Assembly (NCBI GenBank): GCA_003149065.1
Contig: QGFZ01000002.1
Span: 682,001-746,000 of the forward strand
Reading direction: 5' to 3'
Origin: Ruminococcaceae bacterium R-25
GTDB taxonomy: Bacteria > Bacillota > Clostridia > Saccharofermentanales > Saccharofermentanaceae
Length of the DNA: 64,000 nt
Shown: piece after piece, positions 1-64,000 of the stretch
Layout of the letters: every line of letters starts with the position of its first letter
How positions within the stretch are numbered: the stretch's first letter is position 1
Position numbers and translations under genes: made by a program
The notes under the pieces: model-generated
What the model saw: only the letters and a program-made list of their open reading frames with translations
The model's database searches: none
Told to the model about the DNA's origin: nothing

Positions 1-236
1 TAGAAAATCACAGTGCTGAGCCACTGTTGAAGAACGATTTTCATATTTGAATGCATAGAGAGAAAATCCGTATGCGGGAAGCCATTATTTAATATATATT
101 CACCGGTCGGATACAGGAAATAAAAGTCGTTGTCTATAGTCCTGAATTGAAAAAAGGCGACAACAATGGGAAATAAGAGGATGATGGCTTTCAGCCATTT
201 GGGCAGTCTGTTTTTGACAAGTTGAGGTTCTATCAT
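1..236 (-). CDS. N-terminus of a multi-pass membrane protein (truncated by window edge)
   Basis: An uninterrupted minus-strand reading frame starts at ATG 236 and runs off the left edge (78 codons seen). A GGAG sits 7 nt before the start. The peptide begins MIEPQLVKNRLPKWLKAI, continues into a hydrophobic first segment (about residues 17-32), then reads DNDFYFLYPTGEYILNNGF and PHTDFLS. This pattern (acidic residue after TM1, an aromatic/TGEYIL block, then PHTD) resembles the first extracytoplasmic loop of GT-C-like or polyprenol-mannosyltransferase-like membrane proteins. That resemblance is inference from a fragment; only a membrane protein N-terminus is firmly supported. It is divergent from gapA. 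Confidence 0.6.
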   Translation of the reverse strand, partial: MIEPQLVKNRLPKWLKAIILLFPIVVAFFQFRTIDNDFYFLYPTGEYILNNGFPHTDFLSMHSNMKIVLQQWLSTVIF

Positions 237-467
237 ATCCTGGCTCCGGAGAATTATTAATAAAATTATAGCACGCTGATAATGAAGCAAAAATCGTTTG
301 AGGGAAAATGGGGGCAATATGCCATTTTTTAATTAAAATTTACATTCTAATGACAAAAATAATATGGAAAACCCCTACCCAGTGGAGTAGAATTCTTACG
401 GTGCAGATGAATTAGCACTAGTTAAAGTTTAATAATCCCGGTTAAGGGAATTTAGGAGGAATTCAAT
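237..467. other. Intergenic region between a truncated membrane protein gene and gapA
   Basis: AT-rich spacer with divergent starts at both ends. The gapA ribosome binding site AGGAGG is at 454-459, 8 nt before ATG 468. No promoter with both hexamers well matched was found. TTTACA near 340 followed by a weak ATATGG is a possibility only. Confidence 0.4.
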
Positions 468-1502
468 ATGGCAGTAAAAGTTGCGATTAACGGTTTCGGT
501 CGTATCGGTCGTCTTGCTTTCAGACAGATGTTCGGTGCTGAGGGTTATGAGATTGTAGCTATCAACGATCTTACAAAGCCTTCCATGCTCGCTCACCTTC
601 TCAAGTATGACACAGCTCAGGGCGGATATGCTGGTGTATTCGGCGAGAATAAGCACACAGTAACATCTGACGACGAAGCTAACACAATCACAGTTGACGG
701 CAAGTTGCTTAAGATCTACAAGGAACCCGATGCAAACAATTGTCCTTGGGGCGAGCTCGGTGTTGACGTAGTTCTCGAGTGCTCCGGTTTCTACACATCA
801 AAGGAAAAGGCACAGGCTCACATCAATGCTGGTGCTAAGAAGGTTGTTATCTCTGCTCCTGCAGGAAACGATCTCCCTACAATTGTTTACAACGTTAACC
901 ACACAACACTTACAGCTGATGATAAGATCATCTCTGCAGCTTCCTGCACAACAAACTGCCTTGCTCCTATGACAAAGGCTCTCAATGATTATGCAGCTAT
1001 CCAGAGCGGTATCATGACAACAGTTCACGCTTACACAGGCGACCAGATGATCCTTGACGGTCCTCAGAGAAAGGGTGACCTCCAGAGAGCAAGAGCTGGT
1101 GCTGCTAACATCGTACCTAACTCTACAGGCGCTGCTAAGGCTATCGGCCTTGTTATCCCTGAGCTCAACGGCAAGCTCATCGGTGCTGCTCAGAGAGTTC
1201 CTACATTCACAGGTTCTACAACAATCCTTCACGCTGTTGTTAAGGGTGATGTTACAGTTGATGGCATCAACGCTGCTATGAAGGCTGCTACAAACGAGTC
1301 TTTCGGCTACACAGAAGAGAAGCTCGTTTCTTCTGACATCGTTGGTATGAGATTCGGTTCACTCTTCGATGCTAACCAGACAATGGTTTCCAAGATGGAT
1401 GACGGCAACTCACTCGTTCAGGTTGTTGCTTGGTACGACAACGAGAATTCTTACACATCTCAGATGGTAAGAACAATCAAGTACTTCGCAGAGCTCGGCT
1501 AA
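468..1502 (+). CDS. gapA: Type I glyceraldehyde-3-phosphate dehydrogenase
   Basis: Cytosolic glycolytic enzyme converting glyceraldehyde-3-phosphate, NAD+ and phosphate to 1,3-bisphosphoglycerate. The 344-aa product has the normal family length. It shows the N-terminal Rossmann motif [16 protein letters not shown] (residues 8-23), the catalytic-cysteine block [13 protein letters not shown] (about residues 155-167), the HAYTGDQ segment that supplies the active-site His, and the C-terminal [12 protein letters not shown] block. The ATG is preceded by AGGAGG. The gene is flanked by its own terminator (1531-1558), so it is probably monocistronic and highly expressed. Codon use is strongly biased (Ala GCT, Thr ACA), as expected for an abundant protein. 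The NAD preference and catabolic direction are inferred from the family. Confidence 0.97.
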
Positions 1503-1530
1503 TAATTGGCTTTAAGAAATTGATTAAAAG

Positions 1531-1558
1531 AGGCTGTCCGGCGACGGGCAGCCTTTTT
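1531..1558 (+). terminator. Rho-independent terminator of gapA
   Basis: AGGCTGTCC (1531-1539) pairs with GGGCAGCCT (1546-1554), with one G-U pair and a 6-nt loop. It is followed by a T run, 28 bp after the gapA stop. Confidence 0.85.
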
Positions 1559-1638
1559 AGTTGGGAAGAGTTTTTGATGGGTAGCTTATTTGATGGGTTT
1601 CTTTTTCGATGGGCCGCCTTTTTCGCGAATGACTGAAA
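1559..1638. repeat. Short degenerate tandem repeats
   Basis: Three imperfect copies of a 16-18 bp unit containing T-rich sequence followed by GATGGG (near 1573, 1591 and 1608), between the gapA terminator and the large palindrome. No coding potential is credible here. Confidence 0.4.
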
Positions 1639-1749
1639 TTGACAGAAAACTGTACGAAAACAGCTCAAATTGTCAATAAAACCGTCAAAAAGGGCGTTAT
1701 TGACAATTTTATTGACGATTTTGGTCATTTCCGTACAGTTTTTTGTCAA
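1639..1749. repeat. Large nested intergenic palindrome (about 111 bp)
   Basis: Outer arms TTGACAGAAAACTGTACG (1639-1656) and its near-perfect inverse at 1732-1749 enclose inner arms around TTGTCAATAA (from 1669) and TTATTGACAA (ending 1706). The two halves align across almost the whole element, with a GC-richer centre near 1691-1696. It lies between the convergent gapA and metallophosphoesterase genes. Function unknown; transcription termination or DNA cruciform are options. Compare the elements at 6933 and 55784-55975. Confidence 0.75.
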
Positions 1750-1913
1750 ACGTTCTGTCACATGTTTATGGGGTAAAGCTTCGCTATCAAGATGGAAAAA
1801 TGTAAACCTTCAACCCGAGCTATATTGGTCTCGAAAAAAGCGTGGCCACGCGCTAATCACATTTATATTATTTATATAAGAAATATACGCGTGCGCGCGA
1901 GAGAAAAGACAAA

Positions 1914-2807
1914 TCAGAGATTAATCTCTACGACAGTTGCTTCAGGCGCAGAGAAGATCCTGAAGGGGAGGATGCCGCAGCCGACACCTCTTGATACGAA
2001 GACTTCGGTTCCGTTGATGTTGAAGTGCCCCTGGATGACGCCCATCTTAGGGAACTTGTCCTTTGTTCTTAATACGTTGAATTCAAATCTGAAGGGAAGC
2101 TTCATCTGACCGCCGTGAAAATGGCCTGAGAGCATGTAAGACGGCCTGGCATCAGGAGATAAGTGTAAGAATGCGTCAGGGTCGTGTGCTGCCAGAATGA
2201 TGGGATATTCGCTGCCGCAGGCGAGCTTTTCCTGCCAGACACGGTGGAGCTTTCCTGAATCAGGGACACCGGTAAGGTAAACCTTGGCGCCGCTCTTTCG
2301 CGATGAGAGTACAAAAGCCTTGGAATCGAGGCTTACAAAACCTGATTTTTCAGGCGCGTCGGTCAATCTGCAGTCGTGGTTTCCGGAGATACCGTAGAAG
2401 GGAATGCCGAGTTTTTTGCAGAACGCGCTCACTTCTGATAAGTATTTATAGCCCTTGGCTGCATTTTCGGGATATGTGATTATGTCACCTCCGAAGATGA
2501 CGGCATCGATCCCTGATGCCTCGTGAGCCCTTTTAATCGACTTGCAGAGGCGCTTGGAGGTTACAGGGCACCATTCTGTATGGATATCGGAGAAGAAGAA
2601 TAAGCGGAGATCAGGGGAGGCTTCAGAGCCATTGGGAACAAATGGGAGCTTTCTGACTGTCTCTTTGCTGATGTCACCGCCGGTTAATTCTGACCTGGTC
2701 ATGCTGACCCTGTCGTTAACAAGGAAGAACGGTTCAGCAAGACACCATAGGATATATAGCAGAATTAATGCTGCCAAAATCAGTAAAACCGCTAAAAAGA
2801 TATCCAT
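1914..2807 (-). CDS. Calcineurin-like metallophosphoesterase, membrane anchored
   Basis: 297 aa. An N-terminal transmembrane segment (about residues 4-22) anchors a metallophosphoesterase domain. The full dimetal motif set is visible in order: FSDIHTEW (DxH), FGGDIITYP (GD), GISGNHDC (GNHD), LAAHDPD and GHFHGGQ (GHxHGGQ). It resembles the YaeI/YkuE group of membrane-linked phosphodiesterases, some of which act on lipid-A-like or phospholipid substrates, so the substrate here is uncertain. The start (ATG 2807) precedes a hydrophobic N-terminus with no longer alternative. Transcribed convergently with gapA, with a palindrome between. Confidence 0.88.
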   Translation of the reverse strand: MDIFLAVLLILAALILLYILWCLAEPFFLVNDRVSMTRSELTGGDISKETVRKLPFVPNGSEASPDLRLFFFSDIHTEWCPVTSKRLCKSIKRAHEASGIDAVIFGGDIITYPENAAKGYKYLSEVSAFCKKLGIPFYGISGNHDCRLTDAPEKSGFVSLDSKAFVLSSRKSGAKVYLTGVPDSGKLHRVWQEKLACGSEYPIILAAHDPDAFLHLSPDARPSYMLSGHFHGGQMKLPFRFEFNVLRTKDKFPKMGVIQGHFNINGTEVFVSRGVGCGILPFRIFSAPEATVVEINL

Positions 2808-2862
2808 TATTCGGACAGTTCTCCTTTTTTCTTAATTATATAATATGCAGCGGCCAAACGTG

Positions 2863-2871
2863 TGTTATAAT
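2863..2871 (+). promoter_or_regulatory. Extended -10 promoter for the YdbC-like gene
   Basis: TGTTATAAT, an extended -10 (TGnTATAAT), lies about 40 bp upstream of ATG 2911. No good -35 hexamer is seen at the expected distance, which is tolerated for extended -10 promoters. Confidence 0.5.
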
Positions 2872-2910
2872 TCATACAATTACATATGTATTTTATAGGA
2901 GGAAATAAGG

Positions 2911-3153
2911 ATGCCTAAGACAGAAATCACATACGAGATCGTTCAGCAGATCGGTATTCTCAAGGAGAATAAGTCCGGTTGGCAGCGTGAGCTTAATATC
3001 GTTAAGTGGAATAACGGAAAGCCGAAGCTTGACATCCGTGATTGGGGCCCGAACCATGAGAAGGTAGGCAAGGGTATTTCTCTTGATTTCGAAGAATATA
3101 ATACTCTCAAGGCTTATCTTGAAGACGGCGACTTTACTTCTCTCGACGAGTAA
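2911..3153 (+). CDS. YdbC/PC4-family single-strand nucleic-acid-binding protein
   Basis: 80-aa protein matching the bacterial PC4 (transcriptional coactivator p15) family typified by lactococcal YdbC. Key blocks are GWQRELNIVKWN (about residues 23-34), KLDIRDW (41-47) and the HEKVGKGISL block (51-60). Family members bind single-stranded DNA with little sequence preference through a curved beta sheet and form dimers. A strong GGAGG is placed ahead of ATG 2911. It is apparently monocistronic with its own promoter. The role is inferred from the family; nothing around it narrows the process. Confidence 0.85.
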   Translation: MPKTEITYEIVQQIGILKENKSGWQRELNIVKWNNGKPKLDIRDWGPNHEKVGKGISLDFEEYNTLKAYLEDGDFTSLDE

Positions 3154-3216
3154 TTGACCTGAAGGTTAATTGTTTTGAATCTGATTAGGGCGCGTTATTA
3201 TGCGTCGTGATTTAAT

Positions 3217-3846
3217 ATGAGAAGCGAAGAACGAGCGGGTATTATTTCATTTTTAATGTTGTTTTTGTGGGGGACTCTGATTACAGAGCCCTTCCATATT
3301 TTTGCGCGCTTTATTGCGAGGGCTGTCCAGTATGCCTGTAAGGGAATAGGGATCAAAGGAATCGCTTTTTCACTTGTCTTGTATCTGATAGTGGTTTCCG
3401 TTGTGATCCTTATGCAGAAACTTGAGCCTACCAGACTGGGCAACTTTATTCCCTGTGCGATCTCGGTGGTTTTTATATCGATGCTTTTGGTAAAGACGTT
3501 CCTCAACCGTTCGATCGCGATAAGCGATGCTGTAAGCCTTGCAATTCCCGCAGCAATAGCACTGGCATTCTATATTTTAAAGTTCGAAAAGGGACTCAAG
3601 TGGTTTACGGATACCTATACCTATTCGCTTGCGGTAGCACTCATCAATTCGCTCATATTCGTCCCGATCTCCGGATTCGGCGGAGCTGCTTCAAAGTTCT
3701 TCTATATAACTAAATATAACGATCTGGATATTACATCGGCTTTCGCGGGGCTTGCAGGGATCCCTGAATTGGTATGGGGATTGTTCCTTGCAGCCTTTGC
3801 CATACTTCCGATGATCTACCTTGCTACTATCGGCAGGAGGAAATGA
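3217..3846 (+). CDS. Hypothetical multi-pass membrane protein
   Basis: 209 aa, mostly hydrophobic, with about five or six predicted membrane segments (roughly residues 8-28, 48-66, 75-95, 103-120, 136-152 and 184-205). No catalytic or transporter motif is recognised. The ribosome binding site at ATG 3217 is weak. The stop (3844-3846) lies 1 bp before the ligA start and the ligA AGGAGG lies inside its 3' end, so it is probably the first gene of the ligA operon. Function unknown. Confidence 0.7.
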   Translation: MRSEERAGIISFLMLFLWGTLITEPFHIFARFIARAVQYACKGIGIKGIAFSLVLYLIVVSVVILMQKLEPTRLGNFIPCAISVVFISMLLVKTFLNRSIAISDAVSLAIPAAIALAFYILKFEKGLKWFTDTYTYSLAVALINSLIFVPISGFGGAASKFFYITKYNDLDITSAFAGLAGIPELVWGLFLAAFAILPMIYLATIGRRK

Positions 3847-3847
3847 T

Positions 3848-5887
3848 ATGGAACAGTTAGATATGTTTTCCGGTTTGATTCAGGAAGATCCCGAGCGTGA
3901 AGAGTATCTGGGACTTGTAAAGAAGCTCAATTATTTTGCTGAGCTTTACTATTCAAAGGACGAGCCGGAGATATCTGACTACGAATACGATTCCATGAAT
4001 AACAGGCTTAAGCAGATCGAAAAGGAGCATCCCGACTGGATCGTTCCTGATTCTCCTTCTGTAAGAGTCGGATGGAAAGCTGAAAAGGGCGTATTGGTAA
4101 AACATAATGTTCCGATGCTTTCTTTGCAGGATGTTTTCGAAAAAGAAGACGTATATGAATTCGTAAATTCAATTAGATCCGAATTCGGCGACGAAGCTGA
4201 ATTCCTGGTAGAGACCAAGATCGACGGTTTGTCTATGGCACTCCGTTATGAAAACGGTGAGCTGAAGCTCGCTGTTACCAGAGGCGATGGCATCACAGAA
4301 GGCGAAGATGTCACGATGAATGCCAAGCAGATCCCTGATGTTGTAAGGCAGCTCAAAGAGCCTGTTCCTTATATCGAGATCAGAGGCGAGGTCTATATGA
4401 CAAGAAAGGCTTTTGAGGCCGTTAACACAAAAGCCGAAGAGGAAGGAACCAAGCCTTTCGCTAATCCCAGGAACTGCGCTGCAGGAACATTAAGACAGAT
4501 AGATACTAGAATAACAAAGGAAAGAGGATTATCTCTTTTCATCTTCAATGTTCAGGAAACAAGGGGTGTTACTTTTAACACGCATCTCGAAGGCTATGAA
4601 TACTTGAAGAGAAACGGAGTAAAGGTCATCGAGAACTGCTTCAAGTGTAAGACTGCCGACGAGGTCTGGGACGCAATCCAGAAGATCGGCGAGATGAGAA
4701 ATGACCTTGAGTATGACATCGATGGCGCGGTAGTAAAACTCAATAATCTTTCAGAGCGTTCGAAGCTCGGCAATACGATCAAGTTCCCCAGATGGGCGAT
4801 TGCTTATAAGTATCCGCCGGAAGAAAAAGAGACGCGCCTTTTAGATGTAGAAGTCAACACGGGAAGGACCGGAAGGGTTACTCCTGTTGCTATATTTGAA
4901 CCCATCAGCCTTTGCGGAACCATGGTATCCCGTGCGACACTCCATAACCAGGATTTTATAGATCAGTTGGGACTCGGCATAGGTGATACCATCCTCGTAT
5001 ACAAATCAGGCGAGATCATCCCCAAAGTCAAGGAAGTAAATGTTAATAAGAGACCTGCTGACTGGAAGCCTTACAAGATGCCTGACAGCTGCCCTGTCTG
5101 CGGACATAAGCTCGCCAGGGAAGAAGGCGGCGTTGACCTTAAGTGCGTTAATCTCATGTGTCCGGGAACTCTTGTAAACCGCATTGTCAATTTCGTATCC
5201 CGCGACTGCATGGATATCAAGGGCTTCGGCACGGAATACATAAGAAAACTTACAGAGGGCGGATATATAAAAGATATTGCCGATGTTTTCGAACTCTGTA
5301 ACAAGAGAGAAGAGCTCATAGAGAAAAAGGTGTTGGGCCTTGAAAAGAATACCGATAAGCTTCTTTCTGCGATAGAAGATGCTAAATCCCAGACTCCTGC
5401 AGACAAGGTCCTTGCAGGACTCGGAATTCCCGGTGTAGGCAAAGCAACTGCAAAGGAACTCATCAGAACATTCGGATCGATCGATGCAATCGAAGATGCA
5501 GACAAGGATTCACTTGTCGCAGTCCAGGATATCGGTGAGATATCTGCTGAAGGAATTTACAATTTCTTTAATGACGAAGGCAACAGGGCTTTATTGAAGC
5601 GCTTAAAGGAACTGGGACTCACTTTCGCAAAAGCGGAAGCAGAGAATGCGGGATCTGCTTTGGCGGGACTTACATTCTGCATCACGGGAACACTCGAAGG
5701 GATGAGCAGGAGTGACGCTGAGAACCTCATTGAGAGCAATGGCGGAAAGCCTGTATCTTCTGTATCGAAGAAGACATCTTATCTTCTCATGGGTGCAGAC
5801 GCAGGTTCAAAGGAGCGCAAGGCCAGAGAACTTGGTGTTCCGATTATAAGTCTGGATGAATTAAAGGACATGATCGCCAAAGGATAA
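3848..5887 (+). CDS. ligA: NAD-dependent DNA ligase
   Basis: 679-aa LigA, which seals nicks in DNA using NAD+ in replication and repair. Domain order is complete. An N-terminal Ia domain (YYSKDEPEISDYEYD) is followed by the adenylation domain with the AMP-accepting lysine in VETKIDGLS. Next come the OB fold, a zinc finger (CPVCGHKL ... CVNLMCPG), helix-hairpin-helix repeats (GLGIPGVGKATAKEL) and a C-terminal BRCT domain (GLTFCITGTLEGMSR). The ATG at 3848 is preferred over the upstream in-frame ATG at 3821, because an AGGAGG (3836-3841) is correctly spaced for it and the domain alignment begins there. It is followed by the cyclo-ligase after 4 nt, so co-transcription is likely. Confidence 0.97.
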   Translation: MEQLDMFSGLIQEDPEREEYLGLVKKLNYFAELYYSKDEPEISDYEYDSMNNRLKQIEKEHPDWIVPDSPSVRVGWKAEKGVLVKHNVPMLSLQDVFEKEDVYEFVNSIRSEFGDEAEFLVETKIDGLSMALRYENGELKLAVTRGDGITEGEDVTMNAKQIPDVVRQLKEPVPYIEIRGEVYMTRKAFEAVNTKAEEEGTKPFANPRNCAAGTLRQIDTRITKERGLSLFIFNVQETRGVTFNTHLEGYEYLKRNGVKVIENCFKCKTADEVWDAIQKIGEMRNDLEYDIDGAVVKLNNLSERSKLGNTIKFPRWAIAYKYPPEEKETRLLDVEVNTGRTGRVTPVAIFEPISLCGTMVSRATLHNQDFIDQLGLGIGDTILVYKSGEIIPKVKEVNVNKRPADWKPYKMPDSCPVCGHKLAREEGGVDLKCVNLMCPGTLVNRIVNFVSRDCMDIKGFGTEYIRKLTEGGYIKDIADVFELCNKREELIEKKVLGLEKNTDKLLSAIEDAKSQTPADKVLAGLGIPGVGKATAKELIRTFGSIDAIEDADKDSLVAVQDIGEISAEGIYNFFNDEGNRALLKRLKELGLTFAKAEAENAGSALAGLTFCITGTLEGMSRSDAENLIESNGGKPVSSVSKKTSYLLMGADAGSKERKARELGVPIISLDELKDMIAKG

Positions 5888-5891
5888 TGCC

Positions 5892-6491
5892 ATGAATATT
5901 GATGAAGAAAAAGCCAAGATCAGAAAAGAAATCAGGAGGAGAAGAAGAGAATTATCTTCCAAGGTCTTATCTGAGACAGACAGATCGATCCCGGATTTCA
6001 TTTCCGCAATAGATGACGATGAACTTAAGTCCAAGCTTAAGAAGGCTAAAAGGATAGCTCTTTACAGAGCTTTTGACGGTGAAGTTCCCGTTGATTCCCT
6101 TGCAGAATTCTTTATGGCAAAGGGTATTATTTGCTGCTTCCCGAGAGTTGTTGGCAATGAGATGGTCTTTATGGACTGCGAGAGCCTTAAAGATGATGAA
6201 TTCGATATATCGGAGTTAGGAATAAAAGAACCCAAGGCAGTTAAGCCTTCTGTTGACCCCAAAGACATTGATGTTGTCGTGCTCCCGGCGCTTGCTTATA
6301 ATGAGGAAGGTACAAGACTTGGTGCCGGAGGCGGTTATTATGACCGCTATTTTGGTAGGCTTGGTTCTTCGAGGCCATATCTTTTGGGAATATGCTATGA
6401 GTTCCAGATATGTTCTAATGTGCCTTCGAATGATAAGGATATCAGTGCTGATTTTATAGCGGTGATACCTGAAGAAGAATATACGGAGTAA
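5892..6491 (+). CDS. 5-formyltetrahydrofolate cyclo-ligase
   Basis: 199 aa. The enzyme converts 5-formyl-THF to 5,10-methenyl-THF with ATP, recycling a dead-end folate. The conserved C-terminal signature RLGAGGGYYDRYFG (about residues 139-152) and the N-terminal basic stretch KIRKEIRRRRREL fit the MTHFS/YgfA family, and length is typical. The start lies 4 nt after the ligA stop with AAAGGA as ribosome binding site, so it is translationally linked to ligA. Cytosolic. Confidence 0.92.
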   Translation: MNIDEEKAKIRKEIRRRRRELSSKVLSETDRSIPDFISAIDDDELKSKLKKAKRIALYRAFDGEVPVDSLAEFFMAKGIICCFPRVVGNEMVFMDCESLKDDEFDISELGIKEPKAVKPSVDPKDIDVVVLPALAYNEEGTRLGAGGGYYDRYFGRLGSSRPYLLGICYEFQICSNVPSNDKDISADFIAVIPEEEYTE

Positions 6492-6499
6492 TAAACGGC

Positions 6500-6934
6500 A
6501 TGCGTTACTTTATTGTGAATCTGGCAATGCATATAGTGATCACGTGCGGGTTTGTCCTGTTTACCTGTATGGCTGCGCAGCACAATAAGAGGAAGAAGAC
6601 CAAGTTTGTTGTTTTTTATTTCCTGCCTATAGTTTTTGCCCTTATATCAGTTCTTTATATAGTCCTTTATACGGCACCGAGACTCATGGATGTCAACAGC
6701 CTGATCAACAGCAACTACTATTACAATTCAGGTACCGTCGAAAAGATCGGCTTCATGAAGAATTATTTTGTCATCGAAGGAAAGCACTATTATCTGAATC
6801 CAATGCGCAATAATCTGAAGGAAGGCGATTCGATAAGAGTTAAGCACACACTTTATTCCAACTTTACGGTCGAGGTTACAATGATCGACGATGAGGACCT
6901 CGTAGAGAACGCAAACGCTTCAAACGACACTTAA
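6500..6934 (+). CDS. Hypothetical membrane protein with a C-terminal soluble domain
   Basis: 144 aa. Two membrane segments (about residues 5-24 and 32-54) are followed by a small extracytoplasmic or cytoplasmic domain containing VEKIGFMKNYFVIEGKHYY and KEGDSIRVKHTLYS. That layout recalls DUF3592-like beta domains, but the match is weak. GGAG precedes ATG 6500, which lies 8 nt after the cyclo-ligase stop, so it is the last gene of the ligA operon. It ends just before a perfect terminator palindrome. Function unknown. Confidence 0.7.
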   Translation: MRYFIVNLAMHIVITCGFVLFTCMAAQHNKRKKTKFVVFYFLPIVFALISVLYIVLYTAPRLMDVNSLINSNYYYNSGTVEKIGFMKNYFVIEGKHYYLNPMRNNLKEGDSIRVKHTLYSNFTVEVTMIDDEDLVENANASNDT

Positions 6935-6958
6935 AAATTGAGACCAGTCTCAATTTTT
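6933..6958. terminator. Perfect 12-bp palindrome, probable terminator
   Basis: AAAAATTGAGAC (6933-6944) pairs perfectly with GTCTCAATTTTT (6947-6958) around a 2-nt centre, starting inside the stop codon of the preceding gene. A third inverted half (AAAAAGTCTCATTTT) follows immediately. Transcribed either way it gives a U-ended hairpin. Confidence 0.7.
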
Positions 6959-7072
6959 GCCAAAAAGTCTCATTTTAGGCCCGTTTTTTTCATTTCTGAG
7001 CAACTTACCCCCACAAAGCCATTTTTAGGTCGTAAACTGTCCTTAACACAGAAAAGAGGAGGTAGACGACAT

Positions 7073-7612
7073 ATGATAAGCACGGCAATCAGAAGAGGCA
7101 AAGTGGAGATGGCTGTAGTGTGCAGTGACTTAAGCCTGCTCGAAAACATTAATTCTTTACTTAGCGAAAACGGTTTTATTTCATTTGAGGATGAACAGGG
7201 CGTTCTGCATTACATAGTGGATGGCAGAAATAACAGAGGCGAGATCGCCGGCAAGGTGACGTCATTAGGTTCAGGTAAAAAGACAGGGCAGGGTAAGGAA
7301 GAAGCATACCTTGATCTGTGCGTTAAATCTGTCTTAAGAGAGTATGGATTCGATCTGTCACTTATCGGCACAATGATATTGTACAGAGTGCTTTTTGAAG
7401 CCTATACAAAATCCATTCCTCTGCCTACTACGATGAAGTCTATCTACTGTGAAGCCGGGAAGGAATATGACCTGTCCATTGAACAGTGCGAACGCAATGT
7501 AAGATATGCGATCTCTAAAAGCTGCCTTAAGGATATGAGGAGCAGATCTGCCTTAAGATGCATAGAGGGCAGGATCGAAAGGCGCTTAGGCTACAGGGAT
7601 CCGCTGGAATAA
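7073..7612 (+). CDS. Spo0A C-terminal-domain protein without receiver domain
   Basis: 179 aa from ATG 7073, chosen because GAGGAGG lies directly upstream and the extended upstream frame crosses the palindrome region. The second half (VLREYGFDLSLIGTMILY, then YDLSIEQCERNVRYAISKSC) matches the architecture of the sporulation factor Spo0A C-terminal DNA-binding domain (a hydrophobic helix after an LxExG-like start, then VERxxRHAI-like recognition helix). The N-terminal 70 residues have none of the receiver-domain Asp/Lys landmarks, so phosphorylation control as in Spo0A is not evident. Likely a DNA-binding regulator; target unknown. Confidence 0.75.
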   Translation: MISTAIRRGKVEMAVVCSDLSLLENINSLLSENGFISFEDEQGVLHYIVDGRNNRGEIAGKVTSLGSGKKTGQGKEEAYLDLCVKSVLREYGFDLSLIGTMILYRVLFEAYTKSIPLPTTMKSIYCEAGKEYDLSIEQCERNVRYAISKSCLKDMRSRSALRCIEGRIERRLGYRDPLE

Positions 7613-7614
7613 AA

Positions 7615-7638
7615 AAGGCTCCGTGAATACGGAGCCTT
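7615..7638 (-). terminator. Terminator of the HU gene
   Basis: AAGGCTCCGT pairs with ACGGAGCCTT around a GAAT loop. Read on the minus strand it ends in a run of six T, 25 bp after the hup stop codon. Confidence 0.85.
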
Positions 7639-7662
7639 AAGGAATTCAGATATATATAAGAA

Positions 7663-7956
7663 TTACTTCTTCTTACCCTTCTTAGCGTTAACCTTATCCT
7701 TGAGAGACTTTCCTGCCTTGAATGTAGGAACTGTAGATGCTGCGATCTTGATCTTATCGCCTGTAGCAGGATTGCGGCCGCTTCTTGCAGCGAGCTTCTT
7801 TGTCTTGAATGTACCGAAGCCAACGAGAACGACCTTGTCATTCTTTACGAGAGCACCTTCAATAGCACCGAGGGTAGCCTTGAGAGCTGCTTCTGCATCC
7901 TTCTTGCTGAGGCCAGCATCTTTTGCGATCTTGTCAATAAGCTGTGACTTGTTCAT
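7663..7956 (-). CDS. hup: HU-family DNA-binding protein
   Basis: 97-aa nucleoid protein that bends and compacts DNA as a dimer. The canonical features are the N-terminal [22 protein letters not shown] helix pair, the core GFGTF (about residues 46-50), the arm [12 protein letters not shown] (proline-tipped intercalating arm) and the C-terminal [15 protein letters not shown]. An extra basic C-terminal tail (AKKGKKK) is slightly longer than the 90-92 aa norm. AGGAGG precedes the start, and a good sigma-A promoter and terminator flank it, so it is monocistronic. Confidence 0.95.
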
Positions 7957-8008
7957 GTGGTTTCCTCCTGTATTAGCCGCTGAAAAGGCTTAATTTTATA
8001 GTAATTTC

Positions 8009-8037
8009 ATTATTGAATTAAGTAAAAAAGAAGTCAA
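8009..8037 (-). promoter_or_regulatory. Sigma-A promoter of the HU gene
   Basis: On the minus strand TTGACT (8037-8032), a 17-bp spacer, and AATAAT (8014-8009), about 55 bp upstream of the hup start. Confidence 0.7.
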
Positions 8038-8224
8038 TAGCTTTTAAGCGAAAATAACAAAAATGTTTGAATAGTTTTGATAATCAAAATAATTGGCGGA
8101 CAGTTTTTGCGGAATAACTTAATGAATAAGAGGGCAATAGTTAATAAATATCGCATTGATACAAGATTTATTTGACCTGATAGTGTATGATTGTGGTGCA
8201 AAAAACCAATTGGAGGATATATAT

Positions 8225-8428
8225 ATGATAGTTACTAAAGATACAATTATCGGTGATGTTGTAATGGCAGATGAGGGAATCGCTCCGATCCTCATGTCTG
8301 CAGGTCTTCACTGCCTCGGCTGTGCACTCGCTTCCGGTGAAACAATCGAAGAAGCTTGCATGGTTCACGGTATGGACTGCGACGCTCTCGTAGAAGAGAT
8401 CAACAACTATTTCCAGTCCAAGGGCTGA
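8225..8428 (+). CDS. DUF1858 (hybrid-cluster-protein-associated redox disulfide) protein
   Basis: 67 aa. The sequence has the DUF1858/TIGR03980 hallmarks: an N-terminal TKDTIIGDVV block, then GLHCLGCALASGETIEEA with the CxxC pair, and a C-terminal helix. These small proteins are thought to be redox-active or cluster-associated in anaerobes; mechanism is not established. ATG 8225 is chosen over an upstream in-frame ATG because TTGGAGG (8210-8216) is correctly spaced and the family starts there. Monocistronic, followed by a bidirectional terminator. Confidence 0.88.
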   Translation: MIVTKDTIIGDVVMADEGIAPILMSAGLHCLGCALASGETIEEACMVHGMDCDALVEEINNYFQSKG

Positions 8429-8450
8429 TACAACCAGAGTTAATTTTTCG

Positions 8451-8485
8451 AAAAAAAAGAGGCTTGCATCTGCAAGCCTCTTTCT
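8451..8485. terminator. Bidirectional terminator between convergent genes
   Basis: Perfect 10-bp stem GAGGCTTGCA (8459-8468) and TGCAAGCCTC (8471-8480), with A-run on the left and T-rich sequence on the right. It serves the DUF1858 gene (+) and the histidine kinase gene (-). Confidence 0.88.
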
Positions 8486-8494
8486 ATTACTAAA

Positions 8495-10747
8495 TTAATA
8501 TGAAGCAGCCATTATTATCTCAAAAGTGGTGCCTTCTCCGAGTTTGCTCGTAACCTTTATCTCGGCATCGTGTTTGTCGCAGATGAGCTTAACGATCGCA
8601 AGTCCCAATCCGGTTCCTTTTATATTGATGCCTGAGTTATTTGCCCTGTAGAAACGGTCAAAGATTCTCGGTATAGACTGCTCGGGGATACCGATACCGT
8701 CATCTTTGACTGTAACGTGGATCTTCTGTGTGGATATGTGGGACATATCGCCGGTTCTCCATGCCTTTACTACTATGTTGGCTTTAGCCTCCGTGTAGTT
8801 GATAGCGTTTGAGATAAGATTCTCGAATACACGGGAAAGCTTTGCAGGATCGGCTTTTACTATGAGCGAATCCATAGGAGGAAGGTCTAATGACAGATGT
8901 TTTTCGGTATCTTCGAGATCCATCGAATACATTACTATTAATTCATCGAGCATCTCGGAAATGGATACGGAAGTGAAGTGGAAGTCGGAGTCTGAGGATT
9001 CCATCCTGGTGAGTTCCATGATGTCGGCAACGATCCTTTCCATCTGTTCGGATCTTCTGACGATGTTGCTGAGGTAAGAATTTCTCTGATCGAGACTTAA
9101 GTTGTCCTGTGCAGACAGCATGAGCTCGGCATAGCCTCTGATGGCTGTTATAGGAGTTCTTAAGTCGTGTGAAACATTGCTCAAGACATTCTTACGTGCT
9201 GATTCGCCTTCCATGAGTCTCTTGTTCGTAAGGACAAGGTCTCTGTTGATCTCGGAAATGAAGATTGTCTTTTCTCTTACCTGACGCTTAAGGATGGCAG
9301 CACTTTTCTGAAGCTCTTTTTGCTGGCTGATGTAAGAAGATACCAGCGAGAGCTCGGCGATGACTGTAAAGACTACGAAAATCGTGCTGTATGTAGGGAT
9401 CGTGTAGACTATCATGCTGTCCATGAGGATCGACAGGTACAGGATCAGGAACATAAGGCTGAACAGCAATGCCCAGAGAAGGACCCTCTGGTTTTCCCTG
9501 TTGTAGAAGAACAGGTCGATAAAGATAGCGAGAGTAACTGACAATAGTGCGACTATCAATGCAACAAATTCCGGAGACAACAGACCGAAAACGATATCGC
9601 AAATGAAGTAGGCGATTATTTCTGTCAGACCGAGTGCAATAACGCCATGGTGTGCTTTTCTTATCAGGGCATATTTTTTCTGCGTCTTTGTACCGACAAA
9701 AAACTGTGTATTCTCAATAAAAGAAGCAGTTGAAGCAATTATAAGAAGGACGAATCTTAAGTCAGCTCTTATATGGCTGTCGACAGAAATGAATCTGCAG
9801 TCTGTCAGGTAGTATAAAAGGATCGATACAAAGCTGCTGAAGAATGCTATGAACAGTCTTTTGTTTTTTGTTGCGCCTAATATGATGTTCGATCCTACAC
9901 CGATGGCGATCAGGAAGAGTACTGTAACGATGGCGAAGTGTCCTGCTGTAAGAGCAGTGCGGATATCGTTAGCTGTTCTGGTTTCTATGATAGGCTCTGA
10001 AAGGAGTCCCGGGTTTTGAAGCTTAGGCGCGCATGCGATAACGATTACGATATCGAGTTTACCGTCTTCAGGGATAAGCGTGCAGTAATCAGCGAATGCC
10101 TTAAGGTTAAATACGGGTGTTCTGTCGCCGATTCGGTCTACATATTCACCATTACAATATATCCAGGCGATTCCGTTAAATTTATGGAATGTGAGTGAGA
10201 GCGAACCGGCATCATCGTTTACTTCGAAATGTCCGATATATGCCGCACTGTAGCAAGGCTTATCGTCAATCGTAAACCTCTGATAACTGATGCCGTTATC
10301 TGCATTTTCCCATTCACCGGAATATTTATAGTCGAACCATCCGCGCCACGAGTCACGTGTTTTGATGTTTTCAACATAGGGACTGTTGTTAAGCAAAGTG
10401 GAAGACGGCCAATCGACCTTATTGCCTTCGTCTGCAAAACCGGCAAAAGCGGTATCCACCATATCAGGCGTTACGTTCGGCACAAATGTCCAGCCCTCGG
10501 AAATATGGTCGCTGTAAGGTCCGTCCCAGGCTAATGTATTGCTCAGTGCAATAGTGCCTTTTTTAGGATCTAATGAAGGAGTCGAATCAGTTGTAAAGGT
10601 AATTCCGATACTGATGATGCCTGCAATTACCAGTGTCAGGAGCAACGCGAAAATAAAGGCGAGCATAGTACCGCTGAAGGTCCTGTTATTCGGGCCCGGA
10701 CCTGTCAGTCTGATTTTTGCCAGTCTGCTGTGCTTATATTGAGCCAT
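8495..10747 (-). CDS. Sensor histidine kinase with extracellular beta domain and 7TM-type membrane module
   Basis: 750 aa. Order seen: a first membrane segment (about residues 28-52), an extracytoplasmic domain of about 215 residues with a galactose-binding-like/7TMR-DISM feel (WAYxGWFDYKYSGEW-type aromatic stretches), then six to seven further membrane segments (about 275-480). A linker coil follows, then HisKA with the phospho-accepting His in NVSHDLRTPITAI, and HATPase_c with N-box LISNAINYTEAK, G1 VKDDGIGIP and G2 GTGLGLAIVKLI. All catalytic boxes are intact. It follows its response regulator gene on the same strand (76-bp gap), so the pair is probably co-transcribed. The ligand is unknown; a carbohydrate-like or cell-wall ligand is inference from the fold. 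Confidence 0.9.
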   Translation of the reverse strand: MAQYKHSRLAKIRLTGPGPNNRTFSGTMLAFIFALLLTLVIAGIISIGITFTTDSTPSLDPKKGTIALSNTLAWDGPYSDHISEGWTFVPNVTPDMVDTAFAGFADEGNKVDWPSSTLLNNSPYVENIKTRDSWRGWFDYKYSGEWENADNGISYQRFTIDDKPCYSAAYIGHFEVNDDAGSLSLTFHKFNGIAWIYCNGEYVDRIGDRTPVFNLKAFADYCTLIPEDGKLDIVIVIACAPKLQNPGLLSEPIIETRTANDIRTALTAGHFAIVTVLFLIAIGVGSNIILGATKNKRLFIAFFSSFVSILLYYLTDCRFISVDSHIRADLRFVLLIIASTASFIENTQFFVGTKTQKKYALIRKAHHGVIALGLTEIIAYFICDIVFGLLSPEFVALIVALLSVTLAIFIDLFFYNRENQRVLLWALLFSLMFLILYLSILMDSMIVYTIPTYSTIFVVFTVIAELSLVSSYISQQKELQKSAAILKRQVREKTIFISEINRDLVLTNKRLMEGESARKNVLSNVSHDLRTPITAIRGYAELMLSAQDNLSLDQRNSYLSNIVRRSEQMERIVADIMELTRMESSDSDFHFTSVSISEMLDELIVMYSMDLEDTEKHLSLDLPPMDSLIVKADPAKLSRVFENLISNAINYTEAKANIVVKAWRTGDMSHISTQKIHVTVKDDGIGIPEQSIPRIFDRFYRANNSGINIKGTGLGLAIVKLICDKHDAEIKVTSKLGEGTTFEIIMAASY

Positions 10748-10823
10748 TGTTCCTGATTCTTCCTAAAATGATGAAGCGGGACTGTTACAAGCCCCGCATT
10801 CAGTATTTATTAAATTACTTAGA

Positions 10824-11534
10824 TTAGAACTGAGTGTTCATGCTGTTCTTTACCGGCGGATAAGCGAATGAATATCCGATACCCCACTCAGTTTTAACGA
10901 ATGTGATCTCAGGTGCGATCTTCTCCATCTTCTTTCTCAAGTAAGAGATGTTAACCATTACGAGATGGTTGTCGCACGGTGAATCGTCACCCCAAACGTG
11001 AGAATAGATTCTTGTGAAAGGAACGATAACATTAGGTGTCTCAGCGAGGAGGCAGAGGATATCGAACTCACGGTTTGTAAGATGCAAAGGCTTCTCCTTA
11101 AGAGTAACCTCACGTGTCTTGATATTGATGCGGAGCGGCGGATACTCTACAAGGAATCCCTCGCTCTTCATATTACGCTTAATGTGAACGTTGATTCTGA
11201 GGCTTAACTCAGGAAGTGAATAAGGCTTTGTGATGTAGTCATCAGCACCAACCTTAAATCCGTTGATAACATCCTCCTGCTGATCCTTTGCTGTAAGGAA
11301 GATGATAGGACAATCTGTGTAATCTTTGATCTTAGGTGCGAGATCAAATGCGCTTCCGTCAGGAAGCATAACGTCCAAAACAATGCATGAGAAACTATGA
11401 AGTTTGATTTTCTCAAGTGCATCAGCGCAATTTGTTGCTGTTACGACGTCATAACCTTCGCTCTCAAGGAAATCACGGTTAAGTGCCAAGATGTCACTAT
11501 CGTCATCTACAAGGAATACTTTTTGCTTTGCCAT
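10824..11534 (-). CDS. OmpR/PhoB-family response regulator
   Basis: 236 aa. The receiver domain (about residues 1-120) has the acidic pair DDD, the phospho-acceptor Asp in CIVLDVMLPDG, FLTAKD and the KPYSLPEL lysine block. The C-terminal winged helix carries HLTNREFDILCLLAE and RIYSHVWGDDSPCDNHLVMVNI. GGGAGG precedes the ATG. It is the first gene of a two-gene operon with the downstream 7TM-type kinase, and divergent from the Y-family polymerase gene. Presumed transcriptional activator; targets unknown. Confidence 0.93.
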   Translation of the reverse strand: MAKQKVFLVDDDSDILALNRDFLESEGYDVVTATNCADALEKIKLHSFSCIVLDVMLPDGSAFDLAPKIKDYTDCPIIFLTAKDQQEDVINGFKVGADDYITKPYSLPELSLRINVHIKRNMKSEGFLVEYPPLRINIKTREVTLKEKPLHLTNREFDILCLLAETPNVIVPFTRIYSHVWGDDSPCDNHLVMVNISYLRKKMEKIAPEITFVKTEWGIGYSFAYPPVKNSMNTQF

Positions 11535-11774
11535 TATAAAACCTCCCCGGTAACAATTCTTATTTTTCTGTTATCACAATTATCGATTCGGCGAGACACC
11601 GGAATGCTGTTTTATATAATTGTGATTTTTTGATTTTATCACGAGCATAGTATACAACAAGTCAAATCAGTTTTATATAGTTAAATGCAATAAGTTACAG
11701 AGAAAATTTGACATATTTAGGTTAAAGTGCGCACGAGATAGAAAATATGTTTGTTTTATGCTACTATCTGTGCC

Positions 11775-13019
11775 ATGAAGCGCATCATTTTCCACATTGA
11801 CCAGAATTGTTATTTTGCTTCGGTAGAGATGATCTCAAGGCCGGAACTTAAGAATGTGCCGATGGCTGTTGCAGGTGATGCGAAGGTCAGGCATGGTATT
11901 ATCCTCGCAAAGAATGAACCTGCAAAAAAATACGGGATCAAGACGGCTGAAGCGATCTGGCAGGCGCAGGCCAAATGTCCTGACCTTGTACTCGTTGATG
12001 CACATCACGAAAAGTACGAATTCTATTCTCAAAAACTCCGCGAGATGTATTCGGAATATACCGACAGGGTAGAGCCCTTCGGCCTTGACGAATGCTGGCT
12101 GGATATGACGGGGATCGTAAAAGATTATGAAGAGGCCGAAGAGATAGCACTTGAGATAAGGAACAGGGTAAGGGAAGAATTTAAGCTAACCTGTTCTGTC
12201 GGAATAAGTTTCAACAAGGTTTTTGCAAAGCTTGGAAGCGACTATAAAAAGCCCGATGCGACGACAGTATTTTCCGATACAAACTGGAAGGAGAAGATCT
12301 GGCCGCTTCCGGTATCAGATCTCCTGTTTGTCGGCAAGCACACCGCTGACAAGCTGTCCAAGATCAATGTAAAGACAATCGGAGATCTGGCAGCAACAGA
12401 CGGTGAATTCATAAGCCGCTACTTAGGGAAAGCAGGTGTGGTGCTTTGGGAATATGCGAACGGCATGGACGATGCTCCCGTGGCGGAGTCTGGCTATAAA
12501 CGCATTCCGAAATCTGTCGGCAACTCAACGACTACTGCAGAAGATATGACATCTGACAGGCAGATCGAGAGGACTCTTCATATGCTTTCCGAGAGCGTTG
12601 CGGAAAGGCTCAGAAAACACGGCCTTAAGGGTACTGTTGTCCAGATAACGGTAAGAGACAGGGATCTTGGCATCTATGAAAAGCAGGGTATTCTTTACAA
12701 GGCGACCGATGATGCAAAAGAGATCTACACGGCTGCCAAAAAGTTGTTCAATGATTCCTATGACTGGAGCAAAGGCGTCAGGAGCATTGGTGTCAGGTGC
12801 ACCAAGCTCGTCAGAGCTGACAGCGGTGAGCAGCTTTCTATTTTCCAGGAAGCAAAAAAGAGCGAGAGGGATGACAGGCTGAATAAAGCGATCGACGACA
12901 TAAACAGGCGTTACGGAACGAGTGTTATCAAGAGTGCAGCGGAAGCTGAATCCACGTCAAAAGAGAACAAAACTGCTAAAATAGTTACGGATCCTTTTCA
13001 CCCGGAGGACGAATTCTGA
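11775..13019 (+). CDS. dinB: Y-family DNA polymerase (DinB/Pol IV-like)
   Basis: 414 aa; translesion polymerase. Catalytic acidic residues are present: FHIDQNCYFASVEM (first metal ligand) and GLDECWLDMTG (DE pair). The little-finger and HhH regions follow (FVGKHTADKLSKINVKTIGDL). A basic, Ser/Lys-rich C-terminal tail extends past the usual 350-residue core. The ATG at 11775 is chosen by family alignment; neither it nor the upstream in-frame ATG at 11751 has a clear ribosome binding site. The downstream radical SAM gene overlaps by 1 nt. No LexA-type operator was identified in the divergent promoter region. Confidence 0.9.
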   Translation: MKRIIFHIDQNCYFASVEMISRPELKNVPMAVAGDAKVRHGIILAKNEPAKKYGIKTAEAIWQAQAKCPDLVLVDAHHEKYEFYSQKLREMYSEYTDRVEPFGLDECWLDMTGIVKDYEEAEEIALEIRNRVREEFKLTCSVGISFNKVFAKLGSDYKKPDATTVFSDTNWKEKIWPLPVSDLLFVGKHTADKLSKINVKTIGDLAATDGEFISRYLGKAGVVLWEYANGMDDAPVAESGYKRIPKSVGNSTTTAEDMTSDRQIERTLHMLSESVAERLRKHGLKGTVVQITVRDRDLGIYEKQGILYKATDDAKEIYTAAKKLFNDSYDWSKGVRSIGVRCTKLVRADSGEQLSIFQEAKKSERDDRLNKAIDDINRRYGTSVIKSAAEAESTSKENKTAKIVTDPFHPEDEF

Positions 13020-13888
13020 TGATCACCGCGAACAGTTATTTCAGGGGCATGTTTGGACACAAGATGTACAAAGCATCGATCTCCCTGAATGGAACATGTC
13101 CCAACAGAGACGGGAGCAGGGGTGTGGGCGGATGCATATTCTGTTCCGAAGGCGGTTCGGGCGAGTTTGCAGCCTCGGGTTATTCAGTCAAAAATCAGAT
13201 TTACCAGGCTATGGACCAGGTCAGGCATAAGGCCGGTTCCGATGCCGGATATATAGCATATTTTCAAAGTTTTACTAACACATACTGTGAACCCGAATTT
13301 CTCGCAAAGGTTCTTTCTGAAGCTTCTTCGGTACAAGGTATTGAAGCTGTATCCATAGCGACAAGGCCCGACTGTCTGAGTTCTGCAATAATGGAAGTGC
13401 TTTTCCGTCAGGCGAAGAAGATGCCTCTCTTTGTGGAGCTCGGACTTCAGACAGCAAGTGATGAAACGGCGGAACTTATTAACCGCTGTTATTTGACGGA
13501 AGAATATACGGAAGCAGTAATAAAACTTAAGGACATTGGAGCAAATGTCATTACGCATATTATCTTCGGCCTTCCCGGCGAGACGCGTGAGATGATGATG
13601 GACACGGTAAAACTTGCTGTGGATTCAGGCAGTGACGGTTATAAATTCACGTGTCTTTATGTGCTCGAAAATACGCCTTTAGAAAAGCTTTACCGTGAAA
13701 ATAAAGTTGAGATACTCGGAATGGAAGAGTATTTTGATATTGTGGAAGATGCATTAAAGCTTTTGCCTGAAAATGCTGTCGTCCACAGGTTTACCGGAGA
13801 CGGGCCCAAGAAGATCCTGATAGCTCCGGTATGGACGATGAATAAGAGAGCGGTAATAAATTACATCAACCGGAGGTTCTTCTCATGA
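13019..13888 (+). CDS. Radical SAM protein of the TIGR01212/YhcC type
   Basis: 289 aa. The cluster-binding cysteines occur in the family pattern NGTCPNRDG followed by GGCIFCSEGG. Downstream blocks LFVELGLQTASDETA, THIIFGLPGETREMM and YKFTCLYVLENTPLEKLY are characteristic of this subgroup, whose members are implicated in tRNA modification or have unknown substrates. The gene overlaps the polymerase stop by 1 nt with GGAGG upstream, so it is translationally coupled. Length is slightly shorter than some homologues (about 310 aa). Confidence 0.88.
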   Translation: MITANSYFRGMFGHKMYKASISLNGTCPNRDGSRGVGGCIFCSEGGSGEFAASGYSVKNQIYQAMDQVRHKAGSDAGYIAYFQSFTNTYCEPEFLAKVLSEASSVQGIEAVSIATRPDCLSSAIMEVLFRQAKKMPLFVELGLQTASDETAELINRCYLTEEYTEAVIKLKDIGANVITHIIFGLPGETREMMMDTVKLAVDSGSDGYKFTCLYVLENTPLEKLYRENKVEILGMEEYFDIVEDALKLLPENAVVHRFTGDGPKKILIAPVWTMNKRAVINYINRRFFS

Positions 13889-14256
13889 AGAAATATGTTT
13901 TAGAGACGATGAATGCCGTACAGAAATATATTAATGAAGAGATGAAGAATGCTCCTTATGAAAAGACAAAGGAGATGCTCTCCGAGTTTGAGACAAAGAT
14001 CTCTTATTTCCAGCACGAGAGACTTATCCACCTCATGGTAACGCTGGCTTTCGCGTCCTGGCTTCTCTTCGAGATCTTCTGCCTGTTCGTGCTTCCTTCT
14101 GAATTCCTTATCGCTGGAATACTCCTGGTACTGATATTCTTCGGCCTTACGATCGGATATGTCATGCACTACTATTTTCTCGAAAACAGCGTGCAGAAGA
14201 TGTACCACATGAGAGATGAGATAAGGTCTTATCTTAATAAGAATAAAGTCATCTGA
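13885..14256 (+). CDS. Hypothetical small membrane protein
   Basis: 123 aa. An amphipathic N-terminal helix region (about residues 1-45) is followed by two membrane segments (about 48-68 and 74-95) and a charged helical C-terminus with YHMRDEIRSYL. The start overlaps the radical SAM stop by 4 nt (ATGA), so it is in the same operon. No family recognised. Confidence 0.7.
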   Translation: MKKYVLETMNAVQKYINEEMKNAPYEKTKEMLSEFETKISYFQHERLIHLMVTLAFASWLLFEIFCLFVLPSEFLIAGILLVLIFFGLTIGYVMHYYFLENSVQKMYHMRDEIRSYLNKNKVI

Positions 14257-14295
14257 TCAATTATTTGGTTTTTTGGACCGTTATGTGTTAAATTA

Positions 14296-14814
14296 TTGCG
14301 GTGTGGAGGGACGTATATGCCGACAATAGTTAAGTACATTCTGGTCTTTTTTATTTCAATGGTTCCGATAATCGAGCTCCGTGGAGCTGTTCCGATTGGA
14401 GTCACATATTTCGGATTGAATGAATATATAACTCTTGCAGTCTGCGTCGTCGGCAACATGATCCCTGTTCCTTTTATATATCTGTTCGCCAGAAAAGTCC
14501 TCATCTGGGGTTCCAAGCTCAAGCACGGAAGCGGAATCTTTAAGTGGTTCCTCCAGAAGGGCGAGAAGGCCGGACAAAAGCTTACAGCCAAGTCAAAGAA
14601 GAATGGTGCTTTTATTGCGCTTATGCTTTTCGTAGGAATCCCGCTCCCCGGCACGGGCGCCTGGACAGGAACGCTTGCATCTTCCATGCTCGACTTCGAT
14701 GCGAAGAAGACGACTAAGGCTGTTGTTCTTGGAGTTCTTATGGCCGGAATTATCATGCTGGTCATCAGTTTGCTTGCCAAAGCAGGCATAAATTCAGTTT
14801 CAGATCTTTTCTGA
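14296..14814 (+). CDS. Small multidrug export-type membrane protein (COG2426)
   Basis: 172 aa. The sequence fits the Sm_multidrug_ex family (PF06695). It has IIELRGAVPIGVTYFG near the N-terminus, GNMIPVPFIYLFARKVL, and the characteristic GIPLPGTGAWTGTLASSML loop (about residues 115-133), with about four membrane segments. The export name is historical; transport has not been demonstrated for most members. GTGGAGGG precedes ATG 14296. It may be co-transcribed with or separate from the upstream operon (40-bp gap). Confidence 0.88.
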   Translation: MRCGGTYMPTIVKYILVFFISMVPIIELRGAVPIGVTYFGLNEYITLAVCVVGNMIPVPFIYLFARKVLIWGSKLKHGSGIFKWFLQKGEKAGQKLTAKSKKNGAFIALMLFVGIPLPGTGAWTGTLASSMLDFDAKKTTKAVVLGVLMAGIIMLVISLLAKAGINSVSDLF

Positions 14815-14883
14815 GTTTGTAATCCAAATATCATATAAATCAATGCTTTTAAGCCATTCTTCATAAAATGGCAACACTTTGAT

Positions 14884-14932
14884 ATACCAAGTATTGTGCA
14901 AGTTGCACAATCAAATGATTTTCATTTGGTAT
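14884..14932. repeat. Compact hairpin cluster upstream of the structured RNA
   Basis: ATTGTGCAA (14893-14901) and TTGCACAAT (14903-14911) form a perfect hairpin. CAAATGA (14912-14918) and TCATTTG (14922-14928) form another. ATACCAA (14884-14890) can pair with TTGGTAT (14926-14932) as an alternative outer stem. It may terminate the preceding gene or regulate the RNA that follows. No T-run is present. Confidence 0.55.
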
Positions 14933-14979
14933 CTTCTGCAATATTGCGAACTCCATGGCCACCAAGTATTATTAGGCTA

Positions 14980-15572
14980 GCTCCAAGGAATACGGAAGCG
15001 ATAACTTCCAGATCCGAGGAAGGCCGCCCGAAGTAAATATCGAGCAGGCGCAGGGAAGAACCAGAGTTGGAAAGAACTTGTGGCGAAGCCGAGGAAACGA
15101 AGCCGGAGACAACAATCAAAGGTTGATACAAAGTCCGAGATGGAAACTGAGGGAGTGACGAGCGAGTGGTTGAAGGTGTCCCAGACATGCAAGCCACAGG
15201 TTGTAACAATTAGTTGATTCGGTATTCGGGACCGCGAGTAGGTGAGATGTCACCATCGACAGGAAAGAACCGAGGCCGCAGCGGATGTTACACCGGTTCG
15301 TGCAAACCGAGTAGCCGGTCAGGCTGTCGAACTGCAATACCAAAGCCGCAAGGTGATTGTGAGCAGCCAAAATCGAATAGCGTAATGTGCGGTGAATGGA
15401 GACATGAGATGCACGGTGTGATGGATGGTTGCAGCAGATCGATTAGTTGTGACGATATCACATAAAGCTCGGGTAGTGGTTAGGAAAGGGCCTTTTGGTA
15501 GGGTGGAAGAGCGTAAGAAGACGAGCGTGAATGCGTGGCCTTTGTAAGTAATCTAATTTGGTTCGTTGGAGC
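14980..15572 (+). ncRNA. Large structured RNA candidate (about 590 nt)
   Basis: No credible gene lies in 14815-15628, but the plus strand is purine-rich, GC-richer than normal spacers, and full of stems joined by GNRA-like and A-rich loops. GCTCCAA (14980-14986) can pair with TTGGAGC (15566-15572), closing the whole region. Internal elements include GGAAG/CTTCC (14994-15009), ATCAA/TTGAT (15115-15127) and a multibranched domain closed by GGTATT/AATACC (15221-15341). That domain contains GGTGA/TCACC (15241-15254), CGACAG/CTGTCG (15257-15329) and ACCGG/CCGGT (15292-15319). A further TGTGA/TCACA hairpin lies at 15448-15462. A strong terminator follows at 15581. Size and layout recall the ornate large RNAs of anaerobes (ROOL, GOLLD, OLE), but no family consensus was recognised. 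Confidence 0.6.
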
Positions 15573-15580
15573 GAAAAGAG

Positions 15581-15612
15581 ATCCCGGTGATTCAGGTCAC
15601 CGGGATTTTCTT
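15581..15612. terminator. Terminator between the structured RNA and the HPRT-like gene
   Basis: Perfect 10-bp stem ATCCCGGTGA (15581-15590) and TCACCGGGAT (15597-15606), loop TTCAGG, followed by TTTTC on the plus strand. On the minus strand the trailing sequence is weaker (CTCTTTTC), so the plus-strand RNA is the more likely client. Confidence 0.8.
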
Positions 15613-15628
15613 ATGTTTGATTTTTAGT

Positions 15629-16174
15629 TTATTTCTGCTTGGGTATCTGGGCTATATAAGGAAGATTCCTGCCTACCTCATTCCGGTCAAGACCGTATCC
15701 TGCAAGCCGCTGGTCGTTGATCTCAAAACCGAAATACTTAACAGGGATCGTCATAAGGAGCCTGTCCGGATTAAGAAGCATTGAGCAGAGCGTGATATCC
15801 TTTGGCTTTTTCATCTCGAGATTCTGAATGATATAAGCTGTCGTAAGGCCTGTTCTGATAACGTCTTCTACCACAAGAACATGTTTGTCGGTGATATCAA
15901 TGTCGATATCTTTTGTTATGCGTACGATACCTGTTTTGGAAGTGGTATCAGGGATGCTCGAAAAGCCTACCATATCAACCTTGATAGGAAGGTCGATCGC
16001 TCTTGTAAGGTCAGAGAGGAAATAAAGGGAGCCCTTTATAACTCCGATAACGATAAGCTCATTGCCTTTAAAATCTTCGGTAATCTGTTTTCCTATTTCT
16101 CTGACCCTTGCCTGGATCATTTCTTCACTGTAAACAACGCGCTCAATATTAAGAGTTTCCTCAAGATTAGCCAC
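15629..16174 (-). CDS. Hypoxanthine phosphoribosyltransferase-like protein with altered active site
   Basis: 181 aa, HPRT fold and length. GVIKGSLYFLSDL, GFEINDQRLAGYGLD and RNLPYIAQI match HPRT landmarks. The PRPP-binding motif reads VLVVEDVIRTGLTT, however, where canonical HPRT has EDIIDTG/SG. The proposed catalytic-base Asp is an Arg (codon AGA, checked on the minus strand), and the flexible loop after VGFSS is also divergent. It may have changed activity or be regulatory. The start is GTG 16174 with AAGGAGG at the correct distance, inside the 3' end of the upstream kinase-like gene (14-bp gap), so the two are one operon. Confidence 0.8.
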   Translation of the reverse strand: MANLEETLNIERVVYSEEMIQARVREIGKQITEDFKGNELIVIGVIKGSLYFLSDLTRAIDLPIKVDMVGFSSIPDTTSKTGIVRITKDIDIDITDKHVLVVEDVIRTGLTTAYIIQNLEMKKPKDITLCSMLLNPDRLLMTIPVKYFGFEINDQRLAGYGLDRNEVGRNLPYIAQIPKQK

Positions 16175-16188
16175 CTAAATGGTCCTCC

Positions 16189-17148
16189 TTATGAATTGTC
16201 GCCGACACCGCCGAACATCTTCAGGCGGTCAACGAGTTCATTAAAATCTTTCTTATAAACGATGCGGATATTAGTGCCCGGATAGAGCTCTTTTACAAGG
16301 CGCATCTTCTTGTTCTTCTTGGTAACATAACGCTGGTCCATCGTCGTAAGTTCGAGATAAAGGTTGAACTTCGGAAGATAGAAGTCAGGAGAGATTGCCA
16401 TTGTGACATTGCCTTCAGCATCCCACTCGACAGGGAAGGTCTTAGGTTCATAGAGCCATTCGATATTATAGAGACTCAATATTCTGGCAAATTCTTCTTC
16501 TGTTTCATTCTTGAAAGCGATATTTCTGGTTTGGTGATCAATCGTCTTGGAATCGTCGTTTGATTCAGCGAGCTTTACTCTGAGATCGTGCTTTCTGGCA
16601 AGTTCGCAGATCGCATCAACGCATTCATCAACGCTCAACCGGTCTGTGTTGAGGATAAGGTCAAATTGCTCAGGCGCGGTGATATCCTTGCCGTAAACGG
16701 TCCTTACGAACTTTCTGTGCTTGCGGTCACCGATATCAAGAACTTCATTAGCTTCGTCAGCTGTAATGCGGTATTTTTTTGCTATCGTATTAAGACGGGT
16801 AGTCTCGCTTGCGGTAACCCTGACATGAATGGCGCCGGGAAAGCCTGACAGCAGGACGCTGCCGCCCATACCCAATATAACTATGTCCTTGTCTTTGGAT
16901 TCTGAAGCGAGTGCCCTGATGCGCTCGACCAGGATATCAGCATATGTCCTGTTGCTGCCGGGCAGGGTCATGTCAAAAAACTTTGCACTCTCGTTAAGTC
17001 TGTCCAACGTTCCGGGATTTATCTCGCCGAAGAAATTGTCGAGGGCGTATTTGCGCGAAATAACAGTCGTTCCGAGGCGTGAAGCGAGGGCATCAGCAAT
17101 CTCATCTCCGAGACTTCCGTTCTGTCTTGAGATCGTTATTATTGCCAT
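16189..17148 (-). CDS. Cytidylate-kinase-like protein fused to a PD-(D/E)XK-like domain
   Basis: 319 aa. The N-terminal about 200 residues match the cytidylate-kinase-like family (PF13189): AIITISRQNGSLGDEIADAL near the start and IVILGMGGSVLL. The C-terminal 90 residues read WLYEPKTFPVEWDAEGNV, then PDFYLPKFNLYLELTTM and TKKNKKMRLVKELYPG. That is a nuclease-like pattern (PD-x10-ELT, then Lys-rich strand) reminiscent of PD-(D/E)XK or DUF559-type endonucleases. ATG 17148 is preferred over an upstream in-frame ATG because GGGGG is spaced 5 nt from it and the kinase motif begins there. It is co-transcribed with the HPRT-like gene. Substrate and nuclease activity are unproven. Confidence 0.75.
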   Translation of the reverse strand: MAIITISRQNGSLGDEIADALASRLGTTVISRKYALDNFFGEINPGTLDRLNESAKFFDMTLPGSNRTYADILVERIRALASESKDKDIVILGMGGSVLLSGFPGAIHVRVTASETTRLNTIAKKYRITADEANEVLDIGDRKHRKFVRTVYGKDITAPEQFDLILNTDRLSVDECVDAICELARKHDLRVKLAESNDDSKTIDHQTRNIAFKNETEEEFARILSLYNIEWLYEPKTFPVEWDAEGNVTMAISPDFYLPKFNLYLELTTMDQRYVTKKNKKMRLVKELYPGTNIRIVYKKDFNELVDRLKMFGGVGDNS

Positions 17149-17248
17149 AAAAACCCCCGATTGAACCGTATAAAACAATTATACCCCAATAGTTTTGCAC
17201 TAAAAACGCGAAAAAATGAAAATATTATAAAAAAATGTAAATTCGTGT

Positions 17249-17277
17249 TTGACTTTGAAGAAACGATTAGTTATAAT
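17249..17277 (+). promoter_or_regulatory. Sigma-A promoter of tRNA-Thr
   Basis: TTGACT (17249-17254), exact 17-bp spacer, TATAAT (17272-17277), ending 17 bp before the tRNA 5' end. A near-consensus promoter. Confidence 0.88.
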
Positions 17278-17294
17278 CTTCCGTGCTAAAGGAC

Positions 17295-17370
17295 GCCATC
17301 TTAGCTCAGTTGGTAGAGCAGCTGATTTGTAATCAGCAGGTCGTGGGTTCGAGTCCCACAAATGGCTCCA
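17295..17370 (+). tRNA. tRNA-Thr (anticodon TGT)
   Basis: A 76-nt cloverleaf with encoded CCA. The anticodon loop is TTTGTAA in a CTGA/TCAG stem, the D arm GCTC...GAGC, and the T arm GTGGG-TTCGAGT-CCCAC. The acceptor stem has one C-A mismatch (GCCATCT against AAATGGC). Its 3' 46 bp are the left attachment site of the 12.5-kb element, so the functional gene is rebuilt from element-supplied 3' sequence. A strong promoter precedes it and a terminator follows. Confidence 0.95.
17325..17370 (+). repeat. attL: left attachment site in tRNA-Thr
   Basis: The 46 bp from the anticodon loop to the CCA end are repeated exactly at 29789-29834. This is the classic footprint of tyrosine-recombinase integration into a tRNA 3' end. 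Confidence 0.93.
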
Positions 17371-17376
17371 AGTCTG

Positions 17377-17410
17377 AAACCCCCGTAAACATTGCGTTTG
17401 CGGGGGTTTT
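17377..17410 (+). terminator. Terminator downstream of tRNA-Thr
   Basis: A 14-bp stem (AAACCCCCGTAAAC with GTTTGCGGGGGTTT, one G-U pair) and ATTGC loop, ending in T. A close relative follows attR (29839-29873) and a third lies at 32765-32793. Confidence 0.88.
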
Positions 17411-17453
17411 ACTTTGCCTAGATGCTGCCCTAAAAACATCCTCAAAATGCCGA

Positions 17454-17480
17454 TTTGGTTAACGTTTGGTTAACGTTTTT
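17454..17480. repeat. Left copy of a 27-bp terminal direct repeat
   Basis: Two tandem TTTGGTTAACG units followed by a T run, 83 bp inside attL. The identical 27 bp recur in the same orientation at 29650-29676, 112 bp inside attR. The position suits integrase arm-type binding sites. Confidence 0.75.
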
Positions 17481-17495
17481 ATTTTTTGGATGAAA

Positions 17496-17831
17496 TTATA
17501 CGGCAAAAAGTTCTGAAATAAATTTCTCAAAAGCTTCCCTTTTGATCCTTCTGTGACTGCCGATCCAGATGACATAAGGGCAGTCTTTGTCATTGGTAAG
17601 CTCACGGATTTTGTTCCTTCCGATTCCAAAGAGTTCGGCTGCCTCGTTAACCGTTAACAGCTTCTTCTCTTTCAGTTTGTTTAGGTTGGTTACTTTTGCC
17701 GGGCTCGGATCGTTAGCGTGTTCTGCCATGCCTGCCTTTATCATTTCCGCATAATAGGCTGCTCCTTTTTCCTTTTTGTCAGCGGGGGGGAGCTGCTGGT
17801 CGATAATGATGTTGATGTCGTTCTTGTTCAT
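17496..17831 (-). CDS. Excisionase-type helix-turn-helix protein
   Basis: 111 aa. The C-terminal half (KLLTVNEAAELFGIGRNKI ... YVIWIGSHRRIKREAFEKFI) matches the excisionase/HTH_17 fold with its winged turn, as in Tn916-type Xis. The N-terminal 45 residues are a charged extension. AGGAGG precedes the ATG. It lies next to attL and downstream of the RepA-like gene (21-bp gap) in the minus-strand operon. Probably directs excision together with the integrase at the far end. Confidence 0.82.
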   Translation of the reverse strand: MNKNDINIIIDQQLPPADKKEKGAAYYAEMIKAGMAEHANDPSPAKVTNLNKLKEKKLLTVNEAAELFGIGRNKIRELTNDKDCPYVIWIGSHRRIKREAFEKFISELFAV

Positions 17832-17852
17832 ATTATTTATTCCTCCTGTTAT

Positions 17853-18977
17853 TTATGCTGTTTGTGACGACTGTGATGATGTGACGGCTTTATTGCCACC
17901 GTACAAGTGATAAACACCTGCACTATCCTGAAATACAATATCGAACGGATAACACCCTGGTTCTGATTTTTTCTCTGATTCCGGTTCGATCTTGGTAAAT
18001 GTGAAGTGTGTTGCATCGCGTCTGTGATCTCTCATAAAACTGAATCCGAGCTTTGCAAGATCATTCCGTCTGTTCCAAATCTTCCCGCTGATCGACTGAG
18101 GCTTTTTACTTGCTTTTATCAGATTGCAGAACTCTGTGGCAGTACCGTCAAAAGAACCATGTTCCTTTAAGTAATCAAGAGCCTTCTTAAGATCCTCATC
18201 AGTCTGAAAAGCATCTTCGACAGGCGTATTCTCTTTAACAAGTTCCCAATGACTTAACGTACTATTAAATCTGATTGTAAGGATTCGTTCTTCCATATCA
18301 CGGCTGCGAAGGTGAAGTTTCACATCTGTATCAGCTGATTCCTTGCGGAAAATGAACGCTCCGTCTGATGCACCGAACAAACCGTTAGTGCCTAAGATGT
18401 CATCGAACGGGTCAACAGATCTCATCTTGCGCGTGTGATGAACGAGCAGTATCGCTACGTTATGCTCTTCGCAGAACTTATGAAGAGGTGCGATAGTGTT
18501 GTAATCCCCCTGATAAGGATTCTTGGTGTTAATATCTGCTTTGTTCTGTTCGCAACGGATAGCTGCAAGTGTGTCTATGATGAACAGACCGATATCCGGA
18601 TGATCTTTAAGCGCATCTTCAAGTTGTTCTTCCAGGCCGCCGCCGATTGGAGCAGCATCCGTGCTATACATTAATTCTTTTGGGCATTCATTAGCAATGC
18701 TGAACAAGCGGTCCTGCAACCTTTTCTCGCCATCTTCGAGGCAGAGATATAACACTTCTTTTTTCTTGGTGTCATAATTCCAGAGGTTCATTCCTGTGCT
18801 GATACACAAGGCGATTTGAAGTGCCATCCATGACTTACCGACTTTCGCACTGCCACAAAGAAGATACAAACCTTTACCTGGAAGGAAGTGATCGATCAGA
18901 GGATCAATGGTCTCAAATTCCTTGTTAGCCAGGTTGCTGACATTGTCGACTTTGAGAGGTTTAAATTCCTTATTCAT
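17853..18977 (-). CDS. RepA-like AAA_25 ATPase
   Basis: 374 aa. RecA-like core: Walker A in CGSAKVGKSWMALQ (about residues 40-53), LYLCLEDGEKRLQDRL, Walker B FIIDTLAAIR, then AILLVHHTRK and NGLFGASDGAFIF, as in RepA/DnaB-like helicase ATPases of plasmids and IMEs. The C-terminal third is a wHTH-like region. It probably supports replication of the excised element. AAGGAG precedes the start. The last codons encode a Ser/Gln repeat whose DNA (17863-17886) is an inverted copy of 27976-27999. Located between relaxase and xis. Confidence 0.85.
   Translation of the reverse strand: MNKEFKPLKVDNVSNLANKEFETIDPLIDHFLPGKGLYLLCGSAKVGKSWMALQIALCISTGMNLWNYDTKKKEVLYLCLEDGEKRLQDRLFSIANECPKELMYSTDAAPIGGGLEEQLEDALKDHPDIGLFIIDTLAAIRCEQNKADINTKNPYQGDYNTIAPLHKFCEEHNVAILLVHHTRKMRSVDPFDDILGTNGLFGASDGAFIFRKESADTDVKLHLRSRDMEERILTIRFNSTLSHWELVKENTPVEDAFQTDEDLKKALDYLKEHGSFDGTATEFCNLIKASKKPQSISGKIWNRRNDLAKLGFSFMRDHRRDATHFTFTKIEPESEKKSEPGCYPFDIVFQDSAGVYHLYGGNKAVTSSQSSQTA
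17863..17886. repeat. Left copy of a 24-bp inverted repeat
   Basis: Three degenerate TGTGAYGA-like units at the 3' end of the RepA-like gene. The exact reverse complement lies at 27976-27999 in non-coding DNA beside the 31-bp tandem repeats. Confidence 0.7.
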
Positions 18978-18997
18978 ATTTTCATTAACTCCTTGTT

Positions 18998-20395
18998 TTA
19001 TCTTGCTCGACCGCCACGGCTTCTTTGTTTTTGTTGTGACTGAAGCTGTTGTTGAAGTCTTTCGGCATGTTCCAACACCTCGTCGGTCGATATGTAGCAG
19101 TCATCACATATTTTGAGTTCGTGCCGGATATCTGCCATCTCTTGCGAGATCTCTTTTATTTCACGTTTGAGGCTGGTGACGAATGATTGATGCCCGTTTT
19201 TCTCGTGATATCTCAGCCATGAATACCTTTCGTTCTTCTTTTCCTGCAAAGCTTCGAGCTGCCTGTTATACCCGGCTTTTACTTCGGATATTGACCGCTT
19301 GTCGTATACCTCGTGTTTGCAGATGAAATCCAACATCTCGATATAGTGATCTAACTTACGGATATCTTCGCGGATATACATAGAGATGTGTTCTTTTCGT
19401 TTTCGCGGACTGCTGACAAACGTATATAGTTTGAAACAGTACCATCTGAACAAATGAGGCTTGGGTGCTAATTTCTGCGCTGGCGGATCCCACTCCTTGA
19501 TATCGATCTTGTTTTGAGGATGAAGCTGAATGCCCGGAGTTAATGTGTTCTTGATAATCCTTCTGTAAATGGCATCAGTATCATAATCAGGGCCGAGATT
19601 CCTGAATCTGAAATAACCCTTTGCATCAGGCGGTTTTAATCCCGGATATTTTAGCGGCTCATGATTCTTCCCGAAGAACTTAAACTCGTATCCGAGTTCG
19701 TGCATCATTTCGGCAAAATCGTTCCATGAACTGGAGAGTCGGATCGCATAATCGATATCTTCACGGATCGTGCCTCGTACCGTATACTTTCCTTCGCGTT
19801 CGGCTTTCCATTCATCATACGTTTTGCCCTTTGTTGTGGACGGGTTCATGATAACGTTCAGACCGCGTTGACGGCATAAGTTGTCACTGACTTCCTGCAT
19901 GTGGCGGTAATCAGAATTGAACCGCACATACTTATATCCGTCGGCAAATGATACGGAATTCAGCACAAAGTGATTGTGGTAATGACCGGTATTAAGGTGA
20001 GTAGCAACTACCACTTGGAATCTGTCGCCCCACAACTCTTTAGCAAGTTCAACTCCAATCTCGTGAGCTTCTTCAGCTGTGATCTCTCCGGGACCTTCAA
20101 GGAAAGACTGATAACCGTGATAGGCAAGACGTCCGCCTTCTTTGTGCCAGCGCTGCTTTACCTCTATGAATTCTTCAAGAGCTGTATCGGGATCACAATT
20201 AACACCTGTGACATACATCATCTTGTCGGTCTTGTCTTCATTGCAGGCATATCCGAGAACGTCACGGATATGTTTCATGGCCGCATTAGCATCGGGAGCT
20301 TCTTCAGGTCTTTGTGTCGTCTTCTCCGGATTCTCGATATAGTTGAGAACGGTGTCCATACGATTCTTAACAGCCCATATGGATGTTACAGCCAT
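18998..20395 (-). CDS. MobA/VirD2-type relaxase
   Basis: 465 aa. The relaxase domain occupies the first about 300 residues. The three-His metal motif is visible in VVATHLNTGHYHNHFVLNS (HxNTGHxHNHF type), preceded by LAYHGYQSF and followed by the YRHMQEVSDNLC block. The catalytic Tyr is near the N-terminus, possibly VLNYIENPEK. The C-terminus is a long charged coiled coil ending in Gln/Arg-rich repeats. It nicks oriT and leads the strand into a recipient via a helper secretion system. The stop of the MobC-like gene abuts its start codon, so they are translationally coupled. Confidence 0.92.
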   Translation of the reverse strand: MAVTSIWAVKNRMDTVLNYIENPEKTTQRPEEAPDANAAMKHIRDVLGYACNEDKTDKMMYVTGVNCDPDTALEEFIEVKQRWHKEGGRLAYHGYQSFLEGPGEITAEEAHEIGVELAKELWGDRFQVVVATHLNTGHYHNHFVLNSVSFADGYKYVRFNSDYRHMQEVSDNLCRQRGLNVIMNPSTTKGKTYDEWKAEREGKYTVRGTIREDIDYAIRLSSSWNDFAEMMHELGYEFKFFGKNHEPLKYPGLKPPDAKGYFRFRNLGPDYDTDAIYRRIIKNTLTPGIQLHPQNKIDIKEWDPPAQKLAPKPHLFRWYCFKLYTFVSSPRKRKEHISMYIREDIRKLDHYIEMLDFICKHEVYDKRSISEVKAGYNRQLEALQEKKNERYSWLRYHEKNGHQSFVTSLKREIKEISQEMADIRHELKICDDCYISTDEVLEHAERLQQQLQSQQKQRSRGGRAR

Positions 20396-20614
20396 TTAGT
20401 TACCATCCTTTCTTATTGTCTGACCAAAGTGCGATGGGGTAGTGGAACCATCCCGGTATCCTGTGATGCTCCTGCCGATTAACAAGCTCCTTAAAACTTC
20501 TGACCGGGACAGACCGGACTCTTCAGATTTCTTCTTCAAGAGTTCTGCTTCCTCAGGACTCAGCATCACTTTAAACTCGATTGTCCGCTTCCTGTTTGGC
20601 TTGATTCTCATCAT
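20396..20614 (-). CDS. MobC-like relaxosome accessory protein
   Basis: 72 aa with a ribbon-helix-helix pattern: basic strand RKRTIEFKVMLSPEEAELL then KKSEESGLSRSEVLRSLL. This matches small plasmid mobilization accessory proteins that help the relaxase open oriT. AAGGAGG is ideally placed. It is the first gene of the minus-strand mobilization operon, directly upstream of the relaxase and next to the oriT candidate. Confidence 0.88.
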   Translation of the reverse strand: MMRIKPNRKRTIEFKVMLSPEEAELLKKKSEESGLSRSEVLRSLLIGRSITGYRDGSTTPSHFGQTIRKDGN

Positions 20615-20639
20615 TAAATTTCCTCCTTGGGATGAAATT

Positions 20640-20860
20640 TGATTGAACGCATCTTGCGTTCCTCGGGGTCTCAGGGGTCGCTCCCTGACAAGCTTTGTAT
20701 TTTCGTGTTCCCGAAAATACGTTGCTTGCTAATACAAAGATCCACTTCGTGGGGCGGTAGAGTTTGGGTCAAGCCGCAAAAAACAGACCGCAAGTTTGGT
20801 ATAGTTTTCCTTCATTGCAGTTTTGGTGTTTTCCGTAAATAGGCCGACTTATACTAACGC
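20640..20860. other. Probable oriT region
   Basis: Non-coding DNA directly upstream of mobC-mobA with dense inverted repeats. TCAGGG/CCCTGA lies at 20671-20688. TATTTTCG/CGAAAATA (20698-20719, perfect 8 bp) is nested within CTTTGTAT/ATACAAAG (20693-20739). Two CCGCAA-containing repeats follow at 20774-20800. This position and structure are typical of oriT; the nic site cannot be fixed from sequence. Confidence 0.6.
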
Positions 20861-20925
20861 ACAAGCACGACCGCTTTTGCGAAAAAACTGTTTATGTTGT
20901 AGTGGATCCTTGTAGCTTCCAGGAA

Positions 20926-21036
20926 CTATCCCGGGCCACTGGGTTGGATCAGATCCGGCAGGATGGGAGATTGCAATAAAGACAGCAGGATCATAACTAC
21001 TGTTTCACGTCTTTTATATCCCATTGTCTTAAACAT
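20926..21036 (-). CDS. Possible 36-aa small protein
   Basis: Minus-strand frame from ATG 21036 with GAGGTGAGAG upstream: starts MFKTMGYKRRETVVMILLSL, a short basic N-terminus then a hydrophobic stretch, ending in a Pro/Gly-rich tail. It lies in the non-coding span between the oriT candidate and the restriction gene. The ribosome binding site and hydrophobic profile support it, but length is too short for certainty. Confidence 0.35.
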   Translation of the reverse strand: MFKTMGYKRRETVVMILLSLLQSPILPDLIQPSGPG

Positions 21037-21334
21037 TTCTCTCACCTCGCTTTCTCTGGTAAGTTATAAGAACTTATGTTCGGTTATGTACGGTTAGATT
21101 ATATGAGGGTAGAAAACGGTATGCAAGCCTTGTTTTTCAAGGTGTCCCATAAATGGAACAGGTGGATAAAAGTACGATTAATGGAACTATCTGCCTGAGA
21201 TAATATAAGTTTATTTGATCATATTTGTTTTAGGAAAACATTCAGAAAAGACTGATTAATCGAATTCGGTCTTAATCTTTTTTGATATATAATTTATTCA
21301 TAATGGTAATCGCTTTTCACGGAAGGAACGTAAT

Positions 21335-24115
21335 ATGGCTATCAATCATAAAGCGGCAAAAGAATTTGCAAAGCGTTGGGCTGGAAAAACTTGGTCTGAA
21401 GATCAATTTGCTGGTGTGTTTTGGATTGATCTACTTAAGTCGGTTTATGATATCGAGTGTAATGACACTAGTAATGTAATATTTGAATACCGAACTAGTG
21501 CAAGCGGCAAGATTGATCTATGGCTGCGAAATCTTTCTACTATGGTTGAGATGAAAAGCTCAGGCGTAGATCTTGATAAGCCTGAACTCCGTCAAGGTGA
21601 GATGAAGACACCATTTAAGCAGGTTTATGATTACGCCGTAAGCTTTCCGCGAAGTGAACAACCAGATTATCTTATTACCTGCAATTTTGAAAAGTTCCGA
21701 GTTTATAGCAGAAAAGAATATGGTGATCTTAATCTTGAAAGTAAAGCTCAAGAGTTTACTGTAGAAGAACTCGGTGACAAGCCTGAATATCTAAGCTTCT
21801 TAATTGATCCTCAGAACAGTCGTTTATATCATGAACGAGAAATATCTGAGCAGGCCGGTCAGTTGATTGGCAAACTCTACGATATGTTGAGAGAACAGTA
21901 TATAGATCCGGACTCAGAAGATTCTAAGCATTCGCTTAATGTTCTTTGTGTTCGTCTAGTGTTCTGTCTTTTCTGTGAAGATGCTGGGCTTTTTAATGAA
22001 ATGGATGCTTTTTATAATTTCCTTAAGGACGTTCCGGCTTCGAATATAAGGATTAATCTTCAGCGGTTATTTAAGAACCTTGATATTCCAAAAGAGAATC
22101 GTGATAAATATGATGAAGCTATTAGAGTTTTTCCATATGTAAATGGTGGTTTGTTCCGGGAGGATGTTGAAATCCCTAATTTTACCAATGAAATCAAGTC
22201 ATTCCTGCTGGATGAGCTTTCTCAAAGTGTTGATTGGTCTAAAATATCTCCAACTATTTTTGGCGGTATCTTTGAATCTACTTTAAATCCAGAGACCCGT
22301 CGTAAAGGTGGAATGCATTATACTTCTCCAGAAAATATCCATAAGGTAATAGATCCGTTGTTCCTGGATGATCTTAAAGCTGAGTTCGAAGCTATTAGAA
22401 CAGATGAAGAATTATCAGTAATTAAGAAAAGGAATAAATACAGAAAGTTTCACGAGAAGCTTTGCTCGTTGGTTTTCTTTGACCCCGCGTGTGGTTCAGG
22501 AAACTTCCTTACGGAGACGTATATCTGCCTGAAACAACTTGAGTATGCTGTCCTTAAAGAATACAAATCAAAGCAGATGTCGCTTTTTGATAGTAGTGTC
22601 GAAGGCGAAATAGAGTTGAGGGTTAAGCTCGATCAGTTCTACGGTATTGAAATAAATGATTTTGCTGTATCAGTAGCGGAAACGGCTCTCTGGATTTCAA
22701 GGTTAAAATCAAACAAAGACTATATGCTTTTGCTTGACCTAGACGAGAAAGACTTCCCATTGGACGAACGCGCTAATATCATCTGTGATAATGCTTTGAG
22801 ATTCGATTGGAATAACCTTATTGAACCATCGAGAGTGTCTTTTATCATTGGTAATCCACCCTTTGCTGGAGCAAGGTGGATGACAAAAGAACAAAAAGAT
22901 GATTTGATTTCAGTTTTTGGCTCAAAATGGAAAAACGTTGGTGACTTAGATTATGTTTGTTGCTGGTATAAGCTTGCTACAGAATATATGAAAGGGAGTA
23001 GCATCAGATCGGCATTTGTCTCAACAAACTCGATAACTCAAGGTGTTAGTGTAGTAAATCTATGGAAACCGCTATTCGAGCAGGGCATACATATTGATTT
23101 TGCATATCAAACATTTATTTGGGACAGTGAAGCATCAATAAAAGCCCACGTTCACTGCGTAATAGTGGGATTTAGTTATTACTATCAAGGCACAAAGAAA
23201 ATATACAATGGTAGTGCTGTCTGTGAGGTCAATAACATAAATGGATATCTGTTAGGGACCGATGATGTTTTTATTGAAAAAATGTCAAAACCGATCTCAA
23301 ATGTACCGCCGATAAGCTTGGGTGGACAGGCAATAGATGATGGAAATCTAATATTATCAATTGAAGAAAAGGATGCATTGCTTAAAAAAGAACCTCAAGC
23401 AAAAGCCTTTATAAGGCCATATATGATGGGAAAGGACTTTATTGAGAGACGTCCAAGGTATTGTCTGTGGTTAGTTAATGCTGATAAGAATACATTGAAT
23501 GCGTGCCCCTCAATACTTGATAGGATAGATCGTGTATTAAAATTTAGGCTTTCTAGTTCACGAGACAACACATTAAAAGCCGCTAAGGAACCGGCTTTGT
23601 TTGCCACGTGTTTAGAATTATTCAGCAACTATATTGCTATTCCCAAAGTGTCATCTCAAAATAGGAAATATATTCCAATGGATTATCTAACTCCTGATAT
23701 TATTCCCGGAGATAAGCTTTTCACTATGCCAGACGCAACAGAATATGAGTTTGGTGTACTAATGTCAATTGTACATATGGCTTGGACAAGAGCAATAAGT
23801 GGCAGATTAAAGAGTGATTACAGTTATTCAAATACATTGGTATATAACAACTTCCCTTGGCCAAACCCTACCAATGAACAGAAAGCTATCATAGAGCAAA
23901 CAGCCCAGGGAATACTCGATGCGCGTGAGTTGTATCCGGGCAAGAGTCTCGCTGATCTATATGATCCCGATAAGATGCCTGAAGAGCTCCGTATCGCACA
24001 CGAAGCAAACGACAAGGCTGTTATGGATGCTTATGGGTTTGCGAGTGATATGGGTGAACCTGAGATTGTTGCAGAACTGATGAAACTGTATCAGAAACTG
24101 ACAGAACAGCACTGA
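21335..24115 (+). CDS. MmeI-like single-chain restriction-modification enzyme (type IIG/IIL)
   Basis: 926 aa. The N-terminal nuclease domain has a PD-(D/E)XK pattern, KIDLWLRNLSTMVEMKS (D-x10-EMK, about residues 56-72). A helical connector follows, then an adenine-N6 methyltransferase: motif I FFDPACGSGNFLTETY (about 381-396), FYGIEINDFAVSVAETAL and motif IV IIGNPPFAGARW. The C-terminal about 300 residues would be the target-recognition domain. One polypeptide would thus both methylate and cut, using SAM. All catalytic motifs are intact. GAAGGAA precedes the ATG. It is the first cargo gene after oriT, followed after 19 bp by an HNH-like gene. The recognition sequence cannot be read from the protein. 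Confidence 0.9.
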   Translation: MAINHKAAKEFAKRWAGKTWSEDQFAGVFWIDLLKSVYDIECNDTSNVIFEYRTSASGKIDLWLRNLSTMVEMKSSGVDLDKPELRQGEMKTPFKQVYDYAVSFPRSEQPDYLITCNFEKFRVYSRKEYGDLNLESKAQEFTVEELGDKPEYLSFLIDPQNSRLYHEREISEQAGQLIGKLYDMLREQYIDPDSEDSKHSLNVLCVRLVFCLFCEDAGLFNEMDAFYNFLKDVPASNIRINLQRLFKNLDIPKENRDKYDEAIRVFPYVNGGLFREDVEIPNFTNEIKSFLLDELSQSVDWSKISPTIFGGIFESTLNPETRRKGGMHYTSPENIHKVIDPLFLDDLKAEFEAIRTDEELSVIKKRNKYRKFHEKLCSLVFFDPACGSGNFLTETYICLKQLEYAVLKEYKSKQMSLFDSSVEGEIELRVKLDQFYGIEINDFAVSVAETALWISRLKSNKDYMLLLDLDEKDFPLDERANIICDNALRFDWNNLIEPSRVSFIIGNPPFAGARWMTKEQKDDLISVFGSKWKNVGDLDYVCCWYKLATEYMKGSSIRSAFVSTNSITQGVSVVNLWKPLFEQGIHIDFAYQTFIWDSEASIKAHVHCVIVGFSYYYQGTKKIYNGSAVCEVNNINGYLLGTDDVFIEKMSKPISNVPPISLGGQAIDDGNLILSIEEKDALLKKEPQAKAFIRPYMMGKDFIERRPRYCLWLVNADKNTLNACPSILDRIDRVLKFRLSSSRDNTLKAAKEPALFATCLELFSNYIAIPKVSSQNRKYIPMDYLTPDIIPGDKLFTMPDATEYEFGVLMSIVHMAWTRAISGRLKSDYSYSNTLVYNNFPWPNPTNEQKAIIEQTAQGILDARELYPGKSLADLYDPDKMPEELRIAHEANDKAVMDAYGFASDMGEPEIVAELMKLYQKLTEQH

Positions 24116-24134
24116 GCATTCCGTAGAGTAATTT

Positions 24135-24950
24135 ATGACATCAAAGAAAGAAATTACAGGAAAGTGTCGGATATGTGGAAAGGAAGGTAAACTGACTTTC
24201 GAACACATTCCTCCCAGAGCCTCATACAATAAACAATCGGTCAAAACAGTAAAGCTTCTAGACGTAATTGAGGCTGAAAACAACGAGAATATTATGCCTT
24301 GGGAGTTGGAACGAATTCGTTCTACAATCTCACAGCGCGGTAGAGGGGAATATTGTCTTTGTGAAAGCTGCAACAATAATACTGGTGCTTGGTATGGCGT
24401 TCATTATAAGAGGTTTGCTGATGCTTTAATGCGCGTTTGTGTGTCGGTCAAAAAGGCTGATGCAAAAAGTGCAAAGTTCGAACTAAAGGATATGCGGCCG
24501 CTGCCGATTTTTAAACAAGTAATAGCTATGTTTTGTGACATAAATACTGCACTAACAGATAATGATCCTTCTTTAAGAGAATATCTTTTAAATAAGGAAT
24601 CCAAAACGCTGGATACGAGCAAATACCGAGTCTTTATGTACTTAATGACAGGCGGAATCGAAAAAACAGCTGGAAAAACAGCCTTATTACAGAAAGGCAA
24701 TCCGACACCTATTGTGTTATCTGAAATATCTACGGTCCCGGTTGGATTTATTTTATTTGAGGACTTACCTAAAGATTATCAAACGACACTGACGGAAATA
24801 ACAAATTTCGCTGATTGTAGTTATTCGGATTCTGGAAGCATAATTTTAGCTTTAAATGCCTTTGAGATTAATTCTGTATTTCCTGGTGATTTCAGAAGCA
24901 AAGATGAGATTAAATCGACCATCGAAAATAGTAAAAGTAACCATCAATGA
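24135..24950 (+). CDS. HNH-like zinc-binding protein linked to the MmeI-like gene
   Basis: 271 aa. The N-terminal CRICGKEGKLTFEHIPPRAS and a second pair in YCLCESCNNNTG form a zinc-stabilised HNH-type fold (HNH_5-like, about residues 9-85) with a catalytic-type EH. The remaining about 180 residues are not recognised. It follows the restriction gene closely (19 bp), so is likely co-expressed. It may be an endonuclease effector or accessory; that is inference. A near-identical copy of its last 33 codons plus downstream sequence sits outside the element at 29990-30132. Confidence 0.7.
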   Translation: MTSKKEITGKCRICGKEGKLTFEHIPPRASYNKQSVKTVKLLDVIEAENNENIMPWELERIRSTISQRGRGEYCLCESCNNNTGAWYGVHYKRFADALMRVCVSVKKADAKSAKFELKDMRPLPIFKQVIAMFCDINTALTDNDPSLREYLLNKESKTLDTSKYRVFMYLMTGGIEKTAGKTALLQKGNPTPIVLSEISTVPVGFILFEDLPKDYQTTLTEITNFADCSYSDSGSIILALNAFEINSVFPGDFRSKDEIKSTIENSKSNHQ

Positions 24951-25037
24951 GCATGATATAATGACCGTATCCAAGGGTGATTCTTGGATCAGATAATAAG
25001 CAGTTAACCTTACTAAGCTTTGGGCGGAGAGTATTTA

Positions 25038-25712
25038 ATGACTGTTATTGCCGATATCAGGATATACAGATGTACTGTTGAAAATGTCACCGGAGTATGG
25101 CCGGAAGGATTTGCCAGTAAAGAGTTGAATGCCGTTGCCAGAAGAATCTGTATGAAGCTTAGAGAAAACAATTTCTCTATGGGAGACTTCAGTCATCTCT
25201 ACATCAATTTGAGCACATGTCTTGCTGAAGGAGAAGTTCAACCTGCAAACAAAAGTCCTGACAGGTATCACCCGTGGTACCGTTATTATGATGTCGGTAT
25301 CAGCCGGTCATTATATGACAGTCTTGAAACACCAGACTGCATCCCGGTTGTTTCCGGATTGATAGAAAAAGTCTTGAAAACACAATTCAGCACACCGGAG
25401 TTTGACGGAGAAAAGATCTCGGCTTGTGTTTCAGAAGCAGTCACACAAGGAGCTGACATGCTGATGAAGTTCAAGGAGAAGAGATCTTCACAAAGAAGAG
25501 CCGTCCTTTATTTGAGATATCTTGATAATTGCAAGCATTTCCCTTTGCTAAGGGTTTACGATAACGACGATAATATTGTCTTTGAAAGGGATCTTCCTGA
25601 ATCTCATACCTTGGATGACTATGGCCAGATCACCGTGAGTTCGAAAAAAGTTACCATAAGACCAAGGAAGAACAGCTGGACGGATGGTGAACCTATCGAG
25701 TTCATTCTATAA
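25038..25712 (+). CDS. Unknown protein in the restriction cargo cluster
   Basis: 224 aa from ATG 25038, preferred to a TTG six codons upstream because GGCGGAGA is spaced for it. No domain recognised. Visible traits: many aromatic residues near YHPWYRYYDVGISRSLYDS (about 76-94), a probable helical middle, then a beta-rich C-terminus (RVYDNDDNIVFERDLPES). Soluble, no signal peptide. An extended -10 (24954-24962) in the preceding gap could start an independent transcript. It sits between the HNH-like gene and an EamA transporter, so a defence-accessory role is possible but unproven. Confidence 0.65.
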   Translation: MTVIADIRIYRCTVENVTGVWPEGFASKELNAVARRICMKLRENNFSMGDFSHLYINLSTCLAEGEVQPANKSPDRYHPWYRYYDVGISRSLYDSLETPDCIPVVSGLIEKVLKTQFSTPEFDGEKISACVSEAVTQGADMLMKFKEKRSSQRRAVLYLRYLDNCKHFPLLRVYDNDDNIVFERDLPESHTLDDYGQITVSSKKVTIRPRKNSWTDGEPIEFIL

Positions 25713-25848
25713 ATCATCAGAAGTGCTGAGGGGTGAAATAGTTCTATATAATCAACAGTTTTATAGACGATGACAAATCGGGATTTATCTTAGAGATAAT
25801 TGATGGACGAGAATTACCAGAATATATGACAATGAATAAGGGGAAGAT

Positions 25849-26715
25849 ATGTGGCTGATCATGGCGGCTTTATCCGCGCTCTTTGCCGGACTTACGGCGA
25901 TACTTGCGAAATGCGGGATCAAAAAGACTGATTCAGACGTGGCGACTGCTCTGCGGACGGTCGTTGTACTCCTTTTTGCCTGGATCATGGTGTTTATCGT
26001 TGGCTCTGCTGGAACGATCACGGAAATATCGGCAAAATCTATCATCTTCTTAATTCTGTCCGGCTTTGCGACAGGAGCCTCGTGGATCTGCTATTTTAAA
26101 GCCCTGTCCGTCGGCGATGTGAACAAGGTCGTTCCCGTCGATAAATCCAGCACGGTTCTGACAGTGCTTATCGCAATCATCCTTTTCAGTGAGACAGAAC
26201 ATCTGGCGGTCAAGCTGATCGGTACTGCACTTCTTGCGGCAGGCGTGTTTCTGATGATCGAAAAGAAGAAAACTGAAGCAAAGGACACAAAGCGCACGTG
26301 GCTGCCCTACGCGATCGGTTCCGCTGTTTTTGCTGCCCTGACCTCTATTCTGGGAAAGATCGGCATAACGGATGTAGAATCAAATCTCGGGACGGCGATC
26401 CGTACTGGTGTTGTTCTTGTTATGGCTTGGCTGATCGTCTTCGTTAAAGGCAAAGGTGCTGAACTGAAAAATACTGATTCCAAAGAACTTGTATTCATAG
26501 CTCTGTCCGGGATTGCCACAGGCGCATCATGGCTCTGTTACTATTACTCCATACAGAACGGCGTCGTCAGCGTTGTCGTACCGATCGATAAGCTCAGCAT
26601 TATCGTTTCCGTCGCTTTTTCCTATTTCGTATTCAAAGAAAAGTTGAGCAGAAAGGCGCTTGCCGGGTTGATTCTGATTGTTGTCGGCACTTTGGCGATG
26701 GCGATCTGGGCATAG
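25849..26715 (+). CDS. EamA-family (DMT) transporter
   Basis: 288 aa with ten membrane segments in two repeated halves. Both contain the ATALRTVVVLLFAW / GTAIRTGVVLVMAW and SGFATGASWICYFKAL / SGIATGASWLCYYYSI blocks, showing internal duplication. Drug/metabolite transporter superfamily; substrate unknown. GGGGAAGAT precedes ATG 25849. Codon use is GC-richer than the neighbouring island genes, suggesting a different origin within the cargo. Confidence 0.88.
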   Translation: MWLIMAALSALFAGLTAILAKCGIKKTDSDVATALRTVVVLLFAWIMVFIVGSAGTITEISAKSIIFLILSGFATGASWICYFKALSVGDVNKVVPVDKSSTVLTVLIAIILFSETEHLAVKLIGTALLAAGVFLMIEKKKTEAKDTKRTWLPYAIGSAVFAALTSILGKIGITDVESNLGTAIRTGVVLVMAWLIVFVKGKGAELKNTDSKELVFIALSGIATGASWLCYYYSIQNGVVSVVVPIDKLSIIVSVAFSYFVFKEKLSRKALAGLILIVVGTLAMAIWA

Positions 26716-26857
26716 GAAACAAATAACGGCAAATTCAGATTTGTCGAGATGATCGTTAGAACATAATATCCTGAATATAATCGACCAAGACAGGCGTTCA
26801 ATTCCCCTCAGAAACGTGAATGGGTCTCATTTGAAAGACCTAGTCAAAAACAAACAG

Positions 26858-26893
26858 ATACCGCTTGATCTGAATGGATCGGGCGGTATTTTT
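26858..26893 (+). terminator. Terminator downstream of the EamA gene
   Basis: ATACCGC (26858-26864) pairs with GCGGTAT (26883-26889), with an inner GATC/GATC extension, then TTTTTG. Confidence 0.75.
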
Positions 26894-26897
26894 GTAA

Positions 26898-26906
26898 TGG
26901 TATAAT
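26898..26906 (+). promoter_or_regulatory. Extended -10 promoter for the HAD gene
   Basis: TGGTATAAT, 35 bp upstream of ATG 26941; no clear -35. Confidence 0.55.
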
Positions 26907-26940
26907 TGGATTGTCAGTAAGATAAATCAGAAGATAAATT

Positions 26941-27612
26941 ATGGAGAAAACAATGATCAAGGCTTTGTTTGTGGATTTTTATGGCACTGTTGTCCATGAA
27001 GATGGCGCAGTCATTAAGGTGATAACTCAGATGATCAAAGATACCGGTGACGGGTCTGACACATCTGAGATCGATTCTTTCTGGTGGACTGATTTCCAGA
27101 CGATGTTCCTTGATTCATTTGGCATTGCTTTTGAGACTCAAAGGGATCTTGAGAGGAAATCATTGGAACATACAATCGTAAAATTCCATTCTTCGGCAGA
27201 TGCTTCAAAGTTAAGTGACATGATGTTTGAACATTGGATGAGGCCGCCGATATTTGAAGAATCCAAAGAGTTTTTCAGTAAATGTCCTATCCCGGTCTAC
27301 ATTGTTTCCAACATTGATACATCTGACATTATGTGTGCAATTGAATACCATGGTCTTAATCCGGCCGGCGTTTTTACATCCGAGGATGCAAGATCATATA
27401 AACCTCGAAGGGAACTGTTTGAACTGGCACTTAGCAAAACCGGGCTTATGCCTGACGAAGTTATTCATATCGGTGATTCAATAAACAGTGATGTTAAAGG
27501 CGCTTCTGCTCTGGGGATCGGAACTTTGTGGCTTAACAGATTCGGAAAGGCTGTTCCGGAGGGTGTTACAGACATAAAAGATCTTCTTGAGTCATTAGCT
27601 GTTATCAGTTGA
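26941..27612 (+). CDS. HAD-family phosphatase
   Basis: 223 aa. HAD motifs: I DFYGTVVHEDG (DxYGT variant with nucleophile Asp), II VYIVSNID, III lysine in YKPRRELFE, IV HIGDSINSDVKGA. A helical cap lies between I and II, placing it in subfamily IA (YjjG/L-2-haloacid dehalogenase-like). Substrate unknown. Own extended -10 promoter and terminator, so an independent cassette inside the element. Confidence 0.85.
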   Translation: MEKTMIKALFVDFYGTVVHEDGAVIKVITQMIKDTGDGSDTSEIDSFWWTDFQTMFLDSFGIAFETQRDLERKSLEHTIVKFHSSADASKLSDMMFEHWMRPPIFEESKEFFSKCPIPVYIVSNIDTSDIMCAIEYHGLNPAGVFTSEDARSYKPRRELFELALSKTGLMPDEVIHIGDSINSDVKGASALGIGTLWLNRFGKAVPEGVTDIKDLLESLAVIS

Positions 27613-27638
27613 TCTAATCCCGAATATAACCTACTAAG

Positions 27639-27662
27639 CTCCCGAGATAATCGGGAGTTTTT
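27639..27662 (+). terminator. Terminator downstream of the HAD gene
   Basis: CTCCCGA (27639-27645) / TCGGGAG (27651-27657), then TTTTTA. Confidence 0.88.
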
Positions 27663-27680
27663 AATTGCAAAACAAAATTT

Positions 27681-27717
27681 ATTATAGGTTGAATTATAGC
27701 TACAATCTAACTATAAT
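27681..27717 (+). promoter_or_regulatory. Promoter and likely autoregulatory operator of the Phd-like antitoxin
   Basis: TTGAAT (27689-27694), exact 17-bp spacer, TATAAT (27712-27717). An imperfect inverted repeat (ATTATAGGTTGAAT at 27681-27694 against ATCTAACTATAAT at 27705-27717) spans both hexamers. That is where a Phd/YefM antitoxin would bind to repress itself. Confidence 0.75.
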
Positions 27718-27739
27718 ATCTAGCAAGGAGGTAAGAAAT

Positions 27740-27958
27740 ATGTTGATCAGTACCGATACTTTAATATCAATAACGGAAGCAAATCAGAATTTTTCAAAGG
27801 TTGCCAGGCTTGTAGATGAGAAGGGTGCAGCTGTAATCATGAAGAATAATGCACCCAAGTATATTGTGATAGAGTTCAGTAAAATACCTGAAAGCGCAGA
27901 AGTAGCCGATAAAGCAGCTGTAACTTTAGCAAAGAAGTTGATCAGTGACAAAAAGTAA
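27740..27958 (+). CDS. Phd/YefM-family antitoxin, orphan
   Basis: 72 aa from ATG 27740 with AAGGAGG correctly spaced. ISITEANQNFSKVARLVDEKGAAVIM and PKYIVIEF match the Phd/YefM DNA-binding fold. The C-terminus, where a toxin would be wrapped, is short (KAAVTLAKKLISDKK). No RelE, YoeB or Doc-type toxin frame follows: the next 505 bp are non-coding. It could be a solitary transcriptional regulator or a remnant of a toxin-antitoxin pair. Confidence 0.85.
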   Translation: MLISTDTLISITEANQNFSKVARLVDEKGAAVIMKNNAPKYIVIEFSKIPESAEVADKAAVTLAKKLISDKK

Positions 27959-27975
27959 ACCTATATCAAAATAGT

Positions 27976-27999
27976 CGTCACATCATCACAGTCGTCACA
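27976..27999. repeat. Right copy of the 24-bp inverted repeat
   Basis: Exact reverse complement of 17863-17886, here in non-coding DNA just after the antitoxin gene. Confidence 0.7.
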
Positions 28000-28052
28000 G
28001 AATTGTTCCTTCAAGTAGAAAAGTAATCACTCAAGATAATGAGACCGGCAAT

Positions 28053-28114
28053 TACGAGTTGAGAACAGTGGCATTCAAAACTCTACGAGTTTAGAACACC
28101 ACCATTCACAACTC
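28053..28114. repeat. Two tandem 31-bp direct repeats (iteron-like)
   Basis: Each unit begins TACGAGTT, continues through AGAACA and CATTCA, and ends AACTC. The units are 28053-28083 and 28084-28114, with a few mismatches. A third partial unit (TAC) follows. Located with the 24-bp repeat in the non-coding span before the integrase. Binding sites for RepA-like or integrase proteins are plausible. Confidence 0.75.
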
Positions 28115-28168
28115 TACATTAGTGCGCGTTTCTATTCTTCCGCGCTACCGCTTGGATTGCCACCCACA

Positions 28169-28194
28169 ACTTGAGAGGACGTTACCTCTCAAGT
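28169..28194. repeat. Perfect 10-bp hairpin in the pre-integrase region
   Basis: ACTTGAGAGG / CCTCTCAAGT around ACGTTA, followed by a GC-rich stretch and another hairpin CTTTTAG/CTAAAAG near 28259-28278. The whole 27959-28463 span has no credible gene and may be an origin or integrase control region. Confidence 0.65.
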
Positions 28195-28463
28195 CGCGGC
28201 TGGCGGGACCTGGAATTGAATATTTAGACCGCAGGCTATGGCCCGCCCGCGCGGCTTTTCTTTTAGCTAAGCCTAAAAGAGACTCACAGATGTTAGAAAG
28301 GATAGATAGGGGTGTGGGGAAAGGAAGGGAAACGCTAATTTACACGCACGCGTAATACGGAAAGAATATATGTACGCAAATGTCAAATGAGGGACATTAA
28401 TAGGACATGGTGCGAGTTATACTTAAGCAAATAGTTATTTGAAGATGGATAGGAGGGATAGTA

Positions 28464-29648
28464 ATGCATATACAGAAAAGACAAGGAACATATAGAATTA
28501 CTGTTAGTTGTGGTCGAGATGAATCAGGAAAGCAAATACTATGCACAACTACTTTTGCTCCGCCTAAGGGACTAACTGAGAAGCAAGAGAAAAAGGCTCT
28601 CTATGAGTTTGCTGATAAATATGAGCGCAAGATCAAGGGCGGTGCTTCTGCAAATTATAGCAAGATGACTTTCAAGTCATTTTGTCTAGATTACTATTAT
28701 AAAAACCATCTTGAGACTTTAAAGCCTAAGACAGCAAATGGTTATCGAGCCGTTATTGAATCTCGTCTTATTCCGTATTTCGGTAATATGAGAATTAAGA
28801 ACATTACACCTTTAGATGTTCGTGGGTGGATGGCAAGTTTAGAGAGAAAAGACGGGAAAGATAAAGATCTTTCCCGCAATAGTACCGGAAGTTGGTTTAG
28901 GACCTTATCCGCTATTTTAGGAAAAGCTTATGAGTGGGAGATAATAGATGAAAATCCGTGTAAACGAGTAAAATCGCCTACTAATACTCAACCTGATGTA
29001 GAAGCACTACAGCTTTCTGAAGTACAAACTATATGTGATAAGCTCCCGGAATATGATGACATTAGAGCCAGAACTTTCATTATGCTGATCTTGAATACAG
29101 GTATAAGAGAAGCTGAAGCAGCTGGGTTGGAATGGCGAGATATAGATTTCGATGATGGTGTAATATCGATAAGAAGAACATCACAGTATATTCCCGGTCG
29201 TGGAATGGTTGAAAGCACTCCTAAAAGTAAAACATCAGTTCGAGATATACCGATATCTCAGGATATGGTTAATGAGCTGGTCAAATATAAGATCTGGCAG
29301 AGGAAAGTGATAAAAGACCTGGGATCCGTGTATGAGGGTAATCCCGGTGAGGAAGCTCGGTTGTTTACATCGTGGAACGGGAAACCAATTTTCGATAGTA
29401 CTTTAAGAAAATGGCTGACAAAGTTTTTGAAATGGTGTGATCTGCCAAGAGTTACAGTTCATGGATTGCGACATACTTTTGCCAGCTTATTGATTGCAAA
29501 TGGAACGGATGCAAGAACGACAGCGGCACTTTTAGGACACAGTTCTCCGGCTCTTGTTATGAATGTATATGCCAACCCTCAAGACGAAGCAAAGGCGAGA
29601 GCGGTCGACAGTTTGAGTGGCTTAATTAAACGAAGAAAAAAGAGGTGA
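28464..29648 (+). CDS. Tyrosine site-specific integrase
   Basis: 394 aa, Tn916/phage-type integrase that drives the element's integration and excision. It has an N-terminal arm-binding AP2-like domain (IQKRQGTYRITVSCGRDESG), then a core-binding SAM-like domain (PKTANGYRAVIESRLIPYFG). The catalytic domain has Arg I in NTGIREAEAAGLEW, the HGLRHTFASLL box, the LLGHSS block and the nucleophile Tyr in VMNVYANP. All catalytic residues are present. AGGAGGG precedes ATG 28464. It lies beside attR, reading toward it; the stop abuts the right 27-bp direct repeat. Confidence 0.95.
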   Translation: MHIQKRQGTYRITVSCGRDESGKQILCTTTFAPPKGLTEKQEKKALYEFADKYERKIKGGASANYSKMTFKSFCLDYYYKNHLETLKPKTANGYRAVIESRLIPYFGNMRIKNITPLDVRGWMASLERKDGKDKDLSRNSTGSWFRTLSAILGKAYEWEIIDENPCKRVKSPTNTQPDVEALQLSEVQTICDKLPEYDDIRARTFIMLILNTGIREAEAAGLEWRDIDFDDGVISIRRTSQYIPGRGMVESTPKSKTSVRDIPISQDMVNELVKYKIWQRKVIKDLGSVYEGNPGEEARLFTSWNGKPIFDSTLRKWLTKFLKWCDLPRVTVHGLRHTFASLLIANGTDARTTAALLGHSSPALVMNVYANPQDEAKARAVDSLSGLIKRRKKR

Positions 29649-29649
29649 A

Positions 29650-29676
29650 TTTGGTTAACGTTTGGTTAACGTTTTT
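29650..29676. repeat. Right copy of the 27-bp terminal direct repeat
   Basis: Identical to 17454-17480, same orientation, beginning 1 bp after the integrase stop. Confidence 0.75.
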
Positions 29677-29788
29677 CCAAAAAGATACAAAAAAGTGCGT
29701 GAACATATGTTCGGATAACGCCCCGCAAACCCAATAAAATCAAGGCTTTGCGTTAGTTTTTGAAAAGTTATAAATTGTGGGGGAATCC

Positions 29789-29834
29789 ATTTGTAATCAG
29801 CAGGTCGTGGGTTCGAGTCCCACAAATGGCTCCA
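29789..29834 (+). repeat. attR: 46-bp tRNA-Thr 3' fragment
   Basis: Exact copy of 17325-17370. No 5' half of a tRNA precedes it, so it is an attachment scar, not a functional tRNA. Confidence 0.93.
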
Positions 29835-29838
29835 TAAA

Positions 29839-29873
29839 GAAAACCCCGTAAACAATGCGTTTGCGGGGCTTTT
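29839..29873 (+). terminator. tRNA-derived terminator after attR
   Basis: AAAACCCCGTAAAC / GTTTGCGGGGCTTTT-type stem around AATGC. It is likely the original chromosomal tRNA-Thr terminator displaced by the insertion. Confidence 0.75.
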
Positions 29874-29989
29874 ACATTTCTTGAGGTTTGATTAAAGCAT
29901 TTTTCTTAAGTGCTTTTTGTTGTTTATTTGTTGCTTATGGACCGCTCTATTTGTTTTTAACATTCGAAATTTCAACTGCCATGCTATAG

Positions 29990-30132
29990 TAGCTTTAAAT
30001 GCCTTTGAGATTTATTCTGTATTTCCTGGTGATTTCAGAAGCAAAGATGAGATTAAATCGACCATCGAAAATAGTAAAAGCAACCATCAATGAGCATGAT
30101 ATAATGATTGTATCTAGGGAATATCTTGGATC
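29990..30132 (+). pseudogene. 3' fragment of the HNH-like gene (duplicate of 24847-24987)
   Basis: The last 33 codons of the 24135-24950 gene, its stop (TGA 30091-30093), and about 40 bp of downstream DNA, including the extended -10, are repeated here at roughly 90 percent identity. Upstream sequence diverges abruptly at 29990. No start codon or N-terminal domain is present, so it is a remnant. Confidence 0.85.
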
Positions 30133-30335
30133 GTAAAATTTTAGGATTTTGGTGACCGGCTTATTGTCAGGAGACGAATATGAACGGGGAATTGTACCAT
30201 ATAGCAAGAATCGTAAATTGTTAAATAACCGCTCGCGCAAAATCGTATAAGAAAGCTTTATCGCAAATAACATAGTTCAAAAACCGTTCAGTGCATCAAC
30301 TCGAATATGTTTTTCATTTAATGGGGATAAGACCA
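30133..30335. other. Spacer between pseudogene fragment and zinc-ribbon gene
   Basis: Holds a 14-codon frame (30180-30224, MNGELYHIARIVN then stop) with CAGGAG upstream, which looks like the start of a truncated gene. Otherwise nothing recognised. Confidence 0.35.
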
Positions 30336-31178
30336 ATGAGAGAATTAGTCAGGTATACATGTGCGACTTGCGGCGGCGCTCTGATCGTTAACAGAAGCGA
30401 AGAAGTATTTAAGTGCCCTTTCTGCGGAAATGGTTTCGATGCTGCCCAAATGCATAAAAGAGAGATCCTGAATGATGCGGAAACAAACATGAAGCAAATG
30501 GAGTTCAATGCCGCCAAAGATAAGTTTGATTCCATTCTGAAAAGTGAACCACAGGATTTCGATGCTCTTAAGGGTATTGTGCTCTGCGCGGGAAAACTCA
30601 GAAGTCTCGAATCTTTCCAGTCGATGGACAGGATTAGGTCCTGTGAGTGGACGGGCATGGTTAATGAGCTGACTGATGTAAAGAAGCGCGCAAAGGAAGA
30701 AGATGTTCCATTTTTCACAAGGATCGGAGAACTGCTTGTTACCATAGAAGAACAGACCAGGCTCCAAAGTGAGCTGACTAATGCAGAAAATAAATCCAAG
30801 AATGAGATTGCAAAACAAAATCAGACAGAGGAAAGCGGTCGTGGATTACTGTACTTTTTTATGTTCCTGTTTATACTGTTGACTCTGGGAGTTTTCGTAA
30901 GCGGTACCCCCGTGTCTGGCATATATTGTGGCCTAGGATGTGCTGTTTTATTTATAATTATTGTAGTACTGGTCAAGGTGACGGGACATTTTGGTAGTAA
31001 TTCCCATATAAAGAAAATGTATTACATCAGGAAAGAGTTAATTGAAACCAGAAAAAAGCTCGATGAGATTGAGAATAAGTATGACAACTATTACCGTGAG
31101 TTATTGTTGATGGATCATTCCGGCTCGGATAAGCAGGCACCGGTGTACAGCTCGCTTCAGGATTATTCAGAGGAATAA
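30336..31178 (+). CDS. Zinc-ribbon membrane protein, first of two paralogues
   Basis: 280 aa from ATG 30336 (GGGGAT upstream; two in-frame ATGs further 5' have no better site). The N-terminal zinc ribbon is TCATCGGALIV ... FKCPFCGNGFD. A helical region resembling a TPR-like repeat (MEFNAAKDKFDSIL ... DFDALKGIVLCAGKL) follows. A coil and two membrane segments (about residues 169-190 and 194-214) come next, then a C-terminal coiled coil. The helical block is shared with the next gene, 4 bp downstream, showing tandem duplication. Function unknown. Confidence 0.75.
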   Translation: MRELVRYTCATCGGALIVNRSEEVFKCPFCGNGFDAAQMHKREILNDAETNMKQMEFNAAKDKFDSILKSEPQDFDALKGIVLCAGKLRSLESFQSMDRIRSCEWTGMVNELTDVKKRAKEEDVPFFTRIGELLVTIEEQTRLQSELTNAENKSKNEIAKQNQTEESGRGLLYFFMFLFILLTLGVFVSGTPVSGIYCGLGCAVLFIIIVVLVKVTGHFGSNSHIKKMYYIRKELIETRKKLDEIENKYDNYYRELLLMDHSGSDKQAPVYSSLQDYSEE

Positions 31179-31182
31179 GGAT

Positions 31183-31848
31183 ATGGATAACAGTATCAAG
31201 GTGATTTGCACTCAATGCGGTGCTGAACTGCTCCCTGACAAGGAGAATAAGATCTACAGATGCACTCACTGTGGCGTGGCGTATGGAAGCTCGGTCATCT
31301 TTGACAGGGATGCTGCATCCAAGGCCAGAAAATCCTTAGCGATTGGAGAATTTAATGATGCAGACATATGGTACAAATGTATTCTTATGACATGCTCCTA
31401 CGATTTTGAAGCATTGCGGGGACGCATCCTTTGCGCGGGCAAATGGAAATCTTTTAACGATGTTGAGGATCCTTCCGCTTTATCAACAGTCAGGATCAAG
31501 AATGTCAGAGAACGTGCCGAAGAAGGTAAGCTCCGCGCATGGGAGAAAGACAAAGAGTTTTTTTCACTTTGCATAAAGCTTATCAACACGTTTGAACTCC
31601 TTTGGAAGAAAGAGACGGAGATCAAGCCTGTTAAACAAAAATGGGAGCATTACAAGAGATACCAGGATATTTTTGCTGAATATAATGTTTACGAGCCGTT
31701 ATTAAGTTATTCTGCAACCCAATCTACAGCTAAAGACCTCGACAGAAAGCTTAAACCGCTTATCGAAGAAAGAGACAAGATCAAAAAAGACCTTTTTAAA
31801 GTGCGCAAGGCTATAACAGATTTTGAGAACAACAGAGGAAAAAGTTAA
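31183..31848 (+). CDS. Zinc-ribbon protein, second paralogue
   Basis: 221 aa. ICTQCGAELLP ... YRCTHCGVAYG is the N-terminal zinc ribbon. GEFNDADIWYKCILMTCSYDFEALRGRILCAGKW mirrors the helical repeat of the upstream gene. Unlike that gene it lacks membrane segments and ends in a long charged coiled coil (about residues 145-215). Starts 4 bp after the upstream stop, so co-translated. Probably a soluble partner of the membrane paralogue; inference only. Confidence 0.75.
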   Translation: MDNSIKVICTQCGAELLPDKENKIYRCTHCGVAYGSSVIFDRDAASKARKSLAIGEFNDADIWYKCILMTCSYDFEALRGRILCAGKWKSFNDVEDPSALSTVRIKNVRERAEEGKLRAWEKDKEFFSLCIKLINTFELLWKKETEIKPVKQKWEHYKRYQDIFAEYNVYEPLLSYSATQSTAKDLDRKLKPLIEERDKIKKDLFKVRKAITDFENNRGKS

Positions 31849-31969
31849 CGAATGATAGTCATCTAGCAACATGCTCAATAACGCCATATTGTTTTGTTGT
31901 GAAGAAAAAGACGGTTTTCTGAAGTAAATACATAGTGTCTATATTAATTGATTTCAGAGGGGCAGGATT

Positions 31970-32749
31970 ATGGATAACACTTTAGTTTATTCGATAATCA
32001 CTACGGTCAGTGCTATCGCATTTCTTGTGGGAACAGTCCTGTTGATCGTATCGATAGTTTTCACTGCAAAGGGTAAAAAACCATTTGTTGCAGGAATCAT
32101 TTGCGGCGCTTTGATCGGTTTTTGCGGAATGATTTTTTTCGTATACGGATTATTTGGACAGCTTATAATCGGAATAAACACTATGGTCAGCAATATACCT
32201 GCAGTGACAGAGTTTACTCCTGCCGAAGGCTCTAGACCAATCTCTGGGACGTTTAAGATCGATGGAGATGAAGTCACGCTTCCTTGTACCGTTGATGATC
32301 TGACTAAATTGGGGTACGACACGGATTACGAGTATTTCGACGGATATATTATGCTGTGGATATTTGGCAGCGATAATACGCATTACGATGCTCCGCAGTT
32401 CTTTGTGTATTTAGACAGAAGCTACGGTTATGACAGCTATGCCCATACAAGAGGTTTTGACCAGGTCGCTGCTGTAAAAATCAGAAATGATATGGGAATC
32501 GGGTTTGAACTGAATGACATTGCATTCGGTATGACTAAAGAAGATTTTATCGCGCAATACGGAACTCCTGCTTATGAGATCGATAATTCGTTCTATGGCG
32601 ATAGCCTCTATTATCTTGGCGATAACGGTGTCATCTACAGGCTTAATTTCGGAAGTGTTGATGGGAATGGGAATCTTGTACTTGTTGGGGTTATGGTTGG
32701 AACTTCTGAATACATGGAGCGGGAGATGACGGGTCTTTATCATATCTGA
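31970..32749 (+). CDS. Hypothetical membrane-anchored protein
   Basis: 259 aa. Two membrane segments (about residues 7-30 and 40-65) precede an extracytoplasmic beta-rich domain. That domain includes FKIDGDEVTLPCTVDDLTKLGYDTD (a polar/aromatic motif found in some Clostridia lipoproteins) and MTKEDFIAQYGTPAYE. No catalytic site recognised. Its stop codon (32747-32749) overlaps the start of the third att-like sequence, so the insertion boundary fixed its end. AGGGGCAGG-type ribosome binding site. Confidence 0.65.
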   Translation: MDNTLVYSIITTVSAIAFLVGTVLLIVSIVFTAKGKKPFVAGIICGALIGFCGMIFFVYGLFGQLIIGINTMVSNIPAVTEFTPAEGSRPISGTFKIDGDEVTLPCTVDDLTKLGYDTDYEYFDGYIMLWIFGSDNTHYDAPQFFVYLDRSYGYDSYAHTRGFDQVAAVKIRNDMGIGFELNDIAFGMTKEDFIAQYGTPAYEIDNSFYGDSLYYLGDNGVIYRLNFGSVDGNGNLVLVGVMVGTSEYMEREMTGLYHI

Positions 32750-32799
32750 TGGCTCCATAAAGAAAAGCCCCGTAAACAATGCGTTTGCGAGGCATTTAC
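32749..32799 (+). repeat. Third att-like sequence with terminator hairpin
   Basis: ATGGCTCC, then TAAAGAAAA and a hairpin related to 17377-17410 and 29839-29873 (arms GCCCCGTAAAC / GTTTGCGAGGC). It lacks the tRNA anticodon and T-arm portion. It also lies 3' of the BlaR1-like gene and may terminate it. Confidence 0.7.
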
Positions 32800-32824
32800 T
32801 TTTTGCTTTGTAGAATTACAGTCT

Positions 32825-34387
32825 TTAGCCGAGTCCTTCGATCGTGTCGGAATAGTCAATAAAATGCTTTATTGCCCTGATGCTTTCCATGGTAAGGCTG
32901 CCTGAGGTAACGCAGCCGTCTTTTTTCGATGCATATACCACCTCTCCATTACCGACGTAGATTGCAACAATACCGGAGTCATAGACAACTACATCGCTGA
33001 CATGAATAGAATTTATCGGTGTTGAGTCATATGAGCCGTCGAAACCGGCACATATTTCTTCAGCAGTTGCTCCCATGCCCACAGAAAAGTAATACTTATA
33101 GCAATACGCTACAAAACCCACTTCATCAAAACCTTTATCCGGGAAATCGCCGCCGGCTGCATACGGGGTGCCGATGAGATCCTTTACGTATATTGCGAAG
33201 TTTTTGGGACCGTCTACTTCCTGATTCCACAAAGGACCGGTCTCATTTTCTGCGGGTTTATCCACAATATATTCTGTTTCAGTTGCCTTTGTTTCTGTAA
33301 CATCTGCTTGTGTCTCAGTTGTTGCCTTTGTTTCCTGTTCGTTCAGGTTATCGGGACTTACACCGTTTGTTTTCGGGTTTAAAGAACATCCCGCACCGAT
33401 AACGAGCAGAACTGCGGTAATAATAACTGCTGTGGCAGTCTTACCCTGTTTAAAACTGATTATATTTTTCACTCTGTTTGTAACCTCCGTTTTGCTGAAA
33501 TTGACTTTGCTGAATCCCAACGGTGTTACCAGATATCTTTTGGCGTTGCTCTTCTTTGCGAATGAAACGATCGACATTGTATAGGACTGCTTCAGATCAG
33601 CATCCATTTTTGACACGACGCTCTCATCGCAGCTCATCTCGATATCCTGTTCGAAAAGTTTGTAAGCAAGCCATACTAACGGATTGAACCAGTGAACGGC
33701 AACAGCGAACATGCCGATGATCTTGATAAGCCAGTCACCGTGTCTTATATGGGTCCTCTCGTGAAGCAGAACATATTCTTTCTCGTTTTTATCGAGAACG
33801 TCAGGTAAATATATCCTGGGTACCAAAAGACCGAAAACAAACGGTGCACTGATCTTGTCAGATACATAAACATTGCCGCCTATTTTTCTCGCGCTGCTTA
33901 GTTTTCTCTTAAGTAAGATGAATTGGACAGAACAAAAAAACGTAATGCCCAAAGCAACAATAAGCCATACTGTTGAGAGTATGATCTTGATATCAGGTAA
34001 CGGATCTGCACTTACAAGGTTTTTGGCAAGAGGCTCATTCCCCATATTAACGGCCGGTTCAGCAAGACTGATATCCTGCCTCTCTTTATTTGCAGCATAA
34101 TCTGCTGTTACAGTTCCTGTATCAGCAAAAGTGTCAGGTGTGGCTGCATCCTGAACCTGTGAAGTAGCAGTTAAGGTTTGTGTCTTCAAAGGAATCAGGT
34201 TAAAGAAACTGAGTGACGATTCAAAGCTGACGGGTACAAGCAACCTGAAGGCCACAACAGCCCAAAGGATCATGACAAACCTCTTGGATCTTTTCTTAAG
34301 AAGGAATCTGGCAAGCACGGTAATAAGGATTACGATGCTTCCCGTAACAGACATCTCAAGAACTTTAAGGAATAATCCGTCCATCAC
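32825..34387 (-). CDS. BlaR1/MecR1-family M56 peptidase with a degenerate NlpC/P60-like sensor domain
   Basis: 520 aa. Four membrane segments with the M56 zinc-protease site VLLHERTHIRHGDW (HExxH, about residues 208-221) between them, as in BlaR1/MecR1, which cleave the BlaI-type repressor on signal. After the last membrane segment (about 320-338) and a Thr/Glu-rich linker the C-terminus is not a penicillin-binding domain. It looks like NlpC/P60 (IGTPYAAGGDFPDKGFDEVGFVAYCY ... HVSDVVVYDSGIVAIYVGNGEVVYAS). The catalytic Cys position of the usual FDCSGFV is Glu and the His position is not His. Likely a binding-only wall-fragment sensor. Overlaps blaI by 4 nt. Confidence 0.85.
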   Translation of the reverse strand: MMDGLFLKVLEMSVTGSIVILITVLARFLLKKRSKRFVMILWAVVAFRLLVPVSFESSLSFFNLIPLKTQTLTATSQVQDAATPDTFADTGTVTADYAANKERQDISLAEPAVNMGNEPLAKNLVSADPLPDIKIILSTVWLIVALGITFFCSVQFILLKRKLSSARKIGGNVYVSDKISAPFVFGLLVPRIYLPDVLDKNEKEYVLLHERTHIRHGDWLIKIIGMFAVAVHWFNPLVWLAYKLFEQDIEMSCDESVVSKMDADLKQSYTMSIVSFAKKSNAKRYLVTPLGFSKVNFSKTEVTNRVKNIISFKQGKTATAVIITAVLLVIGAGCSLNPKTNGVSPDNLNEQETKATTETQADVTETKATETEYIVDKPAENETGPLWNQEVDGPKNFAIYVKDLIGTPYAAGGDFPDKGFDEVGFVAYCYKYYFSVGMGATAEEICAGFDGSYDSTPINSIHVSDVVVYDSGIVAIYVGNGEVVYASKKDGCVTSGSLTMESIRAIKHFIDYSDTIEGLG

Positions 34388-34755
34388 TTTCCACCTTCCA
34401 TATTTTCCTTAATGAGTTTCATCAGCTCATCGGCTTCCTCATCGCTCAACGTTTTCTTATTGCCGAAAAAAGCTGCCACAAACTTTGGCAGGGAACCGGA
34501 GAAACTGTCTTCAATGATCTGATTGCTCTCCGATATCAGTACTTTTTCCTTGGGAATAAGAACTCTCACGATCGTATCCTCATTTGAGACAAAACCTTTT
34601 GCGATCAGCTTGCGAAGAACAGTATATGTAGTTGACTTATTCCAATTGATACTGTCACCTGCGATCTTCACCAGCTTGCCTGACTCAATAGGTGCTTCCT
34701 GCCAGATGATCTCCATCAACTTTTTTTCAGCTTCAAATAATACTAATTCTTCCAT
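34384..34755 (-). CDS. blaI: BlaI/MecI-family repressor
   Basis: 123 aa. Winged helix with LMEIIWQEAPIESGKLVKIA, NKSTTYTVLRKLIAKGFV (recognition helix) and a C-terminal dimerisation/cleavage region. GAGG precedes ATG 34755. It overlaps the BlaR1-like gene by 4 nt, the usual blaI-blaR1 arrangement. Two dyads upstream (34777-34820) are probable operators, so autorepression is expected. No beta-lactamase gene is adjacent, so the regulon beyond the pair is unknown. Confidence 0.92.
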   Translation of the reverse strand: MEELVLFEAEKKLMEIIWQEAPIESGKLVKIAGDSINWNKSTTYTVLRKLIAKGFVSNEDTIVRVLIPKEKVLISESNQIIEDSFSGSLPKFVAAFFGNKKTLSDEEADELMKLIKENMEGGK

Positions 34756-34776
34756 GTTGCTAACCTCAACGTTGAT

Positions 34777-34820
34777 TGGTTTAATGTGTTAAACCACAGT
34801 TAGTTTAATTCGATAAACCA
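34777..34820 (-). promoter_or_regulatory. BlaI-type operators
   Basis: Perfect dyad TGGTTTAA-TGTG-TTAAACCA (34777-34796), and a second imperfect one around GTTTA...TAAAC (34803-34818), centred about 24 bp apart. Both lie upstream of blaI. Confidence 0.75.
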
Positions 34821-34877
34821 GAAGAGTCAAGGGCAAAAATGTGGCGAAATCTGAGTGCTGCTGCTGATTATCATTCA

Positions 34878-34886
34878 TGGTAAAAT
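34878..34886 (+). promoter_or_regulatory. Extended -10 promoter for the LURP-one-like gene
   Basis: TGGTAAAAT, 41 bp before ATG 34928. Confidence 0.45.
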
Positions 34887-34927
34887 CAAAAAGTGAACCC
34901 AAGATATAAGAGGGGAGTGCATCTCAA

Positions 34928-35842
34928 ATGGCATTTTTTGATATGACCAAGCCGAACGGAACCGGATTTGCCAGGATTCCGAACAAGCAGAATTTTACTA
35001 ACGAGGACCTTTTAAAAAAGCTTTCCGCGGTTAAGGTTACTTTTGGAACACCTGTCATGGGTAGCATCGGAGACTTTGAAGCGGTCTTATATGTTCATGT
35101 CTCAATGAAGTACGATCTTTTCGTGCGTGTGGACGGCAAGAACATCATTGCAGGCAAGATCGGTACGGAAGGCGTAAGTAGTGTGCATTCTGCTGCGGAT
35201 TTTACGGTTGGTACTTATATGGGTTATAAGGACGAAAACCAGTCAGATGCCGACCATGCTGTCGATGAACTTGCAGAAGTTCTGGTAAGCCTCGAAAACG
35301 GGGAAGATATAACAGAGAGCAGGGTATCAGCTTCTCTTAAGACCTCTACCGGCCGTGCACTCGAATTCTATATGAAGCAGAAGGCTGTTTCACTAAAGCC
35401 CAAGTTCGATATGTTCGATGAGAACGGGAACGTTGTATATCATGTTGAAGGCGATATCACGAGACATAATTTTTCGATCCTTAAGGACGGTAAGGAAGCG
35501 GTTAAACTTAAGAAAAAGCCTGTCATCGTTCCTCCTGAATATGTTATTAATGATGGAGGAAAGGATATCGGAAAGATAAAAACGAAGATCAAGCTCACAA
35601 GTCCTGAACTCAAAGGCACTCTTAACGGACAGGATTTCCATATTGCAGGAAATCTTATGGGATCTGATTTTGATATCAGGGTCGGATCTCTTACCATCGG
35701 CCGTATCGACACTTCGAGCCAAGTCGTAAATGATGAGTACAGGGTCATGGTTTTCGATGAAAGTTATAAAGATATAATGGCCGCGGTAACCGTTATCTGT
35801 GACAACGTGGTCGATACCGAAAGAAAATGGCAGTCAGATTAA
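34928..35842 (+). CDS. LURP-one-related (tubby-like) protein
   Basis: 304 aa. The C-terminal half shows the LOR/YxjI pattern of repeated beta hairpins: FDMFDENGNVVYHVEGD, ITRHNFSILKDGKEAVKL, then further strands to the end. Family members form a 12-stranded barrel around a central helix and have no settled biochemical role. The N-terminal 150 residues are a separate unrecognised region. Monocistronic, with terminator at 35870. Confidence 0.75.
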   Translation: MAFFDMTKPNGTGFARIPNKQNFTNEDLLKKLSAVKVTFGTPVMGSIGDFEAVLYVHVSMKYDLFVRVDGKNIIAGKIGTEGVSSVHSAADFTVGTYMGYKDENQSDADHAVDELAEVLVSLENGEDITESRVSASLKTSTGRALEFYMKQKAVSLKPKFDMFDENGNVVYHVEGDITRHNFSILKDGKEAVKLKKKPVIVPPEYVINDGGKDIGKIKTKIKLTSPELKGTLNGQDFHIAGNLMGSDFDIRVGSLTIGRIDTSSQVVNDEYRVMVFDESYKDIMAAVTVICDNVVDTERKWQSD

Positions 35843-35869
35843 AAGACAGACTAAATAAGAATTAAAAAA

Positions 35870-35902
35870 GGGCGCCCCAATTTTGATTGAGGCGCCCTTA
35901 TT
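35870..35902. terminator. Bidirectional terminator
   Basis: GGGCGCC (35870-35876) / GGCGCCC (35891-35897), with an inner CAA/TTG extension, flanked by A-run left and T-rich right. Separates convergent genes. Confidence 0.85.
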
Positions 35903-35921
35903 ATTTTATTGTTTTACCGAT

Positions 35922-36329
35922 TTAAGGATTAGGCATCTGATCAGCTGTTGAAGGCTCGATTACAACTGTGTTTGTGATGAGGCCCATCTTAAGGCGTGCC
36001 TTGAGATAAGCGAATCTGTTCTCGGGTGTGATGTCAAACTCAGCATCCTTGCACTTTCTGTTCATGCCGTGTGTCATATGGAGCTTATAGTGACCATATG
36101 TAACAGGGATTCTGATGGACTCAGCGTTTGCGAGGTGGCCCAAGGGGATTTCGTTCAAATAGATACTCATACCTACTGCTACTCCCAAAGGGGAACCCAT
36201 ACGGTAGATCTGAATGACGCCGTCCTCAGGAAGAACGATGTTTGTGTTGCACTTTCTGCAAGGACCGTTAGCCGGAATATCCTGGACTTCGCCGCATGAA
36301 GGGCACTTGATTCTGAGTAACTGTGACAT
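35922..36329 (-). CDS. Zinc-ribbon protein with PEGA-like beta domain
   Basis: 135 aa. The N-terminal zinc ribbon is KCPSCGEVQDIPANGPCRKCNT. The remainder (SIYLNEIPLGHLANAESIRIPVTYGHYKLHMTH) resembles small beta-sandwich PEGA-like domains. No membrane segment. Convergent with the LURP-one-like gene and divergent from the response regulator at 36484. Function unknown; one of four zinc-ribbon proteins in the window. Confidence 0.7.
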   Translation of the reverse strand: MSQLLRIKCPSCGEVQDIPANGPCRKCNTNIVLPEDGVIQIYRMGSPLGVAVGMSIYLNEIPLGHLANAESIRIPVTYGHYKLHMTHGMNRKCKDAEFDITPENRFAYLKARLKMGLITNTVVIEPSTADQMPNP

Positions 36330-36483
36330 AATGACTCCTTTTCCGATTAAATTATTAAGCCTTGGTGAAGACCGGATTTATTTTACCATTAAATATCAAA
36401 ACTTAATGAAATCTTAAGAACTTTATTTATGTTATCTTAATCAGGGGAAATGTAGAATAGCAGTGACATGAGGAGGGGAAATA

Positions 36484-37179
36484 ATGGCTAATATACTCAT
36501 TTGTGACGACGAGAAGGATATCGTTAACGCGCTTAAGATCTATCTTAACGATCCTGATTATGTTTTGTATGAGGCCCATAACGGAAAAGAAGCAGTTGAT
36601 GTGGTAAGGGATAATGAGATCCATTTGGTACTTATGGACATTATGATGCCCGTTATGGATGGAATAGAAGCAATGTCGCAAATAAGGGGATTTTCGAATG
36701 TCCCGATAATACTTCTTACTGCAAAAAGTGAAGATGCAGATAAGGTGTTGGGACTTAATGTCGGAGCAGATGATTATATAACAAAGCCATTTAGCCCTCT
36801 CGAAGTATGTGCGAGGGTCAAGTCGCAACTCCGCAGATTCTTAAGCCTCGGCGCCGGGGCAAAGAAATCTTCAGTTGTGCTTACCATTGGCGGACTTGAA
36901 CTTGACTATGATGCAAGGACAGTCACTTTGGACGGCGAGAATATCTCTCTGACCAAAAAGGAGTTCGATATCTTAAAGCTCCTGATGGAGAATCCGAACA
37001 GGGTATTCTCGCCTAAAGAAATCTACAGGGAGGTTTGGCACGAAGATCCGATGGGTGCTGACAATACTGTAGCTGTTCATATAAGACATTTAAGGGAAAA
37101 GACGGAGATAGATCCTGCTGATCCGAGATATATAAAAGTTGTTTTCGGACAGGGATATAAGATCCAAAAGGGAAAATAA
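36484..37179 (+). CDS. OmpR-family response regulator
   Basis: 231 aa. Receiver domain with DDEKD acidic patch, phospho-acceptor Asp in LVLMDIMMPVMDG, LLTAKSED and KPFSPLEV. The C-terminal winged helix has SLTKKEFDILKLLMENPNRVFS and DNTVAVHIRHLREKTE. VanR-like. GAGGGG precedes ATG 36484. First gene of a probable three-gene operon with a kinase (1-bp gap) and a lipoprotein. Direct repeats of CTTAA near 36400 upstream may be its own binding sites. Confidence 0.93.
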   Translation: MANILICDDEKDIVNALKIYLNDPDYVLYEAHNGKEAVDVVRDNEIHLVLMDIMMPVMDGIEAMSQIRGFSNVPIILLTAKSEDADKVLGLNVGADDYITKPFSPLEVCARVKSQLRRFLSLGAGAKKSSVVLTIGGLELDYDARTVTLDGENISLTKKEFDILKLLMENPNRVFSPKEIYREVWHEDPMGADNTVAVHIRHLREKTEIDPADPRYIKVVFGQGYKIQKGK

Positions 37180-37180
37180 T

Positions 37181-39094
37181 ATGAGGAATTTTTTCAGGAC
37201 ATATGTGGGCAAGGGATTGCTCTATGCAACGGTCATATTGTCGACCATAACGCTTGCGCTGTCTGTTCTTGGCGCAACATATATGATCTGCTATGACTAT
37301 TATATGAAGACCGAAGCGGATATCCTGAACGAGAATATGGATTCCATGACGATCCGTTCGGCTCGAGATGCATTTGAAAGCAATCTTAATTACAGGACCG
37401 GAAAGTTTGATAATTTTACTGTATCTGACTATGGCAGCTTCTCTTTCAAGATCCTCGACAGCCACAGAAATGTTCTGGCCAAATCGACAACAAAGCTTGA
37501 TTCATATCCTTACAGAGTATATGTGTGTGTATTGCCGCCCACGCAGTCCGGCAGTGATTATTATGAAGTTTCAGGCGTTTCCGGTGATTTTGCCGTTTAC
37601 GAGGAGCTCCATCAGAATAATTACTACACTGAGTATTATATTGTTGAAGGCGGAATTAATCCCAACAGCAATATCGTAGACATATACAAGATCTATTCTA
37701 CTGTACATCATCTTCTCTATTCGCTTAAGATCGGCATCTATCTGATAGCAGTACTGTCATTGGTATTGATGATCGTCAGCTTTGTGGCACTCATGAGCGT
37801 AGCTGGAAGAAGACCGAAGAAAGAAGAGATCGTTCCGTGGTATTTCCATAAGATGCCATTTGATATTCTTCTGGCTATCTACATATTCGGTTCATTGGCG
37901 TTAGCTGCCTTAGGCGGTACTATTGAGGATGAGGTCGGCATCGGATGCATTGCTGTCTGCAGTCTGTTTTTCCCGTTGTTCTGTATGAGCTTTGCCGTAA
38001 GGATCAAGACAAAGACACTTATAAAGAATACTTTGATCTATAAGATCCTTATGCTTCTGTGGAAGGGTATTAAAGCAATCGGAAGATTCTTATTGACCAT
38101 CATAAAGAACATGAAACTCTTATGGAAAGTCATATTGGTGTTTATTGGCCTGATGTTCTGCTGGACACTCGTTATAGCAGTGCACAGCTGGAGACTGGAT
38201 GCAGTTCTCTTGTTCCTGGCACCGTTTACAGTTCTTCCTGCATTGATCCTTATAACACTTCAGATAAACAGGATCAAGAAGGGCGCGCAGGAACTTGCAG
38301 AAGGACATTTCGATCATGTTGTTGATACAAAGGGGATGCTGCCTGAGATAAAGAAGCACGCTGTAAATCTCAACAGCATGGCTGCTGCCCAGAAGATCGC
38401 TTTGGAAGAAAAACTTAAGAGCGAGAGGATGAAGACTGAGCTCATCACTAACGTTTCTCACGATATAAAGACGCCTCTTACTTCGATCATCAACTATGCT
38501 GATCTGATCTCGAAAGAAGAAAAGAACAGCGAGAAGACAAAGGAATATTCTGAGGTTCTCGTAAGGCAGTCCAAGAGACTTAAGACTCTTCTTGAAGATC
38601 TCGTTGAAGCATCGAAGGCATCTACAGGAAATCTCGAAGTAGATCTTCAGCCTTGTGATGCACAGGTATTCATTTCGCAGTGCGCAGGAGAATATGAGGA
38701 AAAGTTCGGAGAATATAATCTGGCTCTCATAACATCAGTTCCTGAAGAACCTGTCAGGATCATGGCAGACGGCAGAAGAATGCAGCGTATATTCGATAAT
38801 CTTCTGAATAATATCTGCAAGTATTCACTGCCCGGAACCAGAGTATATGTAGACCTTAAAGATATTGGAAATGAAGCGGTATTCACATTCAAGAATACGT
38901 CAAAAGAACAGCTTAACATGACTGAAGAAGAACTCATGGAAAGATTTACCAGAGGCGATTCTTCAAGGAACACCGAAGGCAGTGGCCTGGGCCTTTCTAT
39001 CGCAGGCAATCTTGCTGAACTTCAAAAAGGCAAACTCAGACTGACGACTGACGGAGACCTGTTTAAGGCTACTCTTTCTTTCCCGAAGATCTGA
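37181..39094 (+). CDS. Sensor histidine kinase
   Basis: 637 aa from ATG 37181, 1 bp after the regulator stop. First membrane segment about residues 12-36, extracytoplasmic sensor region to about 185, then a cluster of membrane segments (about 190-210, 228-248, 255-275, 312-335, 342-360). HAMP-like linker, HisKA with NVSHDIKTPLTSIINYADL, then HATPase_c with N-box LLNNICKYS and G2 GSGLGLSIAGNL. The G1 box is degenerate (FKNTSKEQ), common in this VanS/Clostridia subgroup. Signal unknown; the downstream binding lipoprotein is a candidate input. Confidence 0.92.
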   Translation: MRNFFRTYVGKGLLYATVILSTITLALSVLGATYMICYDYYMKTEADILNENMDSMTIRSARDAFESNLNYRTGKFDNFTVSDYGSFSFKILDSHRNVLAKSTTKLDSYPYRVYVCVLPPTQSGSDYYEVSGVSGDFAVYEELHQNNYYTEYYIVEGGINPNSNIVDIYKIYSTVHHLLYSLKIGIYLIAVLSLVLMIVSFVALMSVAGRRPKKEEIVPWYFHKMPFDILLAIYIFGSLALAALGGTIEDEVGIGCIAVCSLFFPLFCMSFAVRIKTKTLIKNTLIYKILMLLWKGIKAIGRFLLTIIKNMKLLWKVILVFIGLMFCWTLVIAVHSWRLDAVLLFLAPFTVLPALILITLQINRIKKGAQELAEGHFDHVVDTKGMLPEIKKHAVNLNSMAAAQKIALEEKLKSERMKTELITNVSHDIKTPLTSIINYADLISKEEKNSEKTKEYSEVLVRQSKRLKTLLEDLVEASKASTGNLEVDLQPCDAQVFISQCAGEYEEKFGEYNLALITSVPEEPVRIMADGRRMQRIFDNLLNNICKYSLPGTRVYVDLKDIGNEAVFTFKNTSKEQLNMTEEELMERFTRGDSSRNTEGSGLGLSIAGNLAELQKGKLRLTTDGDLFKATLSFPKI

Positions 39095-39119
39095 TAAGGA
39101 TAGTTGTTTAGATGTTTAA

Positions 39120-39148
39120 CAGGGCCGCTCTAGCAGGAGAGGCCTTGC
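39120..39148 (+). terminator. Weak hairpin between kinase and lipoprotein genes
   Basis: AGGGCC-g-CTCT pairs with AGAGGCCTT with one bulge. There is no long T-run, so it may attenuate rather than stop transcription. Confidence 0.4.
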
Positions 39149-39186
39149 TATAAAACACATTTTTGGGGTTAATTGGGGGAATCAAT

Positions 39187-41490
39187 ATGAAGAAGATCAT
39201 GTGCGCTTTAACGGCACTTGTCATGCTGTCCGGGCTTGCATCATGCAACATGAGCAATAGGACTTTATCCAAAGTCAGGACTGTTCAGAAAGACAGCGAG
39301 TGGTGGAATGATACTGTCACTGTTGTAACTCCTGATGATATCAGTGCCGTTGTTAATTTTAAAGATTTTGATATGTCGAGCCGCTGCTATGCGCCTGATG
39401 AAAATTCGATAATATTGGGTTTTGTGGTCTATTCAAACAATAATGATAAGATCATTCCCCTAAACCTTTTAATGCATTATTCCTATGACGGCGCCTTGTT
39501 AGGACAGATAAAACTTGAAGAATATTTCGGAAGTGATGCTCAGATCTATTCCCCGGAAGTTATATATAAATCAGGCGAAAAGTACTTTGCAGTAATCAGT
39601 CAGTATCTTGAAAAAGAATCTAAAACGGTAAGGCAGGGATATGAACTTGATTTTGAGAAAGGGACGCTTAAGAACCCGTTCTCTCTTGATGTTCCCGATG
39701 ACAGTGCAAAGTTTTCGTCGGTGAACGAGATAGTCAGCTGCGGAGATAAACTCATATACATTGCTCATTCAAGTGATCTGTACGGAAAAGGGACATACAG
39801 GATCTGTGTAAATGATAACGGTAATCTCAGATCTTTTGTTCCGAAGTTTGATCCCGATGTAAGTCTTGATTATATCCACAATCTGATGGATGTTGACGGC
39901 ACTCCGGTGTTTATTGCAGAGGTTTCCGTTAACGGCAGGTCCAGGCAGCTTTACTGTACATTTGATGTCAACACTTTCGAAATGAAAACTGTTGAAACTG
40001 ATCTTGATGTCGATGTTGCCGAATATGTGCCAGGCAAAGGACTTTTCAACTGCGATGACAAAAAGATATATAAGTTAGATCCTGAAAGCGGTAAGAGCAG
40101 CCTGGTTATGGATCTGAAAAACTCTTTTATAACAGGACAGTTTGATTCCGAAGAACGTATAGTTTTTGCATCTGATGACAAAGTGGTTTTCTTTGCCGAA
40201 AAGCAGGCTTCGGCAGGTGGTTTTTCAACATCTTATATTGTCAGCCTTTCAAAAGCTGATGAGAATCCCTGTGCGGGGAAGAAGGTATTAACACTTGCAA
40301 ATCTCGATTGGATGAGTGAACAGGAATGGACTGCGGTAAATGAATTCAACAGAAGTTCAGGCAAATATTTCGTCAAGGTAAGCGAGAAGTATTATGAATC
40401 GGCAATGGAAGTATGGCATAAAGAAAACTGGGTATATGACCGCTCGCTGATAATCTCGTATGAATCAAATGCCGTGGATCTTCTGATGGCTGATATCAGA
40501 GAGGGAACAGGGCCGGATCTGGTTATTTATGGAAAAGACGCCGCTCAGTTAAACAATACTAAATATCTTGTAGATCTTACTGACAGGATCAATTCCGATA
40601 AGAACCTTAACAGCGGCGGATACATGGATTTCGTCCTGCAGCCAAACGGCATTGACGGCAAGCATTACAGATTGGATTACTCCTTTACGGTAGACGGCTT
40701 TATGACAATGGATTCGTTTCTTGATGACGGTGCAGCCGGATTGACTTTTGAACAATACGACAGACTTATAAGAGAACACAATGACGGCAGAAGTGTTCTT
40801 ACTGATAACGATCTGTCTTTGCTGGAATTACTGGTGAAAAGATCTGAATGTATCACATATAGCAATGCCGGAAGATTCTCTATTGATAATGAAAATTTTA
40901 GAAAGATCGCAGACTACATTAAGTCTGTTCCTGATGAAATGGAATACGACAATGTCCTCGGTGAACCCGGCAAGAATACAGAGATACTCCAGAACCTGTT
41001 CGGCGAGTGGTTTATGAGAGATTATGGCAGGAACTATAAGCAATACAAGATCATCGGAATCCCTTCTCCTGACGGACACGCTGAGACTATCAACGGCACA
41101 GGAATCGGCATTACCAGCTGCTGCCCTTTGCAGGACGGTGCATGGGAATTCGTCTTGAAAATGATGTCACCCGAGATTCAGATCCTGGATGAGATCGGCA
41201 ATCCGGTACTGAAGAGCACATGCAGAACCGCATTGGAAAACTATGTTATCAACAACAATAAGCGGTTGAGCGGAAGAAGCGACCCGACGGGTTTTGTGAT
41301 GAGTAAAGATATGATCGGCTGGTACATGGATCAGGTTTCAGATGCGATAACGGTGCCTGATACAGATTCGGCAGTTATCGTAATAATGAATGAGGAAATG
41401 CCGGCATATTTTGAAGGACAGAAATCGCTTGATGATGTCATAGGAATAATCGAAAACAGAGTGAATCTCATGCTTAAGGAACGCGAATAA
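39187..41490 (+). CDS. Lipoprotein with N-terminal propeller-like region and solute-binding domain
   Basis: 767 aa from ATG 39187. Lipobox signal MKKIMCALTALVMLSGLASC (Cys20 lipidated). Residues about 30-360 contain repeated beta-strand blocks (SPEVIYKSGEKYFAV, YRICVNDNGNLRSF) suggesting a propeller. Residues about 365-760 look like a family-1 ABC substrate-binding protein (VLTLANLDWMSEQEWTAVNEFN, GPDLVIYGKDAAQ). No permease genes lie nearby. It follows a two-component pair, so it may act as a ligand-binding signal input rather than for uptake. That is inference. Confidence 0.78.
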   Translation: MKKIMCALTALVMLSGLASCNMSNRTLSKVRTVQKDSEWWNDTVTVVTPDDISAVVNFKDFDMSSRCYAPDENSIILGFVVYSNNNDKIIPLNLLMHYSYDGALLGQIKLEEYFGSDAQIYSPEVIYKSGEKYFAVISQYLEKESKTVRQGYELDFEKGTLKNPFSLDVPDDSAKFSSVNEIVSCGDKLIYIAHSSDLYGKGTYRICVNDNGNLRSFVPKFDPDVSLDYIHNLMDVDGTPVFIAEVSVNGRSRQLYCTFDVNTFEMKTVETDLDVDVAEYVPGKGLFNCDDKKIYKLDPESGKSSLVMDLKNSFITGQFDSEERIVFASDDKVVFFAEKQASAGGFSTSYIVSLSKADENPCAGKKVLTLANLDWMSEQEWTAVNEFNRSSGKYFVKVSEKYYESAMEVWHKENWVYDRSLIISYESNAVDLLMADIREGTGPDLVIYGKDAAQLNNTKYLVDLTDRINSDKNLNSGGYMDFVLQPNGIDGKHYRLDYSFTVDGFMTMDSFLDDGAAGLTFEQYDRLIREHNDGRSVLTDNDLSLLELLVKRSECITYSNAGRFSIDNENFRKIADYIKSVPDEMEYDNVLGEPGKNTEILQNLFGEWFMRDYGRNYKQYKIIGIPSPDGHAETINGTGIGITSCCPLQDGAWEFVLKMMSPEIQILDEIGNPVLKSTCRTALENYVINNNKRLSGRSDPTGFVMSKDMIGWYMDQVSDAITVPDTDSAVIVIMNEEMPAYFEGQKSLDDVIGIIENRVNLMLKERE

Positions 41491-41596
41491 AAGATGTAAT
41501 ATTCACCTCTGTTTTGAAACTTCCTTTTAATACTGTTATGTAAAAAATAGTTTATAATACTCTTTGTATATTCCATATATGGAGTGAGGAGTTGCT

Positions 41597-42661
41597 ATGA
41601 AGGTTGTCAAGACGATTCTCAAAGTGTTGCTGGTAATTGTAATTGTGCTTGTAGTTCTTGCAGCAGGCCTGCTCGGATGGCTTACAGCCGTCGAATATAA
41701 ACCTGCTGATACCGAGGACGTTAGGATTACTTCTCTGCATCCACAGACAAAGGAACTTGAAATTGGAGAAGAGATAGATCTTCTGGCCTGGAATATTGGT
41801 TACGGTGCTTTGGGCGATAATGCCGACTTCTTCATGGACGGCGGAAAGATGGTCTATACGGCTGATGAAGCCAGAGTCAGGGCGAATCTTTCTGCGATAG
41901 TAGAGGAGATCAAATCCAATGATCCGGATATCCTTCTTATTCAGGAGATCGATCTTAACAGTGACAGAAGCCATCACCTGAATGAGACGTCATTCTTCTT
42001 TAGTCTCGGATATAACAACAGTGCGTTTGCAAATAACTTTAAGGATAAATACGCACCTTTCCCGATCCCGCCTATGGGCAAGATCGATTCGGGAATCGCA
42101 ACATTCAGCAGATATCCCACAACATCTGCGACAAGAGTCCAGCTTCCTTGTCCGTTCTCTTGGCCGGTAAGGACATTTAATCTTAAGAGATGTCTTCTTA
42201 TCACGAGGATCCCTGTTAAAGGCGGCAAGGAACTCGTAATCGTTAACCTCCATCTTGAGGCATATGATGACGGTGAGGGTAAGGCAGCACAGGCACAGAT
42301 GCTCATGGATGTTTTCCGTGAAGAAACAGCAAAGGGCAATTACGTAATCGCAGGCGGCGACTTTAACCAGAGCTTCTCTAACGTGAAGAATGACTTTGCC
42401 GTATATCCCGAGCAGTGGCAGCCTTCATTTATGGATGTTTCTCCTTTTGCAGATGACGGCGAGTTCCTGATGGATTCAAAGGTAGCTTCATGCAGATCGC
42501 TCTATAAGCCTTTGACAGGTAACGAAGGAACACTGCAGTACTATATGATCGACGGATTCATCGTATCGAAAAACATCCGCGTAGAATCATATGAAGTAAA
42601 AGATCTGGGCTTTGTTAACAGCGATCACAACCCGCAGATCCTGAAGGTCGTACTCGAATAA
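41597..42661 (+). CDS. Endonuclease/exonuclease/phosphatase-family protein, membrane anchored
   Basis: 354 aa. N-terminal membrane anchor (about residues 7-30), then the EEP fold: DLLAWNIGYGALGD, ILLIQEIDL (metal Glu), VIAGGDFNQSF (Asp and Asn) and NSDHNPQIL (catalytic His). Substrates in this superfamily range from nucleic acids to phospholipids and inositol phosphates; an extracytoplasmic phosphodiesterase is likely given the anchor. GAGGAG precedes ATG 41597; TATAAT lies at 41553-41558. Monocistronic with a strong terminator. Confidence 0.85.
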   Translation: MKVVKTILKVLLVIVIVLVVLAAGLLGWLTAVEYKPADTEDVRITSLHPQTKELEIGEEIDLLAWNIGYGALGDNADFFMDGGKMVYTADEARVRANLSAIVEEIKSNDPDILLIQEIDLNSDRSHHLNETSFFFSLGYNNSAFANNFKDKYAPFPIPPMGKIDSGIATFSRYPTTSATRVQLPCPFSWPVRTFNLKRCLLITRIPVKGGKELVIVNLHLEAYDDGEGKAAQAQMLMDVFREETAKGNYVIAGGDFNQSFSNVKNDFAVYPEQWQPSFMDVSPFADDGEFLMDSKVASCRSLYKPLTGNEGTLQYYMIDGFIVSKNIRVESYEVKDLGFVNSDHNPQILKVVLE

Positions 42662-42681
42662 AACGAAAAATATACACCTAC

Positions 42682-42713
42682 AAAAAGCCTCCCTAAAATT
42701 AGGGAGGCTTTTT
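42682..42713 (+). terminator. Strong terminator after the EEP-family gene
   Basis: Perfect 15-bp stem with arms AAAAAGCCTCCCTAA and TTAGGGAGGCTTTTT, 2-nt loop. Confidence 0.9.
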
Positions 42714-42783
42714 GCGTGCTTCACTTTTATGGATAAGAGGTTTTGATGTCTGATCACCCTTGAGACAGGCTCAAATTCTCTAA

Positions 42784-42990
42784 TTAACCGTCCAGATGAA
42801 GATCGATTATGGATGCAACTACTTCAATTGAACTGTTACGTTCTGTAATTGAGGAAGAGGCAGCTCTTGCTTTATTAAGATAAGTACCGATACCTACAAC
42901 AAGAACGCCAGCCAAAATAACGATAATGGCAATTACCAATACCATCTCTACGAGTGTAAATCCTTTTCTGGTTTTTCCAATCCTTCTCAT
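42784..42990 (-). CDS. Type IV prepilin-like protein, orphan
   Basis: 68 aa. A basic leader (RRIGKTRKG) is followed directly by FTLVEMVLVIAIIVILAG, the class III signal with G/F cleavage site, Glu at +5 and the pilin hydrophobic helix. The remaining 30 residues are short for a pilin globular domain. It would need a prepilin peptidase and assembly ATPase, neither of which is in the window. It could be a minor pseudopilin or a truncated gene. Own promoter presumed in the AT-rich region upstream. Confidence 0.82.
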   Translation of the reverse strand: MRRIGKTRKGFTLVEMVLVIAIIVILAGVLVVGIGTYLNKARAASSSITERNSSIEVVASIIDLHLDG

Positions 42991-43306
42991 AATAGACCTC
43001 CCCGAATTTGTTTGTGCTCCTTATGAAACAAATATATCACAGTTCGTTCACAATGTGTTCATATTTTTCATAATTTCTTCCATTTTGTATATCCTAACAA
43101 ACGCCGGAAACAGTTTTTGTGCAAAATGATGTAAACCTTTTGATATTCAAGGGGTTTGGCACACTTTTTCTCTTTGAAAACATCAAATGCAGAAATGATT
43201 TCTAACAAAAAACCAATTTTTGTAATATAAGAAATCTGGTCTGAAATTCATAATTCTATTCACAAATTGTTAATAAAGACCTGCTGAAATACGAAAAAAG
43301 AACAGA
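42991..43306. other. AT-rich spacer upstream of tRNA-Val
   Basis: About 315 bp, strongly AT-rich, containing the pilin-like gene's upstream region and the tRNA promoter. No gene, repeat or RNA structure was recognised. Confidence 0.5.
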
Positions 43307-43335
43307 TTGTCAAATACAATAAAACAAGGTATACT
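43307..43335 (+). promoter_or_regulatory. Sigma-A promoter of tRNA-Val
   Basis: TTGTCA (43307-43312), 17-bp spacer, TATACT (43330-43335), 16 bp before the tRNA. Confidence 0.85.
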
Positions 43336-43351
43336 TTCAAAGTTCGAAAAC

Positions 43352-43428
43352 GGATGCTTAGCTCAGCTGGCTAGAGTACCTGCTTGACGTGCAGGGGGTC
43401 ACAGGTTCGAGTCCTGTAGCATCCACCA
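43352..43428 (+). tRNA. tRNA-Val (anticodon GAC)
   Basis: 77 nt with encoded CCA. Acceptor GGATGCT/AGCATCC, D arm GCTC...GAGT, anticodon stem CTGC/GCAG with loop TTGACGT, T arm ACAGG-TTCGAGT-CCTGT. Good promoter and terminator; stand-alone gene. Confidence 0.96.
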
Positions 43429-43458
43429 TTTTCTATGATTAACCTAAAGCGGTTTGGC

Positions 43459-43485
43459 GATCGGAATATAGTCCGGTCGTTTTTT
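43459..43485 (+). terminator. Terminator of tRNA-Val
   Basis: GATCGGA (43459-43465) / TCCGGTC (43472-43478) with one G-U pair, then a T run. Confidence 0.8.
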
Positions 43486-43650
43486 ATTTACAGTGTATAT
43501 CTTCTTTTTATTAAGCATTTGGTAATAAATAGTTCTTATTGATTTTTCTTGACCAAATATCAATATCGGTTGATAATCTGAAATATAATGGATAAGGAAT
43601 CGTAAACTGATGTCCTGTTTCTGATTCTATTGTTTGGTGTTTATTTAGAT

Positions 43651-46047
43651 ATGATTGAGTTTTTGACCAAACATCAAATGAATATAATGATGATCCTGAG
43701 CAGTATGTGCGGCGTTATTGCTGTTTTTGTGCTGTTCATGAAAGCTCTCCCGAAAAAAAGACGTACTGCCCTGTTGGCAGTTGAGATCTGCTCAATGGTT
43801 CTTATGCTGGCTGACTGCTTTGCATATGCATTCAGGGGAGATCCGTCCCAGGCGGGCTACTGGATCGTCAGGATCAGCAATTTTATGGTATTCACGATGG
43901 ATATCGGCGTCTTATATGCATTCAACGCTTATGTCATCAACTTATATGCGGATACAAACAGTGCTAAAGGCTATCTGAGGCTTAAGGTCGTAAACTATTT
44001 AGGTCTGGCCGGTGTGGTAATGCTCACAGTATCCCAGTTTACAGGCCTTTATTATACTTTTGATGCCCAGAACAGATATCAGAGAGGTCCGGGATTCATA
44101 GTATGTTATCTGATTCCGGCAATTATGCTTATTTTGCAGGTAACAGTTATCGTTCAGAACTATAAGAAACTTCATACGATGATAAGCCTGTCCCTGATCT
44201 TGTTCTCGTCATTCCCGCTGACTGCTTCTATTCTGCAGTTAAAGCTTTATGGCCTTTCGCTTATACATTCAACAGTTGCCGCAATGGCTTTACTGCTCTA
44301 CCTGTTTGCCTTAAAGGATATGAATGAATCTATTGAGCGTGCAAATGATCTCAGGATCGAGTTCCTGACGGCCGAGCAGCAGAGTATGAAGAGATTGTTT
44401 GAACAGACGGCAGAAGCCTTAGCTTCTGCAATCGATGCTAAGGATAAGTATACTCACGGTCATTCTTCGAGAGTTGCCGGCTACTCAAAGATGATTGCTA
44501 AACTCTCGGGCAAAGACGATAAAGAATGCGAAGAAATCTATTATGCGGCGCTCCTTCACGACATCGGCAAGATCGGTGTTCCTGATGAGATCATCAATAA
44601 AAAAGGAAAGCTGACAGACGAAGAATACGAAAAGATAAAAGAGCACACGACTATCGGTAAGGAGATCTTATCCAGTATCGTTGAGTTCCCTTATATCAGC
44701 ATCGGTGCCCATCACCATCATGAGAGATTTGACGGAAGAGGTTATCCGGAAAAACTTAAAGGAAGTGATATACCTGAACTTGCAAGGATAATCGCAGTAG
44801 CGGATGCTTATGACGCAATGACTTCCAAGAGAAGCTACAGAGACCCGCTCCCTCAGTCAACTGTCAGACAGATATTCATTGAGGAGATGGGCGGACAGTT
44901 TGATCCCCAGTTCGCAACGCTTATGATCCACATGATCGACGAGGACCAGGAATATGCGATGCGCGAAAAAGAGGATGTAAAGGAATTCGCCGGTAATGAT
45001 GAATTCAGTTTTGAAGGTTTCAGGGATGTGCATACAGAAGGCATCCTCGCAATCCCTGACCACAAGGTTAATATCCGTATAAGGATAACACCGTTTGAAG
45101 GTCACAAGGCAAAAGACTGCCAGCCTGTACTAGTGCTCTTTGATGCTTTGGACGGCAGAGTCCACACAGCAGATAAATTATCCGGAGAGCTGCTTTATAC
45201 GGAATATGTCGAACTCAAATATGACGGCAATTATAAATTAGGCGAAGCAAGAGTTGTAAAGCCTGAAATCTTAAATATGAAGTCTTCTTCGGCCATCGCG
45301 GATAACAAAGCATTCAGTGAATATGAGATAGAAGCAGTAAGGCATAAAGACCACATGCTCATTAAACTGATCGGTGATGACAAGATGGTCGAATATACTG
45401 TTGCTCTTACTGACAGTACCAGATACTGCTATTTGAGTTTTTCCGGCGCTTATTACCATCTGAACGTCATTTCCATAAAGCGTTCCGATGAAAAGATCCC
45501 GGAAGATTACATCCCGCGTATTGCCGAACTGGTTTCCTATATTGACGGAGAATCAGGCGATGTTCCCAATGTCCAGGTTGACGGCTACAGGACCGATGCT
45601 ACAGACGGTGTGCCGCTCAAAAAGACAATGGAAATCGATTTCCACGCAAAGAGCCTTCCTACGGCAAGACTTATCTGGCATTGCCCGTTTGTATGTATTT
45701 TCACTTCTTCGAACGGAAAGGTCACTGATGAAGACTATAAAGAGTTTGCACTGGTAAGACTTGACGGCGAAGTCTGGGAAACCGGAAACTATGCATCTAA
45801 TGAAGTTATTATTAATAAAAACGACAGATTTGACGGCTGGGATCATTGGAAGAAGCTTAACAAAGATGGCTTTGACTGCCACGTCTCATTAAAGCGCGAC
45901 GGTAAGACCATTACTGTAATTACCGAAAACGGCGGCATCCTCCTTAAGAGCATTACGAAGATCAAAACAGAAGATGACACTGTTTATGTTGCTCTCACGG
46001 GAGACCAGAGTGCAATCACCAAGATCTATTTCAGAACAGAGGATTAA
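43651..46047 (+). CDS. HD-GYP domain phosphodiesterase with a novel C-terminal region
   Basis: 798 aa. Seven to eight N-terminal membrane segments (about residues 8-225), then an HD-GYP domain. HGHSSRVAGYSK, LLHDIGKIGVPDE (HD), HHHERFDGRGYP (GYP) and ARIIAVADAYDAMTS are all intact, so cyclic-di-GMP hydrolysis is expected. The last about 350 residues are unusual: two beta-rich repeats with FDALDGRVHTADKLSG and HCPFVCIFTSSNGKVTD as counterparts, absent from standard HD-GYP proteins. ATG 43651 has no clear ribosome binding site; a TTG seven codons upstream is an alternative. Monocistronic. Confidence 0.85.
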   Translation: MIEFLTKHQMNIMMILSSMCGVIAVFVLFMKALPKKRRTALLAVEICSMVLMLADCFAYAFRGDPSQAGYWIVRISNFMVFTMDIGVLYAFNAYVINLYADTNSAKGYLRLKVVNYLGLAGVVMLTVSQFTGLYYTFDAQNRYQRGPGFIVCYLIPAIMLILQVTVIVQNYKKLHTMISLSLILFSSFPLTASILQLKLYGLSLIHSTVAAMALLLYLFALKDMNESIERANDLRIEFLTAEQQSMKRLFEQTAEALASAIDAKDKYTHGHSSRVAGYSKMIAKLSGKDDKECEEIYYAALLHDIGKIGVPDEIINKKGKLTDEEYEKIKEHTTIGKEILSSIVEFPYISIGAHHHHERFDGRGYPEKLKGSDIPELARIIAVADAYDAMTSKRSYRDPLPQSTVRQIFIEEMGGQFDPQFATLMIHMIDEDQEYAMREKEDVKEFAGNDEFSFEGFRDVHTEGILAIPDHKVNIRIRITPFEGHKAKDCQPVLVLFDALDGRVHTADKLSGELLYTEYVELKYDGNYKLGEARVVKPEILNMKSSSAIADNKAFSEYEIEAVRHKDHMLIKLIGDDKMVEYTVALTDSTRYCYLSFSGAYYHLNVISIKRSDEKIPEDYIPRIAELVSYIDGESGDVPNVQVDGYRTDATDGVPLKKTMEIDFHAKSLPTARLIWHCPFVCIFTSSNGKVTDEDYKEFALVRLDGEVWETGNYASNEVIINKNDRFDGWDHWKKLNKDGFDCHVSLKRDGKTITVITENGGILLKSITKIKTEDDTVYVALTGDQSAITKIYFRTED

Positions 46048-46118
46048 CCGGGTCTGATCTTGCTTAAGAAAAGCTGCCGCAACTAAGTGTCAAATTCCTC
46101 TATGGCATACGCATATAA

Positions 46119-46147
46119 TTGACAAACGGGCTGATAAAAAATACAAT
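46119..46147 (+). promoter_or_regulatory. Sigma-A promoter of the double-CNBD gene
   Basis: TTGACA (46119-46124), 17-bp spacer, TACAAT (46142-46147); start codon 70 bp downstream. Confidence 0.85.
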
Positions 46148-46216
46148 CGATTTTATACGGCACATGTCTTATTTAAGGACATTTGTCTGCATTTCTAAAG
46201 ACCAAGGGGGTTTCCA

Positions 46217-47119
46217 ATGAGCACATTCGAGAGAACATTCAACGGTGGCGAGGTCATAATCAGAGAAGGAGACAGCGGCAATACATTTTTCCAGCTTTTG
46301 GAAGGCAGAGTAGGTGTTTTTAAGAATTACGATAAGGCTGATGAGGTTCAGGTAGCTGTTATCGAACCCGGCCAGTATTTCGGCGAGATGGCTGTAATTG
46401 AGAACTATCCCCGCAGCTCTACAGTAGTTGCTATAGGCGATGTTAAAGTTGTTGAGATCCCTGCTGAGGCTTTGAACGAATATTTTACACAGAATCCTGA
46501 TAAGATCCTTTCCATCATGGAAGTATTCGGAAGCAGAATCAAGAAGATGACTGATGACTGCAACGAAGCTAAGAAGGCTTTAGACGACGTCAGAAGAACA
46601 AACTCCAGAGATAAGTATCTCGGATTCTTCGCTCAGATGGCACAGCAGTCCATTTACCTTACATCAAAGAATTTCAGACTCGAGCGTCCGAGTGCAGAAG
46701 AGCTCCGTGCAGCATCCAAGCTTATCCAGAGTTCAGAAGACGGTGAGACATATAATTACGGTACGATCATCTTCAAGGAAGGTGACATCGGCAAGTGCAT
46801 GTACATTCTCCACAGCGGCAAGGTCGGCATCTACAGCAAGTACGGCCAGGTAGACGAATTGAAGCTCCAGGAAGTTGAGCCTGTTGCTTGCTTCGGTGAG
46901 ATGGAAATGCTCACAGGCGAAGGCCGTGACACAACAGCAGTTGCTGAAGTAGGTGATACACGTGTTGAGATCATCAATGCAGATTCACTCCCCAGCCTCT
47001 TCCAGTCCAGTCCTGCAAAGATCGACATGATCCTTAAGAGCCTCTCATATCGTTTAAGAAGCATTACATACGATTACTTCAAGGCATGCAAAGAAATCTA
47101 CGATTTCAATAACGACTGA
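46217..47119 (+). CDS. Protein with two cyclic-nucleotide-binding domains
   Basis: 300 aa. Two copies of the CNBD fold: residues about 5-115 (GEVIIREGDSGNTFFQLLEGRVGVF, then GQYFGEMAVIENYPRSSTVVAI) and about 170-290 (GTIIFKEGDIGKCMYILHSGKVGIY, CFGEMEMLTGEGRDTTAVAEV). There is no DNA-binding helix-turn-helix after either, so it is not a CRP-type regulator. A linker of about 55 residues joins them. The phosphate-binding FGEMA and FGEME loops are present. Ligand (cAMP or another nucleotide) and partner are unknown. Strong promoter suggests good expression; own terminator. Confidence 0.88.
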   Translation: MSTFERTFNGGEVIIREGDSGNTFFQLLEGRVGVFKNYDKADEVQVAVIEPGQYFGEMAVIENYPRSSTVVAIGDVKVVEIPAEALNEYFTQNPDKILSIMEVFGSRIKKMTDDCNEAKKALDDVRRTNSRDKYLGFFAQMAQQSIYLTSKNFRLERPSAEELRAASKLIQSSEDGETYNYGTIIFKEGDIGKCMYILHSGKVGIYSKYGQVDELKLQEVEPVACFGEMEMLTGEGRDTTAVAEVGDTRVEIINADSLPSLFQSSPAKIDMILKSLSYRLRSITYDYFKACKEIYDFNND

Positions 47120-47150
47120 TATAAGAAATATATTATTTGATTTTCTAAAG

Positions 47151-47178
47151 GGCTGTCTCATAGTGGGACAGCCTTTTT
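47151..47178 (+). terminator. Terminator of the double-CNBD gene
   Basis: GGCTGTC (47151-47157) / GACAGCC (47167-47173), then TTTTT. Confidence 0.85.
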
Positions 47179-47210
47179 CTTTTGCTATAATGTCTGTGGA
47201 GATTTAATTT

Positions 47211-47897
47211 ATGAATGATATCTTGATCGTGGAAGACAATGAGGAATTGGGTGCGCTTATAAGGGATTTCCTTATAAGGGATGGTTATTCTGTCTCCTGG
47301 AAGACTACAGGTGAAGAAGGCCTTATAGCGCTTAAAGAAGATAAGTTCCGCCTGGTCCTTTTAGATGTAATGCTCCCGGGCTTTGACGGTTATGAGACAC
47401 TTCGTATGCTCAGAAAGGATATGGGGATCCCGGTCCTTATGATGAGTGCGAAAAATGATGACCAGAGCAAGATCTTAGGACTTGATGTCGGCGCTGACGA
47501 TTATATCGAAAAGCCATTTTCATTTCCGTTCCTTTCTTCAAAGATAAAGGCAATTCTGCGCCGCAATTATGATATGGCACAGGAACATAAGGAACTTACA
47601 TATAAAGATATTAAGATCGATCTTGATGATATGACAGTAAGAAAAGGTGACAGGATAATTCCTGTTAACGGCAAGGAACTTGATATCCTCGTTTATTTCC
47701 TGAAGAACCCTGATAAGGTCATAAGAAAAGAAGTCCTGTTTAACGCTGTCTGGGGTTCTGACTGTTTCTCGGAGATATCGACGCTTACAGTTTATATCAG
47801 ATGGCTCAGGGAAAAGATCGAAGATGATCCTAAAGATCCTAAGTATATTCATACGGTATGGAGAGTCGGATATAAATTCGGTGAGGCAGCTATCTGA
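47211..47897 (+). CDS. OmpR-family response regulator of an ABC-transporter module
   Basis: 228 aa. Receiver with VEDNEE, acceptor Asp in LVLLDVMLPGFDG, MMSAKND and KPFSFPFL. DNA-binding domain VNGKELDILVYFLKNPDKVI and STLTVYIRWLREKIED. The kinase start overlaps its stop (TGATG). First gene of a five-gene run with kinase, ATPase, permease and an Ntn-hydrolase-like lipoprotein; presumably activates the transporter genes. Confidence 0.93.
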   Translation: MNDILIVEDNEELGALIRDFLIRDGYSVSWKTTGEEGLIALKEDKFRLVLLDVMLPGFDGYETLRMLRKDMGIPVLMMSAKNDDQSKILGLDVGADDYIEKPFSFPFLSSKIKAILRRNYDMAQEHKELTYKDIKIDLDDMTVRKGDRIIPVNGKELDILVYFLKNPDKVIRKEVLFNAVWGSDCFSEISTLTVYIRWLREKIEDDPKDPKYIHTVWRVGYKFGEAAI

Positions 47898-49207
47898 TGC
47901 GTAAATATATAGGAAAGTATATCCTGCTTTTCGTTATATGCCTTGCTATAGGCGTATCTGTCTATTGCTTTATTGCTTCCTCAAACAAAAAGTCCGAAGG
48001 ACAAAGAAATACCCTGATGAACCGTGTCGCTAACGAGATGTCTTCAAAAGATATCGGAGACATTGAGACTTCTTTGGCTGAGCTTATAAATAACAACGAC
48101 TGGGCAAAAGAATATGGCAGGGATAACATTCCTGCGGATATAGTTTTTGTGAGATCCGATGCTGAAGAAGGTCCTTATGCGCAGTTAGGAGACGGAGACT
48201 CGGTCTGGAGCCTGTCAAAAGACGGCACTGTATATGGATTTCTGGTCTTTTCATTCAAAGAAAACAGCATGGAGAGGACTATTGCAATTTGCGAAGCGGT
48301 AGTAGCGGCATGCTTTATTGTCTCAGTATTATTCTTTATTTATATAGACCGCAAAGTCATCATGCCGTTCAACAGGCTCTCCGATTATCCTGAACGCATT
48401 GCGAAAAATGAAAATGCCGATGCGCTTCCCGAATCTAAGGACAAGTACTTCGGAAAATACATATGGGGAATGAATATGCTCCGTGACCGTTTGTCGGGTG
48501 ATAACAGAAAACTCCGTCAATTGGAAAAGGAGCAGCTGACGCTCGTTTCCACGATCGCTCATGGTATCAAGACTCCGGTTGCAAACATCAAGCTCTATTC
48601 CGAAGCGATCAAGAGCGGCCTTTACAGGGAAGACGGCACGCCTGATCCGAAAGACGCTGAAGTAGCTTCCAAGATAACCAAGAATGCCGATGACATAACA
48701 GATCTTGTTAAGGAACTTCTGGAGAGCGCTTCAAAGGGCGTAGTCGTTTTCGAGCCCAGGATCGAAACATTCTATCTTACGGAGATCGAAGAATTCATTA
48801 AGCGTGAATATGATAACCGCCTTAACGTTTTAAGGATCCCTTATAAGATCGACATGAAAAGCCGTGTAATGATAACTTCGGATAAGACCGGAATAATCCG
48901 CATTCTTGTCCAGCTTTTGGATAATGCGATCAAATACAGTGACGGCCGCGGCATAAACATCACAGTGGATAAGAATGAAGACGGCTATATTTTCTCGGTA
49001 AGAGATACCGGCAGCCGTATACCGGAAAGCGAGATGCCGTATGTGTTTAACAGCTTCTGGCGCGGCTCTAATGCGGATGATGTAGAGGGCAACGGCCTTG
49101 GCCTTTATGAAGCCCAGTTTATAGCAAGAAAGCTTGGCGGAGACATAGCTGTCCGCTATCTTGAAGAGACTGAAGAAACGGAGTTTGAAGTTTTTTTGCC
49201 GCTTTAA
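47897..49207 (+). CDS. Sensor histidine kinase of the ABC module
   Basis: 436 aa. Two membrane segments (about residues 8-26 and 133-153) enclose an extracytoplasmic loop of about 105 residues, longer than the tiny loop of BceS-type kinases, so it may sense directly. HisKA has the acceptor His in STIAHGIKTPVANIKLYSEA. HATPase_c has N-box QLLDNAIKYSDGR, G1 VRDTGSRIP and G2 GNGLGLYEAQFI. Intact. Translationally coupled to the regulator. Confidence 0.92.
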   Translation: MRKYIGKYILLFVICLAIGVSVYCFIASSNKKSEGQRNTLMNRVANEMSSKDIGDIETSLAELINNNDWAKEYGRDNIPADIVFVRSDAEEGPYAQLGDGDSVWSLSKDGTVYGFLVFSFKENSMERTIAICEAVVAACFIVSVLFFIYIDRKVIMPFNRLSDYPERIAKNENADALPESKDKYFGKYIWGMNMLRDRLSGDNRKLRQLEKEQLTLVSTIAHGIKTPVANIKLYSEAIKSGLYREDGTPDPKDAEVASKITKNADDITDLVKELLESASKGVVVFEPRIETFYLTEIEEFIKREYDNRLNVLRIPYKIDMKSRVMITSDKTGIIRILVQLLDNAIKYSDGRGINITVDKNEDGYIFSVRDTGSRIPESEMPYVFNSFWRGSNADDVEGNGLGLYEAQFIARKLGGDIAVRYLEETEETEFEVFLPL

Positions 49208-49267
49208 GGATTTTTTAATAGTTTAGTTTCAGAATAGTGCTCGTAAACGGAATAAAGGAGAAAATTT

Positions 49268-50026
49268 ATGAGTACTGTTATTGAAACAAAAGATCTTTGT
49301 AAGACTTATATCGTCAACAAACAAAGTAATAACGTATTGCAGAACGTGAACTTCTCAGTAGAGGAGGGCGAGTTCGTTACAGTCATGGGACCGTCCGGTT
49401 CAGGCAAATCCACTCTGCTCTATGCTGTCAGCGGAATGGATAACGTAACTGCAGGAAGCGTCTTTTTCGATGGCGAAGAGATCACTTCGATGAAGGATAA
49501 GCAGCTTATTAACTTAAGACTTCTTAAGATGGGCTTTGTCTTCCAGCAGATGTACATGATGAAGAAACTCAGCATCATTGACAACATTATCCTTCCCGGT
49601 TTTCAGGCAAAGATCAGACCCAGGAAAGAGATAAGAAAAGATGCAGAAGACCTGATGAGAAAGCTCGGCATCATTGATGAAGCTGACCGTGAGATCACTG
49701 AAGTATCAGGCGGACAGCTGCAGAGAGCCTGCCTTTGCAGAGCACTTATAAATCATCCGAAAGTTATATTCGCAGACGAGCCTACCGGTGCACTTAATTC
49801 GAAGGCATCTGGTGAAGTCATGGACAGACTCCTTGAGGCTAACCGCATGGGAACAACGATCCTTATGGTTACCCACAGTGAGAGAGTCGCATCGATTTCC
49901 GACAGGATCATTTATCTCGTGGATGGAAACATCCAGGGTGAACTTCACTTAGGAAAGATGAAAGACGATGATCTCTCAGGCAGAGAACGCAGGGTAAGAA
50001 ACTGGTTGGGAGAGATGGGCTGGTAA
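49268..50026 (+). CDS. ABC transporter ATPase (LolD/MacB/Bce type)
   Basis: 252 aa. Walker A GPSGSGKSTLLYAVSG, Q-loop FVFQQMYMM, signature VSGGQLQRACLCRAL, Walker B VIFADEPTGAL and switch His in VTHSE. Belongs to the group that works with FtsX-type permeases. GGAG precedes ATG 49268 and 1 nt separates it from the permease. Confidence 0.95.
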   Translation: MSTVIETKDLCKTYIVNKQSNNVLQNVNFSVEEGEFVTVMGPSGSGKSTLLYAVSGMDNVTAGSVFFDGEEITSMKDKQLINLRLLKMGFVFQQMYMMKKLSIIDNIILPGFQAKIRPRKEIRKDAEDLMRKLGIIDEADREITEVSGGQLQRACLCRALINHPKVIFADEPTGALNSKASGEVMDRLLEANRMGTTILMVTHSERVASISDRIIYLVDGNIQGELHLGKMKDDDLSGRERRVRNWLGEMGW

Positions 50027-50027
50027 T

Positions 50028-52463
50028 ATGTATTTTCGAATGTTGAAAAGGGATATTAAGGATAAGCCGGGTCTTAATATCGTCACCTTCATTTTTATGG
50101 TTGCGGCCGTTACTTTTATGGTAATCGGTTCGACACTTATTTACGCTATGTTCGTCGGCGAAAAGAAAACGTATGCGAAATGCAATTCTTCAGATGTTTT
50201 TGTCAGGCTTGACCAGAGCATAAGCGATAAGGAAGGCCTTGTTGAGCGCTTCATGAAAGATGTGGATGAATTGCCTGTTATAGATGATTGTGTTCATGAT
50301 GAGGTTGTTATCACAAGCTTTACCGGTATTGAACTTATCGGAGAAAACATTACGGATCATGTGCATTATTCTTCAAGTGTGATCATTACGGACATACCGG
50401 ATAAATACGATATTCCGATCGATTTTGATAACAATTACTTTGAAGTGCCTGACGGATGCATAGCTGTTTCCCAGACATTAAGCAACAGATTCGGCATCAA
50501 AGAAGGCGAAAAAGTAAGGCTTACGACACAGATAGGAAATGTATACGAGTTTACGGTAAGCACGATCTATAAGAATCCTGCGGTAACCCAGATAGACAAC
50601 ATGTATCTGTCTGATCATGACAAGGAGATTTTCTATTCGGAATGCCCGAGAAAGCACGATCTGTTCATCTGCACGGCTCCGCCCGGAATAAAGGACTATA
50701 TCACCACATTAAGAGATTCCACAGCTGACCTTATGATCAAGTATAAGGAGCAGAATACGGACGGTTATGCTTCCCGCGCACTGTTTCTTAATAACGACGG
50801 ACTTTTTGCGATCATAGTGACATGCTGCATGCTCGTTGTAGCTGTTGCGATCATGGCGATGACTATGATCACTATAGATTTCAGCCTTAAGTCAGCAATA
50901 AAAAGAGAAGAACGTGAGATCGGCATGATGAAGGCCATCGGTGTGTGGTCATTGTCTTACAAGACGCTCTTTATAGTTAAGTATCTCTTTTTCGCCGTAT
51001 TGGGCGGCATCATAGGACTTCCTGCAGGATTCTTATTAAGCAAGCTCCTTTTTAACAAGTTCGTTATGCACATCATGTATCCTGATGTAATGATGATGAT
51101 CATAATAGGTGCCATTGCGAGCATTACGACTATTCTCATCATTGCCCTTTTCAGCTTTTTCGCGCTCAGGAGAATGAATAAGATCAGTGTCATTGATGCC
51201 ATTCATGGCGAGAACAGGGGCGAGAGATTCAGCGCAATTCCCGGTCTTTCGCTTAACAAAAAGAAGCACTTGTCTGTTCCGTTGTTCCTTGCAGTCAGTG
51301 ATATCTTAAGAGGCTTTAAGAGATATATTCTTCTTATCGTTGCGTATGTCCTCGGCATCTGCATTGTTATGTTTGTCGTAAGACTTAACGATACGATCAT
51401 GACACCTGATTATGCTTATACACATTTCCAGCAGGGACAAATGGACTTTTTAATCACGATCGATGATGACTATTACTCAAAACTCATCAGCGGGCAGGGC
51501 AGTTTTAAGGGTGTAATAGATGTCATTAATTCTGATTTTGAAAATAATAGCATTCCTGCTCACATGGTGACTTATGAATACGGCAGCGGTCTGTTTAAGT
51601 TTGAAGATAAGGAAACTGTATGCCAGCTTATGTGGACTGATGCACCTTCTTCTGAGATGAAATATATTGAAGGAAATGCTCCGAAGCTCAGGAACGAAGT
51701 TGCTGTCGGCTACTACACAGCCAACGAAAAAGGAATAAAGATAGGTGATACTGTCAGCCTGGAATATGACAAGTATGAAGACGATCACGTTACTTTCCAT
51801 AAAGTAACAGAAGAATTCATTGTTACTGCATTTGTAGACAGGTTCGGTAATAACACACCGATCATTATCATGGGTGATGAATTTGAAGGTTCGACCGTTT
51901 TCGGAGGTAATTTTTTCAGTTGCACGATAGATGCGCCCGCATCACAGCATAATGCAATAATCGAAAAGATGCAGGCTCTTTATCCGGACGGTGAGGTCAC
52001 AGTCCTTCATAATAACGAGATAATGCCGCATTATCTGGTAGGCTACCAGGAGATGTTCAATCTCATAATACTCATTGTATCTTTGGTATGTGCAGTGGTA
52101 TTGATACTCCTGACATCGCTCTATGAAAATATCTTCATAGATGAGGAGACATCTGATATTGCGCTTCTCAAGAGTATGGGATTTGGCAGAGGCGTTATAC
52201 GCGCATGGCACTTCTTCAGGCTGATGCTTCTGTCTTTATTTTCGCTCCTGCTCACATATGTATTCATGGCAACGGCAGGAAACTTCCTTATCGGAAACCT
52301 GTTTAAGAGCATCATGAAGAGCGGTGATTTCACTCTCAAAGTACTGCCGCTGAGTAACTTTGTCATCGTCCCTGTATGTATTCTTGCAGGCCTGGCTCTG
52401 GTTACCTATCTGATGACGAGGATCACAAACAAGATCCAGATCTGGAAAGTGAGAAATGAATAA
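50028..52463 (+). CDS. FtsX-family ABC permease with two extracytoplasmic domains
   Basis: 811 aa. The layout is duplicated: TM1 (about residues 18-42), a first extracytoplasmic domain of about 215 residues, three membrane segments (about 262-285, 318-340, 360-380), a second TM1-like segment (about 420-440), a second extracytoplasmic domain of about 210 residues, then three membrane segments (about 680-705, 730-755, 775-800). EREIGMMKAIGV and TSDIALLKSMGF are the paired coupling helices for the ATPase. Such transporters often remove peptides or lipids from the membrane. The last base overlaps the lipoprotein start. Confidence 0.92.
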   Translation: MYFRMLKRDIKDKPGLNIVTFIFMVAAVTFMVIGSTLIYAMFVGEKKTYAKCNSSDVFVRLDQSISDKEGLVERFMKDVDELPVIDDCVHDEVVITSFTGIELIGENITDHVHYSSSVIITDIPDKYDIPIDFDNNYFEVPDGCIAVSQTLSNRFGIKEGEKVRLTTQIGNVYEFTVSTIYKNPAVTQIDNMYLSDHDKEIFYSECPRKHDLFICTAPPGIKDYITTLRDSTADLMIKYKEQNTDGYASRALFLNNDGLFAIIVTCCMLVVAVAIMAMTMITIDFSLKSAIKREEREIGMMKAIGVWSLSYKTLFIVKYLFFAVLGGIIGLPAGFLLSKLLFNKFVMHIMYPDVMMMIIIGAIASITTILIIALFSFFALRRMNKISVIDAIHGENRGERFSAIPGLSLNKKKHLSVPLFLAVSDILRGFKRYILLIVAYVLGICIVMFVVRLNDTIMTPDYAYTHFQQGQMDFLITIDDDYYSKLISGQGSFKGVIDVINSDFENNSIPAHMVTYEYGSGLFKFEDKETVCQLMWTDAPSSEMKYIEGNAPKLRNEVAVGYYTANEKGIKIGDTVSLEYDKYEDDHVTFHKVTEEFIVTAFVDRFGNNTPIIIMGDEFEGSTVFGGNFFSCTIDAPASQHNAIIEKMQALYPDGEVTVLHNNEIMPHYLVGYQEMFNLIILIVSLVCAVVLILLTSLYENIFIDEETSDIALLKSMGFGRGVIRAWHFFRLMLLSLFSLLLTYVFMATAGNFLIGNLFKSIMKSGDFTLKVLPLSNFVIVPVCILAGLALVTYLMTRITNKIQIWKVRNE

Positions 52464-53857
52464 TGAAAAAGACATATAGATTAACATCAATATTTATTCT
52501 GGGAGCACTGCTCCTGTCGGGCTGCGGCAATAAACCTGCAGTTATAGTTAATGAAAATGCGGTCATGAAACCGGTTGATTCGTATCTGACCAAAGAAGTC
52601 CGTGAATATAAGGATGAAGGAACCATAGAAACTCCTGTTTCCACTTTATCTTCTGAAGACGGTCTTTGTGTGATCAAGGTAATGCCAAGCTATTATGATG
52701 TCACGTTAGATTACGAAAAAGGTGACAGGGCAAGTGTCGGCAAAGCCTATGGCACTTTGATAAGAGAGCAGATGCCTGATTATATCGATATCATGGAACC
52801 TTATATATACGAAAATATAAGAATGGCATACAACGGAAATTATACTGAGGCAGCAGTCGAAGCGAGGGAGAAGATACTTTTCGATTCTTACCGTCAGGAG
52901 TATAAGGATGAGATTGCGGCCTTTGCCGAAGGGATCTCATGCGGCGTTCACGGAATCTCTGAAGACGGAAAGCTGAGCTACGAGGAAGCAGTCCTCGCCC
53001 AGATGATACCTGATGCCTTAAGGCCCACATGCTGCAGCGCTCTTTCTTTGTGGGGCAGCAAGACCACCACAGGCGACAGGATAACGCTCAGAAACCTTGA
53101 GTGGAATCTGGGCTCTGACAACCAGATGGGAAAGATCCATGCCGTAACTCACATGAAGAACGGCGACAGATCTCTTACTGCAATTTCTGTATTGGGACTT
53201 TTGGATATCATCTCCGGGATCAATGATGACGGTGTATTTGCAGCGATCCTTGATGTCGGTTCCGTGCAGGATGAAGCATATGTCTGCGAGGGCAGAAAGT
53301 GCTATACGATGGAATTAAGATTCGCTCTCGAAGAATATTCCACAGCGCGCGGCTTAGGTGAGTTCATGGTCAGTGAGAGCGGCAATTATACATGGTGCCA
53401 TAACCTCATCATCTCAGATGCCGACGATTCGTTCTGCGCAGAAGACTGCGTAAGCCAGGTCGTAGAAAGCGGTAAGGGGAAATCTGTCCTTCGTGACTGC
53501 AACACGCCTATACATAAGGGCCTTTCCTGGGACAGCCCGGATTCACTCTGCGTAGTTAATTCTTTTGCGTCAGAAGGCAACCAGGACGGATTCAGCGGCT
53601 CCGGTTCAAACATCATAAGATTTGCAAAATATAACCAGTGGGTTAAAGACAAAGATAAGTTTTCAGTTAAAGATGTTAAGGATCTCATAACCCAGGAGAT
53701 CGTTGACCAGTATGCTGTCCAGAATGTCCATAGTGCAGGAAGCGCGCAGCTGATCCTTATCGACTACCGCACGGGCTCAGTACAGGTAGCTTTCTCCGGT
53801 GCTGACGGTGTTTCTGACAAACCTGATTTCATTGAGGTGGACGTGATAAAAAGATAA
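52463..53857 (+). CDS. Lipoprotein resembling C45/choloylglycine-type Ntn hydrolases
   Basis: 464 aa. Signal peptide and lipobox SIFILGALLLSGC (Cys near residue 22). After a 150-residue helical region the sequence RPTCCSALSLWGSKTTTGD, then LRNLEWNLG and GLLDIISGINDDGVFAAILDVGS, resembles the acyl-CoA:6-APA acyltransferase/C45 and choloylglycine hydrolase folds. There a Cys becomes the N-terminal nucleophile. Here the CC pair (about residue 190) would be the cleavage site, giving an extracytoplasmic amidase or acyltransferase. It is co-translated with the permease (stop and start overlap), so it likely shares the module's substrate, perhaps an acylated or beta-lactam-like compound. Function is inferred, not shown. 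Confidence 0.72.
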   Translation: MKKTYRLTSIFILGALLLSGCGNKPAVIVNENAVMKPVDSYLTKEVREYKDEGTIETPVSTLSSEDGLCVIKVMPSYYDVTLDYEKGDRASVGKAYGTLIREQMPDYIDIMEPYIYENIRMAYNGNYTEAAVEAREKILFDSYRQEYKDEIAAFAEGISCGVHGISEDGKLSYEEAVLAQMIPDALRPTCCSALSLWGSKTTTGDRITLRNLEWNLGSDNQMGKIHAVTHMKNGDRSLTAISVLGLLDIISGINDDGVFAAILDVGSVQDEAYVCEGRKCYTMELRFALEEYSTARGLGEFMVSESGNYTWCHNLIISDADDSFCAEDCVSQVVESGKGKSVLRDCNTPIHKGLSWDSPDSLCVVNSFASEGNQDGFSGSGSNIIRFAKYNQWVKDKDKFSVKDVKDLITQEIVDQYAVQNVHSAGSAQLILIDYRTGSVQVAFSGADGVSDKPDFIEVDVIKR

Positions 53858-53887
53858 AGATTTGTACAAATAGGGTCCTCTTGTTTT

Positions 53888-53896
53888 TGGTATAAT
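53888..53896 (+). promoter_or_regulatory. Extended -10 promoter of the GH51 gene
   Basis: TGGTATAAT, about 62 bp before ATG 53958. Confidence 0.6.
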
Positions 53897-53957
53897 GACA
53901 GAGTGTCTAACACGATTTGCGGAAATCGGCGGAAATCTTTTTGAAGAGAGGACCTCT

Positions 53958-55469
53958 ATGTACAATCTATTCATTAACACAGGCAAGGAACTTGGCCACA
54001 TCAATCCTGAGATCCAGGGACACTTCTCTGAGCATCTCGGAAGATGTATCTACGAAGGCGTTTATGTCGGAGAGAATTCCGATATTCCCAACACCAACGG
54101 TATGCGCAACGACGTTGTCGAAGCGTTAAAGGAGATGAAGATCCCTGTTCTCCGTTGGCCCGGCGGATGCTTTGCTGACGAGTATCACTGGAAGGACGGC
54201 ATCGGTCCCAAGGAATCACGTAAGAAGATGATCAACACCAACTGGGGCGGCGTTACTGAAGACAACAGCTTCGGTACACACGAGTTCATGGAACTTGCTG
54301 AGCAGCTCGGCTGCAAGACTTATGTCAACGGCAACATCGGAAGCGGCACTGTCCGTGAGATGAGCGAATGGGTCGAATACATGACCTTTGACGGCGTATC
54401 GCCGATGGCTGATCTCAGAAGAGCCAACGGCAGGGAGAAGCCCTGGACAGTTGACTATTTTGCGGTCGGTAATGAGACATGGGGATGCGGCGGAAACATG
54501 GTTCCCGAATACTACGCAAATCTCTACAAACACTATCAGACTTTTGTTAAGCAGTATAATCCCGACAAGAAGATCAAGAAACTTGCCGTAGGTCCTACAG
54601 ACAAGGACTATAACTGGACTGAGACAATGCTCCGCGAGTGCTTCAGACAGCAGGGCTCATTCCCTCAGAACTTCGGTTATATGGACGGCCTTACGCTCCA
54701 CTATTACACACTTCCTTACGACTGGGATCACAAGGGTTCTGCCACTAAATTCAATGACAAAGAATGGTATATGACGCTCGCGAAAACTTTCGCTATGGAA
54801 GAATTCATCGAGAAGCATTCCGCCATCATGGACAGATACGATCCTGACTGCAGGATCGGTCTTATGGTTGACGAATGGGGCACATGGTATGACGTTGAGG
54901 AAGGCACCAACCCCGGTTTCCTCTATCAGCAGAATACTATCCGCGATGCCCTCATCGCCTGCATCAACCTCAACATCTTCAACAAGCACTGCAAGCGTGT
55001 AAAGATGGCTAATATCGCACAGCTCGTAAACGTTCTTCAGGCAGTTATCCTTACTGAAGGCGACAAGATGGTCAAGACTCCTACATACTATGTATTCAAG
55101 ATGTTCAGCTGCCATCAGGACGGCGAGCTTTTGGAGAGCACTCTCAACAGCTCAAAGATCGGTCTTGAGGACCAGTATATGGTTCCGAACCTCCACGAGT
55201 CAGTATCGAAGGGCAAGGACGGCAAGATCCACATTACATTGGGCAACCTCTCCTGCACGGATGCTTACGATGTAGCTTCTTCTCTCATGGGCGAGAACAT
55301 CAAGTCAGTTAAGGCTACGGTCCTTGCCGGCAAGATGGACGATTACAATACTTTCGATCAGCCTGATGTTGTTTTCGAGAAGGCATTCGACGATATCAGC
55401 TTTGAAGGCGACAAGATCACATTTAAGATCCCTGCTTCAAGCGTAATGCATATCGAAGTCGAGATCTGA
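53958..55469 (+). CDS. abfA: GH51 alpha-L-arabinofuranosidase, intracellular
   Basis: 503 aa from ATG 53958 (GAGAGGA upstream; the frame is open further 5' but lacks a site). Hydrolyses terminal alpha-L-arabinofuranosyl residues from imported arabino-oligosaccharides. GH51 landmarks: [17 protein letters not shown] near the start, [21 protein letters not shown], the acid/base Glu in [12 protein letters not shown], and the nucleophile Glu in [12 protein letters not shown]. There is no signal peptide. A C-terminal beta domain closes the protein. Followed after 2 nt by a DUF6171 gene. Confidence 0.93.
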
Positions 55470-55471
55470 AA

Positions 55472-55717
55472 ATGCCCAAGCCCTGCACGCGCTGCCTTTT
55501 AAAGGATTACAGCAAGGAAGTCTATGAGCGCTTGATAGTTGAAGGCCTAAAGGCACTTCCCGCTGAAGACATTGCTGACGGCGAGGTGACTGCTATTCGT
55601 CTCGGCGTCTGCCAGGCGTGCGAAAAGCTTAACCAGGGCACATGTCTTGCCTGCGGCTGCTATGTTGAGATAAGGGCCGCGCTAAAGGCAGGGAAATGCC
55701 CGTATTCAAAATGGTAA
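55472..55717 (+). CDS. DUF6171-type cysteine-rich small protein
   Basis: 81 aa with cysteine motifs PCTRCLLKDY near the N-terminus and VCQACEKLNQGTCLACGCYVEIRAALKAGKCP in the second half (an 8-Cys set), typical of the small DUF6171 family of Clostridia. Likely metal-binding; role unknown. Starts 2 nt after the GH51 stop, so translationally linked. Confidence 0.78.
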   Translation: MPKPCTRCLLKDYSKEVYERLIVEGLKALPAEDIADGEVTAIRLGVCQACEKLNQGTCLACGCYVEIRAALKAGKCPYSKW

Positions 55718-55783
55718 TACTCTGTGGGCGGTGTCTTTTTGAAGGCACCGCCTATTATTTTGGGTGGGAGTATATCATTGTTG

Positions 55784-55851
55784 GCCTAAAAAACACCCAA
55801 CAATTATATAAAAACGGCTTTTTATGTAATTGTTGCCCGTTTTTTTGAGGC
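55784..55851. repeat. Intergenic palindrome (copy B1)
   Basis: Inner arms CAACAATTATATAAAAA (55798-55814) and its inverse with one mismatch (55819-55835) around CGGC, with weaker outer arms GCCT...AGGC. Precedes a second palindrome. Confidence 0.7.
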
Positions 55852-55887
55852 GAAAATTATATAACTCTCAATTGACGAGAAGGCGGC

Positions 55888-55975
55888 TTGTAATTTTCCT
55901 TCAAAAAATTGCTCAAAATTACAAAAAATCGCGATTTTTTGTAATTTCCGATGAATTTTAAGCCGAAAATTACAA
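55888..55975. repeat. Large intergenic palindrome (copy B2), exactly symmetric
   Basis: 88 bp centred at 55931/55932. Inner 16-bp arms AAATTACAAAAAATCG and CGATTTTTTGTAATTT are perfect. Outer arms TTGTAATTTT (55888-55897) and AAAATTACAA (55966-55975) are perfect and equidistant. The spacers between arms do not pair. Same design as 1639-1749 with a different sequence. Confidence 0.8.
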
Positions 55976-56071
55976 ACGAACAGATCTGCCGCGGCGCTAC
56001 CTCATTCCACTTATCAATCAACTTTTCTTTATGTTATATTATCTTGTATGGAATAAGAAAAGGAAAAAATA

Positions 56072-57235
56072 ATGGCAGTACTATGCAGTAATTGTGCAGG
56101 AAAACTGATCTTCAATCCGGCTTCACAGAAGCTGGAATGTGCTAACTGCGGTGCGGGATTCAGGCCGGAAGATGTCAGGGATACCGGCACTGATGTCAGT
56201 TCGAAGTATTACGACACAAGAGTCTATACATGCGGCCACTGCGGAGCTGAGATCATTACGAGCGACACGGAGTCTTCGACGTTCTGTGTTTATTGCGGCA
56301 ACCCTGCGATCGTTTTCAGCAGAGTCTCCAAAGAATACAGGCCGGACGGCATCTTGCCGTTTAAGATCACAAAGCATCAGGCGCTGGATAAGATCAAGAG
56401 CAGATTCGAGAATAATCCGATCGTGCCCCAAGAGATCGCAGGTTCGTTTAAGCCCGAAAACATGCGCGGCATATATGTACCTTACTGGGTCATAAATGCG
56501 GATTACCAGGAAGCTGACTGGATCAGCGGCACGGTTAAGCGCGGAAAATCGAGTGAGACCAGATACTATTCAAGAGCTGGTGAAGTCAAGTTCAAAAATG
56601 TTCCGATAGACGGCTCGAGGATCTTGAATGATGATGTCAGCTTAAGGCTTGAACCGTTCTATCTTGAGGACTCGAAAGAATTTGATGAGGACTATCTCAA
56701 CGGTTTCTATTCGAACACTTCTGACATGGATTTCATGGATCTCCGCGAATCGGCATCGGAAAGATGCCATAAGCTTTTCGCTGACGAGGTGGTAAAGAGC
56801 ATTCCGAAGAACGCGCGAAACGTTAAGATAAGGGACAGCATATATTGGGCCGATATCCAGGATGATCCGATCTACATGATGTTTCCGGTGTGGTTTTTGA
56901 CGTTCAAATATAACGGGAAACCTTACACTATCCTTGTTAACGGTCAGACGGGCAAGGTGACAGGAACGCTCCCCTGGCTGCAGAAGAAGATATGGGGAAT
57001 AGCCATTGCGACATTTATTCTTGTCATAGCTTTTATCGTTGCAAGCTTCTTTATCATAAGAGGAGGAGCACCGGAGATCATTACGATCGTGTGGACATGC
57101 GGCGCTGCTGCACTGTTATGCACTTCTACAATCAGTTTTTCTGTCGGATTCAGAGGACTTCGAAGGATACTTAAGAATCTGAGGCTTTCACAGTCTGAAG
57201 CGATATTTAATTTTGTAAAGAGGAGGCAGAGCTGA
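56072..57235 (+). CDS. Zinc-ribbon membrane protein
   Basis: 387 aa. Two zinc ribbons at the N-terminus: CSNCAGKLI ... CANCGAGF and CGHCGAEII ... CVYCGNPAIVF. A long soluble region follows (GILPFKITKHQALDKI, NMRGIYVPYWVINADY), then two C-terminal membrane segments (about residues 308-330 and 338-358). It belongs to the TFIIB-type zinc-ribbon membrane proteins common in Clostridia; function unknown. Its stop overlaps the next start (TGATG), forming an operon with a small membrane protein and a HAD phosphatase. Confidence 0.82.
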   Translation: MAVLCSNCAGKLIFNPASQKLECANCGAGFRPEDVRDTGTDVSSKYYDTRVYTCGHCGAEIITSDTESSTFCVYCGNPAIVFSRVSKEYRPDGILPFKITKHQALDKIKSRFENNPIVPQEIAGSFKPENMRGIYVPYWVINADYQEADWISGTVKRGKSSETRYYSRAGEVKFKNVPIDGSRILNDDVSLRLEPFYLEDSKEFDEDYLNGFYSNTSDMDFMDLRESASERCHKLFADEVVKSIPKNARNVKIRDSIYWADIQDDPIYMMFPVWFLTFKYNGKPYTILVNGQTGKVTGTLPWLQKKIWGIAIATFILVIAFIVASFFIIRGGAPEIITIVWTCGAAALLCTSTISFSVGFRGLRRILKNLRLSQSEAIFNFVKRRQS

Positions 57236-57576
57236 TGATCGAGAGATTAAATGCAAACGTTTTTACGATGTCCCTGATGGCTATAGCATTCCTGATCTTT
57301 ACAGGCGTGTCATTTGCGCTGCTCATAACATACAAGATTTTAAAGAAATACAGTGACATCGGTGATTCATCGTGCGATATTAAAGAATATTCAAGAACAG
57401 GGATCCGCTATAACCGTATGATCGATGATGCGATCACGAACGAAAAGCATTTCCTGTTTGCAGACTACGGCGTAGATCCATATGCTGAAAAGAAGCATAA
57501 CATTCCTGAAGTGCTTCTTAAGAATGCGGAAAAAGATAAACATCAATTTGAGAATCGAGGCCAGGACAACTTATGA
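57235..57576 (+). CDS. Hypothetical small membrane protein
   Basis: 113 aa. One membrane segment (about residues 12-34) followed by a charged region with YSRTGIRYNRMIDDAI and a basic/acidic tail. Overlaps the upstream gene by 1 nt and the downstream HAD gene by 4 nt (ATGA). Function unknown. Confidence 0.72.
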   Translation: MIERLNANVFTMSLMAIAFLIFTGVSFALLITYKILKKYSDIGDSSCDIKEYSRTGIRYNRMIDDAITNEKHFLFADYGVDPYAEKKHNIPEVLLKNAEKDKHQFENRGQDNL

Positions 57577-58229
57577 AAAAAGGCGTTATTTTTGATATGG
57601 ACGGCACCGTCTGGGATTCTTCCGAGAACGTTGCAAGATCTTGGACTGTAAAGGTTCATGAAGCAGGATTTACTGATAAGACCGTAACCCGCGAAGACAT
57701 CCAGAGAAACATGGGAAAACCGATGGATGCGATCGCAGATAACCTTTTCACTTATACTGAAAAGGGTCCTGAGAGAGATGCGCTGCGCTTTGCCTGTGAG
57801 AACTATGAGAATGAGTATCTCAGGCAGAACGGCGGCATCCTATACGATGGCGTTGTTGAGACCTGGGGGAAGCTTAAGGAGATGGGTTATCACGTCTATA
57901 TCGTAAGCAACTGCCAGGCAGGTTATATCGAAGCATTCCTTGGGTACTTCGGTATCGCTTACGGAACGCCGGATGATCTTGTTGAAGACATCGAGTGCTA
58001 CGGAAATAACTTCCTGCAAAAGGATGAGAATATAAAGCTCTTAGCAGAGCGCAACGGGCTTACAGATGCCTGCTACGTAGGCGATATCCAGAGTGACTAC
58101 GATGCAACGTCAAAGGCCGGTCTGCCTTTTATCCATGCTAAATACGGATTCGGCACTATCAATACCGAAGTCCCTGTAATAAACAGTTTTGACGAACTTA
58201 CAAAAGTCGTACCCGAAGTTATCGGATAA
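57573..58229 (+). CDS. HAD-family phosphatase (phosphoglycolate phosphatase-like)
   Basis: 218 aa. HAD motifs: GVIFDMDGTVWDSSENV (I), VYIVSNCQAGYIEAFL (II), YVGDIQSDYDATSKAG (IV), with an alpha-helical cap (subfamily IA). Substrate unknown. Its place just before an AraM-type dehydrogenase parallels the araL-araM order of Bacillus, where AraL is a sugar-phosphate phosphatase, although AraL is of a different HAD subfamily. Confidence 0.87.
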   Translation: MKKGVIFDMDGTVWDSSENVARSWTVKVHEAGFTDKTVTREDIQRNMGKPMDAIADNLFTYTEKGPERDALRFACENYENEYLRQNGGILYDGVVETWGKLKEMGYHVYIVSNCQAGYIEAFLGYFGIAYGTPDDLVEDIECYGNNFLQKDENIKLLAERNGLTDACYVGDIQSDYDATSKAGLPFIHAKYGFGTINTEVPVINSFDELTKVVPEVIG

Positions 58230-58250
58230 ACAGAAAGAGAGGTCATTATC

Positions 58251-59309
58251 ATGCCTAAAGACGAAATTTCCATACCTCCGATCCTTAAGATCGAGAGAGG
58301 CGTTACAGCCAATATCGGTGAATATTTAAAGGATGCCGGCTTTACACAGGTCGTTATCCTCTTCGGCAACGGACTTACATCGATGTTCGGTGACATTGTT
58401 TTCGATTCTTTCGAAAAGGCGGGCGTCAAGGTACTGCACCACCAGGAGATGGATACCGTTGATTTCAATGACATAACGGAGCTTGCCTTTGAGCTTCCGA
58501 ACAAGACCCAGGCGGTCATCGGCATGGGCGGCGGCAAGGTAATCGACGCTGCTAAATACATCGGCTATGTGCTGCGCATTCCTTTTATAAGTGTTCCTAC
58601 GAGTTCTTCGTCCGACGGCTTCTCAAGCTCGTCCGCATCGCTCATCGTCGACGGTCACAGAAAGTCGCTACCAGCGAAGATGGCTTACGGCATCCTGGTC
58701 GACACTGACGTCATCAAGAGCGCGCCCGTCAGATTCCTTTACTCCGGTGTAGGCGACATGGTCGCTAAGATCCAGTCGACTTACGACTGGCAGCACGAGG
58801 AAGATCTGGGCTACGACGAGGTCAATGATTTCGCATTCATGGTCGCGAAAAAAGCCGTAAATTCATTCGTCAGAACACCTTTCGAATCCATGGAGGAAGA
58901 CCTGTTCCTTAAAGAACTCTTGGATTCCCTCGCAATGAGCGGCGTCGCAAACGAGATCGCCGGATCTTCTGCTCCGACATCCGGCAGTGAGCACCTTATC
59001 TCACACGCTTTGGATTCATTCCTGGAGCGCCCGCAGCTTCACGGCGTTCAGGTCGGCATCGCAACTTACATCATGTGCAAGATCTTAGATCACAGATGGA
59101 AGAGAGTAGATACGATCTTTACGAAGACCGGTTTCTGGGACTATTGTGCAACGCTCGAGCTGAAGGCTGAAGACTTTGCAAAGGCTATCGACATGGCGCC
59201 TTCCATAAAGCCTCACCGCCACACTTATCTTCACGAAGAGAAGTACAGGGAGATGGCAAAGGCTCTTCTTACAACAGACGATAAACTCAAGGATATCCTG
59301 AAGGCCTGA
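58251..59309 (+). CDS. araM: sn-glycerol-1-phosphate dehydrogenase (AraM/EgsA type)
   Basis: 352 aa. Reduces dihydroxyacetone phosphate to sn-glycerol-1-phosphate with NAD(P)H. GMGGGKVIDAAKYIG (about residues 92-106) is the nucleotide-binding turn. VPTSSSSDGFSSSSASL and the metal ligands Asp in GVGDMVAK and His in GSEHLISHALD are present. AGAGAGG precedes ATG 58251. In Bacillota AraM makes G1P for archaea-like heptaprenylglyceryl lipids or has an arabinose-operon association. Flanked by HAD phosphatase and an antiporter. Confidence 0.92.
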   Translation: MPKDEISIPPILKIERGVTANIGEYLKDAGFTQVVILFGNGLTSMFGDIVFDSFEKAGVKVLHHQEMDTVDFNDITELAFELPNKTQAVIGMGGGKVIDAAKYIGYVLRIPFISVPTSSSSDGFSSSSASLIVDGHRKSLPAKMAYGILVDTDVIKSAPVRFLYSGVGDMVAKIQSTYDWQHEEDLGYDEVNDFAFMVAKKAVNSFVRTPFESMEEDLFLKELLDSLAMSGVANEIAGSSAPTSGSEHLISHALDSFLERPQLHGVQVGIATYIMCKILDHRWKRVDTIFTKTGFWDYCATLELKAEDFAKAIDMAPSIKPHRHTYLHEEKYREMAKALLTTDDKLKDILKA

Positions 59310-59310
59310 T

Positions 59311-60564
59311 ATGCGACTTGCAACACTTTCTGAGAAAGAGATAATCATTACGCTTATAGCACTCGCACTGCTCTTGCTGTTTGCGTTCTGCTTCGGAACG
59401 CTGATGGAAAAGATCAAGGGCCCGAGAGTAGTAGGCGAGATCTTAGGCGGCATGATACTCGGAGGTTCGTGTCTATTCTTATTGCTTCCGTCTTTGTCGG
59501 AGCAGATATTTTTCGCGTATCCCGAAGAAGGAAAAGTCCTTAATATCTTCTATCAGCTGGGCCTTATTTTCCTGATGTTCCTGTCAGGATATAACACCGA
59601 TATCAAAGTCGATAAGACCAATGCGAAAACGATAAGCCTTGTCTTCATCGGCGCAACGATCCTTCCTATGGCAGGAAGCATTCCTTTTTTCGGACTGTTT
59701 AAAGAACACTTTATTGGAAGCATCAATAACGAGACTGCGTATTGTCTTGTTTTCGCGATCGGTGTTGCGATCACTTCTATCCCTGTAATATCGAAGATCT
59801 TCTTTGATATGGGGATCATGAACACGAAGTTTTCCAACACGGTTTTGACTGTATCTACTTTCCAGGATCTGTGTTTGTGGATACTTCTTAATGTTGCAAC
59901 GAGGATCACACAGTCAGGCGAGATAAAGCTCGTTGAGATGATCGTAATCGTTGTGGTCACGATCGGTATCTTCGTTGCGATCGCGCTGATCTCAAGATTC
60001 ATCAAGCAGATAAAGAGCGAGTGGAAGCCTGTAACTTTTTATTCTCTGAGCTTTGTGGTTCTGCTGCTTACATGCGGACTGCTTTATATCGCCGGCATTA
60101 ACATCATGTATTCGGCCTTTGTTGTCGGATACCTGATCAAAGCTGTTTTCGGTACTGAAGAGACAGTTAAGTCGCGTATGCATTCATTGGAACATATCGC
60201 ATTTTCATTCTTCATTCCGATCTATTTTGCACTTGTCGGAATACAGCTTAATGTCGTGCATGATTTCTCCGTTCCGAGATTTTTGTTGTTCTTTGCGATC
60301 GCATTCGGACTTGAGTTTATCGGCACATGGGTACTGCTCCTGTTCTCCGGACTTAAGATGAGCACAAGGCTTAACTTTGCGATAACGATGAATGCCAGAG
60401 GAGGCCCGGGAATCGTATTAGCGACAGTAGCATATTCTTATAATATAATCAGTTTGGAGTTCTTTACCGTTCTTATTCTTACGACGATGCTTTCTTCCAT
60501 GATCGCAGGTTATTTCTTAAGATGGCAGCAGAGAAAGAACACCAAAGTTTTTGATGAACTTTAA
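59311..60564 (+). CDS. CPA2-family cation:proton antiporter
   Basis: 417 aa, about 12 membrane segments. KIKGPRVVGEILGGMILG near the start, LFLMFLSGYNTDI (Asp), and LNFAITMNARGGPGIVLATVAY are KefB/NapA-type landmarks. There is no C-terminal TrkA-N domain, so shorter than KefB. Exchanges K+ or Na+ for H+. The start is 1 nt after the araM stop, so co-translated. Confidence 0.88.
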   Translation: MRLATLSEKEIIITLIALALLLLFAFCFGTLMEKIKGPRVVGEILGGMILGGSCLFLLLPSLSEQIFFAYPEEGKVLNIFYQLGLIFLMFLSGYNTDIKVDKTNAKTISLVFIGATILPMAGSIPFFGLFKEHFIGSINNETAYCLVFAIGVAITSIPVISKIFFDMGIMNTKFSNTVLTVSTFQDLCLWILLNVATRITQSGEIKLVEMIVIVVVTIGIFVAIALISRFIKQIKSEWKPVTFYSLSFVVLLLTCGLLYIAGINIMYSAFVVGYLIKAVFGTEETVKSRMHSLEHIAFSFFIPIYFALVGIQLNVVHDFSVPRFLLFFAIAFGLEFIGTWVLLLFSGLKMSTRLNFAITMNARGGPGIVLATVAYSYNIISLEFFTVLILTTMLSSMIAGYFLRWQQRKNTKVFDEL

Positions 60565-60606
60565 ACTGTAATTGGGGATTTCTGTTTTATAGGGGAGGAG
60601 TAGAAG

Positions 60607-61164
60607 ATGAGCAATCATTATCAGGATTATCTTAAGAAATCGGTTCCGGTTTCAGATCTCATATTTGACAAGGTTTCAGAAAGCGACAAGGACGTTATCA
60701 AGAGAGTAAAAAAGGCGCACATAAAGGCTAATATGTTATTTGTCGTGCTGCTCGGTATCTCTTGCATCACATGTCTGTATTACTTTATTAGATTCTGCTT
60801 TCTGCCTCTGGATAGTATCGTTTATCAGGCCGTTACGCAGAGCGCATTCGGTGCTGCAGTAGTTATTACCGGCTATTTCTTTTACGGATTTTTCAGAAGC
60901 ATAAAAGAGATCAGAAGGGGCATCGTCCTGTCTTCCACAAGATCCGGCGAAAACCTTGACGGAAGAAATGCCGCATATCAGTTTGTCTTCGATATTTATT
61001 TGGACGACCGTGATGAGACTTTGATGAGCTATACAGTAGATAAGGAAGTCTCATCAGAAGCACAGCCCGGCGACGGTGTCATCATCGCCAAGTGCGGCAA
61101 AAAGATAAAGGTGTTTGCAGACCCTGACAGAAAGCAAGTAATGGATGTCAGCCATTACAAGTAA
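60607..61164 (+). CDS. Hypothetical membrane protein
   Basis: 185 aa. Two membrane segments (about residues 39-58 and 78-97) and a C-terminal soluble domain of about 85 residues (YQFVFDIYLDDRDETLMSYT, PGDGVIIAKCGKKIKVFADP). GGGGAGGAG-type ribosome binding site before ATG 60607. No family recognised. Confidence 0.7.
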   Translation: MSNHYQDYLKKSVPVSDLIFDKVSESDKDVIKRVKKAHIKANMLFVVLLGISCITCLYYFIRFCFLPLDSIVYQAVTQSAFGAAVVITGYFFYGFFRSIKEIRRGIVLSSTRSGENLDGRNAAYQFVFDIYLDDRDETLMSYTVDKEVSSEAQPGDGVIIAKCGKKIKVFADPDRKQVMDVSHYK

Positions 61165-61173
61165 GGAACAAAT

Positions 61174-61584
61174 ATGATCATCAAAAGAGTAGTAGAAATT
61201 GACGATAAGACCGGCGAGTTTATAAATAAAGAATTCTCGCAATACGGCATTCAAAATGAAGTCGAATTAAACTACGAAGAGTTTTGTTTCGTCGCTGAAG
61301 ACGAAGGAAATATCGCAGGCGTAATAACCGGCCGTGCATACTATAACGAAGTCCACATAGGCGATCTGATCGTAGGAAAAGACTTTAGAAGATCAGGTAT
61401 CGGAAGCAGGCTTGTCCGTGCAGTCGAAGACGCATACAAAGATAAGGGTTATGAAAAGATAACTCTTACGACATTCGGTTTTCAGGCACCGGAATTCTAT
61501 AAGAAACTGGGATATGAAATGGAATTCGTCCGTGAGGATATAAATCCCAAATTGAGCAAGTATTTTCTCATGAAGAAGATTTAA
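61174..61584 (+). CDS. GNAT-family N-acetyltransferase
   Basis: 136 aa. Acetyl-CoA site VGKDFRRSGIGSRLVRAVE (RxxGIG) and the C-terminal APEFYKKLGYEMEF. Substrate unknown. 9 nt after the preceding gene and 4 nt before the fucosidase gene, so part of one transcript. Confidence 0.88.
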   Translation: MIIKRVVEIDDKTGEFINKEFSQYGIQNEVELNYEEFCFVAEDEGNIAGVITGRAYYNEVHIGDLIVGKDFRRSGIGSRLVRAVEDAYKDKGYEKITLTTFGFQAPEFYKKLGYEMEFVREDINPKLSKYFLMKKI

Positions 61585-61588
61585 TCCC

Positions 61589-63052
61589 ATGAACCGTGAA
61601 GAATACCTAAAGCTCATAGACGATACTATTGTAGCCGGCAAATACAAGGCCGACTGGTCTTCATTGTCCGGTCATAAACTGCCTTCATGGTATTACGAAG
61701 GTAAGTTCGGAATCTTCATTCACTGGGGGATCTACAGCGTTCCTGCTTATGCCTGCGAATGGTATCCGAGATGGATGTATAATCCCGGTTCGCGCGAATA
61801 CGAATACCATAAAAAGAACTTCGGCGACCCGTCCGTGTTCGGATATAAGGACTTTATTCCGATGTTTAAGGGTGAGAATTTCGATGCTGCTTCATGGGTG
61901 GATCTGTTTGCTGAAGCAGGCGCAAAATTCGTCATGCCCGTGTGTGAACACCACGACGGCTTTGCGATGTATGAGACTTCATTCAACCGCTGGAACGCCG
62001 CGAAAATGGGCCCCTGCAGGAATGTCGCACTGGAGATAAAGAAAGCATGTGAAGAGCGTGGTCTTGAATTCTGCGCATCGAATCACAGGGCAGAGCATTA
62101 CTTCTTCATGAACATGGGACGCACCATAGACTGTGATGTTAACGATGAGACATACAGCGATTTCTACGGTCCTGCTTTTCTTTGCCCTGGACTGTCTGAT
62201 GTAGAAGTTTTCAAGACAATAGATGATGTTGATGCCTGCCCGCCGGATAAGGCTTTTCTTGACGACTGGCTCGTGCGCACATGCGAGATGATCGACCGTT
62301 TAAAGCCTTCGATCCTCTACTTCGATTCGTGGATACAGAACAATGCTTTCAAGCCTTATCTTAAGAAGGTATGCGCATACTACTACAACCGTGCAGAAGA
62401 ATGGGGAAGGGAAGTAACGATTAATTTCAAGCACGACTCGATGCCCAAAGATGTTGCGACCTACGATGTCGAGCGCGGAGCACTTACTGGCATCGCGCCT
62501 TCGCCGTGGCAGACTGATACTGCAATAGGAAGAATGTCATGGGGTTACATCAAAGACAATGAATTCAAGCCTTCAAGACAGATCATCTGCGACCTTGTAG
62601 ATATCGTCAGCAAGAACGGAATGCTGCTTTTAAACGTCGGTCCCAAGCCTGACGGAACCATCACTGATGAAGAGACTGCCGTTCTTAAAGAGATCGGCGC
62701 ATGGATCAAGGTAAATGGCGAAGGCATTTACGGAACTTCACCCTGGAAGATTTTCGGTGAGGGCGAAGTAAATAATGTGGCCGGTTCTTTTATGGACAAC
62801 GATGAGAAGGAGTTTACTTCTTCAGATTACAGATTCACATGTACGGGAGGATATCTCTACGCTTTCTGCATGAAGCCTTCATGCGCTGATTATTGCATCA
62901 AGTCGTTGAAGGATCAGGCTGTTGAAAGCGTTGAAGTGCTTGGCGGATATAAGGCCGTAAGTTTTTCGAACACTGGGGACGGACTTAAGATCACTACAGA
63001 TAAAGCACCGCTATCTGACAAACCTCTGTGCTTTAAAATCAAGTTGAAATAG
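61589..63052 (+). CDS. GH29 alpha-L-fucosidase, intracellular
   Basis: 487 aa. Hydrolyses alpha-L-fucosides. FGIFIHWGIYSVPAYACEWYPRWMY (about residues 33-57), the CEHHDGFAMYET block and the nucleophile Asp in SILYFDSWIQN are GH29 landmarks. GMLLLNVGPKPDGTI closes the catalytic barrel, and a C-terminal beta domain follows. No signal peptide, so substrate must be imported. 4 nt after the GNAT gene. Confidence 0.93.
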   Translation: MNREEYLKLIDDTIVAGKYKADWSSLSGHKLPSWYYEGKFGIFIHWGIYSVPAYACEWYPRWMYNPGSREYEYHKKNFGDPSVFGYKDFIPMFKGENFDAASWVDLFAEAGAKFVMPVCEHHDGFAMYETSFNRWNAAKMGPCRNVALEIKKACEERGLEFCASNHRAEHYFFMNMGRTIDCDVNDETYSDFYGPAFLCPGLSDVEVFKTIDDVDACPPDKAFLDDWLVRTCEMIDRLKPSILYFDSWIQNNAFKPYLKKVCAYYYNRAEEWGREVTINFKHDSMPKDVATYDVERGALTGIAPSPWQTDTAIGRMSWGYIKDNEFKPSRQIICDLVDIVSKNGMLLLNVGPKPDGTITDEETAVLKEIGAWIKVNGEGIYGTSPWKIFGEGEVNNVAGSFMDNDEKEFTSSDYRFTCTGGYLYAFCMKPSCADYCIKSLKDQAVESVEVLGGYKAVSFSNTGDGLKITTDKAPLSDKPLCFKIKLK

Positions 63053-63138
63053 GCACGGACAAAATCGTATCGGAAATGACAGGAGAGGTTCTAATCCTGA
63101 AGTTATACTGACAGCATCAAAGGAAGGAGGACCGGTTC

Positions 63139-64000
63139 ATGGAATGGCTCACAGGCATCAGGGCAGCGATAGATTTTATCGAGAGCAATCTTGAAGAAGA
63201 CATCAGTGTACAGGATGTTGCCGGCAAGGTTTTTATCTCACCGATCTTTCTGCAGCGCGGCTTCTCGTTCATGACGGGATATAACGTCGGCGAATACATT
63301 AGAAACCGCAGGCTGTACCAGGCAGCGATCGACCTGAGAAGTACGGAAGATCCTATAATCGACATCGCTTACCGCTATTGCTATGAGACACCCGAGAGCT
63401 TTACAAAGGCATTCTCACGCTTCCACGGAGCAACGCCTTCGCAGGTCCGCTCAGGCGCACCGTTCAATCAGTTCCTTCCCGTAAAGATCAATATAACTGT
63501 TCAAGGAGGAGACAAAATGGATTATAAGATCACACGCAAAGATGGGCTCAAGGTAATAGGTTTTCAGAAGATCTTCGACAGCGAGACTTCTTATACTGAG
63601 ATTCCGAAGTTCTGGGGCGAGATGGTAGAAAAATACCTCTCAAATGTCGAGGCCGGCAAGGAACCAGCAAACGAGTACGAGAAAGCAGTCCTGGACAACC
63701 GCATCGGCGAGTTCGGCATCTGCATCGACGACATCGGATCCACTAAGTTCAGATATCTTATTGCCGGTGAATACAAGGGCGGCGAGGTGCCTCTCGGCAT
63801 GGAGATCTATGAGTTCCCTGTAGGTGACTGGGCGGTGTTTGACATCACAGGTCCGTGCCCCGGCGCTCTGCAGTCGGTCAACACAAAGATCTTCACAGAG
63901 TGGCTTCCCGGCAATCCCGACTACGAGCTCTCCGGCAACGCAAATGTCGAGTGGTATGCCGACGGTGATCCTGCTGCGGCAGATTACAAGAGCGCAATCT
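63139..64000 (+). CDS. AraC-family regulator with GyrI-like effector domain (cut at window end)
   Basis: Open from ATG 63139 (GGAGGA upstream) to the window edge, 287 codons seen. It has an N-terminal AraC double helix-turn-helix (IRAAIDFIESNLEEDISVQ, then RNRRLYQAAIDLR, PESFTKAFSRFHGATPSQVR) at residues about 5-105. The Integron_cassette/GyrI-like domain follows (DYKITRKDGLKVIGFQKIF, YEFPVGDWAVFDITGP), which in relatives binds drugs or small ligands. Terminal residues are missing. It may regulate the adjacent fucosidase operon or a drug response. Confidence 0.9.
   Translation, partial: MEWLTGIRAAIDFIESNLEEDISVQDVAGKVFISPIFLQRGFSFMTGYNVGEYIRNRRLYQAAIDLRSTEDPIIDIAYRYCYETPESFTKAFSRFHGATPSQVRSGAPFNQFLPVKINITVQGGDKMDYKITRKDGLKVIGFQKIFDSETSYTEIPKFWGEMVEKYLSNVEAGKEPANEYEKAVLDNRIGEFGICIDDIGSTKFRYLIAGEYKGGEVPLGMEIYEFPVGDWAVFDITGPCPGALQSVNTKIFTEWLPGNPDYELSGNANVEWYADGDPAAADYKSAI

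Follow-up and report, generated by a model that had tools for sequence, protein, structure and literature searches.

How does a receptor with the protease half of BlaR1 receive a signal when its C-terminal domain resembles an NlpC/P60 hydrolase without the catalytic residues? This question is raised by a gene in the window, by which we mean the whole stretch of 64,000 nucleotides analysed here, that starts with GTG and encodes a protein of 520 amino acids (32825..34387, minus strand, as are all parts of the receptor given below). According to its reading frame and Pfam matches, the product combines an M56 receptor with a C-terminal pseudo-NlpC/P60 domain. Among solved structures, the M56 part is closest in sequence to Staphylococcus aureus BlaR1, and the C-terminus to NlpC/P60 proteins.

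The Peptidase_M56 domain together with its transmembrane helices comprises residues 8-309 (33461..34366), with a PF05569 score of 160 bits against a Pfam cut-off of 31 (E 9e-47). For S. aureus BlaR1, H201ExxH, Asp210, E242xxxD and Tyr261 are reported as key residues and Ser283-Phe284 as the bond of self-cleavage (PMC9834060). The window receptor contains the zinc motif HERTH at residues 209-213 (33749..33763), and H209, E210, H213, D218, E250, D254, Y269 and F292 are identical in 33/33 aligned receptors of the family, which thus all carry HExxH and ExxxD. In the alignment these positions are shifted by +8 relative to BlaR1 H201, D210, E242, D246, Y261 and Phe284, with the same spacing, and the bond in register with Ser283-Phe284, Gly291-Phe292 (33512..33517), is the predicted site of self-cleavage. 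Arg305 is likewise invariant among the aligned receptors, yet it lies off the +8 position of BlaR1 Arg294. The sequence-only reading of this locus, which had described the M56 half as intact, is borne out here: judged by its sequence, the protein is a member of peptidase family M56 with zinc and self-cleavage residues in place.

By analogy with BlaR1, a long extracellular loop, EL1, is predicted at residues 53-128 (34004..34231) between the predicted helices 35-50 and 133-164. TM4, placed at residues 313-335 by sequence and model (33383..33451), ends in GAGC, and the codon of Cys334 (33386-33388) stands in a lipobox-like context. This cysteine, whose role in the lipobox is putative, is kept in 14 of the 15 NlpC-type receptors and in 26/33 overall. 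A signal-peptidase cut at Gly331 is reported for S. aureus BlaR1 (PMC9834060), so the sensor might be released or lipid-anchored. TM4 is followed by a Thr/Glu-rich linker with low pLDDT (residues 336-388; 33224..33382).

The remainder of the chain, residues 392-512 (32852..33214), was assigned to a pseudo-NlpC/P60 sensor domain by Pfam, an AlphaFold model and structure matches. The Pfam match to NLPC_P60 covers residues 406-494 (E 9e-5 with the whole protein) and scores 22.8 bits with the whole protein, with a cut-off of 23, and 24.8 bits with the C-terminal piece alone. The full-length AlphaFold model, built from 22 sequences, is poor outside this domain (mean pLDDT 57.6, pTM 0.37), with block means of 77-96 for residues 391-510. 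The top Foldseek matches are NlpC/P60 structures (best 7v6t, E 2.5e-6, TM-score 0.84 by target length), with BlaR1 8exs lower in the list (E 0.008). In addition, VIA-align returned 7cfl with Z 17.6 (rmsd 1.8 over 114 residues) and RipD (PDB 4jxb) with Z 15.4 (rmsd 2.1 over 113 residues). The resemblance to NlpC/P60 put forward from the letters alone thus extends to the predicted structure, and the C-terminal domain is modelled with the papain-like fold of this family.

In the alignment, the catalytic Cys, His and His positions are occupied by Glu422 (codon 33122..33124), Ile473 and Tyr485, respectively, with FDEVGF at the site of FDCSGF in live NlpC/P60 domains. The earlier assignment of a Cys-to-Glu change in FDEVGFV was therefore correct for this gene, and, judged by its residues, the window receptor is not an NlpC/P60 endopeptidase. 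Moreover, it is not a BlaR1 beta-lactam receptor: NCBIfam blaR1_generic scores 102 bits against a cut-off of 400 in a match that ends at residue 330.

Relatives were taken from a search of 115 family genomes, among the fetched loci, with G008:C10, G084:C6 and G014:C30 included. In these loci, a C-terminal NlpC-like domain is present in 14 further M56 receptors, each from the same genus, within which the fusion is conserved by sequence. Among the 16 domains of the 15 receptors, counted without L044, a duplicate row of the window gene, the Cys position holds Glu in six, Asp in four, Asn in three, Ser in two (both domains of L022), Gly in one (L014) and Cys in none. Relatives retaining the Cys-His pair, named beforehand as the outcome that would speak against a dead sensor, were thus looked for, and Cys was found in 0/15 receptors. 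The Cys-to-Glu change is not fixed in the homologues, as only 6/16 domains carry Glu; what the homologues have in common is the loss of Cys. Likewise, the absence of His holds for the window gene and ten of the 15 receptors, namely the Glu, Gly and Asn types, but not for the five receptors of the Asp and Ser types, which keep the first catalytic His.

Domains found with the same profile but without an M56 half present Cys-His-His in 18/19 cases, or 18/18 when intact ones are counted. The lone exception belongs to G014 and is a remnant of an M56-NlpC receptor locus (L165 4646-5291) that retains a single operator dyad, TM4 and a dead-NlpC frame that is still open, but neither blaI nor the M56 half; it could represent decay or a single-pass derivative. 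In the own genome, Cys and His are present in five of six other NlpC/P60 matches; of four weaker matches inspected separately, three keep both. The one match lacking both in each count is L051 (568-1866; G000:C2 ~580115), a dead NlpC-like domain of 20.9 bits, under the Pfam cut-off, in a frame of 433 amino acids that by eye is a predicted single-pass membrane protein with SH3-like repeats and no M56. A clean rule by which receptors are dead and stand-alone domains live is broken by L051; hence, the loss of Cys is a typical but not an exclusive trait of the receptors. L018 and L020 (by Pfam, at scores below cut-off) and L021 (by alignment) have an SH3-like stretch ahead of the dead domain, which counts in favour of the sensor circuit proposed below. 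The receptor of G020 recurs unchanged in the goat-omasum MAG RGIG2731.

In a class-level sample of 391 genomes, the 30 fetched M56 loci, five of them from the own genus, gave zero NlpC matches; this count applies to the fetched loci, a minority of the M56 matches, so that M56-NlpC fusions outside the genus could have been missed, as they could beyond the matches listed at the order level (188 genomes). Our searches of an open-licence library showed no report of an M56-NlpC fusion. A review of M23 hydrolases mentions M56-M23 architectures in passages that name no M56-NlpC fusion (PMC9662197). These architectures are alike in joining M56 and a peptidoglycan hydrolase domain on one chain and differ in that M23 is not NlpC/P60, with the catalytic state and BlaI left unstated in these passages (PMC9662197).

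The dead domain shows dN/dS below 0.5 in 10/11 pairs, which are not independent of each other. In the seven of 11 pairs with dS >0.4 the values range from 0.19 to 0.48; the four close pairs, with few changes, gave 0.32, 0.39, 0.43 and 1.00. Comparison of the L011 and L014 DNA in bins of 60 bases revealed 95-100% identity over the M56 half, up to base 1020; the first linker bin, which contains gaps, has only 40%, and the sensor beyond has 70-92%. The G014 remnant is a mosaic with the linker of one of these alleles and the sensor of the other. The pattern looks like recombination that swaps sensors between alleles. In a tree, the dead NlpC domains form two groups (support 56/76, and 85/85 without the catalytic columns), and a single clade was not rejected (p-AU 0.19).

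The receptor gene overlaps by 4 bases a gene for a BlaI-family repressor of 123 amino acids (34384..34755, minus strand; PF03965 E 9.8e-19, 68.3 bits against a Pfam cut-off of 22.6), in agreement with the BlaI partner named in the sequence-only reading. A blaI gene of this length is present at 15/15 NlpC-type loci. Upstream of it we noted a promoter-like sequence TTGACT-17-TAAACT for the blaI-receptor operon (34802..34830, minus strand), which is a consensus match only. With two such matches observed in the scanned region against 4.6 expected, the match alone is weak, and it is the placement that bears the argument. Two unstranded tandem palindromes of the form GTTTA-N6-TAAAC, 24 bases apart, lie here: operator 1, TAGTTTAATTCGATAAACCA (34801..34820), across the spacer and -10 of the promoter, and, just downstream, operator 2, TGGTTTAATGTGTTAAACCA (34777..34796), over the expected transcription start. 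The repressor would bind both. Membership in the BlaI family is indicated by the winged-helix repressor profile PF03965 and by the dyads at its own promoter, both of which are present, and the layout of the operators over this promoter appears autoregulatory.

The tandem operator precedes blaI without mismatch at 14 of the 15 NlpC-type loci and with one mismatch at L022. Across the genus it occurs in 36/85 genomes, with 0/85 in the backward-read control. A tandem search with up to 3 mismatches and 8-base spacing identified one site each in 11 of the 15 genomes and missed G089, G088, G054 and G053 because the operator spacing there is 9 bases; its backward control, with the same tolerance in 15 genomes, gave one match, in G053. 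The search for other BlaI operator copies, proposed from the letters, yielded no second tandem operator in the own genome with the patterns used, which marked only its own promoter. Single dyads with up to one mismatch are not enriched in the own genome (8 forward and 5 reverse vs 8 and 8 backward), and the single dyad was rejected as a marker of a regulon, having no excess over the backward control. Exact single dyads in the 15 NlpC-type genomes fall at blaI promoters, except G000 C2:177973 and G020 C40:31746, which alone carry no meaning since the backward control gave 8 matches in all. There are none in G053 and an extra set in G084, at a second blaI-receptor pair.

The classical BlaI/MecI operator is a TACA-type dyad, unlike the GTTTA-N6-TAAAC of the window. 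Allowing one mismatch, the classical site TACANNTGTA was counted 23 times in the window against 19.7 expected, with none at the blaI promoter; another BlaI-M56 pair of the own genome, on C3, bears TTCTACACATGTAGAA. Six BlaI proteins and, from seven matches, six M56 proteins are encoded in the own genome. A search for the GGTTTA dyad at the remaining five pairs gave no match, and different palindromes were seen at two of these pairs. A linked effector gene was considered and dropped, as beyond the pair no family recurs in more than 4/15 neighbourhoods, which were compared over 5 to 20 kb each, some ending at contig ends. With the own tandem as the only one and no recurrent neighbour, no response gene is indicated.

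The window also contains an integrative element in tRNA-Thr(TGT), at about 17325-29840, with the 3' end of the tRNA repeated beyond a tyrosine integrase (28464-29648). Its cargo comprises a MobA-type relaxase, an AAA protein, an MmeI-type IIG restriction-methylation enzyme, an EamA transporter and a HAD hydrolase. An integrase with 99.7% identity to the one in the window is present in G088 (L114 914-2095), another species of the genus, and this tRNA-Thr end occurs there too, located a few hundred bases upstream from the blaI-receptor pair.

Several known systems share parts of this arrangement. BlaR1/MecR1-BlaI/MecI has the partner blaI gene in the operon and the C-terminal sensor after TM4, and the M56 features reported for it (HExxH, Asp, ExxxD, Tyr and the self-cleavage Phe) recur at +8 (PMC9834060). 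It differs from the window receptor, in which Pfam detected NLPC_P60 as the only C-terminal domain and no class D beta-lactamase-like sensor. RipD (Rv1566c) is not known as a receptor. It resembles the sensor in having an NlpC/P60 fold with replaced catalytic residues; binding of peptidoglycan, however, is reported for RipD (PMC12067865) and only predicted for the window receptor. Cyanobacterial PetP-PetR likewise consists of a BlaR1-family protease and a BlaI-family regulator and responds to a signal other than a beta-lactam, there copper (PMC7896320). Unlike for the window pair, its target genes are known, and no enzyme-derived sensor is described in the passages on this pair (PMC7896320). 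RipD thus provides a precedent for a dead, peptidoglycan-binding NlpC/P60 domain, and PetP-PetR for a BlaR1-type protease acting on another signal. BlaI_1845 of Clostridium thermocellum is similar in that its reported regulon is one operon, its own, with blaI and blaR1, and differs by two further genes in this operon (PMC8457756).

The C-terminus varies among sister receptors that have a related M56 half under the same operator, which looks like an exchange of inputs. The C-termini of five receptors, namely L003 (own genome, different operator), L024, L031, L032 and L168, can be aligned with each other. A Pfam scan that covered L024, L003 and L031 placed L024 at the cut-off of two alpha/beta-hydrolase families and L003 below cut-off, with no match for L031. 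The modelled L003 domain (mean pLDDT 73.5, pTM 0.79) best matches feruloyl esterases (E 1e-12, TM ~0.6), followed closely by lipases and other hydrolases. Our placement of the G-x-S-x-G elbow by alignment gives GQDLG, GHHAG, VDDIG, GHQTG and GHQAG for the five receptors, i.e. Ser in 0/5. By sequence and model these represent a second class of dead-enzyme sensors, esterase-like and without the nucleophile, and the GTTTA tandem operator is present at L024 and L168. The six BlaI-M56 pairs of the own genome (G000 C1, C2, C3; L169-L173) differ in their C-termini, two of which appear solute-binding-like by eye, with no Pfam match at E 0.01. The convergent neighbour of the window receptor gene (31970-32749) shares a domain with the sensor of the L167 receptor (27% over 134 amino acids, E 5e-8).

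In the classical BlaR1 system, the sensor resembles the enzymes under its control. Of nine tandem sites in the genus that lie away from M56 matches, we looked at six. At four, the gene that follows encodes a secreted protein of about 610-640 amino acids; L122, the only one of them run against Pfam, combines LRR with a transglutaminase-like domain. At the other two, the gene is lipoprotein-like, and one of these, L121, shares 39-44% identity with the C-terminal region of three sister receptors. Judging from these six sites, the operator marks other genes in some sister species, one kind of them sensor-related. A broader reading, in which the BlaR1-BlaI chassis of the genus serves as a plug-in receptor, with pseudo-NlpC/P60 domains for peptidoglycan and pseudo-esterases for plant-wall esters acquired separately and exchanged by recombination over a conserved repressor and operator, is conceivable, though we regard it as doubtful.

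Taken together, the observed architecture, the loss of catalytic residues, the conservation, the selection on the domain and the operator layout lead us to favour, tentatively and at slightly short of an even chance, a two-gene circuit resembling BlaR1-BlaI with a pseudo-hydrolase as sensor and a stem peptide or muropeptide as the most likely ligand. The loss of the catalytic residues in the receptor and its relatives indicates that the domain probably senses and does not cut. The receptor would span the membrane as BlaR1 does, with the zinc protease in the cytosol and the NlpC/P60-fold domain outside, and BlaI would occupy both palindromes of its promoter. The ligand that may then enter the dead active site is most likely a stem peptide of peptidoglycan or a muropeptide with L-Ala-gamma-D-Glu; its binding would shift the sensor relative to the membrane, which would activate the protease; cleavage of BlaI by the activated protease would derepress the operon.

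The choice of ligand draws on YkfC, in which the S1 residues Tyr226, Asp237 and Ser239 are reported to be the most conserved besides the catalytic ones and to hold gamma-D-Glu (PMC2954226). The counterpart of Tyr226, Tyr409, is kept in 15/16 receptor domains and that of Asp237, Asp421, in 16/16, which makes a stem-peptide ligand plausible. The counterpart of Ser239 is Val in the window receptor, Ser only in L022 of the 15 receptors and Thr in three. An acidic residue at the Cys position, found in ten of the 16 domains, might repel a carboxylate ligand; the Glu or Asp could equally prefer an amine. Against the favoured circuit stand, besides this acidic residue, the rarity of Ser at the position of Ser239, the lack of a recurrent neighbour and of a second tandem, L051, and the fact that the conserved part of EL1, the loop through which BlaR1 signals, is common to sister receptors with other sensors. 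On account of this sharing across sensor types, EL1 was rejected as a pocket-specific plug and is not evidently matched to the NlpC pocket.

The shared part of EL1 also favours the notion that the dead domain is only a wall anchor or spacer, with the signal entering via the EL1 loop, membrane stress or elsewhere. This notion gains from the varied residue at the Cys position (E, D, N, S or G) and from RipD, a non-catalytic NlpC/P60 protein that can bind the wall without signalling (PMC12067865). However, the different C-termini on a related M56 half with the same operator look like input exchange, and the pocket Tyr and Asp are kept, so that we consider a mere anchor unlikely. Alternatively, the domain may be a decoy that senses a protein, e.g. 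a secreted inhibitor or competitor factor aimed at the cell's own NlpC/P60 hydrolases. Such a complex of an inhibitor with a live NlpC/P60 enzyme exists (8i2e, LytE with IseA), and a protein ligand would go along with the swapping of sensors between the L011 and L014 alleles and in the G014 mosaic; but this shuffling fits drift or changing ligands too, and no partner gene recurs nearby, which leaves a protein ligand rather improbable. That the domain retains other chemistry, with Glu, Asp or Ser replacing Cys, might be read from the acidic or Ser residue in 12/16 domains and the first His kept in 5/15 receptors, but it is opposed by Gly in L014, Asn in three further domains and the absence of both His from the window gene; with no NlpC/P60 enzyme known to work with any of these replacements, we regard it as very improbable.

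Nature offers 15 such sensors on related protease halves, in which the Cys position varies among E, D, N, S and G, and these form a ready test series; the case also separates what the BlaR1 chassis needs (M56, EL1 and BlaI) from beta-lactam chemistry. If the favoured circuit is true, it would sense cell-wall fragments directly across the membrane of an anaerobic Clostridium, and receptors of the BlaR1 type would constitute a general route from enzyme to sensor. If, in addition, the doubtful plug-in reading were true, the ligand of such a receptor would be predictable from the enzyme ancestor of its sensor, and BlaR1 would then exemplify a more general rule.
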